The notes beneath the pieces are model-generated. The model was not told where the DNA came from, did not search any database, and was given only the letters and a program-made list of their open reading frames with translations. The translations under genes were made by a program, and so were the position numbers. Shown in pieces: positions 1 through 64,000 of a stretch of 64,000 nucleotides of DNA (the stretch's first letter is position 1; each line of letters begins with the position of its first letter). Where the stretch lies: contig NC_083515.1 of NCBI RefSeq assembly GCF_032362555.1, positions 4,871,001 through 4,935,000 on the forward strand, read 5' to 3'. This DNA comes from Amyelois transitella. Lineage: Eukaryota; Arthropoda; Insecta; Lepidoptera; Pyralidae.

Positions 1-2811
1 TTAGTAAGCTATGATCAGTTGCTTCTGCCGGGCAGAAACTAGCTGTCCAAGTAAAATACAGTAGAATAACTGTATGTTCCCAATGTAACTAACAGCCGTT
101 TGCCAAAAAAATTAATTAAAAAAAATCATTTTTTTTTATTCTGTTATTTTGATGTTGAATGTTTTTATTTTTGTTTGAGCATAATATTATTGTGGGTAGT
201 TAATAAACGGATCACTTCGCCGCAATACATTACTGCTCATAATATCAACTTTTATTTCACACCCTTAGTTCGATATCTAACTAGGTTAGGACTAATTTGT
301 GTCCCTCGCTCTGCTGGAGCGCCGATTCATCCTCAGTCTCATCCTTGCTCCATCAGAAATCAAAGCATTGCAAACAGGGTGGACTTATTTGTTTTATATA
401 TTGTGATATGGTACTAGAATTTTTATTAATTTTCACTATGAAAAAAGTATTTTTTGGGGACTAGAAATTTTTGGCAACCTTAAGCAACATTCGTTTCTCA
501 TGAAGACATTGTAAGTGTTGATAAAGAATCACTTGAATGTAGTTTTAAATTGATTTTGAACTTGTCAACATAATGCAAATGGGAAAATTTAAATGGGATG
601 GAGACAGAGAAAATCAATAGTTTTGATATGAAGTTATTGGATATCCTTAACGTAAACTATTTGTAATTTTTATGTCTGTTTAGTCTTAAGAACCTATTAT
701 TGTTATTCCCATTCAAATAATGTACTTATGTAAGAATCTAATGTTCTACCATAGACTTATATTAAATGTAATTATATTAGATGGTGCATGTAATGTTGAT
801 TGGTGTCTATCTATAAAAACAAAGGTATAAAATATAGTAGAAAGTTATAATATATTTTGTTACTTATTTTTATGTTTCTTTTTATTATGTATTATTTAAA
901 ATAAAAGAAAACGAAATTGTTATGTAAAACATTTTTATTAACGAAAATACAGTATTTTATAAAATTTTATACTTTAATTTGCATATAAATCGTTGGATCT
1001 TTAAGCTTGATTCCCTTTCACTATGGCAAAGAATTTTATCCCGAAACGACGATTTGTATCGTCTTATTTAGTTTTTATCATAGCCACGGCCTTGGTTAAA
1101 AAATAAAGGCCGTTTTCATGTACCTGTTTTGGAACATCAACTGCATGCTTTCTTATAACTAAATATGTTTAGAATCCATATATATAGTAAGGTTCACTTG
1201 TCTATGATATATCTCCAATGTAGCTAGATATAAGATTGAATTGAATACATGTACAGTACAGACGTCTATGTAACATAAGCTACCTAAGCTTTAAAAACAA
1301 AGCTAATTTAATGTATTATATTAAATTACACCTATTATTTATTTAAGTCCAAACATAAAGCCAAACAGCTGAACGTGGCCTATCAGTCTTGACTGTTGGC
1401 CCTGTCTACTCCACAATGGATACAAACGTGATTATATGTATGTATATTAATTTAAGTATGTATAGTAAAACAATTTTCAATTCAACAACACAGTATGGGC
1501 AAGTTTGTTCAGTACTATCCAAGCCAAAGCCAGCCCAAGCTGAATCATTGCGATTGTCATAAAAATGTCAATAAATCACAATATTTGATAAGATAACAAT
1601 ATTTTTTTAATATAAAGGAGTGAATAAGTTCATTGTTAACTCTTTCATGAAAAAAAACATTTGGAGTTGAAAACGTAGTTAATGTTACACCTATTTATAA
1701 ATAATACAGGTGTTAAAACGAATGTAACGTACCTTTATTTCATTTTATTACCAATTGTATTATTTATAAATAGTATAATGCAACGCGAAGGTTTAAAACA
1801 ATACTTCTGTCCATTCTTTTGCAGTTTACAAATGACTATACCGAAATGAGCCAAACTACTTTTTACCTCGTATACTATCATATTCCTCAAGGATTTTCCG
1901 TGTCACTATAATATTTACTACTTAATATAATCGAAATATACTCAAATAATCTTAATGATCGTCTAGATTAACTGTTTAATCAGTATTCTGTCAAGCACAC
2001 ACCACACAGATCTTTGAAATGGCACATGTGTACTAAGCGGTGTAAGGATTTATGAATACGCATAAAATTCAATAAAACATTTCGTTTCACAGCCTTTTGT
2101 TTTCATTACTCATTCGAATATGCCAACATTTCTGTAACAATCTTTTTCCTTAATCTCTTAAACGAATATTTACAAAACTAATAATGAAAATGTCATTAAT
2201 CTACTTAAATTAAATGTGTTTAAGGAACACTTGTACAACAGTTGATATAAAATAATTTTGATATCCAATCAATATTAATTCGAGCTCTAATTACCTACAT
2301 GAAATAAATTAATGAAATGCCGATTATTACTTAACAAAATCACTGGCTAAGGATCCAATGATCACTTAATTAAATACTTTCATTTTCAGCTAAATACTTA
2401 ACTAATTATAAATGGCTTGCATTTCATATATTTTACTTTGAAAAATTTTGAAGCTACCTTCTGTATAAACAGAACTTACCACTTAAAAGTGGACAATCTG
2501 TTATACCTACCGATGGAAAGGATATATGACATGTTTTTTTTAAAGATTAAAAATTTCAGATTTGTACAAGCCAGTTAAATTACCTGAACACACAGTCTTT
2601 GCAACTTGCTGTAAAATTTTCAGCCCCTTTCTGTTTTTTTCTATTTTATCTCTGTTACTGCTAATACATCAATAAAATATGTTTTTTTTTTCGTACAGAA
2701 AGTTAAGCTACACTTAACTTCGGCACCACTAATAATCTCATTACTTCACTCTTATTTGTGGCAAACTAAGACCTCCATATAAAAAATACCAAGTAATCTA
2801 CTTCCGTGAAA
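1..2811. other. AT-rich 3' flank of the transporter, no gene seen
   Basis: I find no exon-like stretch with matching splice sites in this interval. The open frames here (for example around 100-417) are AT-rich, start at arbitrary codons and show no family motif. The only recognisable element is a degraded SINE fragment at about 1360-1450. The transporter on the minus strand ends at 2812, so its 3' UTR and poly(A) site must lie in the right part of this interval; I could not single out one signal. Confidence 0.6.
1360..1450 (+). repeat. SINE-like repeat, 3' fragment
   Basis: It matches the tail half of the window's common SINE: an 'AACAGCTGAACGTGGCC' block, a 'CTGTCTACTCC' block, and an ending in 'GTGATTATATGTATG'. 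The 5' half is missing. Confidence 0.7.
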
Positions 2812-5800
2812 CTACAACTTTATTTCAGCATTGACGGAATGGTTCAATCCTGATTGGTTGGTGCCTGATTCAGCCTCTTGCTGCTTCGTGGGATCCTGTG
2901 CGCTGTGGTTCCACCATTGCTCCTCTCCGGAGGCCCACGCCACAAACACCAAGTTGGTAACAATGAACACTGCCAACGCTATCCAGAACACAAGACGCCA
3001 TTGTACTAGTGTGCTCTGTAAAAGAGAGTTGAAATAATATAATATTACCGTTGCAGCAATGTCATAAGGGTCCCTAAATCATTCGAAGTTGTGTGCAGTA
3101 CAAGAAATAAATGTGTCAATATGTAGTGTGAAAATATATATAATTTTAATCCGTTTTAGTTTTATGGCCCCTAGATCAACCGAAACAGAGGGTATGTAGT
3201 CTGCATGAAATAAATTTATCATAAGTGTGTCGAAAGTCTAAGTGGAAAAGCCCTTCGGTAGTCCATAGTTATGAAACATATATAAGTACTAGAGGCCGCC
3301 CGCGACTTAGTCCGCATGGAAACCCTATCAATCCCGCGGGAACTCTGGGATAAAAAATAGCCTATGTGTTATTCTGGGTCTTCAGCTACCTACATACCAA
3401 ATTTCATGGTAATCGGTTCAGTAGTTTTTGCGTGAAAGAGTAACAAACATCCATACAAACTTTCGCCTTTATAATAGTAGTAGGATTTTATTAGTTGATA
3501 TTCAGGCTGGTATTATGAATTCTAACTAGAGTTTGATAGTAGGTATGTAGTGGCCGCCAGTATTCACTTTTTTTTTTTGGTAATATCCTGATGATGGAAC
3601 AAAAGTTTCAGAACCCATATTTCTCTTACATAACTTATCGAATTTCTTATGCATTTAACAGTGGTTTGCGTTACATTACATCATTCGAAAATAATTTGAG
3701 GTCAACCATTTGCTCTTTGCAATGCGCTTATAGACAATGAAAACCGGAAGTAGGTCCTACTTACCTATTTGTTTGACAGTAACATGCCAGTGTATGTAAA
3801 TATAAACTCTAGAATCTAGATTACTCATAGTATCTGCGTTTTGACAGAATGACGTGTTATTAGAAGCCAAGGGTCGCCTTATTCATACAACTTTGTTTCG
3901 CTTTCGCTTGCATATTACAACAAACAAGAAAATATATTAGTCTTCTGAAAACATACAGGAAATTTGGGTATTTGGTCACATCAGATCATTAACATTACAC
4001 TTATTTCTGTTTTACAATGTCTTTTTTGTTTTAATAAATATCTTTTGTTAATTAAGAAGATTTTTTATTTACTTGTCTTTTTTAAGTAGTAAAAATACCT
4101 ATTATAAGTTTTTATATAGACGCATTCTGCGTCGTATAATTTAGCAACAACGGCATAGATTTCACGAATTAAGAAAGTCGCTATGCAGCTTAGCTGTTAT
4201 TGACCCTACCGCTATTGTAAGGTAACTGAACTGCACTTGAAATTAGCTATGCACTAGTTAAACTGTGTCCAATTTGACTTCGCAACGCGCATGACGAGAC
4301 TAGATAACTGCAAATATTAAGGTTGTTGTACACATCAGGCCTGGAGCTAGCCTAGCGTTATCGATCAATTATTATTAAGTTTTTAGGAGAAAAAAACAAA
4401 CGCATTTTGGGTTTCTTTCCAGATGGGCAAAAGTGCAAAAGTCACACCGGGAAGAAGATTTAGGTATTAAAAAAAACATTGTCTGTTTGCTCTTTGCTAT
4501 ATTTCTTTTGTCTTAATCTGCTCCCTATTGCATCTCCGTTGTTATAACTACTTCGGGCCCGTAGTGCACGTAGTTATAATTTTTCTCTCTATTTGCCATT
4601 GCCCTGACTTTGCCCTACCGCTTGCTATTTACCAAATGACAGAAGTTATCAATATAAGTACGATATTTAATTTACTAGCCTAGTGTAACCTTGAAATTAG
4701 CCACTATCTGCAGCAGACTATACGTTACATCACAACACCTGATATGCTGCGAATGATGACAGCCTACAAATAGGAAAGATTGAGAAATTATAAGGGTTCT
4801 TATGTGTGTTAAGGACAGCATACTTCATAGATACCTAGAAATAAGCTAATTTGCAAAAGTAATAAGGACAATAGACACTTATAATAACTTTAGTTCTTGT
4901 AAAATAAACCAACTAGTTTCTGTTAGCGAGATACTTTGTTACGTAATGAAATACTTTTAAATATGACGGTGTAAACGAACCGTAAAAACACGCAGGTAGA
5001 TATTTACTGATATTATTGAAAATAACTCTTCAAACAATATGTGTAGGTACCTTACAAATACCGGATTGACATAAAATTTTATATTTTACATTTATTTATT
5101 ATTTATATATAACGCGTTACATTTTTCTCTTTGCCCAGCTGTGAGTGTAACAATAAACGTAAGTCAGTCTATACCAGTTAATTTACATATGGATAGGTAT
5201 CATCGTTTATTTGGCATTTGGCCCATTTGCGTTCTCCCTGATTACAAGATCAAAACCATAATAAGAAATTTAGGAATTACTAAGTTAGCTGAATTATAAA
5301 AGATGTTAAAAATGTAGAAACCTTTTTAACTTGTGGAATGACCGTATTATCTGCCCGCCCAGCCACTGAAGCCTGGACTTAAACCCACCAAAACCACGCG
5401 ATGCCGCAATGCCATTCGCAATTGTGCCTAAGTCAGGGTACCAATTTCGCTTCACACTCCCTGCGACCCGTGGACCCACTGATATTATGCACAACTAGGT
5501 GTGTCAGATGAGTGCCCCAAACAAAAATACGATTCATAAAATTCTACCTCTTATGATACTACCTCTTTCAATTTTCCTAAAGAATGATTATTCCCAATCT
5601 TTATTCTAAAGACTCTTTGAATCAAAATCTACTTACATCAGGCGTGAGCAGTCCAACCAGGTACGGTGCAATGATTCCAGTTATGGCTCCAATACCATTC
5701 ACGATTGCCATGATGGTGCCAGCGTAGTTCCCACTCAGGTCCAGGGCATTGACCTTCATGCCCGGATAGAAGGCGCCCATGAGACCCATGGATGCCGTGA

Positions 5801-8800
5801 ACAGGAGGACCACAGCTTCTGTGTTGCAGCCGGAGTATGAAGCCAGGATCATGCATATTCCGGGACCGACAGAGGCTGTAAAAATCAATCAATATTAATA
5901 TTCCGCTTAGAATATATTATGACGTCTTTATCCCTGACGGGGTTGATAGAGTTGAGGTTCAATGGATATTCAGATAGTGGTAAGTTGCTAACCCAGTAAA
6001 AGAAGAATCCCAATCTTAATTTTACTAAGTACTACCTTTAATTATTTAAAACGAAGTAGTTACTCTTCTAGGGAAAAAAATATTTTTGGAATGTGAAACC
6101 CAGGTAAATGTTTTCTCAAAATTCATATTTTATTAATGTTACAAACATTGGTTTTATTGCCAACCAATGCCTCAATATTTAAGTAGTTCTTTTGTTAATA
6201 TCTTCATTCTTAAATAAAAGAACGAACAATGTTTTGCATAAAGTGTCGATGACGTCGTACACATAGGCATAGGCATACATTCACTGTATCAAAAGATATA
6301 ATCAAAGTGCATTAACGGTTCGTTAATTTTGAACCTTGATATGCATTGGAGCGAGTCGATAACGGACATACAATCATCATGAAAAGATCGAGACACTGAA
6401 ATTTCTTTTCAGGTCAACTTTTTCTCTGTTAATAGTTTAAACAAAATACACTTGTAATCACAGCTTTATCTCTTACGGGGAAGATAGAGCCAACCGCCTT
6501 GGAAATACTGGAAGGCCACGTAAGCATACTACTCGTATAATCTATCACGGTGTATGTATTTTATAGTATGAAAACACTTAAGAACATCTGAAACCCAATC
6601 TACTTTTATTTCCGTGTCTAAAATAAAATAAAACACGTGAGAATAAAATACGTTCCCTTCCTCATTTCACTACCACAGAACAGAAATACAATCATTTATT
6701 TAGTGTCTATACTATAATTATTATTAGGTATGATACCGTAATAGTTTTTCACTTAGACCTACCTAGTTAGTTTTGTACGTTCCTTCCGGACTGTGGTCGT
6801 GACACCTTTGTGTAGGTAGGTAAGTGGTAGCTACAGTAGTAGTGTTGTATTTATTGAAAGTATTATCTGGGTATCTTCTTGTCAACTTCTCAAATATACT
6901 TTCTAAAAATAAAACTTACCAATAGTAGTAAACGTTTTCCTAGCATTAGTGACGGTGAGCCAGTTCTTCTTAACGATCTTGTCGCACATCCAGCCGAAGA
7001 TAATCGAGCTGATCCACATGACGGCGTAGGGTAGCGCCGCCAGCGTGCCAGTGCGGTGAATGTCGAACTTTAGGACTCCCGTCATGTATTTAGGAAGATC
7101 CGTCACCATGGTAAAGTAGCCGTAGTCGTGGCCGATCTGTTTATAAATTTACATACATACATTCATATGGTCACATCTATATCCCTTGCGGGGTAGACAG
7201 AGCCAACAGCCTTGAAAATACTAAATGGCCACGTTTAGCTATTTGGCTTAATGATAGAGTTGAGATTCAAATAGCGACAGGTTGCTAGCCCATCGCCTAA
7301 AAAAGAATCCCAAGTTTGTAAGCCTATCCCTTAGTCGCCGTTTACGACATCCATGGGAAAGAGATGAAGTGGTCCTATTCTTTTTTGTATTGGTGCCGGG
7401 AACCACACGGCACAGACAACGTTTATAAATTTCAATATCAGAATCATCTATGATCCAATAAGTGTTAAGAGCGAATGCGAAATCAGATGGGAGGTAGCTT
7501 CGTGTAAAAACATGACTTCGCAAACTTTTCCACCCGTTGATCGAAGTCACATGCGTGCCTTTTCAGAGGGACAAGGAAAATGTGACCAGGAGAAACTAAG
7601 TCAGCCAATAATATTATCAATGCGTATAATGGGTACCTATATTAGCGAGTGTCGCAGTTGTCGTAAATGTTTTGCAGTGAACTGAAAACAATTTGATTTA
7701 TTTATAACATGACGAGTGCGATAACAATCCTATTGAAGATGATGGCGTGTCTGATTTGCGTGCGTCACGTATCAACAAAACATAATATCATTGATAATAT
7801 TAGCACGTTAACCGCGCCCATCCTACAGGGTCAACTTACATTGACTTCATAAATGAGCATCATTATAATACCTACGTTGCGAATATATTTTCGTAAGTGA
7901 CAAGCCCCCATTCGAATGATTGACCATCATAACGCTCTTTAATTTGTCTAAATGCTTCTTAGATAAATATTTTGAAGTTGTTATTAGTTTCATATACGTA
8001 CGTACTTGTTTGTGCAATGATGTGAAAAGCCTCTAAAATTGGTTTTCCTAATTCTTCTAATTTCCATGAGAAAATTTGTGTAACTTCGTTTGGCCCTTCT
8101 TATCTAGTTTCTCTAAAACTAGTTAATTCCTTGTAGGAATCATTATAAAATTTAAATATTTTTGTTAGTTCTGTAAGTCTTGTGATTTTTGATAATGCTA
8201 AGCAATTTTAAAACTCTGGACATTTAAAGTATAATTTGCAACGATGCAATGTGACTGACCTGAGCACAGACCAAAGCCCATAGAGGCACAGACATGAAGA
8301 TGGCCTTCCAAGGAATAGAAGACGGCTGGCTGTTGTTGTGGCGGCCTAAAGCTTCTTCCAAATATTTCTTCTCCTTGTCAGATATGTAAGGATGGGACTC
8401 CGGATCGTTGTAGCATAGGATTGCCTACAATGAGATTCACATAGATGAGAATCCAAAAATAAAGTAAATTATGAATTCGAAGACCATTACTATATTTTGA
8501 GATAACATTTTTGAAGACATATGTAGGAGAAATAAGTAATATTCAAATGAAAATAAAATAACCAAGTAATCTTACCCACAAAATGAACCACAAGATCCCG
8601 ATGGCGCCAAAAAGATAGAACACCGACTCCCACTCTCCAGTTTCCTTCATCACCAGCCCCGACAAATACGTCCCAGCTATGTTTCCGATCTGTGCCCCCC
8701 CAAACACGAGAGAGCCCATTCGTCCCCTCTCTGAAACGGGTGCCCATCGGGCCAACATCGCGTTTAGAGCTGGAAACGTCGTGCCCTGAAAGAGACGGCA

Positions 8801-10197
8801 TTATTCAAAAGGTGTTACTTGGGGTCATGGTTCCCCGGTTGAACTATCTTGTGATCATGTCACGCAGCATGTTTACATTCTAATTAGAATAAAACAAGAA
8901 AGTAATAACAAAAAAGTAAATTTCCGAATCAGTGTTACTTAATATACCTACAGGATAATTATTCTATTCCAACACTGTAATTTCATTGTATAGATTCTCT
9001 AGTTACACCAGTTTATGCAAGAAGTCAAAGACAAGACTTTAGCTCAAGGGTCATATCATTTTAAAAGCTTACCTCTCCCAAACCTTCCAACACCCTCAAA
9101 ATGATGAGTCCAGTGGCGCCACCAACGCTTACAGTCCACGGCGTGAGGAGAGTGAAAACCGCCGTACTAAGGACTCCGAAGCCAAGAGAGTACTTCCCCC
9201 CAAACCGCTCGGCTAGCATGCCGCCCGGTAAATGCGTAACTATGTACCCGTAGTAGAAGGCGCTAAGAATTATGCCCTGAGTTTCTTCGTCCCAGTCGAA
9301 GCCACTTATTTCCTAAAAGAAGATATAAGAATATTTTTTATGGAAGAATGATTTGGTAGCGCAATAAAATACCCTCATATTAATGGAACAAAAAATATTC
9401 TCTGACAAATTGAAAATTCAAACTCGTAACATTCCCTCTTGTTGGTGAAGTGCACATCAACCAAGAAAATTTTAGATCTTAAGAAGAAAATTACTAGTTT
9501 TGGCTCAAATAAATAGAATGATCAAACTTCTATTTATAGAAATTTTAACTTGATCACATCTTTGAAAAATGGCAATCAGCCTAGTGCTAAAGAGTTGATA
9601 ATTTATGGCCGGTTATTGTTCAAATTAATAAAGCGAGCCTAAGTGCATAAGCATTGACATTATAAGCGGAACAGTCCTGTGAAGATCATTATCTTGATTA
9701 ATCTTTGGCGCTTAATTGTCAACTTGTTATAGTCGTTGAACAGTTGAATAGATGACTTCATCTAGATGTTATTTTGTTATGAGACACAAACTGTTTTAGT
9801 TAAAGTGCATTGTAGGACATGGTCTGCTCTTGAAAATCTGTTAAGCACATTTACACACACGTGGATTTTGCCATTTGAGCCTGAAAGTATTTTTTGGGCT
9901 ACGGACGGTTCGTCGACATCATTTTTTGTCATTTTGGGCGACAAGACAGGCCGTCAAACCATTTGCGTGATGGCTAGGTTGAGTTATAATGGTACAAACT
10001 TACCGTAGCATCCGACACAGCCTCCTGTAATTCAGCGCCGTCTGCCGGGCACGCCCCGTCGTCCGCGCCGCCAGCGGTCGTCCGCCGTCTAACCATTTGC
10101 GTGATAGCTATGTTGAGGCACACACGCATCGTGTAAGCGTTCGCCACGGCCAAGAAGCCCATTATTGCCATCACCCATCGTTGTGGAATGAAGAATA
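2812..10197 (-). CDS. MFS transporter, SLC17 / inorganic phosphate cotransporter-type
   Basis: This is a multi-pass carrier of the SLC17 branch of the major facilitator superfamily (sialin/VGLUT/insect 'putative inorganic phosphate cotransporter' group), expected in a membrane as an anion:cation symporter; the substrate cannot be told. Exons on the minus strand are 10197-10004, 9312-9073, 8785-8576, 8424-8260, 7136-6920, 5875-5637 and 3015-2812 (stop TAG), all with GT-AG borders and matching phases. Motifs in order: '[17 protein letters not shown]' with '[10 protein letters not shown]' (TM1), '[20 protein letters not shown]' then '[13 protein letters not shown]' (TM2-3 region), '[19 protein letters not shown]', '[16 protein letters not shown]', '[17 protein letters not shown]', '[10 protein letters not shown]', and '[18 protein letters not shown]'. 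These follow the normal family order. The acidic, Gly/Ala-rich segment after TM1 (GC-rich DNA near 10020-10085) fits the variable luminal/extracellular loop. The seven exons give 1469 nt and need one upstream exon ending in phase 1. Family assignment is strong; substrate is unknown. Confidence 0.93.
3285..3482. repeat. Dispersed lepidopteran repeat in last transporter flank/intron
   Basis: It lies in the intron between transporter exons 5637 and 3015. It begins near 'GGCCGCCCGCGACTTAGTCC', contains 'CCCGCGGGAACTCTGGGAT' and 'GGTTCAGTAGTTTTTGCGTG', and ends 'TTTATAATAGTAGTAGGAT'. I recognise this block as a very common interspersed repeat of lepidopteran genomes. I cannot settle its class (SINE or non-LTR 3' end) from one copy. 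Confidence 0.7.
5335..5500. other. GC-richer intronic block, unexplained
   Basis: It lies just 3' (minus strand) of the transporter exon ending at 5637. It is clearly more GC-rich than the surrounding intron, and its minus-strand open frame (5306-5494) has no transporter-like residues and no matching splice phase. It may be a transposon remnant. I do not recognise it. Confidence 0.3.
5918..6016 (-). repeat. SINE-like repeat fragment in transporter intron
   Basis: It is a minus-strand degraded match to the common SINE: a 'TATCCCTGACGGGGTTGATAG' region, a 'GAGGTTCAATGG' region, and 'AAGAAGAATCCCAA'. Confidence 0.6.
6454..6521 (-). repeat. SINE-like repeat fragment in transporter intron
   Basis: It is a minus-strand remnant of the SINE tail: 'GTAATCACAGCTTTATCTC', 'CGGGGAAGATAGAGCCAAC' and 'GGAAGGCCACG'. 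Confidence 0.6.
7151..7412 (-). repeat. Full-length SINE-like repeat in transporter intron
   Basis: It is a nearly complete minus-strand copy. The (CATA)n tail is at 7151, then 'CCTTGCGGGGTAGACAGAGC', 'GAGATTCAAATAG', 'TTAGTCGCC', 'CCATGGGAAAGAGATG', and the head 'GGTGCCGGGAACCACACGG' at 7393-7411. It sits in the intron between exons 8260 and 7136 and opens a spurious antisense frame (7248-7550). Confidence 0.85.
9950..9983 (-). pseudogene. Partial duplicate of transporter exon 2 in the adjacent intron
   Basis: This 34-nt minus-strand stretch matches exon segment 10117-10084 at 31 of 34 positions by eye. Read in the exon's frame it encodes L-N-L-A-I-T-Q-M-V and then a TGA stop, where the live exon has [10 protein letters not shown]. 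It begins about 20 nt beyond the live exon's donor and has no convincing donor of its own. It is best read as an exon fossil from a small local duplication. Confidence 0.6.
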
Positions 10198-10351
10198 CTG
10201 AAAATTTGTATTCGAAATAAGTACCTACTTTTTAATCACATAAGTTAGCTAGGGCTAAGTATAATGAACTTCAGGTCAAGTCCCTGAAGCATAATAGCGG
10301 AGGTTGCAACTGAGAACGCCGAAAAATAACTAAAAGTAAGAATTTATATGC

Positions 10352-10397
10352 ATGCAGAAAAGTAGAAACAATAGTAATTATTTCTACTTTTCTGCAT
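10352..10397. repeat. 17-bp perfect inverted repeat, 12-nt loop
   Basis: The left arm is ATGCAGAAAAGTAGAAA at 10352-10368. The right arm at 10381-10397 is its exact reverse complement, with a 12-nt loop between. It lies about 155 bp upstream of the second transporter exon, in the candidate first intron. Confidence 0.7.
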
Positions 10398-11078
10398 TAA
10401 TTAAAACGCCAATATTATGATGGCTTTGTCTATTTTGTCTAAATTTTATTTGCTTAAAAGGTATGCAAGGTTTTATTTATCATGTCTGGTCAGTTTAAGG
10501 GTTCCGGGTCAAGTTTTGCAATTGACGTTTGAACCAGTTATCATCAAAAAATCATTTCGAAATTCGCAAACGCGTTCGTTTGGTTTAACGATATCATTTT
10601 AAATCCAATAGGTGGTTGGTCAATTTGTAACCAATACGATTACCCCTCAACAAAATACCTTATTAAATATTTTTGCATCTAAATTGATATGAAATAATTA
10701 TCAAATCAGAAGAATTTCTGAAAAAGGGAAAAAATTTGAAAGAGTATAAATAAACCTTTCGCTACTTTTGAAGTCTTTTCACAATATTTAGTCGTCTTTA
10801 TACTATTAGATAGTCTACAAGAAATCCCTATTTAAAGTTATCTTCGTTAGAAGAAATTTATACATAGGTACGTGTGAAATTAAACCTGCTATAATTACGG
10901 TTTCTCAATTAACAAGTTAATCACTAGAAAGTTTTCAACCAACTTAATTTAAAACAACGTAATTGAGTTATGAGCTAAATAATCATTTATTTTACCTGTT
11001 TACAAAAATAAGCGTGGTGTAAAATTATAGAAAGACAAACACACACAATAGGTAAAATTCTCAATGTACTAAATTATG

Positions 11079-11345
11079 TGCCGTGTGGTTCCTGGCACCA
11101 ATACAAAAAAGAATAGGACCACTCCATCTCTTTCCCATGGATGTCGTAAAAGGTGACTAAGGGGTAGGCTTATAAACTTGGGATTCTTCTTTTAGGCGAT
11201 GGGCTAGCAACCTGTCACTATTTGAATCTCAATCCTATCTGTACGTGAAAATGGCTGAACGTGGCCTATCAGTCTTTACAAGACTGTAGGCTCTGTCTAC
11301 CCCGCAAGGGATGTAGACGTGATTATATGTATGTATGTATGTATG
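11079..11345 (+). repeat. Full-length SINE-like repeat
   Basis: It is one of the best copies in the window. The head is TGCCGTGTGGTTCCTGGCAC at 11079, then 'TCTTTCCCATGGATGTCG', 'GGCGATGGGCTAGCAACC', 'TTTGAATCTCAATCC', 'CTACCCCGCAAGGGATG', and a (TATG)n tail ending about 11345. It can serve as a reference for the family in this genome. Confidence 0.88.
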
Positions 11346-13869
11346 TTCTAAATTATGAATAAGTAACCTATGTCATGTTATCAAGATAACTCATACAATC
11401 TTTTTTAGTTAATACCTACAAATTTACCGAGCAGTTTTTGCGAAAGGTGCGTGATATAAAGTATAGAGACTGTCAAAAATGTTAAAACAATCTATATTTT
11501 GTTCTGTTTAATATCTCTTTCCCTTGTAAGTAGGTACATATCTACGACCTAGATCAATTACAATACAGATAGATAAATAATACCTTAGGTAGGTAATTGA
11601 TATGTGTTTAATTGATCAAGAAATGCAATTACATTCATAAACATAGGTTCGTCATAATTATTCATAGCAAGTAGTAGATACTATAGCCACAATGTTTTAC
11701 GTTCACGTGTACGTCACTCATTTTAATATCAACAAATGTCACAATAACACTTGCCACAATCAAATGATCAAAATGAAAGACTGCTGGCATGATAATTTGC
11801 AGTAATTGCATCCACTGCCTCCAATGCATGGCAATGCATGAGACATGACTAAGCGCATAGTGTGTGAACCTATTGAATTCGTAGGCTTGTACACTACTGG
11901 GCATCGGCCCATGAAAAGTTCTAGCAATACTGACTGGTAAAAACTGACTTAGAGTAAGTACTTTTATTGTTAGTATTGGCTATAGGTTGATTTCTATTTG
12001 TTTCTCTTGCTTGTTATTTAAAGTCGGTTGCATAATTTATTTATTTTATAATCCGTGGATCAAGCTGGTACATATTGTCGTTTGGACACTAATCATTGAT
12101 TTAAATAATAGCTAGTTAAACTTACACATAAAAAGATTAACATTCAAATTCCTGTATTAGGTACCCATAATTTAGCTCCTATAGTATTAAAAACTTAAAA
12201 ATTTCCTTTGCTCGAGACTAGGCTAGGTATCGTGAATGCAAATTAGGTCGCCCAAAACATAGGTATGTAAAAACTCTAGTATTTATGAAGTGTAATAAAA
12301 TATCGAAAACAAAGGCCTATTTCTTCGGCCTGCATTCACCATCGATTTACCTAAACGATTTTATTATTTCCGTTTGAACGTTTTGTGACGATGTTTGTTG
12401 AATACAAACTTTGGGCCGCCCGTTAGAATTCTATTTTTGTAAGACTACTTATTCAATTTTAAATTTTACTCGCATGAAAAGATTAAATCGATCGATAACG
12501 AACTCAGTAGGATTGTAGTAAGTCGAAAAAGACGTCTCTTCCTACCTGAAAAAAGATAAAAGATTTGACCAAAATCTGGCTCTAGAGAATGAGGAGAATG
12601 AATGATAAAATGTCATGATATAATTTCTGAGAATTTTGGATTTAACAAGCGGCATTCTTACGGATAAATCCCCGCGCAAAGCTAAGTACTAATAAAGAGT
12701 GCATTAAGACATATCGTTTAAAAAAATGAAGAACTTCCACAATTTAGTTTCCTAAAAGGCTGAGAAATGTGGTCGAGGCCTTGTCATGGTTTTTACAAGT
12801 TTTTACTGCATAGATTTCTACTAAACGAGGCGATACGGCATTCCTGGCTCGTACGATTGCTGCCTCGTGGTGATTGGCAGGCCAACCAGTCGCATGCGCT
12901 AGACATGTTGGCGGGCTGTGGTAAGTGATGGACGCAGGAATTCGTAATAAGCATCATGATATACCTAAACTTAGATAATCATTCGAAATTACTTAAGTAT
13001 TACATATTGTTCACAGTTTCTCTTTTTTTATTTATTAGAAATGTAATTTTTATGCCTGAAAGTTAATTTTGGAATTTAATAGTACCTATAGCCAAGTTAC
13101 AAATTTATACTAGACCATGTCAATGTCATTCCAACGATTTAAAATTATTAGGTACTTTTAATTAAGTACTTTGAATAACCACGTTGTCAACTCTGTGTCC
13201 GTTTTAAATTTTACTTGAAAATATGAAACAACAATTGTCAAAGAATATAGGTAGTAGGTACGGATGTAGAACATTGTTCAAGAAAACTACCAAATGATGA
13301 CAATCAATAGACAATGCGCGTTGGGCCGCAATTAGAACAACGTGTATGTCCGACCTACTCGGTTTCAGAAACGTGAGGACACACGAGACTCGATATATCG
13401 AATCTAGATAGCGGCCGCAAATCGGCCTTTGTTGCTTGAAGCAGATAAATATGGTGGCCTCAAGGGCAGCACTTAAATTAGGCATATTTAGGTAGTATCT
13501 TTCGCTACTCTTTATGAGTACTATCAGATATTACTGTACTGTGTTGTCAGCATCATTATCTTTCTTTTATACTTCGCCCAGCGTTCTTGATCATATAAGG
13601 CGGTCACAACTTTCATGATGTCATGGAATTTATCATTCCTTTGGATGTTTCGTTCGTTTTATACTCGTATTTTGCCAAAAGAAAATTTGGAGTAGCCCTT
13701 TTGCTTCTGTTCTTCGGCTCTACGTGGATACAATAGATTCGTAGTATTTGGACGAATGACGTCTCCATTTATTAACTCGTAAGTACTGCTTGTATGCTTG
13801 CTAAATGCTAAGTATGCTTAAGAATTTAGTAATAAAGAAACGTGACATTTTAACCTAAGTGAATTATGT

Positions 13870-13985
13870 TGCTTTTTGCTAGTTGCACTTTAAAGACGAG
13901 CTTGCTTCTCCGTTAGTTTACATCTGTGTTTTTCTTTTCTGTTTTTCTTTTTCTTATGGTGTAATAAAAAGTCTATCTATCTATC
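13870..13985 (+). repeat. LINE-like 3' tail with (TCTA)n end
   Basis: It shows pyrimidine-rich 'TTTTTCTTTTTCTTATGGTG', then TAATAAAAAGTC and (TATC)n. The reverse complement of a similar tail occurs at about 47536-47590. The shared order (tetranucleotide end, poly-purine block, repeat body) suggests a retroposon 3' end. The class is not determined. Confidence 0.5.
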
Positions 13986-14038
13986 TTGCTTGCGTTTGTC
14001 TAGGCTTGCTATCAGGAATCGAACATGCAGTCTAATTG

Positions 14039-14062
14039 CCGGCTGGAGAGTCGTCCAGCCGG
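14039..14062. repeat. 9-bp GC-rich hairpin
   Basis: CCGGCTGGA at 14039-14047 pairs with TCCAGCCGG at 14054-14062 across a six-base loop. It is short and has no poly-T context that would suggest a function. Confidence 0.5.
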
Positions 14063-14137
14063 TCCCTTTCACCTCAGAAATGTTATAAATCCACTTCGTC
14101 TGAACATCTAGCTTACTTAGATATCAAACAAACACAT

Positions 14138-14200
14138 ATTTACGGGGTAAACAGAGCCAGCAGACCCGAAAAGACAAAAGTTACGCTCAGCTGAAAGGTT
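14138..14200 (-). repeat. SINE-like repeat fragment
   Basis: It is a degraded minus-strand tail fragment: 'TTTACGGGGTAAACAGAGCC', then 'GAAAAGAC', then 'TCAGCTGAAAGG'. Confidence 0.5.
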
Positions 14201-14689
14201 ACTGTACTTAGATAAAAAAAAAACAAATTCAATAAACAAAGTACGTCCACGAATAATCGCACAACGTTTATTGATTTTTAAACATTTATTACCGATTTCA
14301 AACTTACAGGTATACACAACATAAAATCTAAGTCTGTTGGAACAACAACATCTTTGAAATTAATTTAACTGACCATTTTAGCTCTATTTTTTGTGCAAAA
14401 CTCCTGCTCATCAATTTAATGCTTGAAGAAAAATAAAGTGAACTGTGGATTAAAACAAACTATTTTCGTAAGAAGCAATGCTTAATTAGATGTTTAATTA
14501 TGTTTTACACTTTAAAACGCGCCAATTTCGATGTAAGTTCGACCGTTTCTAATTGTTTCATTTCACACTCAAAATTGCCAGTGTTTTTGCTTGGTAAAAA
14601 TCTATGGACATGCTTCAATGACATTTAATGGTTGTACTTAATGCGATAGATTACTGTAAACTCATAAACAAAATGTCAATTTTTGTGTA

Positions 14690-14832
14690 AGGCGATGGGC
14701 TAGCCTTTTACTATTTGAATCTCAATTCTATCATTAAGCTTAACAGCTGAACGTGGCCTGTCAGTCTTTTCAAGACTGTTGTGGCTCTGTCTACACCACA
14801 AAGGATATAGACGTGATTATAATATGAATGTA
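14690..14832 (+). repeat. SINE-like repeat, 3' half
   Basis: It starts at 'AAGGCGATGGGCTAGCC', continues through 'TTTGAATCTCAATTCTATC' and 'CTGTCTACACCACAAAGG', and ends 'GTGATTATAATATGAATG'. Confidence 0.75.
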
Positions 14833-15247
14833 TACTGTATACAAGTATTAACACAGCATAAAGCCTAATAAATAGACCGACAAAGGCCGTCGTATTATAG
14901 AATTTGTAATAATGTAAATAAAATAACAATAATATGAATTTGTGAGCGTTTCCTACTTATTTGCTATTATTATTGTAATACTGGAGTATTTGAAGATGAA
15001 TGGAAGTATTCCTATACTTGTTTCAAGTATCTCTCATTGTTGTAACAAGTAGGTACAAGGTATCATGCGTGACACGGTATTAAATACCTACATAATCTTT
15101 AAGGCCTTATCCTTGTTAGAAACGTTCCTATGCAAATAAATAATAGTTTAAAAAAAACTAAAAAACTACGCTTTTATTGCTAATCAAACTAAAAAATAGA
15201 AAATAAAAATTAATGACAAAGGAATTCAGTAGTAGCAAGTCGAACAA

Positions 15248-15527
15248 TCAGTTATAGTCAGTTGTAGTAGTAATTACCTCGGATTAAAATTATAACAAAA
15301 TTAAATTTATAAACAAAACAATTTAAATCAGAGTAAAAAGCGTGGGGTGCCTGATGTAGTAAATATTAAAATCATTCTATTAGCATATATTTATGACAAG
15401 AGAGTTATGAAAATGAAGTAAAATGCACCCCACGCTTTTTACTCTGATTTAAATTGTTTTGTTTATAAATTTAATTTTATTATAATTTTAATCCGAGGTA
15501 ATTACTACTACAACTGACTATAACTGA
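15248..15527. repeat. Long near-perfect inverted repeat, 103-bp arms
   Basis: The left arm is 15248-15350 and the right arm 15425-15527, with a 74-nt loop. Comparing the right arm with the reverse complement of the left arm by eye, I find one mismatch (in the 'TTAATTTT[G/A]TTATAA' region). The innermost ends are GTGGGGTGC and GCACCCCAC. Similarity stops sharply on both sides, and I see no terminal target-site duplication or transposase. It could be a foldback/MITE element or a hairpin-RNA source. No coding potential is evident. Confidence 0.85.
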
Positions 15528-15579
15528 TCAAGTTGATCAGACGTTTAGAAATCAGTGAAAATTAAGCTCAAAGATTCCG

Positions 15580-15580
<1 letters not shown>

Positions 15581-15610
<30 letters not shown>

Positions 15611-15616
15611 CATACA
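15581..15616. repeat. (TACA)n microsatellite
   Basis: About eight tandem TACA units lie 54 bp right of the long inverted repeat. The same tetranucleotide forms the SINE tails in this window, so this may be the remains of one. Confidence 0.85.
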
Positions 15617-16451
15617 ACCCAAGCTAATAAAAGCGTAGTAAAAACTATGTCTTACTATGACTCATAATTTAAAAAAAAAATGTTCAGTAATTTATACAAA
15701 ACTTTGTGTTTTATGTCATGATGGAATAAAAATTCTGCTATTTCGACCATATTTTTCGATACATTTAATTCCTCCAGTAATCGATCAAACTAAACATCAC
15801 GACTATTCGTTCTGTCTACGCCATAAGGAATAAATACTTCATTCAAATTTTTATAATCTTTTGTAAGCATTGTAATTTGTGATTATTTTATTTGAATTAT
15901 TTCAAAAAACCGTTTGTGTTTCGCTTGGTATTTAACGGCAATTAAACTAATCCGAGATCAATCGGCTTATATCGTCAATGTTCTAGTTAAATCACGTGGC
16001 ACGCCATCCTTGCGGTTTCAACGTGCGGAAAAAAAAACTTCGTGGGATTAGAATAGAATAGGCATTTGTTTTTCAATATGATGTTGTGTAACAAGCGTTT
16101 AGTCTATAATGAAAAATGAAATAACATAAACTTCTTTGTTACAATTGCTTTATTTATTTTTTTATCATAAATCGATTAAAGTAATTTAAAATCGATTAAA
16201 TAGGTACCTTAATAAACAAAATCATTTCATATTTCAATGTTATTATTATTTTTATCTTTTTTTATTCAGAACATTAGGTTATATATATATTATGTAGTTT
16301 ACGATGGACTAATTTAATATATGCATGCAGATCAAATCTCAATTAAGTATCTGATATGTTGTTACGACCTGATTTGATTCCTACAAAATACAAGAACGTA
16401 AAAAGGTGACTGATCTGCAACTCCTTATAGATATTTCATAGGAATACTTAC

Positions 16452-16473
16452 TTATATTTTGGTGTTCCGACAT
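16452..16473 (-). CDS. Candidate first coding exon of the SLC17-type transporter
   Basis: On the minus strand an ATG at 16473 opens MSEHQNI and is followed by a strong donor (A|GTAAGTATTCC) at 16452/16451. The exon is 22 nt, so it ends after one base of a codon. That is the phase required by the acceptor at 10197, where the next exon begins 'TA TTC TTC ATT CCA CAA CGA TGG'. Joined, the reading frame is 1491 nt (496 residues), a usual SLC17 length, with a short polar N-terminus before '[12 protein letters not shown]'. Against it: the intron would be 6.25 kb, the Kozak context is weak (T at -3), and so short an exon can occur by chance. Confidence 0.45.
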
Positions 16474-16578
16474 CGAGATAGCCAATTCAATGGGTACGTT
16501 ATTTTTATTATTATTTATTTGTATGTGTATTTATTTTATTCAACACATGATATTTTTTAAAGCTTTGCTCCAGTGGAT

Positions 16579-16655
16579 ACATACGTACATATAATCACGT
16601 CTATATCCCTTGCGGGGTAGACAGAGCCAACAAGCCAGTCTTGAAAAGAGTGATA
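16579..16655 (-). repeat. SINE-like repeat, 3' fragment
   Basis: On the minus strand the tail is near 16579 ('CATACGTACATATAATCACG'), followed by 'CTTGCGGGGTAGACAGAGCC' and 'GTCTTGAAAAGAGTG'. Confidence 0.75.
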
Positions 16656-16910
16656 TGTTACAACCACGTGGATAACATAATTATTTTTTAGCAAGAAAAT
16701 GCATATCTGTGTTACGTTAAATTGTGACCAGATTTTTTAAATAGCTATAATTATATCAAAAGATTCCTAGTGGAAATTTATGATTCCATTAAGAATCTTG
16801 TGATAGATAGGTACCTATGTCGAAGAATGAATCGTATTAGTCTAATCTATTTAAGCATCAAGTTAGTTATATTGCATTAAAATTTTGATGAAAAATATTT
16901 TAAAAGACTT

Positions 16911-17090
16911 TATCCCTTGCGGGGTAGACAGAGCCATTCAGTCTTGAAAAGACTGAAAGGCCAAGATCAGCTGATGTAATTGAGATTCAAATAGTATATA
17001 AACCAATCCCTTTCCCTTAGTCGCCTTTTACGACATTCATAGAAAACATATGGAGTGGTTCTGTTCTGAAGTGCCGGGAACCAAACGGCC
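16911..17090 (-). repeat. SINE-like repeat, internally deleted
   Basis: It is a minus-strand copy with 'TATCCCTTGCGGGGTAGACA', 'GAGATTCAAATAG', 'CCCTTAGTCGCCTTTTACG' and 'GTGCCGGGAACCAAACGGC'. The middle 'GATGGGCTAGCAACC' block is missing. Confidence 0.75.
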
Positions 17091-17736
17091 CAATAAATAC
17101 TACAATATACGAGTATATAACTACTAATTAAATCTCCCATATCGTAGGTACATATCGTAAAAACCAAAAATAAAATTCTTTGTCTGTTAAACTGTTGCCT
17201 AATATACCTTATTACTTAGAACTGAGTTTTGTATTGTATCTTTATTAATACTACAATGGTCTATGGCATCGATACATATTTAGATAATTCGCCCTTCAAT
17301 AGAATCCTTCAGCCAAATATGCATTGTTTATTACCCTTACATAATAGTTCTTAGTTACATTAGCTCCTTGTTTTACTCCTAATTAATTAAGACCTTCTGA
17401 AAGGCCGTAGATAGGCGATTTATTATCTTCAGATCAGGGAAGTCATTGAAATCATTGTTAGGTGTAGCATGAAAAACACTATAAGGATAAGTAGGAATTA
17501 TTCTACTTCCTAGAATCATTAATTTTTAAAAACTAAAGTGAAAACTTAGGAACCTTTTAACAAATCCAAGGGTCATGGCATAAAATAATGTAAGAAAAAC
17601 AAACATTTGTAAAAAAAATTGATACCTATATAGGGATTGCACTCCATGAGCTAATACAAATTATTTTACATAGTAGATACCTATTAATTAGATATTTCAT
17701 TTAAAATTATTTTATAAGTATAATAAATTTCAATAA

Positions 17737-17998
17737 TGCCGTGTGGTTCCCGGCACCAATACAAAAAAGAATTGGACCACTCCATCTCTTTCCCATGGAT
17801 GTCGTAAAAGGCGACTAAGGGATAGGCTTACAAACTTGGGATTCTTTTTTAGGCGATGGGCTGGCAACCTGTCACTGTTTGAATCTCAATTCTATCATTA
17901 AGCCGAATAGCTGAGCGTGGCCATTCAGTCCTTTCAAGACTGTTGGCTCTGTCTACCCCGCAAGGGATATAGACGTGAACATATGTATGTATGTATGT
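17737..17998 (+). repeat. Full-length SINE-like repeat
   Basis: The head is TGCCGTGTGGTTCCCGGCAC at 17737 and the tail 'TATGTATGTATGT' ends about 17998. All internal blocks are present, so it is a second good reference copy. Confidence 0.88.
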
Positions 17999-18689
17999 CA
18001 TTTCAATAATGTTTTGGTTTTAATCTATATTCAAGGCAAGCACAAATCAATTTTCTACTGTACCTAAATGTTATATTGGCATAAATATTTTTAATTTTGA
18101 TTAGTCAAAAGTCTCGTGGAATAAATATTATACCTAAGATTTTGAAAAACTAATGTCGTTTATTTCATTTCCGTTTTTATGAATTTAAGCGATATTCCAC
18201 TAAGTACCTACACAAACTTCCCTAATCGACATACAAGTAAAAATGTAATTTCCATACGAATCGTGACTTTGATCTTTTGGTACGTCAAAAGAAAACTGTT
18301 CATCATACTGAACATCTTTTGACACGAAGCGATTTTAAAATACCCACCTACCATATAATAATTTCGCCTGTTTCCTAAGGAGTAAGCAGATACTTTGTTT
18401 CCGTCAAAATGTGGATTAGCATGTTTTTCAAACTTTTAAAGAAACTATTTTCAAAGCGTCATACGTATGCTTTGCAATGCTTGGTATTGTGACACGAAAA
18501 CGTAATGAATTCGATTTATTCATTCCACGTGAGCAATACTGATCTGTTGTTGTGGGTCGGCAGCGGAACTAAACGGATGCAAAACCTAACTATTGAGGTA
18601 TTTTCAATTTATTGACTGCTTAAATGAATACCTGCACTCTATTTATTATTATTGTATTATATAGTTATTGTCCATCGTAACTGCCGTAA

Positions 18690-18865
18690 GACTAGTGTTA
18701 ACTCTAAGTTCACGTATTCTTCCGCCCGGAATTAGTCCCGTTTCATCCTTGGCTCTCTCTCTGGAAGTCAGGTTTATACACGCAACCACTCGCGGAACAG
18801 ACGAACAAACACTCCGCAGTCTTTGCAGGGGAACCTGCCCATATTGGATCATGGTTACACATCGA
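18690..18865 (-). repeat. Dispersed repeat with CCCCTGCAAAG core
   Basis: On the minus strand it has 'GTTCCCCTGCAAAGACTGCG', 'TGCGTGTATAAACCTGACTT' and 'GGATGAAACGGGAC'. Related blocks occur at 34598-34720 and 35560-35680. Frames on both strands are open across it (18649-18852 and 18668-18874), but this is explained by the repeat and not by a gene. Confidence 0.5.
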
Positions 18866-20030
18866 TTTTCCTGAATGTGCAGGTTATTTCGTGATGTTAG
18901 CTCAAGGTGACGTGTTACAGTATATTTTCAGAGGTCTCAGTTTGTTACAAAATAATTTAATTTTTCATTCAAAAATCAAAGAAACAACAAGTCCTGTTCG
19001 TACCGGCAGGGTTTAGAACTGACTAATATCATCACCATTTCTATATTTCTCCCAAAGTTTCCTTTAGACAACGTATACACTCGTAATAAATAAATAACAG
19101 TAAGGTTGTTTAAACCCAGACTTATGGACATTGATAGTTTAATCGCGATTAATCCTTTTTAAGTGTCTAAGCTTGATTTGGAAAAATTTCATTAAAAAAA
19201 ATTCCATTTCGTAATATAAGTGAAATTACGTTCAATACAAACTAATATGTTCTAAACTTAAATGGAAATATTTAAAAATCACTTTTAATTTGATAGTACC
19301 TAATGCAAAGCCGATACTGATAAAAAAGTCAGTCCTAATTTCAATTCAAACTTAAAATTATGAACATTATACATAATATTTTCAGAAATCATATTTTTGT
19401 TAAAGTTGAAACAAAAAATTATGAAAATCCTAATAAATTGCTCTTAGATTATATTTTTTTGATTGATCGTAAACACTGAAATTAATGATGAGCTGTAAAT
19501 TTAGGTATTGTATGCTCTATCTCTTGCACGTGCTGTTCATTTATGTTAAAAGTTATTTTGTTTCTCTATATAGGTATTAGGAATTTTACACTTTTGCTCC
19601 GGGAATCGCTACTGTAATTTCTAGAAAATAGACATATTCCAATGTGTTTATCTAATAATGAATTTATATACAACAAGGAAAAAAGAGTAAGCTCTTAAAT
19701 ATAAAAGGAAAAATACAACAAGAATTTAGTCTAAGGAAAAACTTTGTACAAAAGAGCACTACTTTTTTCTAAAGAAATTTCTTCCAGTATGCCAGTAAAT
19801 ATATTTACCTAATAACCGATATTTACTGGTATCTGTCTCATAAAAAAGTCTTAAGTATCGTCAAAAAAGGTATTTTTTTTTATATTAACTGTTTTAGTTT
19901 ATTTATTTACAAACCAATTATTTTATGTCCTTGATTATTTAATGGTAACTTGTTTTAATTTATTGTAATAACTTACGCTTAGACAAAAGTAACTGCCAAC
20001 CGCTCAACATGTTTACTATAAATTGACACT

Positions 20031-20225
20031 ACGATATAAAATCCACCAAAGTTCAGTTTTCACGTTCAATTCACTGGTGCAATGTAAACTTCACAATGTC
20101 ATATTTTCGCGGGCGTAAGTACGTACGAAATGCATTGGCTGCGTCTGCGCAAGCATCTCACGCCTTTACTCGACGTGCGCGCAACACGACAATGACGCGC
20201 CCGCGGCGACTAAACCTCTTATATT
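20031..20225. promoter_or_regulatory. CpG-rich block with upstream TATA-like sequence
   Basis: About 20100-20220 is GC- and CpG-rich ('CGCGGGCGTAAGTACGTACG', 'GACGCGCCCGCGGCGAC') inside very AT-rich DNA. A TATAAAA lies at 20035-20041, and a plus-strand ATG at 20097 is followed by a good donor (GGGC|GTAAGT) at 20114/20115. No downstream plus-strand exon was found. On the minus strand it could instead be the promoter of the transporter gene. It is a promoter by composition only. Confidence 0.3.
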
Positions 20226-22378
20226 CAACATCGCCGATCTGTTACACCAATAAGGGTGACATGCACTAAACAAATTCATCAATATTATATTTCCTGTTAC
20301 TTATGGGTGTAATAAATTAAAATTAAACGCGATTTTAAAACCAGTCCTCGATGAGGTCAAGTTCAGCGCATTTCAAACTACTTTACGTTCGCAATGTATA
20401 TAGTTATCATCGCTTTTGACACTATTGGTAAAGGTGAAAGTCGTTTGAACAGTTGTAACCGTTGCTCGTTCAAATAAATAAATAGCTCATGGAATATCTT
20501 GGAGTACTAATAATAAAAACACGTAAATATCAAATCCTTCGTTCGTTTTTCACCTTGCCCTGAACAATATTTGTATCCAGGACCTTTTGTCTCAGAAACA
20601 AGGACTCTTAACCTGCCCCACAGAGGCTGCGAAACTTTTAACCAGTCTATCTTGCAGATTTGTCGTGTAATGCATAATCTACTTTCGATGCAAGTTATAA
20701 AGCACGCAAATGAAGTAACAGTTATGTCAACAAGAATGGACGATTATCACACAACGCATGCAAATCCGATAGGAAAGTGACTCGATGACGTAGGTTCTCC
20801 CCTGCTATGAACTGTGATTTCATAATCTGTGTATTTGCTAAGCAAGCGTTCATGTATAAACATTGTTAAAGACATGAACATCTTGAACATGTAATAAATG
20901 TGGAATAATATATACATTTTTTTTTATTTGGTCAAGTACTAGAAAATAGTTTGTAAATGAATAAGAAGCATAAATATAAAACAAATATTTATTTAATGAA
21001 TTTTGTCTTTGTCATGAGACATTATTAACCTAAATAATTTTCTCCAAGAATGTGTTCAAAGTTATCAGCACATTACTCACATTCTTAAAAATATAAATAA
21101 AGATGTGTGTCCGTATTTTTAGCTTTACAAAGAACATCTATATATAAAAAAGGAAAAAAGGGACTACCCGACAAAATACAACCAAAACCAATGAAAAGAT
21201 AGCTGTAATTCGGATTATTAAATATTTTCAGTCTACCGTATGTGCCCTAGGGCTCTGCTGCTGATATACAGTATTTTTTGTAAATCAAGGCCAAATTTTG
21301 TTGAAATTTATTTTGGTCAATTTGGGTAAAATTAATAACCTTAACCTTCGTATTTCCCACGCAAACGAAGTTGCAGGCAACATCAATTTTACTAATAAAA
21401 GCAAAGTCCTGCGAAAATGATAGTAAATACAGTAAAACAAACAACGATAATAGTAGAAAAACAAAAATAGAGTAAAAAAGTACTTCTAGTGCGAGTCGGA
21501 CTCTCGCACCAAGGGTCCAGAAACATTACATTTTCATCAAAATAATCCCATGTCTCATAATCTACCAAAATCTACCCACAGCTCGATATAAACGACCCAG
21601 CATCTTAAGTAGCCTTTCGTAAAAAATAAATGATTAAGTATTTGATTATATTTAAGAAATAATGCGAGGCAAAGTTGATGTGATTTTTTGTTACCAGTGA
21701 GAAATTATGTTCAACATAATGCCTAAACTAGCCAAAATCGTTTTACATTGTAATTTAATGAATCCGGCCATTCTTCCTTTTGACGTATGACAATTTTGTC
21801 CCATAAAGATACGGTTCGGCTAGCTAAATTAAAGTAATGTTATTTCAGAAAGCATGTGCCCAATATTGACGTTATTTGATCTTAATCATATGTTTGATTG
21901 GGTTGACGGATTAATAGTAAACGTGAGGTCGTTGCTTCCTTTGTCTAAAAATATAATGGAGAGCATCATGGGCCTACAAAATATCTTTCAAGATAAAACT
22001 AAAAGTAAATATAGGTGTCCGTGATCTGAATTTTCAATATGAGAACGGAAGTGATAACATAACATTATACTAACTCAAAAGTTGCATTGTAGTAGGTTCA
22101 TTGACTGAGGTCCCTTTAATATTTGACTGTATTTTTTTTCTATTTCAATGCAATTCACCCTCTTCGGACCTTTGGATTGCAATAGTTTCATGACAAGTTT
22201 CAAATGTTTCTGAGCCTACTTTTGTATAAATAAAATATTACTGGTTAAGTTGTTTGTATAATTTTTATTGCTTAAAAATATACATATCTTTAAAACAAGT
22301 GGACTCAATTCCATAAAATCTAATGGTGTACTGAAAACCATTGGTTCAATACAATAGACAAGCATTAGTGTTTATAGA

Positions 22379-22480
22379 TACATACATATAATCACGTTTA
22401 TATCCCTGCGGGGTAGACAGAGCCAACAGTCTTGAAAAGACGGATAGGCCACATTCATCTGTTTGGCTTAATGATAGAGA
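22379..22480 (-). repeat. SINE-like repeat, 3' fragment
   Basis: It is a minus-strand copy with 'CATACATATAATCACG', 'CCCTGCGGGGTAGACAGAGC', 'CAGTCTTGAAAAGACGG' and 'GGCTTAATGATAGAG'. Confidence 0.75.
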
Positions 22481-24521
22481 TAACTATTGGATTGAAGAGT
22501 TCATAGATATCTATTGTAAATTGGGTAGTAAGTGTTGAAGAGTACAAATACCGGATTTAGTGTCTTTTGATATTTCTTACTAAGTAAAGCACCCATTTTA
22601 TCTACCATGTAACTGACTGATTTTTTTATGACAATTTTTTTTCTAAGTGACTTTCATAAAATCACTTGATTTTATGAATAAGTATTTAAAACTTACAAAT
22701 AAAACAACGAAGGCTGGAGTTGTATGGACCTTCAATCGTTTTTCTTTTGCACGTGGAAATTCGATAAGCAATAGAAGTAACGTAGCAAGACAGACAATTT
22801 AACATTTTCAACACAAAGTTTGTTTTAAAATACACATCATATTGTAATTAATGAACTACCTGACATTAATCCTGTAACCAAACTATTTTAAGCATTATTG
22901 CCAATTAATTCACTTCAGTTAATATTCGCAGAGTGGTCTTATTATAACTTGTTTGTGGATTATCAAAACCTGTAATAAACTCTAAAAATTAAATATATTT
23001 TACACATTCGTGTGACTATATGTAATTTGACATTAAAATTAATTCTATCTTACACGTTTTAAATAATTAACTTAGGTAAATAAAATAAAATGCAATACCG
23101 TGGCATATATCTATTCCGCTTCCCTTAGTCTATGTAAACATCATCGTGAATGAAATCAAGTCTTAGCAGCAAATATTTCCCTACATTTCGGACAAAATTT
23201 TGTTAATTAAACTGAATCTACGCAATCTCATTATTAATCAATTAACTTTGCTTTTAGTGACATAAATTACATTTTAATTTAATTACATTCAGTCCTATAT
23301 ACCTATTACATTTAGGTATAGATCTTCAAAAAAATAAAAAAATCGAAACATTTTCAAATGCGTTTTACCACAATGTAGGTTAATGTTAACAGTTCAAGAA
23401 CACGATTAATACGCAAGCAAGAAAACTCCTAAATCAGTTTTCTAATTGGCTATTCATTGAGCACGTGCTATTGAATAAACATAAACAGTTTAACGTATAG
23501 CACATAAGGCTCTCGCGCTTAAAGAGAAATTCCTGTCGCCGCACCTCGCAGGAAACTTCCACTGTCAACTACTGGTTTCTGCTGTGCGAGTACCTTTTTA
23601 CTAATATGAATATAGTTTTACGCATCAATAAATTAAACTTACGGCGATCTCTATGTAAATATTGTAATAATAAAAATGGCCTTTGTCTGTCGCAGCCTTT
23701 ACTTTTATATGAAAGTAACTAAAGTTTACTGGTTTTGCACTTTTGTCGAAGAAAAACTACTCGTACATTATTACTATAAATAAGTACTTCTGTGTAAGTA
23801 AAACTGATATGGTTTTCAAGATTGTAAATACATACTTACCTATTTTAATTTACTATGGCTTGTAGTGTTCAAGATTTTCCTGTTCACAACAAACGCAATA
23901 TAACTAAACTGTTTCTTATTTGGAAGCAATCATGACAACTACTTATTGTAAGTGGGGATTTTATATGTTACGGCGTGTTGGAAAGTCCCTCTGCATTCAT
24001 ATATGTCTTATCCTCAAAGGTTCTCACATTTTACCATAATTTAAACGAAAGAGTAGCTACGGAAATATTTTGCTTACTGTTATCAATCATCATTAAAGAT
24101 AATCACAAAAAAAAAATCATGCATTAGAGAGAAGATAACATTAAAAGAGAACTTATCAAACAGATTTTTAATTTATATTTATTTTTCTCTTGTTCTTCTT
24201 CAGCGTATATTCGCCACTTATCTCTATCAAAGGTTATTCTGGCCCAGATTATCCGACATAGTTTTTTATGTCGTCGGACCAGCGGGTAATTTAAACTTAA
24301 TGTTAGATATTTCATTAATAAGGAATAATGAGCGGAGGGCTTACATAATGACGGCACGCAGCCGAAATTACTGGTCACCTAAGCTGAAATTTGGAAAATA
24401 TATACCTTGGAGAGTAAAAGATGGCATTACGAAAGGACTTACTTACCAAAGTTTTCCCGGTACAAAATGAAAATTTACTTTATCTTCGCTTATAATTAAA
24501 AGTCTAGATAGGATTCATATT

Positions 24522-24665
24522 GTAGGCGATAGGCGAGCAACCTGTCCCTATTTAAATCTCAATTCCATTATGAAGCCATTCATCTGAATGTGGCTTTTAA
24601 TTTTTTCAAGGCCGTTTACTCTGTCTACCCCATAAGGGATATAAACGTGATTGTAATTGTATATA
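24522..24665 (+). repeat. SINE-like repeat, 3' half, with AT microsatellite
   Basis: It starts 'TAGGCGATAGGCGAGCAACC', then 'AAATCTCAATTCCATTATG' and 'CTGTCTACCCCATAAGGG', and ends 'ACGTGATTG'. A short (AT)n run at about 24660-24675 follows. Confidence 0.7.
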
Positions 24666-25729
24666 TATATATATGTATAATTAAAATTATTTAGCATTAA
24701 TTTAGTTCGAGGTACGTACTTTAATAATTCAATGTGACCAGAATAAGAAAAATTTGGGTCATTTACTATTTATCATAAAAAAGACACACAAAAAATATAT
24801 GACTTCATAAAAATGTCCGGCAGTGCCAGTTTCTCCTCATTTTAACTTATTACACAAAGGTTTTTTGTTTGGTAAAAAAAGAATAACAAGAAATATTTAC
24901 CTAATAGGTATAAGACGGAGTTAACAACTCCTATTTAGTACTCATGATTCAATGCGAATTTGAATGTAGCCAGATTCTCTATAAATTTTCAAGATTTGTG
25001 GCTTTAGACATCAGGGTCGGCTATGTAACCTTGCTACTGAAAGGAAATCGAAAGACCATTGATTCCAGCGGCTATTGTTGTGAAACGAGACTAGTTTGTT
25101 GCAAAATTTGTATAATCACCTGTACACAACGACGACAAAAACCGCTAAATATCGGTCACTGCAATTAATTGATTTACATTTTCTTGAATGTAGAAGAGCA
25201 GCATGAATTTCCTTAGTAAGTTCCTATTAAATTAGGTTCATCTGATCTCACTTACAGTCATAGGTAGGATGAAGCTAATTTTATGGCAACTAGTGAATAA
25301 GGTACATATATAAATTATAATTAAATTAAACTACTTTCATCTGTACACGATAAAAACAATGGATAATTAAAGTAGTGGCCTTAAACAAACTTGTCCGACT
25401 GGACAAAATAGAATGATAGATTTTGGACAGTAAAGAAGCGTGGTGGCGGAGGGTGCAACTGGGAACACGCAAAGATGAAATAGAATCAATCTCTCAGTTT
25501 ATTAATAACCATTGATGTAATGGTTCATTTATCCTGCCAGCAACACCGTTGGCCGAACACAAAGCAAACTGAATGATCCACAAACAATAGTATTATTTGA
25601 GTACTTAGTATACAAATACCGACAAGTCAAGAGGACAAATAAATCACGAGCAGCCATCCGGGTCCGGGAGTTTTTATAATTTTTTTATTATATATTTATT
25701 TAATGTAAATAAGGCGATCGATGACGACA

Positions 25730-25935
25730 AATAACCTATCTGAATCTCAATTTCATTATTGCTCAATGATTCTCTATTTAAATTTTCAAGCCATCAAGTT
25801 TTGCCAGAAACAAACCCGACAGAAAATCATTCCCTTCCACAGTCACATTCAGCTGGATGAAGTCATCCAGCTTAATGTGGTCTTTCTGTCTCGTCGCGAC
25901 TGTTGTCTCTGGCTACCCCATAAAATATAAAGATG
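25730..25935 (+). repeat. Highly degraded SINE-like repeat
   Basis: It retains 'CTGAATCTCAATTTCATTAT', 'CTGGCTACCCCATAAAATAT' and 'AAGATGTGA' in the family order. The intervening sequence has diverged. Confidence 0.4.
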
Positions 25936-26689
25936 TGATATATAATTGTAAATATGATGAGCTGATGGTTAACGATGAAACGGGAACGAAGTTTTAGACT
26001 CAGTTGCCACAAGGGAACGATTTTCTGCCAGACTTGGTGTAATCCCCGTAGGAACCGTAGCTCCTTCTTCCACGGTGTCTTCTTGTCGCAGTTTATTTGT
26101 ATGTATTATGTACCTATATATGGTTTACCTAAGGTTGACTGGAAGATATTGCTTAAGCAATAATTCTTAAGCGAAGTCCGCCTTTGTACCTTACAGCCTG
26201 TTTTCTTTAAATTTTTTTTTCTTACAGAAAAGAGTTTACAGAAAAGGAAAAAGATAAAGTTGTAGGTATATTATATGAATTTAGGTATACTCATAAAATA
26301 CATAAATAACTATCGTTTTCCTACCTTCTTAATTTATTAACACGATTTTCTACGAATCCTAAACGGATAACACATATTTATTTTGTGCTTCGCGGTGAGC
26401 ACAATAGTTTTATTAGTATATTTGATTTTTTCTCTACACATACATATTTGTGTAAGGTGCTTATAATTTTTCCTCATAGGCTTTTATTTGTACAAACTAA
26501 AAAGGATGTTTTTCAATAAGGCACCGCGGCACGTGTTTTTTTAATAAAGCGTTAATGAATACTCGTATATCTTTGTGATCTTTGTAAATCAGTAGTTTAA
26601 GGTGGAATTTGAGTCCTCCTCGGGGAAGACATTACCGGGATAAACCTCTAGAGAGATTAGTAAATGTAATTTAAGATATGTATGAACAT

Positions 26690-26941
26690 ATGTTACGTCT
26701 TTATCGCTTACAGGATAGACAGAGCCAACAGCCATAAGTCTGAAAGACCACGTTCAGCTGTATGGCCTTATGTTGAAATTGAGATTCAAATAGTTATAAT
26801 GTTAACCATGTGGTTACCGGCACTTAAGAATAGAATCCTTCCATATCATTCTCGTAGATGACGTAAAAGGCAACTAAGGGATAGGCTTATATACTCGGGA
26901 ACTCTAGACTCCTATAGGGGATGGGCTAGCTACCTGTCACT
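26690..26941. repeat. Two SINE fragments in opposite orientation
   Basis: At 26690-26790 a minus-strand 3' part is present ('GGATAGACAGAGCCAACAGC' to 'GAGATTCAAATAG'). It is followed directly at about 26803-26941 by a plus-strand 5' part ('CATGTGGTTACCGGCAC' to 'GATGGGCTAGCTACCTGTC'). Together they make up about one element, so an internal inversion or two nested insertions are possible. Confidence 0.6.
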
Positions 26942-29900
26942 ACCAACTTACCCATAAAATTGTTCAGGACGGCAAACAACTCATTAATTTAATAATATCA
27001 TTATTTTTGATCCTTTTAACTACGTATGCAATATAAATTTATGTTAATTTTTACTATGTGTATGTGTGATTGGAATAGTTAGATGTGTGATGTCTGCACA
27101 TAATTACCAACGTCTATAATCAACAGTGATAGGTTTTGCACTTCGCGTGGGTGCGGTTCCAAACAGTCTGCTGTGCACGAGAATCCACTTCCATATAAAG
27201 TGAGCTTAGTTCTTATAACAGCAAACCTGTTTGAAACGTAGGCCCGCCTTACGTAGATTAATGATCTGACGGAATGCCAATTAAACTCGATTAAGATAAA
27301 GCCGAAAGGAGAGTTACATGTACAGCCGCCTGCAGGGAAATATGACCCCCTAATCATATAAACTATACCCAACCAACAAACCACAGGTTAATTTTCACTC
27401 CAAAAAACTTATGTTCAACTGTCCTTTCAAATTACTTAGAAAATTAACATGATGATAATTATTTTACTTGATTAGCTACTTAAAAGAAAAAAGAATGTAA
27501 ACTGTATTAAAAATCATTAACATTTCAGCAAAAATATCCAGATTACAACGGAAGCAATTTCCACAGCCCGTGCGTACGTAATTTATTCAAATGTAGTTAG
27601 TTATTTTTAAGCAAAAGGAATAAATCTGCAACTTATCTATTTTTTATACATAAACAATCAGTATCTTAAACACTGTTATTTCCTTAAACTAAATTTAAAT
27701 TGATCTTGATGGTATCGACCCTCGGCACGCTACACTAAGATTTATATTACTCTAATTGAAAAAAAAATTGTACTGTAATTTTGCCATTGCCATTCTATAG
27801 GGTTCCTAACACTGTAGAATACGACCACTTTATCTTTATATGTAATTGGTTTTCTTTAAAAAAAAAAAAGAATCTGGTAAAATAATAAACACTTCATCCC
27901 ACTCAAAGTTATGGGTCAAGCTAGAATAAGAATAAGTTTTAGGGTCACAATAATGACCCACTTTCCTGAATCTTACCTAGTCCTTGGTGGTTTTTAAAGT
28001 AGTTTGAACAATGAAGATAAATAAACAATCATTCAAATTATGACAAACTTAAGCGAATGTGCGGTTAACAATTTTAATAATTTACAGAACTTACATGAAT
28101 TATCATGAAAATTCATAGAATCGCATGTAAAAATAAAAAAGAAAAAAATAAGTGTCACAATTAATTCTAACAACTAAATTAAAAGCCAATTTGCAAACTT
28201 GACCAAGTGTGCCACAACTAAAAATCAATGGAAAGTTACGACAAGACGCCATTAGAAAACTCCACCTGTAGACGTCAACTACAATTGTACAATTTCTCCG
28301 ATAACTAATGGTAATTAGTACTTACGCAGTTACGAAAAACACTCCGACTAATTAGTGAACGAATCAATAAACTCCTGCATGCCGGAAGAAAGTGCATTAA
28401 CATTATGCTTATCTCCAGTTTTATCTTCTTGGTAAGATTTCTCAACTTATGTCTATGAACGATAATATAACAAAACAAGCTTTATATGTTCGTAATACAC
28501 TTTGTTTTATGAATAATATAAAGTTATGCAGGTACTTTGTTCAGTGATTGAGAATGGCACTTCTTATGCCTTATAAGTCTGTCCTGTAAATTCTTAAAAG
28601 TTGCGTGAGAATTGGTCGACTGACACACATGACGACTTACATAATGCTCAATTTCACCTTTTGCTTCGCCATACGTAAAAATTTAAGATGGTCATAAATA
28701 TCTGTATAAGTTATGATATTTGAAAATATAAATAATATTATTTTGTTCTTATTTTCGACTCTGCTCAAATCATGACACCTGCCAAACTGCCAAACAATCT
28801 GCTCAACTGCCAAATATACCTACTGCTGATCGAAAGAATGTAGAAGTAAAACATTTCTTTTTTTAAAAACGGTACAAAGTAACAAAGAAAATGTTTTATA
28901 AATTTTTATTATAACAATCAATATCCTAGGATCCTGGCACTTGATTATAATTACTCTTTCAATTTTATTTTCTAATATGTTCTTTCAGAACGGATGAAGG
29001 TTTTTACGTCTATATATATAACATTCTCACATTCGCATATTACCATTATACCTAACTGTGCATTGAATCTTTTATTGAATCGATTGCAATCATACGATGA
29101 AATTTATATGACGGCACGGACAGTTCTCATTTCACAAAGTGAGTAAACACGGTTATTTTCCACGAGCTTGTGAATATTCAATACTAAATGATATTAAACG
29201 GCGTCTTATATACCCTTCGATGTAACTATCCTTTTTTAATGAAAACATGCTTTTTTTACTACAAAGAAGTTCTTAAATTACTACAATCCTCTACCCTCTT
29301 CACCGTCGTGTAAACCCCCGGTTGCCTGCTCTGCCTTTGGAAGAATCCGGTCCGTCTTAATCCACATCCCCTCTTTTCTTGAAAACATTTCTATCCAATG
29401 TATATCATCGCACGATCCGTTACTTTCAAATTCATGTAAATTATAATGTAACCGTAATACGAGATGAAGGAAAAGATAAAAGAATAGAGATATTATTTTT
29501 CTTTTCTGAAATAACGAATGGACTGAAGATAAAAGATACCTATACAGACTCACCTGGTGTGCGCACTTCAGATGATCTTTTTCTCAACAATGGTGTCCAC
29601 TCTGAAGTCCCTGGATTTTCCTTCCGAAATGACACCGAATCCAACACATTACTTGCTAAAACTTTAGTAAAGACATTCATATTTTCTACACACTGATCTT
29701 TACATAAAGCAAAACCATTCAAACATTAAATATTTTCTCCGATTTGTATATCACATACTACCTAAAGTGTATCACATTTGGACTACAACAGTTGACTAAG
29801 TGCAACAAAATGATATAACCTTAGTGATTATTAATTGTAATTATTTATGTTTACAGATAACATTATAAGGACGCGTTGACAAGGTATATAAAGTGTGGGA

Positions 29901-30962
29901 TATTCCTATATTTGAGCTAAGAACATCTAAATAAATAATAAAACCATTATAAATTCTGTCTATTTTGCACGGAGGAGACGTCTCTGCAAAAATAAGTATT
30001 TATTATATGGTCATGGAGAAGACGTAAATGTTTCATTATTTCATTGAAAAGTATGAAATATTAAACTCATTATTTTAAACAGCTTAGTCTTATAAACATA
30101 GCGAAGAATAAACCATCGAACGTTTCCGCTGACAGCTGTGGAAAATCACCTCCTTATCCTCAATGTTTGTCAACAAACGACTTAATAGATAAAAATGTTT
30201 GAGACACATTCATTCTGCTTTAGGTCAATCTCCAATAAACAACGAAACGTAAACAATGCTGATAAGTAAATACGATATTAATTAGGAACATATCCAGTAT
30301 TTATTTTCAGAAATCTCACAAGTTTTTAGTCCCAGAAACAAGAAGGTACACATATTATAAATATTTCCAAAAAAATTTACTTATCATCGACCTAGTTTAG
30401 TCACAATTTTTTTAATCTTCTCTGTATCAATGTGTACCCTGATAATCTTGACCGATATGAGAATTAGAAATTGTGTTGGTACTTTAATAAATTCAATATC
30501 ATTGATATATTGCGCATAAAAACGTAGCAAGAGTTTCGCTTCATTAGTAGCCATTGAAATAAAAACTGAAATTTTATAATGTTTTATGATACCGTTTGAA
30601 GCGTTTTGTGAATGTCACGTTCTTCCAATTACCATCAGAGAGACCAAATGCTTTCTCTCTTTCTCATTGAATGAAGAATAAATATCTTCAAACAAATGCA
30701 TTTTATCAGTATTTTTAAAGTAAATACCTTATTCGTACTATATTCGTACTTAAATTCTCATTGAAATGGAAATTGGTATTCGCTGGTTATATACCAAATT
30801 GTTGAACAAATAAAATGCTAACATGATGCTAACCGATTTGTGCAAATATCAAACTGAATGCAATGCAGTTGGCGGATTTAAGTATTTTTAACAAACAGTA
30901 GTTCCTTTTGTTTCGTAAAGACGAGAGAACTTGCCAACCCTTTGATTTAGTAGTTAATCATT

Positions 30963-33900
30963 ATGGCGTTAATTTCATGCCTATTTCTATTTCAGATACT
31001 ATTTAGTATTTCCAATGCGGATACAGATACAGATTTTCAAGCTACAATGATTGTCGATGTAATCCAATCCATGGAGAGGCCATCATTCGTTATCGCCACG
31101 CTTTGCTGGCCAGATTGTAAGGAAATGTTTAAAATTAGAATTGCTTCATTAAAATATTTTCGGCCAAAAACGAGCAAGAATTCTTTTTTTTTTTTTGCAG
31201 ATAAAAAACTAAAGTTACATTTAATGCTCGATGGTTGGTTTCGGGAGTGGGAATCACGTTATTTTCATTTGGAAATGAATATGCAAGTGCAAAATGTAGT
31301 ATTTTTGGCTGATGTTAACTGTCCTAATATTTCTGATCATTTTGAAAAGGTAATATTGTTAAGAAAAAAATGCATTTAAATTTTAGTCCCTAACCTCTTT
31401 TATAATAAAAGTACTTATTATCCTATTCATCCATGTCATCATTATAAGGCGAAATATATTATATCAAGTTAATTGAAATAGTATTAATTTTTACAGTGTA
31501 GTAAAGAAAAATATTTTCGGTCCCCATATCGATGGTTGATCCTGGATACTTCTGATACAAATGACACTATTCCTGATGCTATTTATGATTTTGACATATT
31601 ACCCGATAGCGAAGTGATGATCGTTCGACCTGCGAGAAAAACATATGATATTAATTTTAGTGAGTACCATACCTATTCCTTAAATTTGTAATTGAATAAA
31701 AAGTTCCTAAAAAAATTGCGATAGAATTATTGTCATATTTATTTAAAATAATCAAAATAAATCTACTGGTGCATAACCAAAATGCTGGTCTTGTAAGTAC
31801 ATTATGTAGAAAATAAATAATCATCTCTTAAACTAAAATATCGTGTAAGCTGGTTCAAGATACATTTGAAGGTTTAAATAAGCAATATTTACAAACCTAG
31901 TTAAATTGTTTCATAAAGGTTAAAAATTAATAAATAATAAATATAAACAGGACAGATAACACAGATTGAGTCAGCCTCGAAGTACTAGACTTGTGTTTTG
32001 AGATACTAACCCAACGATACTATATTTTATAATAAATACTTATATAGAAAACTATCCAAGGCCCAGGCCAATCAGAGAAAGTATCTCATCATGCCCTGGT
32101 CGAGATTAAACCCAGAACCTCATTATTATCATTTTGTTAGGTCTTAACGTTTTCATAGAATTTAATTTCATTTATTTACATTAAAATTTCAGTTTATCGA
32201 GTAGGTGCTGGAGAACCTTGGAAGTCGGAACTTTATGGAACATGGGATGAGAGGAACAAACTCAGTAAGAGTGACGTCACAACCATACCTACGTCATTAC
32301 GAAGACAAGATTTGGGCGGATATGAAATACGAATTTGTTATGTCCTTACTGATAATGATAGTATGAACCATTTAACTGATGAAATGTAAGTTAGTGTAAA
32401 CAAAGAACATATAGAGAAGAGAAAACTGGACATGCTCAAATTATTGTTTGAGAACCCGGACCGAAAAACATGCTCACGCATTAAACTTTGAAATAGGACT
32501 ATTGTTTTGAAAAAGGACAATTGTCCTTTTTTATAGACGCTTGTGGAAACAAACTATCAACTAGGACTTATGACTCCTTACAATGGTCTCCGTCTATCTA
32601 TCTATACAAACTTTAAATTAATTATTTGGCTTGCAGCAAAATAATAAGTATCAAGACATTATTACATTATTTAAGATTTGACGCAAAATAAATTTAAAAT
32701 CAATATATAATTATAGACGGAAACTATTGTTAAGATATCGTCATTAGCCATAGTCAATTGTTTCTTTCCAAGTGAGTCAGTCGGTTGAAGGATACCGGAG
32801 GAGTTGGGGGGGGCCTAGGCGATCTTAATGTTGTGCAACTTAAGGACATCAGGGCAAAAGTACCTGAAACCGGCATGATGATAGTTATGAATGTGAATGA
32901 CGTGAAATAAAATAAAAATAACCATGTAGAGATCGTTGCAAGAGAAAAGATATAATCTCTGCCTACCCATCCGGAGAAGAGGTGATATTTTATGTTTGTA
33001 TGAAATAATGAATAATTGTCTGTATGGAGATATTTGTTATAATGAAGAGTACCTGTAAAGGTCTGCCAATAAAAATATCATTTCACTCATAGAAAAGATA
33101 AATGATGATCTATCGGTATTTTGCAGTAATGATCATATTGACACGATCACAAAGGTAAATTTCCCGACGACAAATCATTTATTTGATTTCCTCAATGCTA
33201 ATAGGAAATATTTCTTTGCCAACACGTGGGGATATCATCTGAACGGCACTTGGAATGGGATGACAGGATATCTTGTTAGAGAAGAGGTTGACATCGGAGG
33301 TAGGTATATAACAAAAACAGTTTTTTCCTCTATATGACAATCTGAATAATATTTTCTTAAATCTGACCTTATCCACAACATCTGTAGAATATTTGACGAA
33401 ACAAGCAGTCGATACTGATAATAAATATAATTTGGAAATGCTTGTTATATATAGTAAAACAATATTTGTGAAAAAATATTTGTGTTTTCAAAATACTTTG
33501 CTTTTTGGGTTTGAAAAAGGTTTTTATACATTTTGTGAGCGAAAGAAAATACTTAAGACTAATGGAACTGAAAACAGAGTTTTGTAATACTTATTTGCGT
33601 AAATAACCTTAAGGTTGTTCAAAGACAAATTTTATATGCGATTTTCGTGGAAGTTAGTTAGACAAGCTGATTCTGCACATAATAATATTGAATATGTGCA
33701 GAATCTGACACCGAACGCGATGGATTCATGGAATTTTTTTAGCAATAAGTGTGATTCTCTAACAAATTCAACCCTTCATTCTAACTGCATATATACCTTT
33801 CGTATTTGTACCTCATAGCCTGTTTTTCTTTTCGTTCTTAGTGTAAATAGTTTATCTTTAATATATCGGCGATTTTTGCTATTCAGTTTCAAGAAGTGAA

Positions 33901-36900
33901 AAATAGAGCCTGTATTGAATATGTTAGTTTATTTCTTGCAGATAAAATCTTACAATAGATAGATAGAAGATTGAGTAATAGTTCTTATTTTGAATTTACT
34001 AGTAACAAAACAATGGCCAGGGTATTTGTACTTAATTGAAATCAAAACCATGAATGTTTAACAACATCACATTTACTGTATAATTTTCACCCTCTTGTCA
34101 ATTGGCAGGGGTTCTAATCGCCTTATGTATGATTTTTGACCTTATTATTATTATTAATGAAACAAATCAATTTTGCGTTTCAGGGTCTCCAATGTTTTTC
34201 ACCACCGAACGTATGTCAGTGGTTGAATACATAGCGAGCCCAACACCGACCCGATCGAAGTTTGTATTTCAACAGCCTAAATTGTCCTACGAAAATAATC
34301 TATTCCTACTTTCCTTCCGAGCTGCGGTATGGTATAGCAGTCTAGCGTTGGTCTTCATAATGTTGTTAGCCATTTTCGTTGTAGCTATGTGGGAATGGAA
34401 GAAGCATGGAGATGATTTTGAATCGGTAAGATGGACGAACAGATTTAACATTTAATGATTAAGTTTGTGCCGACCAATAGGGTTTAAGCGTTTCCACCTC
34501 ATCTATCTTTACGCCTTAAATTTTTTTTGTCTTCACATTTCGCTATACGTTCCCCCTTCAAATTTGAAAATACTCAACATTACGGACCTCACTGTTTAAA
34601 TAAGGTTAGGTTTTCCTGCAAAGGTTGCGAAAGGAGTCACGTAAAAAACTGACTCACCCAATCCAGGATCCATGTTCGAAGGCATACCCGGACAAAATGC
34701 AGGAGAAATAAAACTGACCAATTTTTGAATTTATTCACTTAACTCTTATCTTATATCCTTTCTGAAAATATATTTTTCGTGGGATATTTAGGTGACGTTG
34801 TATTTTATAATCATTGGCACTGTACCTTAAAAAAAGATTTCGTTATTCGTAACAAATGTAGCAACATTAAGCTGTTCATAATTATAATATATTTTTTCAG
34901 AGAAATAAAAATTCTGGTGTCTTGCGACCTAGCATGGCTGATATTATCATTATGATATTTGGCGCTACTTGCCAACAAGGAAGTCCTGTTGAGTTAAAAG
35001 GTACCATGAAGGCGCCATGAACTTGTCTATTTAAAAATCTTTGACTACATTCCAATTGTTTTTAAATTCTGAGCAGAGTAAACAACTACTTACTTAAATT
35101 GGATACAATTTCCTAAATCTAACTTTACTTAAAAATTTCAAGCACTTTGAGGATGAAGTCACTAAAGTCCCAATAAAAAAAAATCGAATAACTCTGAAGT
35201 TTGGCAAAACACCGATAAATGCTACAAATATTTGTAGTGTACTGAATGACTTTTCTTTAAATATTTTCAGGTTCACTGGGGCGCATGGTCATGTTAATAT
35301 TGTTTCTGGCTTTAATGTTCCTGTATACATCGTACTCGGCAAACATTGTGGCTCTGCTCCAGTCGAGCTCCTCCAAAATAAAGACTCTGGAAGATTTGTT
35401 GAACTCCAGGCTCATGTTTGGTGTTCATGATAATGTTTTTAATAGATATTACTTCGCAGTAATCTCATTTTGAAATATTAATTTCATGTTCATTACACGC
35501 ACTTACATAAATGTCCTGGCAATAGTCCCATCCGATTTCGTTCTCATCTCTTTGCGGAAAGAGAGTCTGGTTCTTATATCCATTATCCTGGACTGAGTAG
35601 GTAAGGTATTTACACGAAATGACTCCCGTCTTAAACTGCAACCTTTGCAGGAGAATCTAACCCTTATCTACAAGAACATACAAATAATCTAATGAAACAT
35701 CCATACAAATCGTAGTTACCTATTTAAGTAACAGGTAGAAAAGAAAGAATCAGAGTAAAATTCATAACTCAGAAAAGAATAATTGCTGCATATGGCCGCG
35801 TTAAAATTTAAACCTGTGCCCCACTCTGCATCTCATATTCTCATTCGGACAATTCATACACTTTCTTGAGTATTTACGAAAAGTAAAATGCCGTCGATTA
35901 TTTTCAGACTGCGACTGAACCTATAAGAAAAGCTATTTATGAAAAGAAGGTGGCTCCACCTGGAGTTAAACCAAGGTTTATGACAATGGAAGAGGGAGTC
36001 AAACGAATGCAGAAAGTGAGCCTTCGATATTACGTTCTTTATGATGATCGCATGATGTTATTATACACTCACTAACACACAAAAATACTTGAAACATAAA
36101 AAATAGCCGTGTGGTTCCCGGCACCAATAAAAAAAAATAATAGGATGGAGTGGCCATCTTTTTCCCATGGATGTGGGAGAAACCTTCTTTTAGACGATGG
36201 GCTAGTAACTTGTCACTATTTGAAGCCTATCTTCAAGTCTGTTGTTCTACCCCGGAAGGAATATAGACGTGAATATATATATGTATGAATTAACATGTGT
36301 GAAGTAACATTTTACCTTTATGAAAAAAATTGGACGTTGCCTTAAGAATATCCATCAGCAAAATTATAAAAACCTTTTATTAGCAAAGATGATTGTTGGT
36401 GCCATGTCCAAGCAATACCAGAATTTAGACGACGAGGCAGCGCATATACATACCTACGTCATAAATTACTACTTCCATTTTGTTATCGGTAATTAACATC
36501 CATCAAAAGCTATTACACCAGTCCACCTTCACCTTAACAGTGCACTATAAGGACTTCGGCGTTACCACTGATAATTGTTAAGAAAATGTTATTTTCAGGG
36601 TTTGTTTGCGTTTCACATGGAGACAGGCGTCGGATACAAATTTGTGGGGAAATACTTCAGAGAAAGTGAGAAGTGCGGCTTAAAGGAAATTCAATATCTA
36701 CAAGTGATCGACCCATTTATTGCTGTGAGGAAGGATACTCCGTACAAAGAGATGTTTAAAATAGGGTAATTTACTTAAGCTCATAGTAAATACGGCAAGT
36801 AGTTCTAAGTCATAAATAGGTGTTTTTACACATAGTTTTAAAGTTCTCTTTATGCATTTTTACATTATAAAGTAAGTCGTAGTAGTAGTAGTAATTCATC

Positions 36901-37448
36901 GGTACATCGAGCCGAATTGAGTGAAAATTTAAGAGTTTTTAATAATTATGTAATAGAAAGCTAAAATTCAAATCTTTCAGCCTATATCCTACATAAAACG
37001 TGAACAGTACATGCCATTTTTTTTAATAATTCCAGTTGCACAAAGACAGACTTACCCTTTCAGGGAAGACCAAGAAAATACCTTAATAAATGATGATATG
37101 ACACGCTCGTCCGCCGCATTCATTAACAATTTTTGTTTTTCAACTTTGGCAAATAAGTGTACACTCTTTATTTTCAGATTTAAACGCATTCAAGAGCATG
37201 GCCTGCAGGCTCGCGAGAACCAGCTTTACGAGAAACGACCTAAATGTTCAGGAAGAGAGTCCAGTTTCATATCAGTGAGCATGGTGGATTGCTACCCAGC
37301 ACTGCTCATACTGTCCTATGCCATGATTTTATCGGTGATTCTTCTCTTTCTAGAGATTATTGTTCATAAAAGGCGTAGATTTATTATTTGTAACAGTCAA
37401 GAACGGCATTTCTCAATAGAACAAAATAATAATAGCTCCTTGTTATGA
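30963..37448 (+). CDS. IR-A: IR75-like ionotropic receptor
   Basis: This is a variant ionotropic glutamate receptor of insect chemosensory neurons. Exons: 30963-31116, 31201-31349, 31497-31659, 32193-32385, 33127-33299, 34184-34425, 34901-35000, 35271-35458, 35908-36015, 36599-36765, 37178-37448. They sum to 1908 nt (635 aa). A signal peptide (residues 1-19, 'LISCLFLFQILFSI') precedes an N-terminal region with 'VNCPNISDHF' and 'YRWLILDTS'. S1 carries 'WGYHLNGTWNGMTGYLV' and an Arg near residue 287 ('FFTTERMSVVEY') at the position that binds the ligand carboxylate in iGluRs. M1 is about 326-346, M3 about 396-418 with 'LYTSYSANIVALLQSS' replacing the iGluR SYTANLAAF motif, S2 carries 'KCGLKEIQYL', and M4 is about 585-607. 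Motifs such as 'FVFQQPKLSYENNLFLL' match IR75 (p/q/d-type) receptors. Intron 1 (84 bp) is free of in-frame stops, but the orthologous position is an intron in all paralogues. Ligand is unknown; the family often detects acids. Confidence 0.93.
32790..33003 (+). repeat. RTE/LINE-like 3' end in IR-A intron
   Basis: It contains 'GTAGAGATCGTTGCAAGAG', 'ATAATCTCTGCCTACCC' and 'TCCGGAGAAGAGGTGATATT', which resemble the C-terminal codons and 3' end of a common lepidopteran non-LTR element. It lies in the intron between IR-A exons 4 and 5. A reverse-strand scrap with the same 'CCTCTTAACCGGAGGGG' core lies before exon 7 of IR-B (about 42296-42322) and of IR-D (about 51332-51358). Confidence 0.5.
34598..34720 (+). 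repeat. Dispersed repeat with CCTGCAAAGGTTGCG core, IR-A intron
   Basis: It shows 'GGTTTTCCTGCAAAGGTTGC', 'CTGACTCACCCAATCCAGG' and 'ATCCATGTTCG'. It is the same family as 18690-18865 and 35560-35680. Confidence 0.5.
35560..35680 (-). repeat. Dispersed repeat with CCTGCAAAGGTTGCAG core, IR-A intron
   Basis: On the minus strand it reads 'TCTCCTGCAAAGGTTGCAG', 'AAGACGGGAGTCATTTCG' and 'CTCAGTCCAGGATAATGG'. It is oriented opposite to the copy at 34598-34720, with IR-A exons 7 and 8 between them. Confidence 0.5.
36106..36287 (+). repeat. SINE-like repeat, internally deleted, IR-A intron
   Basis: The head is GCCGTGTGGTTCCCGGCACC, followed by 'TTTTTCCCATGGATGTGG', 'GACGATGGGCTAG' and 'GGAATATAGACGTG'. 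It lies between IR-A exons 9 and 10, left of the segmental duplication, and has no paired copy. Confidence 0.8.
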
Positions 37449-37606
37449 AGACCATATATACTGGACTTATAATCATCTATAAACTATCAAATAGAAAGAG
37501 TTTTCATAGAACAAGATCTGTAGTCTGTTGATTCTGTTGTAGTATGTTAAAATTTTGATTTTTCAGTGGTGGATCCATAGAATAATCAAAATTTAAAAAA
37601 TCACAA

Positions 37607-37612
37607 AATAAA
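37607..37612 (+). terminator. Poly(A) signal of IR-A
   Basis: A canonical AATAAA lies 159 bp after the IR-A stop codon in 'CACAAAATAAAGTG'. The same context recurs at 46863-46868 after IR-C. Confidence 0.55.
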
Positions 37613-37984
37613 GTGTATGTATCTATATTTCTGAATTTTATTGCCTTTGTGTCCATCTTAAATTAGATTAAGTCTAGCACTTTACAATTACATTACAAAC
37701 AAATAAATGACCTCACTCTCGCATATCAACATATATGTATTAAAGTAGGGACAGCCTACTATCTGTAAAATCTACCCCTGTAAGTCGGTAGTGTTACGTT
37801 TGACGAACAGTTGTTAACATAAGGGACTATTACGTAATTATGAATCCAAATAAAGCAATGGTTGCATGTAATCTAAGTCAGCTGGGCAAGTCATTTAAAG
37901 CCACTAATAATGATACTTAAATCAGGGATGGTAAAATTTTTAGAATAAGATTAAGTGAACTTTTAGTATTTTTCTAAATACTTA

Positions 37985-38041
37985 CGAACTTAAAACTAGG
38001 GTGTTTTCTTGACTACAGAAAACACCCTAGTTTTAAGTTCG
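37985..38041. repeat. Perfect 25-bp inverted repeat, 7-nt loop
   Basis: The left arm 37985-38009 (starting CGAACTTAAAACTAGGGTG) and the right arm 38017-38041 are exact reverse complements with a 7-nt loop. It lies 513 bp upstream of the IR-B ATG. At the homologous place before IR-D (about 47220-47250) only 'CGAACTTAAAACTAGAG' remains and the hairpin is gone. Confidence 0.85.
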
Positions 38042-38553
38042 CCGTGTTGTTTAGAAGAATAAGGGTCGGTGATTTTAATTTTAATAGGATCTAAATTAAC
38101 ACGAAAATATTATTGGGTCCTAATTGACGGCAATGAATACATAGATTTAAAATCAACGTTACCCTAATATTTAAATTACTACGAGCTAAATAAGAAATGA
38201 AGACAAAGTACCTAAGCATAATTTAGTACTAGTATCGCTAAAGCAATGTCTTCCAGTGAACCTTAGGGTGGGAGGAAACTAATAAATAGAAAGGCGATCG
38301 GCTAGAACAAAATCATAACTCATAAAGCCCTACAAAACACACATTAGTTGTAACGTAATGAGAGAATTGGATGGTAAATTGCACTTTGTGTCTAGTCTTC
38401 AACATTTTATAATTTGGTGTAATAAGTATTGTACCTTATTAATTTGAAACTTACCTGTGCCTTGTAAGTATCTAACAAAGAAACAAGTCATTATGTAACC
38501 AGACTTATTGAAAATTATAAATTATATTTTGTAACTAACCATAAAAACGCACA

Positions 38554-41500
38554 ATGAAGAAAAAATTTTTTGTTTTAATATTTAGTTTAAATCTTTTTCT
38601 TGTGTTTAGTTTAGGAGATATAAATTTTATTGTGGATGTAATAAACTCTTATAACAAACCAGCAAGTATCCTGACAAATATCTGCAATTCTTGTAAGTTA
38701 CCTAAATATTTTTCTCAGGCAAAAAATAATTAAGTACAGTGCAAGGACTACCAAATTTATTTTAATTCTTAGTTATTTTTAAATAGGGAGCATTTATTAT
38801 CTTATTCGTTTATGGATGCTTTAGTACAGGTATTTCTATTTGCACACTCAGTTGTTTTGCGTAACTAAGAATAATCCATGTCCTTCCCTTGGATATATAT
38901 ATGTATGTATTATATACATATTACATATACATAAGTCATTCATTGTTGACGACACCCTCAAAAGGATACCCCAGTCGTGAAAATATGTATGTACCTACTC
39001 GTATATACACTTTACAATACAATGACTTTTTCAGATGTTCAACGTAATTTGGCATTGCAATTAAGAAGATATGGAACTGCAAAATCTTGCAATACTATTG
39101 ACGATGCAATTAATAAAACCCGGCTAAATCAACATAAAAACTTATTTTTTATTGTTGACGCTTACTGTTCTAACACTACTGGTTTTTTCAGAAAGGTGAA
39201 ATAAGTTTCTTAAACTTACATTTGTTAAACTCAAACTCGACGGTTTAGGATACTTTTGACCATTTTATTAATTATATTTTTTATAACAGGCCAATTCAGC
39301 CAATCTATTTGCATTTCCCAATAGATGGCTGATAATTGATAACTCTTACAACATTAGTGTTTTTATGGCTGAAGTAATGGAAAATCTAACTATTTTACCT
39401 GACTCAGAAGTAATTTTATCAAATCGTCATGATGAAGTCGTTACTTTAAATATGAGTAAGTCCATTCATTTATTTACTGTAATACAAATTCATAAAACAA
39501 TGAAAAAATAAGATGATACATTTAATTCTTTAATTATAAAGTTAAATAAATAGATAAAAAGAGAGAGAAGATAAAATATTTACCGTGTCAAGGTTCGTGA
39601 TGAGACCGCCCGATAATTAGATATGGTATCTTCTTGTAGTATCAATATTAATACATACTATATAATGGAAAGCGCTTGGGGTTAGAAGAAGTACCTAGAT
39701 CTAGATACAACTCTTAATTCACACTAAACTTGTTGAAAAGAGGTCCTAGAGACCGTGGATATTAGGACGGCTAAGAGCAGCTTTCAAAGCTATCGAGTAA
39801 GAGTAGTACACAAGTTAAATGGATTGAAGCCCCACATATAACTGCCCAATTAAAATACCCATTGCCCAAATAAGTATAAACCTCTGATATCTTAAAGATT
39901 TCCAAAAGTCCTGACCGCTTAAAGTGTGTAAGATTTTTTTGCATCCATGATAAATATAAAGGTCAACATAATATGGCGAACCTTAATCAATATTTAACCT
40001 ATCAGGTTCAATAGTAAAAAGTTAACAATTCAATTTACCTAAATATTGTAAATTTTACGCAGTTTACAAAATCACCAAAGACGATTACTGGCATGTGGAA
40101 TCATTTGGAAACTGGACAAAAAACCTTGGACTTATAAAATCCGCAGAAATGGCGATTTCAACTGCCATGAGAAGAAAAAATTTGGAAAAGAATATCTTGA
40201 CTACATCAGCAACTGCAGTAGATAAGAGGACGAGGGAGGATTTGTATGATTTACGGTAATAGCAATAATATAATAGCAGCAATAACATACAAATACCAAC
40301 ATGTATTTTTTTATCATCCTATCGTAATAGTATTATTTTGTTTAGTGCCATACAACGAATTTCGAAATTAACTTTGGGACCAGCTCCTTTCCTTTACCCT
40401 CTCATCTTTAGAGTAAATATGACTTCAAAGTAATTGTATAATTTTAATGATAGGAGTGTATTTGGCCTGCATACTTAACTGTAATTAATCAGAGCCCGAG
40501 GGAGTCTACCAATACAAAACTTACCTTCTTGTATCTAAGACATCAACATGCTACGTAACTTATATGTGTTTACTATAAGAAAGGGTTATGTTTATGTTCA
40601 TAAACGAGGCGAGAGTATATGAAAACTTGAGGAGGAGAAGGCCTAGATGAGCGTAATGATATCTATTCGGAAATGAGCTTGCACGAAAAGTCGACGACTA
40701 CGGATAAATCGAAAAATAATCTCTTTTCCCCGGGAAAGGCGACTGAATTAACTATATGTATAATATATAAAATTCTAGTTTATTATATTTCTATTTTGGT
40801 TAAATCATAATTTTAAATTTTATAGTAGTCTGCTCATAGTAGTAACATTTTCACCATTTCACAGTAACGTCGAGGTAGACACGCTTACGAAAGCAAACAT
40901 CCGCCACACAGACTTACTGTATGACTTCATGAACGCTACTAGAGTCATAAAATTTACAAATACCTGGGGATATTTTATAAATGGCTCATGGAATGGTATT
41001 GTTGGACATTTTGTACAAGGGGAAGCAGATGTTGGAGGTAAAATATTATTTAATAATCTTTTTTGCAGTAAAAAAATATGGGATCGTTTTGGATTTTTCT
41101 TGTATGTATGATTGTGGGCTAGCAACCTGTTACTATTTAAATCTCAATTTCATCTTAAGCCGAACAGCTTGGACATGGACTTACAGTCTTTTCAAAATTA
41201 CTGGCGTAATCCCGCAAGGAATATAGACGTGATTTTATGTATATATATATTATACAACAGGTGACCTTAATGCCTTAGTTCACCAGGAATAAGACATTGA
41301 TTTTATTAAATTTATCAAACAATTTAATATCACCTGAAAATTGAAATTTGTCCTAAATTCCATTAGTCATTAAAAGATTGTATCGACAGTAACACTGGCA
41401 ACTGTGAGTCTTTTATAGAAATCAGTAGGGACTATTTTGATGTAGTAAAACCACTAGTTTTATATCGGTGGAACCATTGGAAACCTTTACGGAAAGAATA

Positions 41501-44384
41501 TTCCAAATTAAATTAAACAAATTTATTTTAGTTTATGAATTTTTAAGATTGTAGATAAAAGTTTCAAATTCCAAATTAAATTAAACAAATTATTTTAGTT
41601 TATGAAGTTTTAAGATTGTAGATCAAAGATTAAAACTTGATGCTTCATTGTCAACGTTTAACTTTAGGATATACCTGTCTAGCGAGAGTGTAATTGAAGG
41701 TGTACTACACAAAGTAACTAATTTGTCTAACCATTTTATTAACTGTGTAATTTTTTTAGGAACTGTAATGTTTATAAACGAAGCCCGTCTCAGCGTTGTC
41801 CAATTTCTGTGTCACCCTTCAGATGTCACCATAGACTTCGTCTTCCGGGAGCCTCCGTTGTCGTACAATAGCAACCTGTTCCTGTTGCCCTTTAGTAGTG
41901 TCGTCTGGATGTGTATCGGTGCTCTTGTTATGATATTGATGGTGATCACTTACGTCAATGCTTATTGGGAATCGATTAAAATTAAGAAGCACATTATGAA
42001 GGTAAATATGACAAAGATACATACCTACTCATATATAACCAGTCTCCATAATGTTCTTTGTTTATACTTTTATTCTTATAGATTCATCTTTAAGATTTTT
42101 AAATGTTTCTTGAAGGGAGTCCTGGTGATTTTCTTATTGAATTAAGATTAAGAAAATCTACTACGGGCACTTGTTTCCTCAGTATTTAATATTGCTTTTA
42201 TTTTGGTATACTCTAATCTATTTATATGTATTGTCATTACTTTTATAACATATGTAAAAAGTCACTGTGGAGAAAATTAAATTAACAAATTTTAATCACG
42301 CCTCTTAACCGGAGGGGTAAGCAGGTTGATGAATAATTACTTTTCAGCAGTCTTCAGATCATACAACACTGAAACCAAATATAAGTGACATAGTTGTTCT
42401 CTTGATAAGTGCCATGTGTCAACAGGGAAGTGCTATAGAACTGAAAGGTTGGACTTATTTATATTTTGTAGTAGATAAATAACTTGTAACACGCAAAAAA
42501 AATAAAACTATATCATAATTTACTAATCTAATAAAAGTAGGAAAGTAATGTTACAAAAACATGGTCAGCTTTTGGGGAACAATGGTAGTGAGCTTACCTC
42601 TGTTTACCAATGGTTTCATCTGATCTGGTCTGATTTCAATCTTCTGTCAGGTCAAAGTGGAAAACGATATTTTCAAATCAAACTGGTTTTTGAACGCTTT
42701 TCTATTTATCTTTATCAAGTACAGTATCATTGAGTTAGTAGTCTATTACACAAATCCCGAACTTACTTTTGGATCATCTAATAATTGTTCCTGTTTTGAA
42801 TTCAGGTGGAGTAGGTCGACTGATAATGTTCCTGATATTCCTCTCGTTCCTATTTCTGTATACCTCTTATTCTGCAAGCATAGTCGCCCTTCTACAATCC
42901 AGCTCAAACAGCATTCACTCATTAGCTGATCTTTACAACTCCAAAATGGAACTTGGCGTGGAAAACATACCCTACAATATATATTACTTCACGGTAATTA
43001 TACACAATTTTTTTTAAATATTTTATTTGTAAGTGACTACGTATTTTTGAATGTATTTTTTTTTAAAGTCAGCAAAGGACCCTCTAAGAAAAGCAATTTA
43101 CGAGAACCGAGTGGCACCAAAAGGACGCAAGCCAAATTATTTAACTTTAGAAGAAGGTGTTAAGAAGCTACAGACTGTAAGTAAATAGTCGTACGAGTAT
43201 ATTCTCAAACATGCTATGTGTGTAAAACAAGTAAGGCACGGAATCCTAAAATATTTTTAAGTTATAGGTATTAGTTACTTATACCATTGGTGAAACCGAA
43301 GTCCATAAACAGAAATTTGACAACCACCCAAAATTGGGTACAGATATAATCCATGTTCTTAACATCTATGATCAATGAAAATTGAACTGAATTGATTTCC
43401 AGTAAGTTTATTGTGATACTTATAGTAATTGTACCTTCCTGTATTTATTTCGGCTTAAAATATATTTTAATTTAAATAGAAATCGATAAAGAAATAGATT
43501 TATTTTCAAAATAAGCTACAATGCCGTGTAGTTTTTGGGACCAATAAAAAAAGAATAGATTCATCTCATCATGTCGTAAAAGGCGACTAAGGGATAGGCT
43601 TATAAACTTACGACTCTTCTTTAAATCGATGGGGTAGCAACCTGTCACTATTTGAATCTTAATTCTATTATTAAGCCAAACAGCTGAACGTCGCCTATCA
43701 GTCTCTTCAAGACTGTTGACTCTGTCTTCCGCGCAAGGGATATAGACATGATTATATGTTTGTATGTATAGGATACAAGGTATGGCTTAATAAATGAGAA
43801 CTCAAGCTAGGCTTGTAAGGAATTAACAAAAAAACTGACCTATTTTTTAGAAACCATTTGCATTCAACATGAACGTCGGAGTTGGATACAGACTGGTGAA
43901 CAAATATTTCTTAGAGCATGAGAAATGCGGCTTACAACAAATCAATTATATCCATACCAGTCAAGCATTCATTGCTTGCCCCAAGTATTCTCCTTATGTA
44001 GAAATTTTTAAAGTTGGGTAAGTAACAAACATTTAAAAAAGACTATTTTTTAATATACTTTTTAAATTATCACAGCGTCAGTAACAAAAGCTTTTCTCGT
44101 ACCTATAAACTAATAAACTTGCCTTTTCTACATTTTTTATGACCACTTTCAGGTTACAAAGAAGTGTTGAACACGGTTTAATCGATCGTATTAATCGTAT
44201 CATCTTCTCGAAAAAGCCACAATGTACGAACCGAGGTGGCCAGTTCATATCAGTCAACATATTGGACTTTTACCCTATACTTTTAATGCTACTTTACGGC
44301 ATGGTGCTTTCAATCCTAATTTTATTGATTGAATTGGTAGTCCATCATAAATATACGCAATTATGTTGTCAATTTCGACATTAA
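38554..44384 (+). CDS. IR-B: IR75-like ionotropic receptor
   Basis: It has the same 11-exon structure and intron phases as IR-A. Exons: 38554-38692, 39035-39195, 39290-39455, 40063-40255, 40865-41037, 41760-42001, 42348-42447, 42806-42993, 43069-43176, 43851-44017, 44153-44384. They sum to 1869 nt (622 aa). It begins with a hydrophobic signal peptide ('FFVLIFSLNLFLVFSLG'). S1 has 'NTWGYFINGSWNGIVGHFV' and the conserved Arg in 'FINEARLSVVQF'. M1 is 'VWMCIGALVMILMVITYV', M3 has 'LYTSYSASIVALLQSSS', S2 has 'HEKCGLQQINYI', and M4 is 'FYPILLMLLYGMVLSILILL'. Exon 7 has a NAGNAG acceptor (TTTTCAGCAG), so one Gln is optional. The donor of exon 7 (G|GTTGGA) is weak. Its sister is IR-D. As a tuning IR it should be a ligand-gated cation channel subunit needing a co-receptor (family knowledge). 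Confidence 0.92.
41080..41250 (+). repeat. SINE-like repeat, 3' half, IR-B intron
   Basis: It reads 'GGGCTAGCAACCTGTTAC', 'AAATCTCAATTTCATC' and 'CCCGCAAGGAATATAGACG'. It is the duplicate partner of 50398-50566 in IR-D, so it predates the segmental duplication. Confidence 0.75.
43522..43768 (+). repeat. SINE-like repeat, IR-B intron
   Basis: The head is 'TGCCGTGTAGTTTTTGGGAC' and the tail 'GATTATATGTTTGTATG'. It is the partner of 52538-52788 in IR-D and shares the same head substitutions. Confidence 0.8.
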
Positions 44385-44940
44385 CTTAGTAATTCTTATT
44401 TTTTATTGTTAATATTATTTTTATGAGGGTAATAATAGGTTTTGACAATTAATTATCCGTAATTATTAGTAAATTAAGTTGGGAAAACTTGTTTCTCCAA
44501 TTTTAAAGTTACTTAATATAATTTGCTAATGTGCATGTAGAGATTTACGTAAAAAGTAGACTGCTTTTCGGTAAAACCAATCATTAAAGACAAAGCTATT
44601 GACTACCGCAGAGTTTTATTCAATCTATAAAGAATTATGGTGAATTACAACAAGCTCTTAAAATGAACAAACCATACTTACACATTACCCGCATTAACTC
44701 GTTTTAAAGCAAGTAAGTCTGATTCAAAAATGGGCGATATGCACGTTGCATCAATATTGTACCGAAACATTCTACAAGCTATAATTAACATGGACGCCGA
44801 GTGCCACATGCAATTACTCTAACCTGCAATCAGAAAGCGTTTACTGGCAATTTTGTCGTTAATCCTAGTATAAAATCACATAAAAGCAAGCAAAGCAATA
44901 ACAACTGAAAACGAGCTACAGAAAGCACTATCAATTAAAA
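44385..44940 (+). other. IR-B/IR-C spacer
   Basis: It contains the 3' end of IR-B and the upstream region of IR-C, and matches 53434-53993. The last 110 bp are strongly conserved between copies and include a TATA box. There is no coding sequence. Confidence 0.7.
44869..44875 (+). promoter_or_regulatory. TATA box of IR-C
   Basis: TATAAAA in 'CCTAGTATAAAATCAC' lies 72 bp upstream of the ATG at 44941. The identical box precedes IR-E at 53922-53928. Confidence 0.55.
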
Positions 44941-45410
44941 ATGAGGCTTTTATGGATGATATTGATAAGTTTCAAATATGTGGTTAATGCGAATGAAATA
45001 AAAATGATAGTTGATATCATCAAGGCTAGTGAAAAGCCAACTACCATACTGGCAAATATTTGTTGGGAACCACGTAAGTAGCTCCTACAGATTTAATTTG
45101 GTCAGATTGTTTGAATTAGATAAAAACCGTGTCTATAATATGGCAGGCAAAATAATCAATACCTAACTAATTTCTAGATAAAAAAGCCCGCTTTATTTCT
45201 GAACTAAACTCTATGGAACCGCCAAGGATGGTTCGTTTTATGAAGACTGATCTACCTTCAGATGACTATACTCGCCGAGAGCACTTGATGTTTGTTGCTG
45301 ATGTGAATTGCCCAAATATCAAAACCTTTTTCAAGCAGGTACATTTTCGTAATCTTTTTTTATTTTCGAGGATTTTTTTCATTTATTATTACACATAACA
45401 GAATACAATG

Positions 45411-45670
45411 TGCCGTGTGGTTCCCAGCACCAATAGAAAAAGAATAGGACCAATCCATCTCTTTCCTACGGATGACGTTAAAGGCGACTAAGGGAAAGGC
45501 TTATAAACTTGAGATTCTTCTGTTAGGCGATGGGCTAGCAACCTATCACTATTTGAATCTCAATTCTTTCTTTAAGCCAAATATCTGAACGTGGCCTTTC
45601 AGTCTTTTCAAGACTGTTGGCTCCGTCTACCCCGCAAGGGATATAGACGTGAGAATATGTGTATGTACGT
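45411..45670 (+). repeat. Full-length SINE-like repeat, IR-C intron 2
   Basis: The head is 'TGCCGTGTGGTTCCCAGCAC' and the tail ends 'GTGTATGTACG'. It is the partner of 54436-54706 in IR-E, inserted before the duplication. Confidence 0.85.
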
Positions 45671-45813
45671 AGATCTGGGTCGTATCCCGCAGGATGTGTT
45701 TATGCAAAAAACAACTGGAGAAAGAAGAATGCGTTAAAATACATTACATTTCATATAAATTAAATCAAATTTAACAAGCCTTGCCACAATTATTAATTAA
45801 TTCTTACATCAAC

Positions 45814-45846
45814 GCACCGCTCGAACCCATCGGATACTCAATTTAA
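45814..45846. other. 33-bp filler at deletion junction in IR-C
   Basis: This block ('GCACCGCTCGAACCCATCGG' and following bases) replaces 54900-56230 of the sister copy. The flanks match on both sides ('TCAAC' left, 'CAAAGTTTATGAGCG' right). I found no source for the filler elsewhere in the window, but the search was by eye. Confidence 0.75.
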
Positions 45847-46731
45847 CAAAGTTTATGAGCGTTTCCATTGATTGATTCTCACAAACTTCACGGGATGAGA
45901 AGCAGCTGACAAACTAGATTTTTTCTCTACAAGACCAACACAAAGCTTAAGCTGGACAAATGTTCTCAATCCTTTTAGTAGCCTTTGTAAACATTGGGAA
46001 GTTCACAAATTTCCTGTTGGTTTTCATCCAGGTACAGTCCTTATCACAACGGCGGATCGCATAGAAGTAGTAGACTACTTATCATCCCCGACGCCAATCT
46101 CGATCAAATTCGTGTTTCGGCAACCCCCGCTCTCCTACCAAAATAACCTGTTCCTGCTGCCTTTCAAGACCAGGGTGTGGTATTGCATCGGAGCTTTTAT
46201 ACTAATGCTGATTTTCATCATATATGTAAATGCCTCGTGGGAAAAGAAGAAACTGGAGCAATGCAAATCGGTGGGAAAATTAAATTGCTTATTTCGCTAG
46301 TTTTTAAGTGTGAGTCAAATCTATATATACGTTTTCTACAGGTATAACTATTAAGTTTCATTAAAATGGGCTAGACCAAGAAAAAAACCTCTATGTTGAT
46401 GATGATATGACACGCTCGTCCGCCACATTCATTAACAATTTTTGTTTTTACAACTTTGGCAAATAATTGTACACTCTTTATTTTCAGATGTAAACGCATT
46501 CAAGAGCATGGCCTGCAGGCTCGCGAGAACCAGCTTTACGAGAAACGACCTAAATGTTCAGGAAGAGAGTCCAGTTTCGTATCAGTGAGCATGGTGGATT
46601 GCTACCCAGCACTGCTCATACTGTCCTATGCCATGATTTTATCGGTGATTCTTCTCTTTCTAGAGATTATTGTTCATAAAAGGCGTAAATTTATTATTTG
46701 TTACAGTCAAGAACGTCATTTCTCAATATAG

Positions 46732-47928
46732 CTCCTCGTAATGATCATCTATAAAATGTCAAATAGAATGAGATTTCATAGAACAAGATCAGTAGTCTGT
46801 AGATTCTGTTGTAGTGTGTTAACTACCATTAAAGTAGGTAATCAAAATTTTTAAAATCACAAAATAAAGTAATATATTTTAATTGTATTGTCTTTGTGTC
46901 CATCTTAGCTTCGATTAAGTCTAGGACTATGACAATTACATTACAAACAAATAAAGGAACTCACTCTTGCATATCACCTATGTATTAAAGTTGGGACAGC
47001 CACTATCATGAAAATCCACCCCTATTCAGTAGTCTTGCGTTTGACAAACAGTTGTTAACATAAGTTACCAATTATGTAATTATGTATCCAAATAAAGCAA
47101 TAGTTGCGCGGAATCTAAGTCAGCTGAGCAGTTATAATGATACTTAAATCAAGGATGGTAAAAGTTTTGAATAAGTTTTTGTGAATTTTTAGTGTATTTC
47201 TGAATATGTAAGCAACCCGGCGAACTTAAAACTAGAGTTTTTTCTACAGTCTACCGAGTGGTATAGAAGAATTACGCGAAGGTGATTTTAATTTTCATGG
47301 ATTTAAATTAACACGCAAATATTAGTGGGTCATAATTGACGGCTCATAGTTCATAGATTGAAAATCAACTAACCCCTAATATTTAAAAAACTCTTTATTT
47401 GGTAGTGACGCCCTACGCACAGCCGACCGACTCAACATGGTCCAGGAAACGTATAATGCTTGTTTCTTATGTAGGAACAAACATTTCCGTGGTAATAAGA
47501 AATAAAGACAAAATAAGCATAATTTAGTACTAGATAGATAGTAAGAAAAAGAAAAAACAGAAAAAAAAACACTGATTATAAGGTGCAAAAGCGGACGTAT
47601 CGCTAAAGCAATCTCTTCCAGTTACCCTTAGGGTGGGAGGAAACTAATGAATAGAAATGCGATTGGCTAGAATAAAATCATAACTCATAGATCCCTACAA
47701 AACAAACATTAGTTCTAACGTAATGAGAAAATTGGATGGTAAATTACACTTTCTGTTGTCTTCAACATTTTATTATTCGGTGGAATAAGCACTGTACCTT
47801 ATTAATCTGAAACTTACCTGTGCCTTGTTAGTATCTAACCAAGAAACAGTCATAATGTAACAAGAATTTATCTTAACACTCTTTGAAAATTATAGATTAT
47901 CTTTTTTTACTAACCTTAAAAACTTACA
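46732..47928 (+). other. IR-C/IR-D intergenic spacer
   Basis: It is homologous to the spacer before IR-B. A likely poly(A) signal AATAAA lies at 46863-46868. Two insertions absent from the B spacer lie at about 47391-47491 and 47537-47595; the second contains a (GATA)n/AAGAAAAAG tail related to the repeat at 13870-13985. The frame at 47376-47588 is produced by these insertions and is not a gene. Confidence 0.6.
47376..47595 (-). repeat. LINE-like fragments inserted upstream of IR-D
   Basis: The sequence is present here but absent from the homologous IR-B spacer, so it was inserted (or lost from the other copy) after duplication. The right part has 'AGATAGATAGTAAGAAAAAG', like the reverse complement of 13940-13985. 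Confidence 0.5.
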
Positions 47929-50900
47929 ATGAACAAATTTTTTTTAGTTTTAATATTTTGTTTAAATCTTTTTCTTGTGTTTAGTTTAGAAGATATAAAT
48001 TTGATTGTGGATGTTATAAACTCTTATAATAAACCAGCAAGTATTCTGACAAATATCTGCGATCCTTGTAAGTTACCTAAATATTTTTCTCAGGCAAAAA
48101 ATAATTAAATACAATTACAGGGACTACCCAATTTATAAATTTTAATCTAAGTTATTTTTTAAATAAGGGGTATTTATTATCTTATTCGTTTATGGATGCT
48201 TTAGTACAAGTGTTTCGTAACTAAGAATAATCCATGTCCTTCCTCTAGGATCCAAAATCCTTTCTTTCTACTCCAGTTACACATACATACATATTTTCAC
48301 GAATGGGTTGTCCTTTTGAGGGTGTCGTCAACAAAGAATGACTTTTTCAGATGTTCAACGTAATTTGGCATTACAATTAGGAAGATATGGAACTGCAAAA
48401 TCATTCAATACTATTGACGATGCAAAAATTAATAACACACAGCTAAATCAACATAAAAACTTATTTTTTATTGTTGACGCTTACAGTTCTAACAATACTG
48501 AATTTTTCAGAAAGGTAAAATAAGTTTCTTAAACTTACATTTGTTAAACTCAAGCTCGACAATTTAGAATACTTTTGACCATATTGTTAATTATATTTTT
48601 ATAACAGGCCAATTCAGCCAATCTATTTGCATTTCCCAATAGATGGTTGATAATTGACAACTCTTACAATATTAGTGTTTTTATGGCTGAAGTAATGGAA
48701 AATCTAACTATTTTACCTGACTCAGAAGTAATTTTATCAAATCGTCATGATGAAGTCGTTACTTTAATTATGAGTAAGTCCATTCATTTATTTACTAAAA
48801 TACAATTTCATAAAGCAATTAAAAAATAAGGTGATACATTTAACTCTTTCATTCTGAAGTTAAATAAAAAGGGAAAGAAGATAAAATATTTACCGTGTCA
48901 AGGTTCGTGATGAGACCGCCCGATGATTGGATATGGTATCTTCTTGTGGTATCAATGTAAATACATACTATGTAATGGAAGGCGCTTGGGGTTTAAAGAA
49001 GTACCTAGATCTTGATACAAATCTTAAATCAAACTAAACTTATTGAAATGAGGTCCAAGAGACCGTAGATATTAGGTCGGCTAAGAGCAGCTTTCAAAGC
49101 TATCGAGTAAGAGTAGTACACAAGTTAAATGGATTCAAGCCCCACATAACTGCCGAATTAATATGCCCATTGCCCAAATAAGTATAAACCTCTGATATCT
49201 AAAAGATTTCCTTAAGTCCTCACCGCTTAAATTGTATAAGTTTTTTTGCATCCATGATAAATATAAAGTTCAACATATAGCGAACCTTAATCTTATATAT
49301 TTACCTAATACTAATACTCGTAGTAAATACTGAACAATACAATTTAAATATTGTAAATTTTACGCAGTTTACAAAATCACAAAAGACGATTCCTGGCATG
49401 TAGAATCATTTGGAAACTGGACAAAAAGCCTTGGACTTATAAAATCCGCAGAAATGGCGATATCAACTGCCATGAGAAGAAAAGATTTAGAAAAGAATGT
49501 CTTGACTACATCAGCAACTGCGGTAGATAACAGGACGAAGGAGGATTTGTATGATTTACGGTAATAGCAAAAAATAACATACAAATACCAACATGTATTT
49601 TTTATCATCCTATCGAAATAGTATTATTTAGTTTAGTGCCATACAATGAATCTCGAAATTTACTTTGGGACCAGCTCCTTTCCTTTACTCATCTTTAGAT
49701 TAAATATGAATTAAAAGTAATTTTATAATTTTAATGATAAGAGTGTATTTGGCCTGCATACTTAACTGTAATTAATCAGAGCCCGAGGGAGTGTACCAAT
49801 ACAAAACTTACCTACTTGTAAAAGACATCAACGTGCTACGTAACTTATACTCGTATATGTTTACTATAAGAAAGCGTTATGTTTATGTTCATAAACGAGG
49901 CGAGAGTATATGAAAACTTGAGAAGGGGAAGGCCTAGATGAGCGTAATGATATCTATTCGGAATTGAGCTTGCACGAAAAGACGACGAATACGGATAAAT
50001 CGAAAAAGAATCTCTTTTCCCCGGGAAATGGGCTTGAATAAACTTTTAATTTAATATATTAAATTCTAGTTTATTATAGGTCTATTTTTGTGTAATCATA
50101 ATAAAATTTTAAATTTAATAGTAGTCTGCTCACAGTAGGTAATAACTTTTCACCATTTCACAGTAACGTCGAGGTAGACACGCTTACGAAAGCAAACATC
50201 CGCCACACAGACTTACTGTATGACTTCATGAACGCTACTAGAGTCATAAAATTTACAAATACCTGGGGATATTTTATAAATGGCTCATGGAATGGTATTG
50301 TTGGACATTTTGTACAAGGGGAAGCAGATGTTGGAGGTAAATTATTATTTATTTAACCTTTTTTGCAATAAAATTAAATATATGATTATTTATAATATGG
50401 GATTATTTTGGATTCTTCTTGTAGGCGATGTGCTAAGCAACCTGTTGCTATTTAAATCTCAATTTTATCTTATGCCGAACAGCTGAATGTGGCGTTTTTA
50501 GTTATTTCAAGACTATATGCGTATACCAAGGAAGGAATATAGACGTGATTTGTATGTACATATGTAGGTACAATAGGTGACCTTAATGTCTTAGTACACC
50601 AGAAATAAGTCATTGATTATTGTGATAAATTAAACAAATTTATTTTAGTTTATGTAAACATTTTTCAGATTGTAGATAAAAGGTTAAAAATTAATGCTAT
50701 ATTCTCAACGTTCAACTTTAGGATACACCTACCTAGTGAGAGTGTAATCGATGGTGTACTACACAAAGTAATTATTTTGTTTTAACCATTTTTATTAACT
50801 GTGTAATTTTTTCAGGAACGGTAATGTTTATAAACGAAGCTCGTCTCGGCGTTGTCCAGTTTCTGTGTCAGCCTACAACTCTCAACGTAGACTTCGTTTT

Positions 50901-53433
50901 CCGGGAGCCTCCGTTGTCGTACAATAGCAACCTGTTCCTGTTGCCCTTTAGTAGTGTCGTCTGGATGTGTATCGGTGCTCTTGTTATGATATTGACGGTG
51001 ATCACTTACGTCAATGCTTATTGGGAAGCGATTAAAATTAAGAAGCACATTATGAAGGTAAATATGTCAAAGATACGGTCCTATATCAGTCTCCATAATG
51101 TTCTTTGTTTATACTTTTATTGTTATAAATCTTTAAGATTTTAATTGTTTCTTGAAGGGAGTCCTGGTGACCCTTAATTCAATCAGAAAATCTACTACGG
51201 GCACTAGTTTCCTCAGTATTTAATATTGCTTTTATTTTGGTATACTCTAATCTATTTATATGTATTGTCATTACTTTTATAACATATGTAAATAGTAATT
51301 GTAGAGAAAATTAAATCATCAATTTCTTATCACGCCTCTTAACCGGAGGGGTAGGCAGATTGACGGATAATTTCTTTTCAGCAGTCTTCAAATCATACAA
51401 CACTGAAACCAAATATTAGTGACATAGTTGTTCTCTTGATAAGTGCCATGTGTCAACAGGGAAGTACTATAGAATTGAAAGGTTGGACTTTCCTTATTTA
51501 TTTTTAGTAGTAGATAAATAACTGCAAAAAAAATAAAACTATATCATAATTTACTAATCTAATACAAGTAGGAAAGTAATGTTACACAAACATGGTCAGC
51601 TTTTGGGGAACAATGGTAGTGAGCTTACCTCTGTTTACCAATGGTTGAAAGATCCTGATTTCGATCTTCAGTCAGGTCAAATGGAAAACGATATTTTCAA
51701 ATCAAACTGGTTTTTGAACGCTTTTCTATTTATCTTTATCAAGTACCATTGAGTTAGTAGTCTATTACACAAATCCCGAACTTACTTTTGGATCATCTAA
51801 TAATTGTTCCTGTTTTGAATTCAGGTGGAGTAGGTCGACTGATAATGTTCCTGATATTCCTCTCGTTCCTATTTCTGTATACCTCTTATTCTGCAAGCAT
51901 AGTCGCCCTTCTGCAATCCAGCTCAAACAGCATTCACTCATTAGCTGATCTTTACAACTCCAAAATGGAACTTGGCGTGGAAAACTTACCCTACAATATA
52001 TATTACTTCACGGTAATCATAATTTTTTAATACTTTATATGTAAGCGACTACGTAATTTTTTAATGTATTTTTTTATTTTTAAAGTCAGCAAAGGACCCT
52101 CTAAGAAAAGCAATTTACGAGAACCGAGTGGCACCAAAAGGACGCAAGCCAAATTATTTAACTTTAGAAGAAGGTGTTAAGAAGCTACAGGCTGTAAGTA
52201 AATAGTCGTACGAGTATATTCTCAAACATGCTCTGTGTGTAAAACAAGTTAGGCACGGAATCCTCAAATATTTTTAGCTATAGGTATTAGTTACTTATAC
52301 CATTGGTGAAACCGAAGTCCATGAACAGAAATTTGACAACCACCCAAAATTGCGTACAGATATAATCCATGTTCTTAACATCTATGATCAATGAAAATTG
52401 AACTGAATTGATTTCCAGTAAGTTAATTGTGATACTTATAGTAATTGTACCTTCCTGTATTTACTTCGGCTTAAAATATATTTTAATTTAAATAGAAATC
52501 GATAATGACATAGATTTATTTTCAAAATAAGCTACAATGCCGTGTAGTTTTTGGCATCAATAAAAAAAAAGAATAGATCCATCTCATCATGTCGTAAAAG
52601 GTGACTAAGGGATAGGCTTATAAACTTACGACTCTCCTTTAAATCGATGGGGTAGCAACCTGTCACTATTTGAATCTTAATTCTATTATTAAGCCAAACA
52701 GCTGAACGTCGCCTATCAGTCTTTCCAAGACTGTTGACTCTGTCTTCCGCGCAAGGGATATAGACGTGAAAATATGTTTGTATGTATAGGATACAAGGTA
52801 TCGCTTAATAAATAAAAACTAAAGCTAGGCTTGTAAGGAATTAACAAAAAAACTGACCTATTTTTTAGAAACCATTTGCATTCAACATGAACGTCGGAGT
52901 TGGATACAGACTGGTGAACAAATATTTCTTAGAGCATGAGAAATGCGGCTTACAACAAATCAATTTTATCGATAACAGTCAACCATTCGTTGCTTGCCCC
53001 AAGTATTCTCCATATGTAGAAATTTTTAAAGTTGGGTATGTAACAAAATTTTTTTACATTAAGTACTTGAATTCATTTAAAAAAGACTAATTTTTATGAT
53101 GACTTTTTAATGTACTTATTAAATTATCACAGCGTCAGTTATAAAAGCTTTTCTCGTAGATATAAACTTGCCTTTTCTGCATTTTTTATGACCACTTTCA
53201 GGTTACAAAGAAGTGTTGAACACGGTTTAATCGATCGTATTAATCGTATAATCTTCTCGAAGAAGCCACAATGTACGAACCGAGGTGGCCAGTTCATATC
53301 AGTCAACATATTGGACTTCTACCCTATACTTTTAATGCTACTTTACGGCATGGTGCTTTCAATCGTAATTTTATTGATTGAAGTGGTAGTCCATCATAAA
53401 TATACACAAATATGTTGTCAATTTCGACATTAA
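47929..53433 (+). CDS. IR-D: IR75-like ionotropic receptor, duplicate of IR-B
   Basis: This is a complete sister of IR-B. Exons: 47929-48067, 48351-48514, 48608-48773, 49368-49560, 50164-50336, 50816-51057, 51382-51481, 51825-52012, 52086-52193, 52869-53035, 53202-53433. They sum to 1872 nt (623 aa); one extra Lys codon in exon 2 ('DDAKINNTQ') explains the difference. The signal peptide is 'FFLVLIFCLNLFLVFSLE'. The S1 Arg lies in 'FINEARLGVVQF', M3 has 'LYTSYSASIVALLQSSS', and M4 matches IR-B with three conservative changes. Exon 5 is identical to IR-B over 173 nt by eye. Differences cluster just after the S1 Arg (Q-P-T-T-L-N-V in place of H-P-S-D-V-T-I) and in S2 ('NFIDNSQPFV' in place of 'NYIHTSQAFI'). 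The exon 7 NAGNAG acceptor is also present. All splice sites are intact, so it should be functional, possibly with altered ligand tuning. Confidence 0.92.
50398..50566 (+). repeat. SINE-like repeat, 3' half, IR-D intron
   Basis: It is the paired copy of 41080-41250. It reads 'GGATTCTTCTTGTAGGCGAT', 'CAACCTGTTGCTATTTAAAT' and 'GGAATATAGACGTGATTTG'. Confidence 0.75.
52538..52788 (+). repeat. SINE-like repeat, IR-D intron
   Basis: It is the paired copy of 43522-43768, with the same unusual head 'TGCCGTGTAGTTTTTGG'. Confidence 0.8.
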
Positions 53434-53993
53434 CTTAGTAATTGTTATTTTTTTATTGTTTAATATTATTTTATGAGGGTTATTATAGGTTTTGACAATT
53501 AATTATCCGTAATTATACGTAAATTAAGTTGAAAAAACCTGTTTCTCCAATTTCAAAGTTACTTAATATAATTTGCTAATGTGCACATAGAGATTTACGT
53601 AAAAAGTAGATTGCTATCTGGTAGAACCACTCCTTAAAGACTACAAAGCTAATGACTACCGCAGAGTTTTATTAAATCTTTAAAGAATTATGGTGAATTA
53701 CAACAAGCCCTATAAATAAACAAACCATACTTACACATTACCCGCATTTACTCATTTTAAAACAAGTAAGTCTGATTCAAAAATGGGTGATATGCACGTT
53801 GCATCAATATTGTACCGAAACATTCTACAAGCCATAATTAACATGGACGCCGAGTGCCACATGCAATTACTCTAACCTGCAATCGGAAAGCGTTTACTGG
53901 CAATTTTGTCGTTAATCCTAGTATAAAATCACATAAAAGCAAGCAAAGCAATAACAATTGAAAACGAGCTACAGCAAGCACTATCAATTAAAA
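53434..53993 (+). other. IR-D/IR-E spacer
   Basis: It matches 44385-44940 and contains the IR-D 3' end and the IR-E promoter region. No coding sequence is seen. Confidence 0.7.
53922..53928 (+). promoter_or_regulatory. TATA box of IR-E
   Basis: TATAAAA lies 72 bp upstream of the ATG at 53994, in a block conserved with the IR-C promoter. Confidence 0.55.
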
Positions 53994-56900
53994 ATGAGGC
54001 TTTTATGGATGATATTGATAAGTTTTAAATATATGGTTAATGCGAATGAAATAAAAATGATAGTTGATATCATCAAGGCTAGTGAAAAGCCAACTACCAT
54101 ACTGGCAAATATTTGTTGGGAACCACGTAAGTAGCTTCTACAGATTTAATTTGGTCAGATTGTTTGAATTAGATAAAAAAATCAATACCTAACTAATTTC
54201 TAGATAAAAAAGCCCGCTTTATTTCTGACCTAAACTCCATGGAACCGCCAAGGATGGTTCGTTTTATGAAGACTGATCTACCTTCAGATGACTATACTCG
54301 CCGAGAGCACTTGATGTTGGTTGCTGATGTGAATTGCCCGAATATCAAAACCTTTTTCAAGCAGGTACATTTTCGTAATCTTTTTTTTTTTTCGAGGATT
54401 TTTTTATTTATTATTACACATAACAGAATACAATGTGCCGTGTGGTTCCCGGCACCAAAAGAAAAAGAAAAGGACCACTCCATCTCTTTCCCATGGATGT
54501 CATAAAAGGCGACTAAGGGATAGGCTTATAAACTTAAGATTCTTCTTTTAGGCGATGGGCTATCAACCTGTCACTATTTGAATCTCAATTCTTTCTGTAG
54601 GCCAAATAACTGAACGTGGTCTTTAAGTCTTTTTAAGACTGTTGGCTCCGTCTACCCCGCATGGGATATACACGTGATTATATGTATAAGTGTATGTACG
54701 TATGTAACAGAATACAACTAAGTACATAAATAAGATAAAAAAGAAATAGTAGAAACAGATCTGGGTCGTATCCCACAGGATGTGCTTAAACAAAAAACAA
54801 CTGGGGAGAGAAGAATGCGTTAAAATACATTACATTTCATATAAATTAAATCAAATTTAAAAAGCCTTGCCACAATTATTAATTAATTCTTAAATCAACT
54901 TAATTTTAAAACAAATTAATTCTTTAATCAAATTTCAAATGCCTTTGAAATTTAGCGTGTAGGTTTCTTATGTGGTCTACGGGTGCATTAACACTATTTC
55001 CTGGAATTCTCTCGGAGAAATTTTTCATTAACACGGGTGTAGCCGCGGACAGTAGATATACTAATTATAATATTTTTAGCTCTATTGTTTATTTTGTGAT
55101 ATTAACGCTTAGTTTTAACCAGGCTGGCGCTACGAAAAAACTAGCTTTTCCATATCGCTGGATCATAGTTGGAGGGACTTCAAATGACAGTATAGTACCA
55201 TCTTCAGTTTACAGTCTAAATCTTTTGTCCGATTCAGAAGTTATTGTATCCCATAGAAATGATGACTATTCCTTTACACTATACATGAGTAAGTATATGT
55301 ACATGAACATAATTAATTAATGTACAGTGAGTTACTTCACCTATAGGTACTTATATATTAAATTTTTACGATTTAGCCAACTATTACTAGCAAAAAATAT
55401 ACACGTAAAAGCTAACTATTTACTAAAAAAAACATATTCTCTTTCCGCATTAAAGATAATTACCATATATTTATTTTCTTTTTTCTATTAGTTTATAAAA
55501 TGAGGATCAATAGTAATTGGGTCTATGAAGATTGTGGAATTTGGACGAATGTAAATGGTTTTAAAAAATCGAAAATATTGGAACATTCTATACCAACGAG
55601 AAGGAAAAACTTCGAAGGAAATACTATTGTCACTGCTATGGTGATACTAAATAATAAAACAATGTCTGATCCCTACGATCTTCGGTGAGTTTTCATAATT
55701 GTTCCTGTTCTTTTAGTAAAATATTATAACGACTGAAAAATAGGCACCTGTAAAAACCATTTCACTTATCTTCAGTAGTTAGGTGCCCAAGTTTATATTT
55801 ATGATAACCTACGTATTATACATGAACCAGAAGAACGACTGAACAGTTTCTACCATACGATTGTGTCTTGAAACTTTTCGGTGCAGTTTAACTATGATTA
55901 AATATGAATATGTAATTGCTTAACTTTTTTAATCTTCGCAAACATAATTAAGAACTTACTTATTTTCTTTTTTAGTGATATACTAACAGACACTGTGTCC
56001 AAGAGTGGCTTTCGGCAGACTGATGCGTTATTTTTTTATCTGAACGCCACCCGGCAACTCGTTTTCAGCGAGACCTGGGGTTATTACAGGAATGGCAGCT
56101 ACGAGGGAATGGTCGCTGAAATGACCCAAGGAAATGCTGAATTATCATGTAAACTTTAGTAATATCTAAATATATAAAAGAACGCTGACTAAAAGAAGTA
56201 ACATTGGCTAGCTCTTATAAGAAAAAAAATCAAAGTTTATGAGCGTTTCCATTGATTGATTCTCACAAACTTCACGGGATGAAAAGCAGCTGACAAACAC
56301 TAGATTTTTTTATCTACAAGACCAACACAAAGCTTAAGCTGGACAAATGTTCTCATTCCTTTTAGTAGCCTTTGTAAACATTGGGAAGTTCACAAATTTC
56401 CTGTTGGTTTTCATCCAGGTACAGTCCTTATCACAACGGCGGATCGCATAGAAGTAGTAGACTACTTATCATCCCCGACGCCAATCTCGATCAAATTCGT
56501 GTTTCGGCAACCCCCGCTCTCCTACCAAAATAACCTGTTCCTGCTGCCTTTCAAGACCAGGGTGTGGTATTGCATCGGAGCTTTTATACTAATGCTGATT
56601 TTCATCATATATGTAAATGCCTCTTGGGAAAAGAAGAAACTGGAGCAATGCAAATCGGTGGGAAAATTAAATTGCTTATTTCGCTAGTTTTTAAGTGTGG
56701 GTCAAATCTATATATACGTTTTCTACAGGTATATCTATTAAGTGTTATTAAAATGGGCTCGTAGTTTTTGCGAGTTTGCATTTATATAATAAGATTAACC
56801 TCGAAGGTAGGCCTGCCTTACTGTGTGATGCATAGGAGATTGGGCATAAACATAATACTTTTCATTTCAGGAAGCCGTTGATCATACAATGTTAACACCA

Positions 56901-58350
56901 AATGTAAATGATACTACAATGCTTGTAATAGCTGCCATCACTCAGCAAGGAAGTTCTATTGAGCTAAAAGGTATCAAAGTTGCAGTTCAATGTATAGTAG
57001 AAACGATCATTTACCATACTATGGATACTTTAAAACACTTTAGTTATGTTGTTGATATGGATTTTAAACTACTGCTTTCAGGAACCCTAGGTCGTCTCGT
57101 CATGTTTTTACTATTTCTCGCTTTTCTGCTTCTTTATTCGTCGTATTCGGCCAGTATTGTCGCTCTTCTACAGTCTAGATCTAACCAGATTCGGACTTTG
57201 ACGGATCTCCTCAACTCCAAGTTAGAATTGGGCGTAGAAGATACACCTTACAACAGATATTTTTTTCCGGTAAATATCTCAGTCAATTCCTGAAATCATT
57301 ATTAGCTTACTAATTTAATTTAGCTCAGAGTCTACTTAAGATTTTGCGATGTATGTGATTTAACACGTTACCTTACAGCCATTTGCACAAGTTTTTGTTG
57401 TTAATATTTATTTTTAGATAGCTACAGAACCAGTAAGAAAAGCAATATACCAAACTAAGATTGCTCCCCGTGGTACAAAACCAAAATTCATGAGTCTGGA
57501 AGAAGGTGTGAAAAAGTTGCAGAAGGTAAACATCTAATGAATCTGTTCAACATTACACTACTTTAAATCGGTTATACTACTCGTACTAAAAATATAATAA
57601 AAACACAGTTTCGTCTTTCTTCACAGTAAAAACATGGAAGGAAGATAGACGATCTGGGCTTGGTTTGGCACAATAAAGTTGCCATTACACCATTTTTTAA
57701 CAAAAATAAACTTTATTTTATAGGAACCATTTGCATTTAATATGAACAAAGGAATAGGATACCGTCTTGTGGACAGGTATTTTCATGAGCACGAGAAATG
57801 TGGTCTACAAGAAATAGGCTATTTGTATGACACCAAAACCTATATAACTTGCCGGAAAAATTCTCCTTACCGTGAAACGTTCAAAATTGGGTGAGGAAAT
57901 TGAACACATTCTTTAAATGATCCATTCCTAAGGGCCGTATAATATTATAGAATATTAGTTGTTCCGAAATGCCTGCAAGCAACTCTTGGAAAAAATGGCA
58001 TAAGTTACCTTATCATCAAAAAGTTTTGGTTTTAAAGTGCCCTATACACATGTACTACAGATTTTTTTAATACTGAATATTGTCTTATGATGAATATGAT
58101 TCCTATTTTCAGCCTATTTAGAATTCAAGAGCATGGGCTAAGCGATCGGGAGAACCGTTTGATCTACGCCAGGAAGCCGGCTTGCATAGCTCGCGGAGGT
58201 AGCTTCGGTTCCGTCAACATGGTGGACTTTCACCCTGTAGTGTTGATGTTGTTGTACGGCATGGCACTCGCCTTCACCCTGTTGTTGTTGGAAATACTAG
58301 TACATAAAAAACAACAACAGTATTGGAATCGGACACAATTACATTCATGA
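53994..58350 (+). CDS. IR-E: IR75-like ionotropic receptor
   Basis: It has eleven exons: 53994-54126, 54204-54364, 55123-55288, 55492-55684, 55976-56148, 56419-56657, 56871-56970, 57082-57269, 57418-57525, 57724-57890, 58113-58350. They sum to 1866 nt (621 aa), with the same phases as the paralogues. It starts with signal peptide 'MRLLWMILISFKYMVNA' and has 'VADVNCPNIKTFF' in the N-terminal region. S1 has 'ETWGYYRNGSYEGMVAEMTQ' and the conserved Arg in 'ITTADRIEVVDYL'. M1 is 'VWYCIGAFILMLIFIIYV', M3 has 'LYSSYSASIVALLQSRS', S2 has 'HEKCGLQEIGYLY', and M4 is 'HPVVLMLLYGMALAFTLLLL'. It is oddly different at the exon 5/6 join, where the others have Gly-Gly (DIGG, DVGG) and this one has Ser-Cys ('NAELSCTVL'). 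Exons 1, 2 and 6 are nearly identical to IR-C because both derive from the duplication. AATAAA at 58417-58422 probably ends the transcript. Confidence 0.92.
54436..54706 (+). repeat. Full-length SINE-like repeat, IR-E intron 2
   Basis: The head is TGCCGTGTGGTTCCCGGCAC and the tail 'GTATGTACGTATG'. It is the pair of 45411-45670. Confidence 0.85.
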
Positions 58351-58416
58351 TCGGATATAAAATTAAGCACCACGAAAAAATTTAGAGTTAGGTAGTTTAG
58401 TTTATAATGGAAATTA

Positions 58417-58422
58417 AATAAA
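58417..58422 (+). terminator. Poly(A) signal of IR-E
   Basis: AATAAA in 'AAATTAAATAAACTTTATT' lies 67 bp after the IR-E stop codon. It is the only canonical signal close downstream. Confidence 0.6.
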
Positions 58423-60160
58423 CTTTATTTCACCTTAACTTTTTAATTTTTTACAGAAGTTACCTGTTATATGCATTCACTAAATAGATCTAGGTTTGAT
58501 ATGTGACATAAATTATTCAAAGCAACCGAAAAGTTCCATCTCCTAAATTATGGTGAGGTTTGCCAAACAGCTTCGTTTGATGGACAAGTTTGTTCCTTAT
58601 AGGTGGCAAGCAAAAACTATATGATCAGGCATTCAAGGCAATTAGAGGAAACCGGGTCTGCTGCGCAGTAGTCGAGATCGGCTGCCATGCAGTCTGTCGT
58701 GATTGGATATGTACTTACTTGCTGCACCACTGATGTATTTAAATAGACAAAGTTACCTTTCCCGAAACTAGAGATAAATCTCTTTACAGCGGATGTTGCA
58801 CGAGATAACTAAGAACATAAACACTTTCACAACTGTGATCTAAGCGGGTTAGATTCCCTGTTGAAAGTGTCACGCTCAGACGGAAATTGCTTTGTAATAC
58901 GAATTCATGACATATTCTCCTGGATTTTGGCCGTAAACCCTGAATATCGTCCCTGCAACAATAGACATCTAGGGAAAAGGACACTTATCCATCTTTTGTA
59001 ATAGATAGACTATCAACAATGAACTAGTCTTCTTCAATAGTCTGAGGGTACAGACCTACTATCTCCATTTAGATATCCGTGTCACACGCGGCTCTTACTC
59101 GCGTTCAACTAGATCCATTCCTTTAAATAAATCATAAGCTGATTGCCTCTCTGGACGGTAATTAAGTCATAACAGCAATTTATGAACCCTAATGCTGTAG
59201 CCCCACAGAGCGAGTAAGCTGGACAAGTTGTTCAATGCACTATAAGCCTTGCCTCACCAGTTCTCAATTGGATTTCGACCACACAAGTCAAACGAGGTTT
59301 GCCAGCGACTATTAAGTTAATAACTTCTACATCCTGATTACAACTTAAGATTTTATTATCTGAGTCTATCGATTAGGTATTTATGTTAACGTAGCCGTAG
59401 CCTCCCCTTATGTTATTACTCAAAGTACCTAACTTGTCTTTCTTCAAGATTTCTAATACTCAAATCAAAATTTCAAGTTCATTTAGCGCATCGTAGATTT
59501 TGTAAAGTGTGGTAAGAATAGAACCACTTCATCTCTTTCCCATGAATGTCGTAAAAGGCGACTAAGGGATTAGCTTATAAACTTGGGATTCTTCTTTTAA
59601 GCGATGGGCTAGCCACCTGTCACTATTTGAATTTCAATTCTTTCATTAAGCCAAACAGCTGAACGTGGGAGTCTATCAGTCTTTCAAGACTGCCGGCTTT
59701 GTCTATCTACCGAGCTATAGACGTAATTATATGAATGAATATGAATGTAATAAGTAGGTAACTTGTAACGAGTATTGAAAATGAAACAAAATAGGTCGAT
59801 CTAAATGCACAACCAAAAAAAAATATTTATAGGAATCCCATAAAAGGTTTTTAAAAATTTCTACAAATTAAATTCCCAGGTAAATCTAGCGGACCATATC
59901 GAAGTAAGTAACTGCTTGCCATCATATAGACTTTGTTTCACATCGAAGTTTTATTCATTGACGATGATATGAAAATGATAAAAATCTTGGCAACTTTGTA
60001 ATCACATAGCCGTGATTGTTCAGCGCAAAGTAATCCAAAGGTATAGATAAGATAATTAATACCTACTAATCGCTTATTCAGAAATTTATGATATTGATAG
60101 ACGGAATTTACCTGAAGTCACATTTTTCAGTGCAAGAGTGATGTTGTTTTGTCATTAAAC
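58423..60160. other. Spacer between the IR array and the Ly6 gene
   Basis: No exon series is seen. The antisense frame at 58784-58984 has no motif or splice context. A SINE copy lies at 59515-59748. The Ly6 promoter must be near the right end. Confidence 0.6.
59515..59748 (+). repeat. SINE-like repeat, head-truncated
   Basis: It starts at 'GAATAGAACCACTTCATCTC', continues through 'CCATGAATGTCGTAAAAGGC', 'GCGATGGGCTAGCCACC' and 'AGCCAAACAGCTGAACGTGG', and ends 'GTAATTATATGAATG'. Confidence 0.8.
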
Positions 60161-61998
60161 ATGGATTTCAAAGTATTAGGATTTTTGCTGTGTATTCTTA
60201 TTGGAAAATCTGTTGGTAAGTTTAGATGAACTTACAGATAGGTAAATAAGAGCACTTTATTTTTTGTTGTAAGAAAATGTAGCTACGAAAACTTAACAAA
60301 GAAATCAATAAAGTACAGACAAAGGAATATCTAAAGGACGGCGTGTAATTTTAAAATAAAAAATAACATCGATTGGTCGTTAGTAACTTGCATATAATTT
60401 TAGTTATTTTCAAAGGGTAAACAAACCTAAGTAGTATTAATACTTAGTTTGTGTTGTTGGGTCTTGCATCCTTACGTCTTTGAAGAGGAGCACGTCTGTT
60501 TCACGTCCATTATCATTGTCGATCTAGTTAAAGGCGAACCACGGTCTTTTTGGGAATGGATAAATCAGGCTCTACACGAAGCGACTCTCGTCTGGCTTCC
60601 GCAACTTAACAGAGAAAACCTAAACCAGTTTGGGTCACATTACAACGTAATATATGACAGTAGGTAAGAGTAACTTTCTGTGTAGGTATAATTTAGTAAT
60701 TAGGACGGGTGCATTTAATTATACAGTGTGACGTCTATCTGATTAACCGTTCGATTAAAAATAGTTATTACCTACGAAGTGCCATTTCATGTTCTGTAAT
60801 TATTTCCCAGCTTCGCTGCGATGTTACGCCTGCGGCTTCAACTCTATGGATACTGACCAGTCTTGTTTGACCATAACAAACACAACACATACCGTAGAAT
60901 GCCCCTATACATATTGCACTATATTGAGGCAAGAATTTAGGGTACGTACCTATAACTTATTTTTTCTAATAAGTACCTACACCATTTCCGAGAAAGTAGT
61001 ATGACCATGATTGACCTATTTATATAATATTATCAACTAAATTTACGTATAAATTAATAACAAAAATGGGGGTAAATATGCTAAAACTTCTTTCTCCTGT
61101 AGAGGAGTCTAGAATACCTCTTTTTACCATGACTCTTAAGGGTACCAAGTTAGGTCCTCCTCAGCAACGCAACTTCCTTTACTGGGGAACCTAAACTATC
61201 CTGAATCCATAGAATTACCTAGTAAAAGCTACACACTAAAATTAATTTCCAAATACCTCAGTCTCTTTTTACAACATCCAAAAGGCTCTTCCTCTTGGAT
61301 GTTGTACTTTTTTATAATGTACCTTTTTAAATTACGGGAACCACACGGCAAGGACTTGTTATACAAGTACATATTGATATTGGTAGATGTACCTATCTTT
61401 TCCATTTAGGATCCTGCTGGAGTAGTGGCGAGTTTCGTTCGAGGCTGTGAAGAGGATCCAGCGTTCCTCAACCATGACGTGTCCGATTGGACCTTTCATA
61501 CATATTATAGAGCTTGCACTAGCAGCCTTTGTAATACTGGTAAGTCAATCCGCAGTTGATAACACGCTACATCCTAGGTATTTTAATCATAGTTATATTA
61601 ACTAGGCGATACCTAGGTAATCTTAGTTTATTAGAGCAGTAAACTGTAGATAATACGTACTCGTAACAGACAAGAGGAAAGCCAGGGAAGGTCCGGCTGG
61701 GATAGAAAAGGCCAGATTCATGTTATCTTCGTTCGAAGGACCATAAACTTTGTGAAATACTTACATAGCTATTTATAAATATCAACGTAGCTAAGTTCTG
61801 GAAATATTTGCTATAATAGAATTTAATTTTACAGGTGATGGAATTCAATCGGTAGTCGGAGGTAATTTGTCACCAAGACCGCAATTTGAAGGGTCAAATC
61901 TACTCGTTCCTGGAACAGGAGGTGCAGCTCCAGGGTCCGGATACACCACATTTATGCTACTTATGTCTTTTATTGTAACTTTTAGAGCATTAAAATAG
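60161..61998 (+). CDS. Ly6/uPAR-domain protein, predicted GPI-anchored
   Basis: This is a small cell-surface protein of the Ly6 (three-finger) superfamily, the insect group that includes quiver/sleepless-, crok- and boudin-type proteins. Exons: 60161-60215, 60811-60941, 61410-61539, 61835-61998. They sum to 480 nt (159 aa), with clean GT-AG borders and phases 1, 0, 1. Residues 1-18 are a signal peptide ('VLGFLLCILIGKSV'). The mature domain begins 'SLRCYACGFNS' and holds eight cysteines ('LRC', 'YAC', 'QSC', 'VEC', 'TYC', 'RGC', 'RAC', 'SLCN'), ending in the Cys-Asn typical of the fold. A Pro/Gly-rich linker leads to a C-terminal hydrophobic tail ('TFMLLMSFIVTF'), which predicts GPI attachment. 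An out-of-frame upstream ATG at 60141 stops after five codons. Family members fold septate-junction proteins or regulate channels; which of these applies here cannot be told. Confidence 0.9.
60448..60664 (+). other. Coding-like open frame inside Ly6 intron 1
   Basis: A 217-nt stretch starts after an AG at 60446-60447 and ends at a good donor (AG|GTAAGAG at 60664/60665). It is open throughout, with ordinary codon use and a plausible protein composition ('SIIIVDLVKGEPRSFWEWIN', then 'ATLVWLPQLNRENLNQFGSH'). It does not match Ly6 cysteine spacing or the IR exons. Inserted between Ly6 exons 1 and 2 it would be in the wrong phase and would replace the start of the Ly6 domain. It may be an exon remnant of another gene. 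I do not recognise the family. Confidence 0.35.
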
Positions 61999-62949
61999 TA
62001 AGTACTTACTTAAAACATCGTTTGCTTTTTAAATAGAATTAGTACGAAAACTACTCAAAACTCTCAGAAGTATTTATGTGTGTATATGTAGACTTCTCAA
62101 GAACAAAGACATGATTTTATTTATTTACTTTTTATTGAAAGTTGTAGTTTTTTAGATCTTGAACTAGTAGGTATCAGTGTCTTGTGACTTTTTGACACAT
62201 GTGACAAAAGTATTTTGAGTAGGTGATACCAGTTAGTAATATACCATGTCATTTAGCCTCCTGGCGTAAGAGCATCGGTCATACATTAGGTATTTAAACC
62301 AGTGCCTCATACTCATAAATAATCGGTCATCTTAACACAATACATAATATAGTGCCCACCACGAAAGTTGAACAAAATGTACTCTATGGATGCTGCGTAG
62401 AAGATTTTTTATATTATGAATAATTGCTGCTGCGCATCCCGGAAGTGTAAAATTTTAGGGTCTACTGTTTTGCAGAGTAACCATCGTAGAAAAGAATACC
62501 ACCTCCGATACATACGTCTACAAAATGTTAAGTGGTCCTCTGTACATTTCTATTGAAAGCCCGCTTAGTAATATATCCGAAAGAGTTATTATGAAGATCT
62601 GATAAATATTTTTTATATTTGGATTAAGTTCTTAGCTATTGTTACCATAGCGACGACGTTACCTAGCATTACGGCAAAGAGGCAAACAATAAAATGTTTT
62701 AGGACAGTGTGAATAAATGTATTTATTTACACTGAAAACAATATATATGCAGAATGAAAAAGAGGTACTTGCTTCATGAAAACACCGCTGTAAAAACAAG
62801 TGCATTTTGACTTTGACCGACAAGTGACATTTGATCAGGCGTAAAATGTCATTCTAGAGACGTAGTACCTATAGGTTATGTTGTCTTTATAAAGGTACAA
62901 AATGTAATTAGTAACAGAAATTAAACGTTTTCGTGCCGTATTATCAACC
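61999..62949. other. Spacer between the Ly6 gene and the right-edge gene
   Basis: I see no coding feature. It should contain the Ly6 3' UTR and the promoter of the gene starting at 62950. No reliable TATA or poly(A) signal was picked out. Confidence 0.5.
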
Positions 62950-63965
62950 ATGACAACGTCGCCCACCAGGACCAAGCAAAAATTATCATTACGAAAACGT
63001 CTATTTGTGAAGAAGTCTCCAAAAGTTGGTTGCTATGTTGATACGGACTTGAACGATGAATATAATCAAGCAACTTCTCGTCCGATTTCGCCAGCGGATC
63101 CCTTTTTAGCTCAAAGCGCCCATAATTCTGATACCAAATCAGATCTAGCAGATAGCCATCAAAACTCCTGCACAGAACTACACAGTAACAACTCTAGCCA
63201 CAAGTCTAATCACTCTCACATCGAAAGTGATAGCAATCAAAAATGCTGTCGTACGTTTTTTAGGCGGTCCCGTCCTCGAAGTCTCGTTGAAGGCCAACCT
63301 CCCAAAGAAGAATCACAATCAAAACCATGTAGTCCAATAAATAATTCAAATAATAGTTTAAGTGAGTCTAAAAGTGAAGAAATCCCTAAAGCAACAGTTA
63401 AATTTCCTAAAGGTGATGATAGCAAGAAGTGTTTCGAGCATTCTGGTTCCTTTGAAGGTATCAAGACAAAAAATAAATTATTTGTGAAGAGACTATCTGC
63501 CGACCATTTAATAACAAATGAATCTAAGCCATTTTGTCGTTCTTCTTCACCTGAGAGTGATAGAAGTAGTTCTTTAGACAGGAAACGAAGGTATGATAAT
63601 TATATTTTTTTAACCTTATAGCAGCTCATACACTTTTTTGTTATAATTGCTGTTTTTTTTTATAATGTACCCTATGTTTTAAAACAGCAAAGGCAGGAAT
63701 AGTACTTGATTTTGAATTAATTGCTTTGGTATGTCCATTAACCTTTTGAAGCTTGGTAATAAAGATAGAATTATAAATCAAGTATGAGATAAGCTTTAGT
63801 TTGGGGATTACTTTATATTTCTTAATCTGTAAATATCTCTCATAGGAGCAAGTCAACTATCACAAGGTCAACATCCCGAGCGGGCAGTACTGACAGCCTA
63901 GCGAGAAACTCACTACTTGCTGCACAAGTCCTTCGTCTCATACCCACACAAGAGGCTAGAGAAAG
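62950..63965 (+). CDS. Ser-rich, basic N-terminal part of an unidentified gene (runs off the window)
   Basis: Two exons are visible: 62950-63590 and 63846-63965, with donors G|GTATGA and G|GTAAAT and compatible phases (2, then 2). The ATG at 62950 is preceded by 'ATCAACC' (A at -3), a fair start context. The roughly 253 visible residues are rich in Ser, Lys, Asn and Asp and look disordered: 'KLSLRKRLFVKKSPKVG', a Cys-Cys-Arg-basic patch ('CCRTFFRRSRPRSL'), 'KTKNKLFVKRLSADHL', and Ser-Pro sites. The second exon is more ordered-looking, with 'NSLLAAQVLRLIPTQEARER'. That segment vaguely recalls the region upstream of the catalytic domain in INPP5E-type inositol polyphosphate 5-phosphatases, but this is from memory and weak. 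The catalytic or defining domain lies beyond 64000. Confidence 0.7.
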
Positions 63966-64000
63966 GTAAATTATTTTATTTTATTTTAAAAATTAACATA

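Follow-up and report, generated by a model that had tools for sequence, protein, structure and literature searches.

Head-to-tail duplication within an IR75-type receptor array of Amyelois transitella, with a predicted pseudogene at its junction

The Ir75a/b/c genes of Drosophila form a tandem array of acid-sensing IR75 receptors that grew by duplication, and overlapping transcription units have been given as the likely reason for shared signals within it (PMC7993999). In Lepidoptera, IR75p and IR75q have undergone lineage-specific expansions that include tandem duplications, and non-functionalisation after duplication has been considered for them (PMC8822749). Chimeric structures are a known product of such events. 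The copy-number variants of D. melanogaster include 11 chimeric structures involving chemosensory genes, produced by duplications that copy two genes in part and leave both parents intact, and these segregate within one species, nearly all at low frequency (PMC4910016). Chimeric structures formed through tandem duplication and exon shuffling are likewise described in D. yakuba, together with expression changes detected by RNA-seq (PMC5460883). Low divergence between Drosophila paralogues has in turn been ascribed to interlocus conversion, with raised divergence around the edges of many of the converted blocks (PMC2588116). These systems are compared here as far as the available portions of the sources go.

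The locus described here lies in a window of 64,000 nucleotides of the A. transitella genome (contig NC_083515.1, positions 4,871,001 to 4,935,000 of the forward strand), and all coordinates below are positions within that window. It is a tandem IR75-type array distinct from Ir75a/b/c, likewise enlarged by duplication, and it carries a structure in which, as in the D. melanogaster set, two genes were partly copied while both parents stayed intact. Whereas the D. melanogaster chimeras are segregating variants, the present one appears old (approximately 10% noncoding divergence), is out of frame and has been further deleted. It also differs from the D. yakuba structures in being known from sequence alone and in having no open frame, and from the available account of IR75p/IR75q, where no chimera was seen. 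No report of this locus was found in the literature on IR75 tandem duplication, chimeras or gene conversion, or on chimeras by tandem duplication; subscription papers mostly lay outside that search, which is no proof of absence.

Self-BLAST of the window (rows of at least 150 bp) yields plus-strand blocks that fall into a single collinear series, bounded by 37067, 46372|46373 and 56759 (Table 1). Base-level alignment agrees, with homology beginning at 37067/46373 and ending at 46372/56759 and unrelated sequence outside these limits. The two segments so delimited are a head-to-tail tandem duplication, at the positions proposed by an initial annotation of this DNA; the self dot-plot suggested there as a check corresponds to the present self-comparison, with its single direct series. 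The gene models also agree with the annotation on the parent breakpoints, which fall in the intron after E exon 6 and in the intron before the last exon of A. At the join between them, alignment around the edges finds no base common to both parent flanks, and the similarity of the 300 bp around the parent breakpoints does not rise above that of shuffles (local score 15, against a mean of 13.9 and a maximum of 21 in 300 shuffles). The join is blunt, within what approximately 10% later divergence allows to be said. This bluntness would favour end-joining over recombination between paralogues, as had been argued from the little microhomology visible in the sequence.

Table 1. Coordinates of genes, remnants and duplicated segments in the window
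Feature	Position	Strand	Remarks
IR gene A, 10 exons, 663 aa, open (predicted)	30963..37448	+	GT/AG at all 9 introns, no internal stop; intron 9 holds left breakpoint 37067
IR gene B, 11 exons, 622 aa, open (predicted)	38554..44384	+	gene model
IR gene D, 11 exons, 623 aa, open (predicted), duplicate of B	47929..53433	+	93% aa identity to B
IR gene E, 11 exons, 621 aa, open (predicted)	53994..58350	+	intron 6 holds right breakpoint 56759
Remnant C, E-type exon 1	44941-45073	+	match to E
Remnant C, E-type exon 2	45178-45338	+	match to E
33-bp filler marking loss of E-type exons 3-5 from C	45814..45846	+	alignment with E
Remnant C, E-type exon 6, phase 0 at end	46032..46270	+	match to E
Remnant C, A-type last exon, entered in phase 2	46488..46731	+	match to A
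SINE-like insertion common to 54429-54702	45404..45671	+	self-BLAST, same left flank
Self-BLAST block	37067-38175 / 46373-47387	+	79% including gaps
Self-BLAST block	38232-41319 / 47597-50638	+	86%
Self-BLAST block	41577-45671 / 50626-54702	+	91.6%
Self-BLAST block	45847-46372 / 56231-56759	+	97.9%
Duplication unit 1	37067..46372	+	end of A intron 9, A last exon, whole B, 5' part of E copy
Duplication unit 2	46373..56759	+	self-BLAST, base-level alignment
Duplication junction between E intron 6 and A intron 9	46372..46373	.	0 bp microhomology

The intact genes A, B, D and E are predictions from sequence, their exons placed by similarity between paralogues and by GT/AG sites, and all introns of the four models are GT-AG. 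Each model matches both PF24576 (IR75A_N) and PF00060 (Lig_chan) at E<=0.01, and A and B exceed the curated cut-offs for both; PF10613 matches as well, with a score under its cut-off in A and B. The best 60 of the 242 PDB sequences that match A are glutamate receptors. On these matches the four are predicted IR75-type ionotropic receptors, the family to which the array had already been assigned. B and D share 93% protein identity, and the remaining pairs 41-47%. An arginine, R315 of A, is invariant in all four proteins and is a candidate equivalent of the S1 arginine to which the carboxylate of the ligand binds in glutamate receptors. Judged by their family, the four are probably tuning receptors of the acid-sensing type. 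B and D differ in short protein runs in exons 6 and 10 (SDVTI/TTLNV and YIHTSQAFI/FIDNSQPFV), which belong to the ligand-binding lobes, and these runs are possible candidate sites of altered tuning; the first 100 codons of the pair show more difference overall. Searches of exon A1 against plasmids and of protein A against viral contigs gave no match, and neither set was expected to hold insect genes. Elsewhere in the window, minus-strand open frames at 5600-10230 resemble transporter exons, and one of these frames, 8543-8800, is matched by MFS_1; presumably they are SLC17-like.

Between B and D lies a remnant, here called C, that retains 4 of 11 exons, namely E-type exons 1, 2 and 6 and the A-type last exon. 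Alignment with E reveals that 1331 bp (54900-56230, containing exons 3, 4 and 5) are represented in C by 33 bp of filler, for the source of which a search of the window returned nothing past 9-bp words. Exons 7-10, which from homology to glutamate receptors we take to encode the pore and the second ligand-binding lobe, were never inside the duplicated unit; they are absent from C because the E breakpoint follows exon 6 and the A breakpoint precedes the last exon. C exon 6 finishes in phase 0 whereas the last exon is entered in phase 2, so that splicing over the duplication join gives a single codon before TAA; joining exon 2 to exon 6 breaks the frame as well. Eight exon combinations starting from C exon 1 were tried, each extended into genomic sequence. 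None of the products exceeds 133 aa, a length reached by exons 1 and 6 running into the intron, and 0 of the 4 combinations that include the last exon read its membrane segment in frame, which led to rejection of C as a coding hybrid. No open frame crosses the fusion, and ligand-binding and pore exons do not stand in one frame as in an IR75-type receptor.

The structure of C thus fits a chimera by tandem duplication, with the 5' part of one gene joined to the 3' part of another while the parents remain intact, and it fits an unprocessed (duplicated) pseudogene, with introns kept, exons 3-5 deleted and exons 7-10 absent. With 4 of 11 exons and broken frames, C is predicted to be no hybrid receptor but a pseudogene of the duplicated type. 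The initial annotation was right about the present order A-B-(E/A)-D-E and about the joining of an E-type 5' part to an A-type 3' part, but it overlooked the deletion of exons 3-5, the absence of exons 7-10 and the phase mismatch. Its hybrid gene cannot be upheld, given the missing pore exons and a stop after one codon of the A-type last exon. From the layout, the phase clash and the lack of pore exons would date from the duplication itself, and the deletion of exons 3-5 is most likely later, as E keeps these exons. A dispersed repeat (about 50-95 bp aligned) is present at 56231-56320 in E and at 45847-45930 in C, where it starts near the right deletion breakpoint; it has relatives on six other contigs.

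The units also share two SINE-like insertions, at 43517/52533 and 45404/54429, each with the same left flank in both units. Such placement indicates that the insertions are older than the duplication, and independent insertion in each unit was rejected on the same ground. Between the units the two differ at 10/253 and 24/268 positions, respectively. Rfam and ARAGORN returned nothing in the window, and the available portions of the SINE literature, including PMC3272025, supplied no name for the element, so that it is called only SINE-like here. In unit 2, one copy is followed by 61 bp (54696-54756) that start like the target-site repeat, AACAGAATACAA; these 61 bp are absent from unit 1 (at 45670). 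Further full or partial copies, approximately 69-84% like the others, occur at 36106-36224, 14679-14833, 24509-24681 and 59514-59751. A 67-bp unit is repeated twice in an intron of B (41500-41635), and the aligned D intron lacks 63 bp of this repeat together with the 199 bp just before it. Shared exons, introns and SINE-like insertions are as the initial annotation had listed them, and its shared promoters are borne out as shared upstream sequence only.

Divergence between the units is uneven along their length. Noncoding divergence, counted after exons and columns near gaps were dropped, although alignment in gap-rich introns may still inflate it, amounts to 96/813, 109/814 and 111/1089 in three left blocks and to 33/948, 41/605 and 56/786 in three right blocks (316/2716 against 130/2340; p=4e-14). 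Overall it is 10-13% over approximately 5 kb on the left, with patches of 1.5-4% on the right. The longest identical noncoding run is 131, against a permutation mean of 72, and the window variance is 75.5 against 11.8, each reached in 0/1000 permutations; the run test joins noncoding columns across exons and does not separate a left-right difference in rate from conversion tracts. Finer counts with exons included give 12/635 for 44741-45403 and 8/526 for 45847-46372, with the SINE-like insertion that differs at 24/268 between them. For the B/D pair, Ks is 0.070 and Ka 0.032, and synonymous divergence falls from approximately 0.12 in the first 218 codons to 0.04-0.05 in the rest (Fisher p 0.019, from rounded counts). 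A single event followed by even divergence was rejected by the left/right contrast and the permutations. That one event explains everything, as had been proposed, holds for the layout; the deletion in C is separate, and the unevenness suggests later conversion or exchange between the units as the simplest addition to one event. Here the left edge is high and the right edge low, and the low right edge is not what the edge pattern in the available part of PMC2588116 predicts.

The exons of C carry 14 differences, fewer than the approximately 26 to be expected under neutrality from the duplication onward (Poisson P 0.008). This expectation is rough, being built on a B/D ratio of about 0.45 for a constrained partner and on flanks adjoining each exon with the SINE left out. 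Most of the deficit comes from the A-type last exon, which differs at 7/257 positions where its flanks differ at 34/352 (p=5e-4), 7 differences in place of an expected 18. For exon 6 there is 1 against 4.2 expected, and exons 1-2 show an excess, 6 against 3.8. Around exons 1-2 the nearest noncoding sequence differs at 6/341 and the exons at 6/294, an equal likeness that favours conversion there. The low divergence of C's exons counts against C having been neutral since the duplication, and conversion from A may explain the last exon.

Several other readings bear on these patterns. Uneven constraint or mutation rate, in place of conversion, would be compatible with the duplication itself and accords with low-divergence patches that take in exons and upstream DNA. 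It is the less likely reading, though with an appreciable probability; against it stand the SINE-like insertions, expected to be neutral, which differ at 10/253 and 24/268 between units, and the drop of B/D synonymous divergence along the gene. It is quite improbable that C's exons are in use, with 46488-46731 serving as an alternative last exon of A spliced over B, or C exons 1-2 as an alternative start of D or E. Joining A exon 9 to 46488 keeps the frame (654 aa), as do C1-C2-D3 to D11 (620 aa) and C1-C2-E3 to E11 (621 aa), all predicted; the overlapping transcription units offered for the Drosophila array make alternative use of the last exon not absurd (PMC7993999, available portion). If this were so, the broken fusion would survive as an exon source for neighbouring receptors. 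Little credence is due to C as a functional hybrid gene, now or until recently, for which the few changes in its exons (Ka 0.012, Ks 0.031, 12 codon-level differences) and the 4 sites that differ from E in the 200 bp upstream of its exon 1 would speak. It lacks 7 of 11 exons including those of the pore, both internal joins break the frame, and the likeness of the noncoding DNA next to exons 1-2 indicates conversion rather than coding constraint, while the adjoining SINE, outside that count, differs at 24/268.

The duplication itself might be false, two haplotypes having been set in tandem by the assembler, and a head-to-tail misjoin would give the same junction picture. Against this, the units differ by 10-13% in noncoding DNA across the left 5 kb, and B/D Ks stands at 0.12 over the initial 218 codons, values that would be high for alleles; the window contains no N and its contig spans 11.4 Mb. 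A search of the genome assembly (327 Mb, 33 contigs) with 520 bp taken as a probe from the right end of unit 2 found 8 places, only two of them near full length and both expected, the other six covering 47-76 bases. Misassembly of haplotypes is unlikely on these grounds, and we give it very little weight. Least probable among the readings is an origin by NAHR, with A and E recombining through related introns or repeats, even though these paralogues lie in direct orientation with SINE-like copies nearby: the joined introns differ, one following exon 6 and the other preceding the last exon, and the breakpoint score within the range of the shuffles led to rejection of homologous recombination there.

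The history that we regard as very probable is a head-to-tail duplication from A intron 9 through B to E intron 6, yielding an extra B-like gene and a pseudogene, with later exchange between the units. The ancestral order, to judge from the parts that C carries, would have been A-B-E, giving A-B-C-D-E. The segment would have been copied by blunt end-joining or by a replication-based event, a mechanism suggested by the lack of homology at the join, and the outcome would have been an extra full gene, forming the B/D pair, and the fusion C of a 5' E fragment with a 3' A fragment. This fusion would have been non-coding for a receptor from the start, through its missing exons 7-10 and the clash of phase 0 with phase 2, and would then have lost exons 3-5 in the 1.3-kb deletion. 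The units presumably drifted to approximately 10-13% noncoding divergence on the left, with low patches arising by conversion or exchange, and the lasting effect would be a B/D pair free to diverge. The predicted net gain is one extra B-like gene, D, and one pseudogene.

The process is already known, and what is new is a well-resolved case of gene-family evolution. It also carries a warning, in that automatic annotation could list C as a fifth, hybrid receptor. Resolved to the base, the locus represents an odour-receptor array in which a single event would have produced both an added gene and a failed fusion, and whose copies may exchange sequence afterwards.
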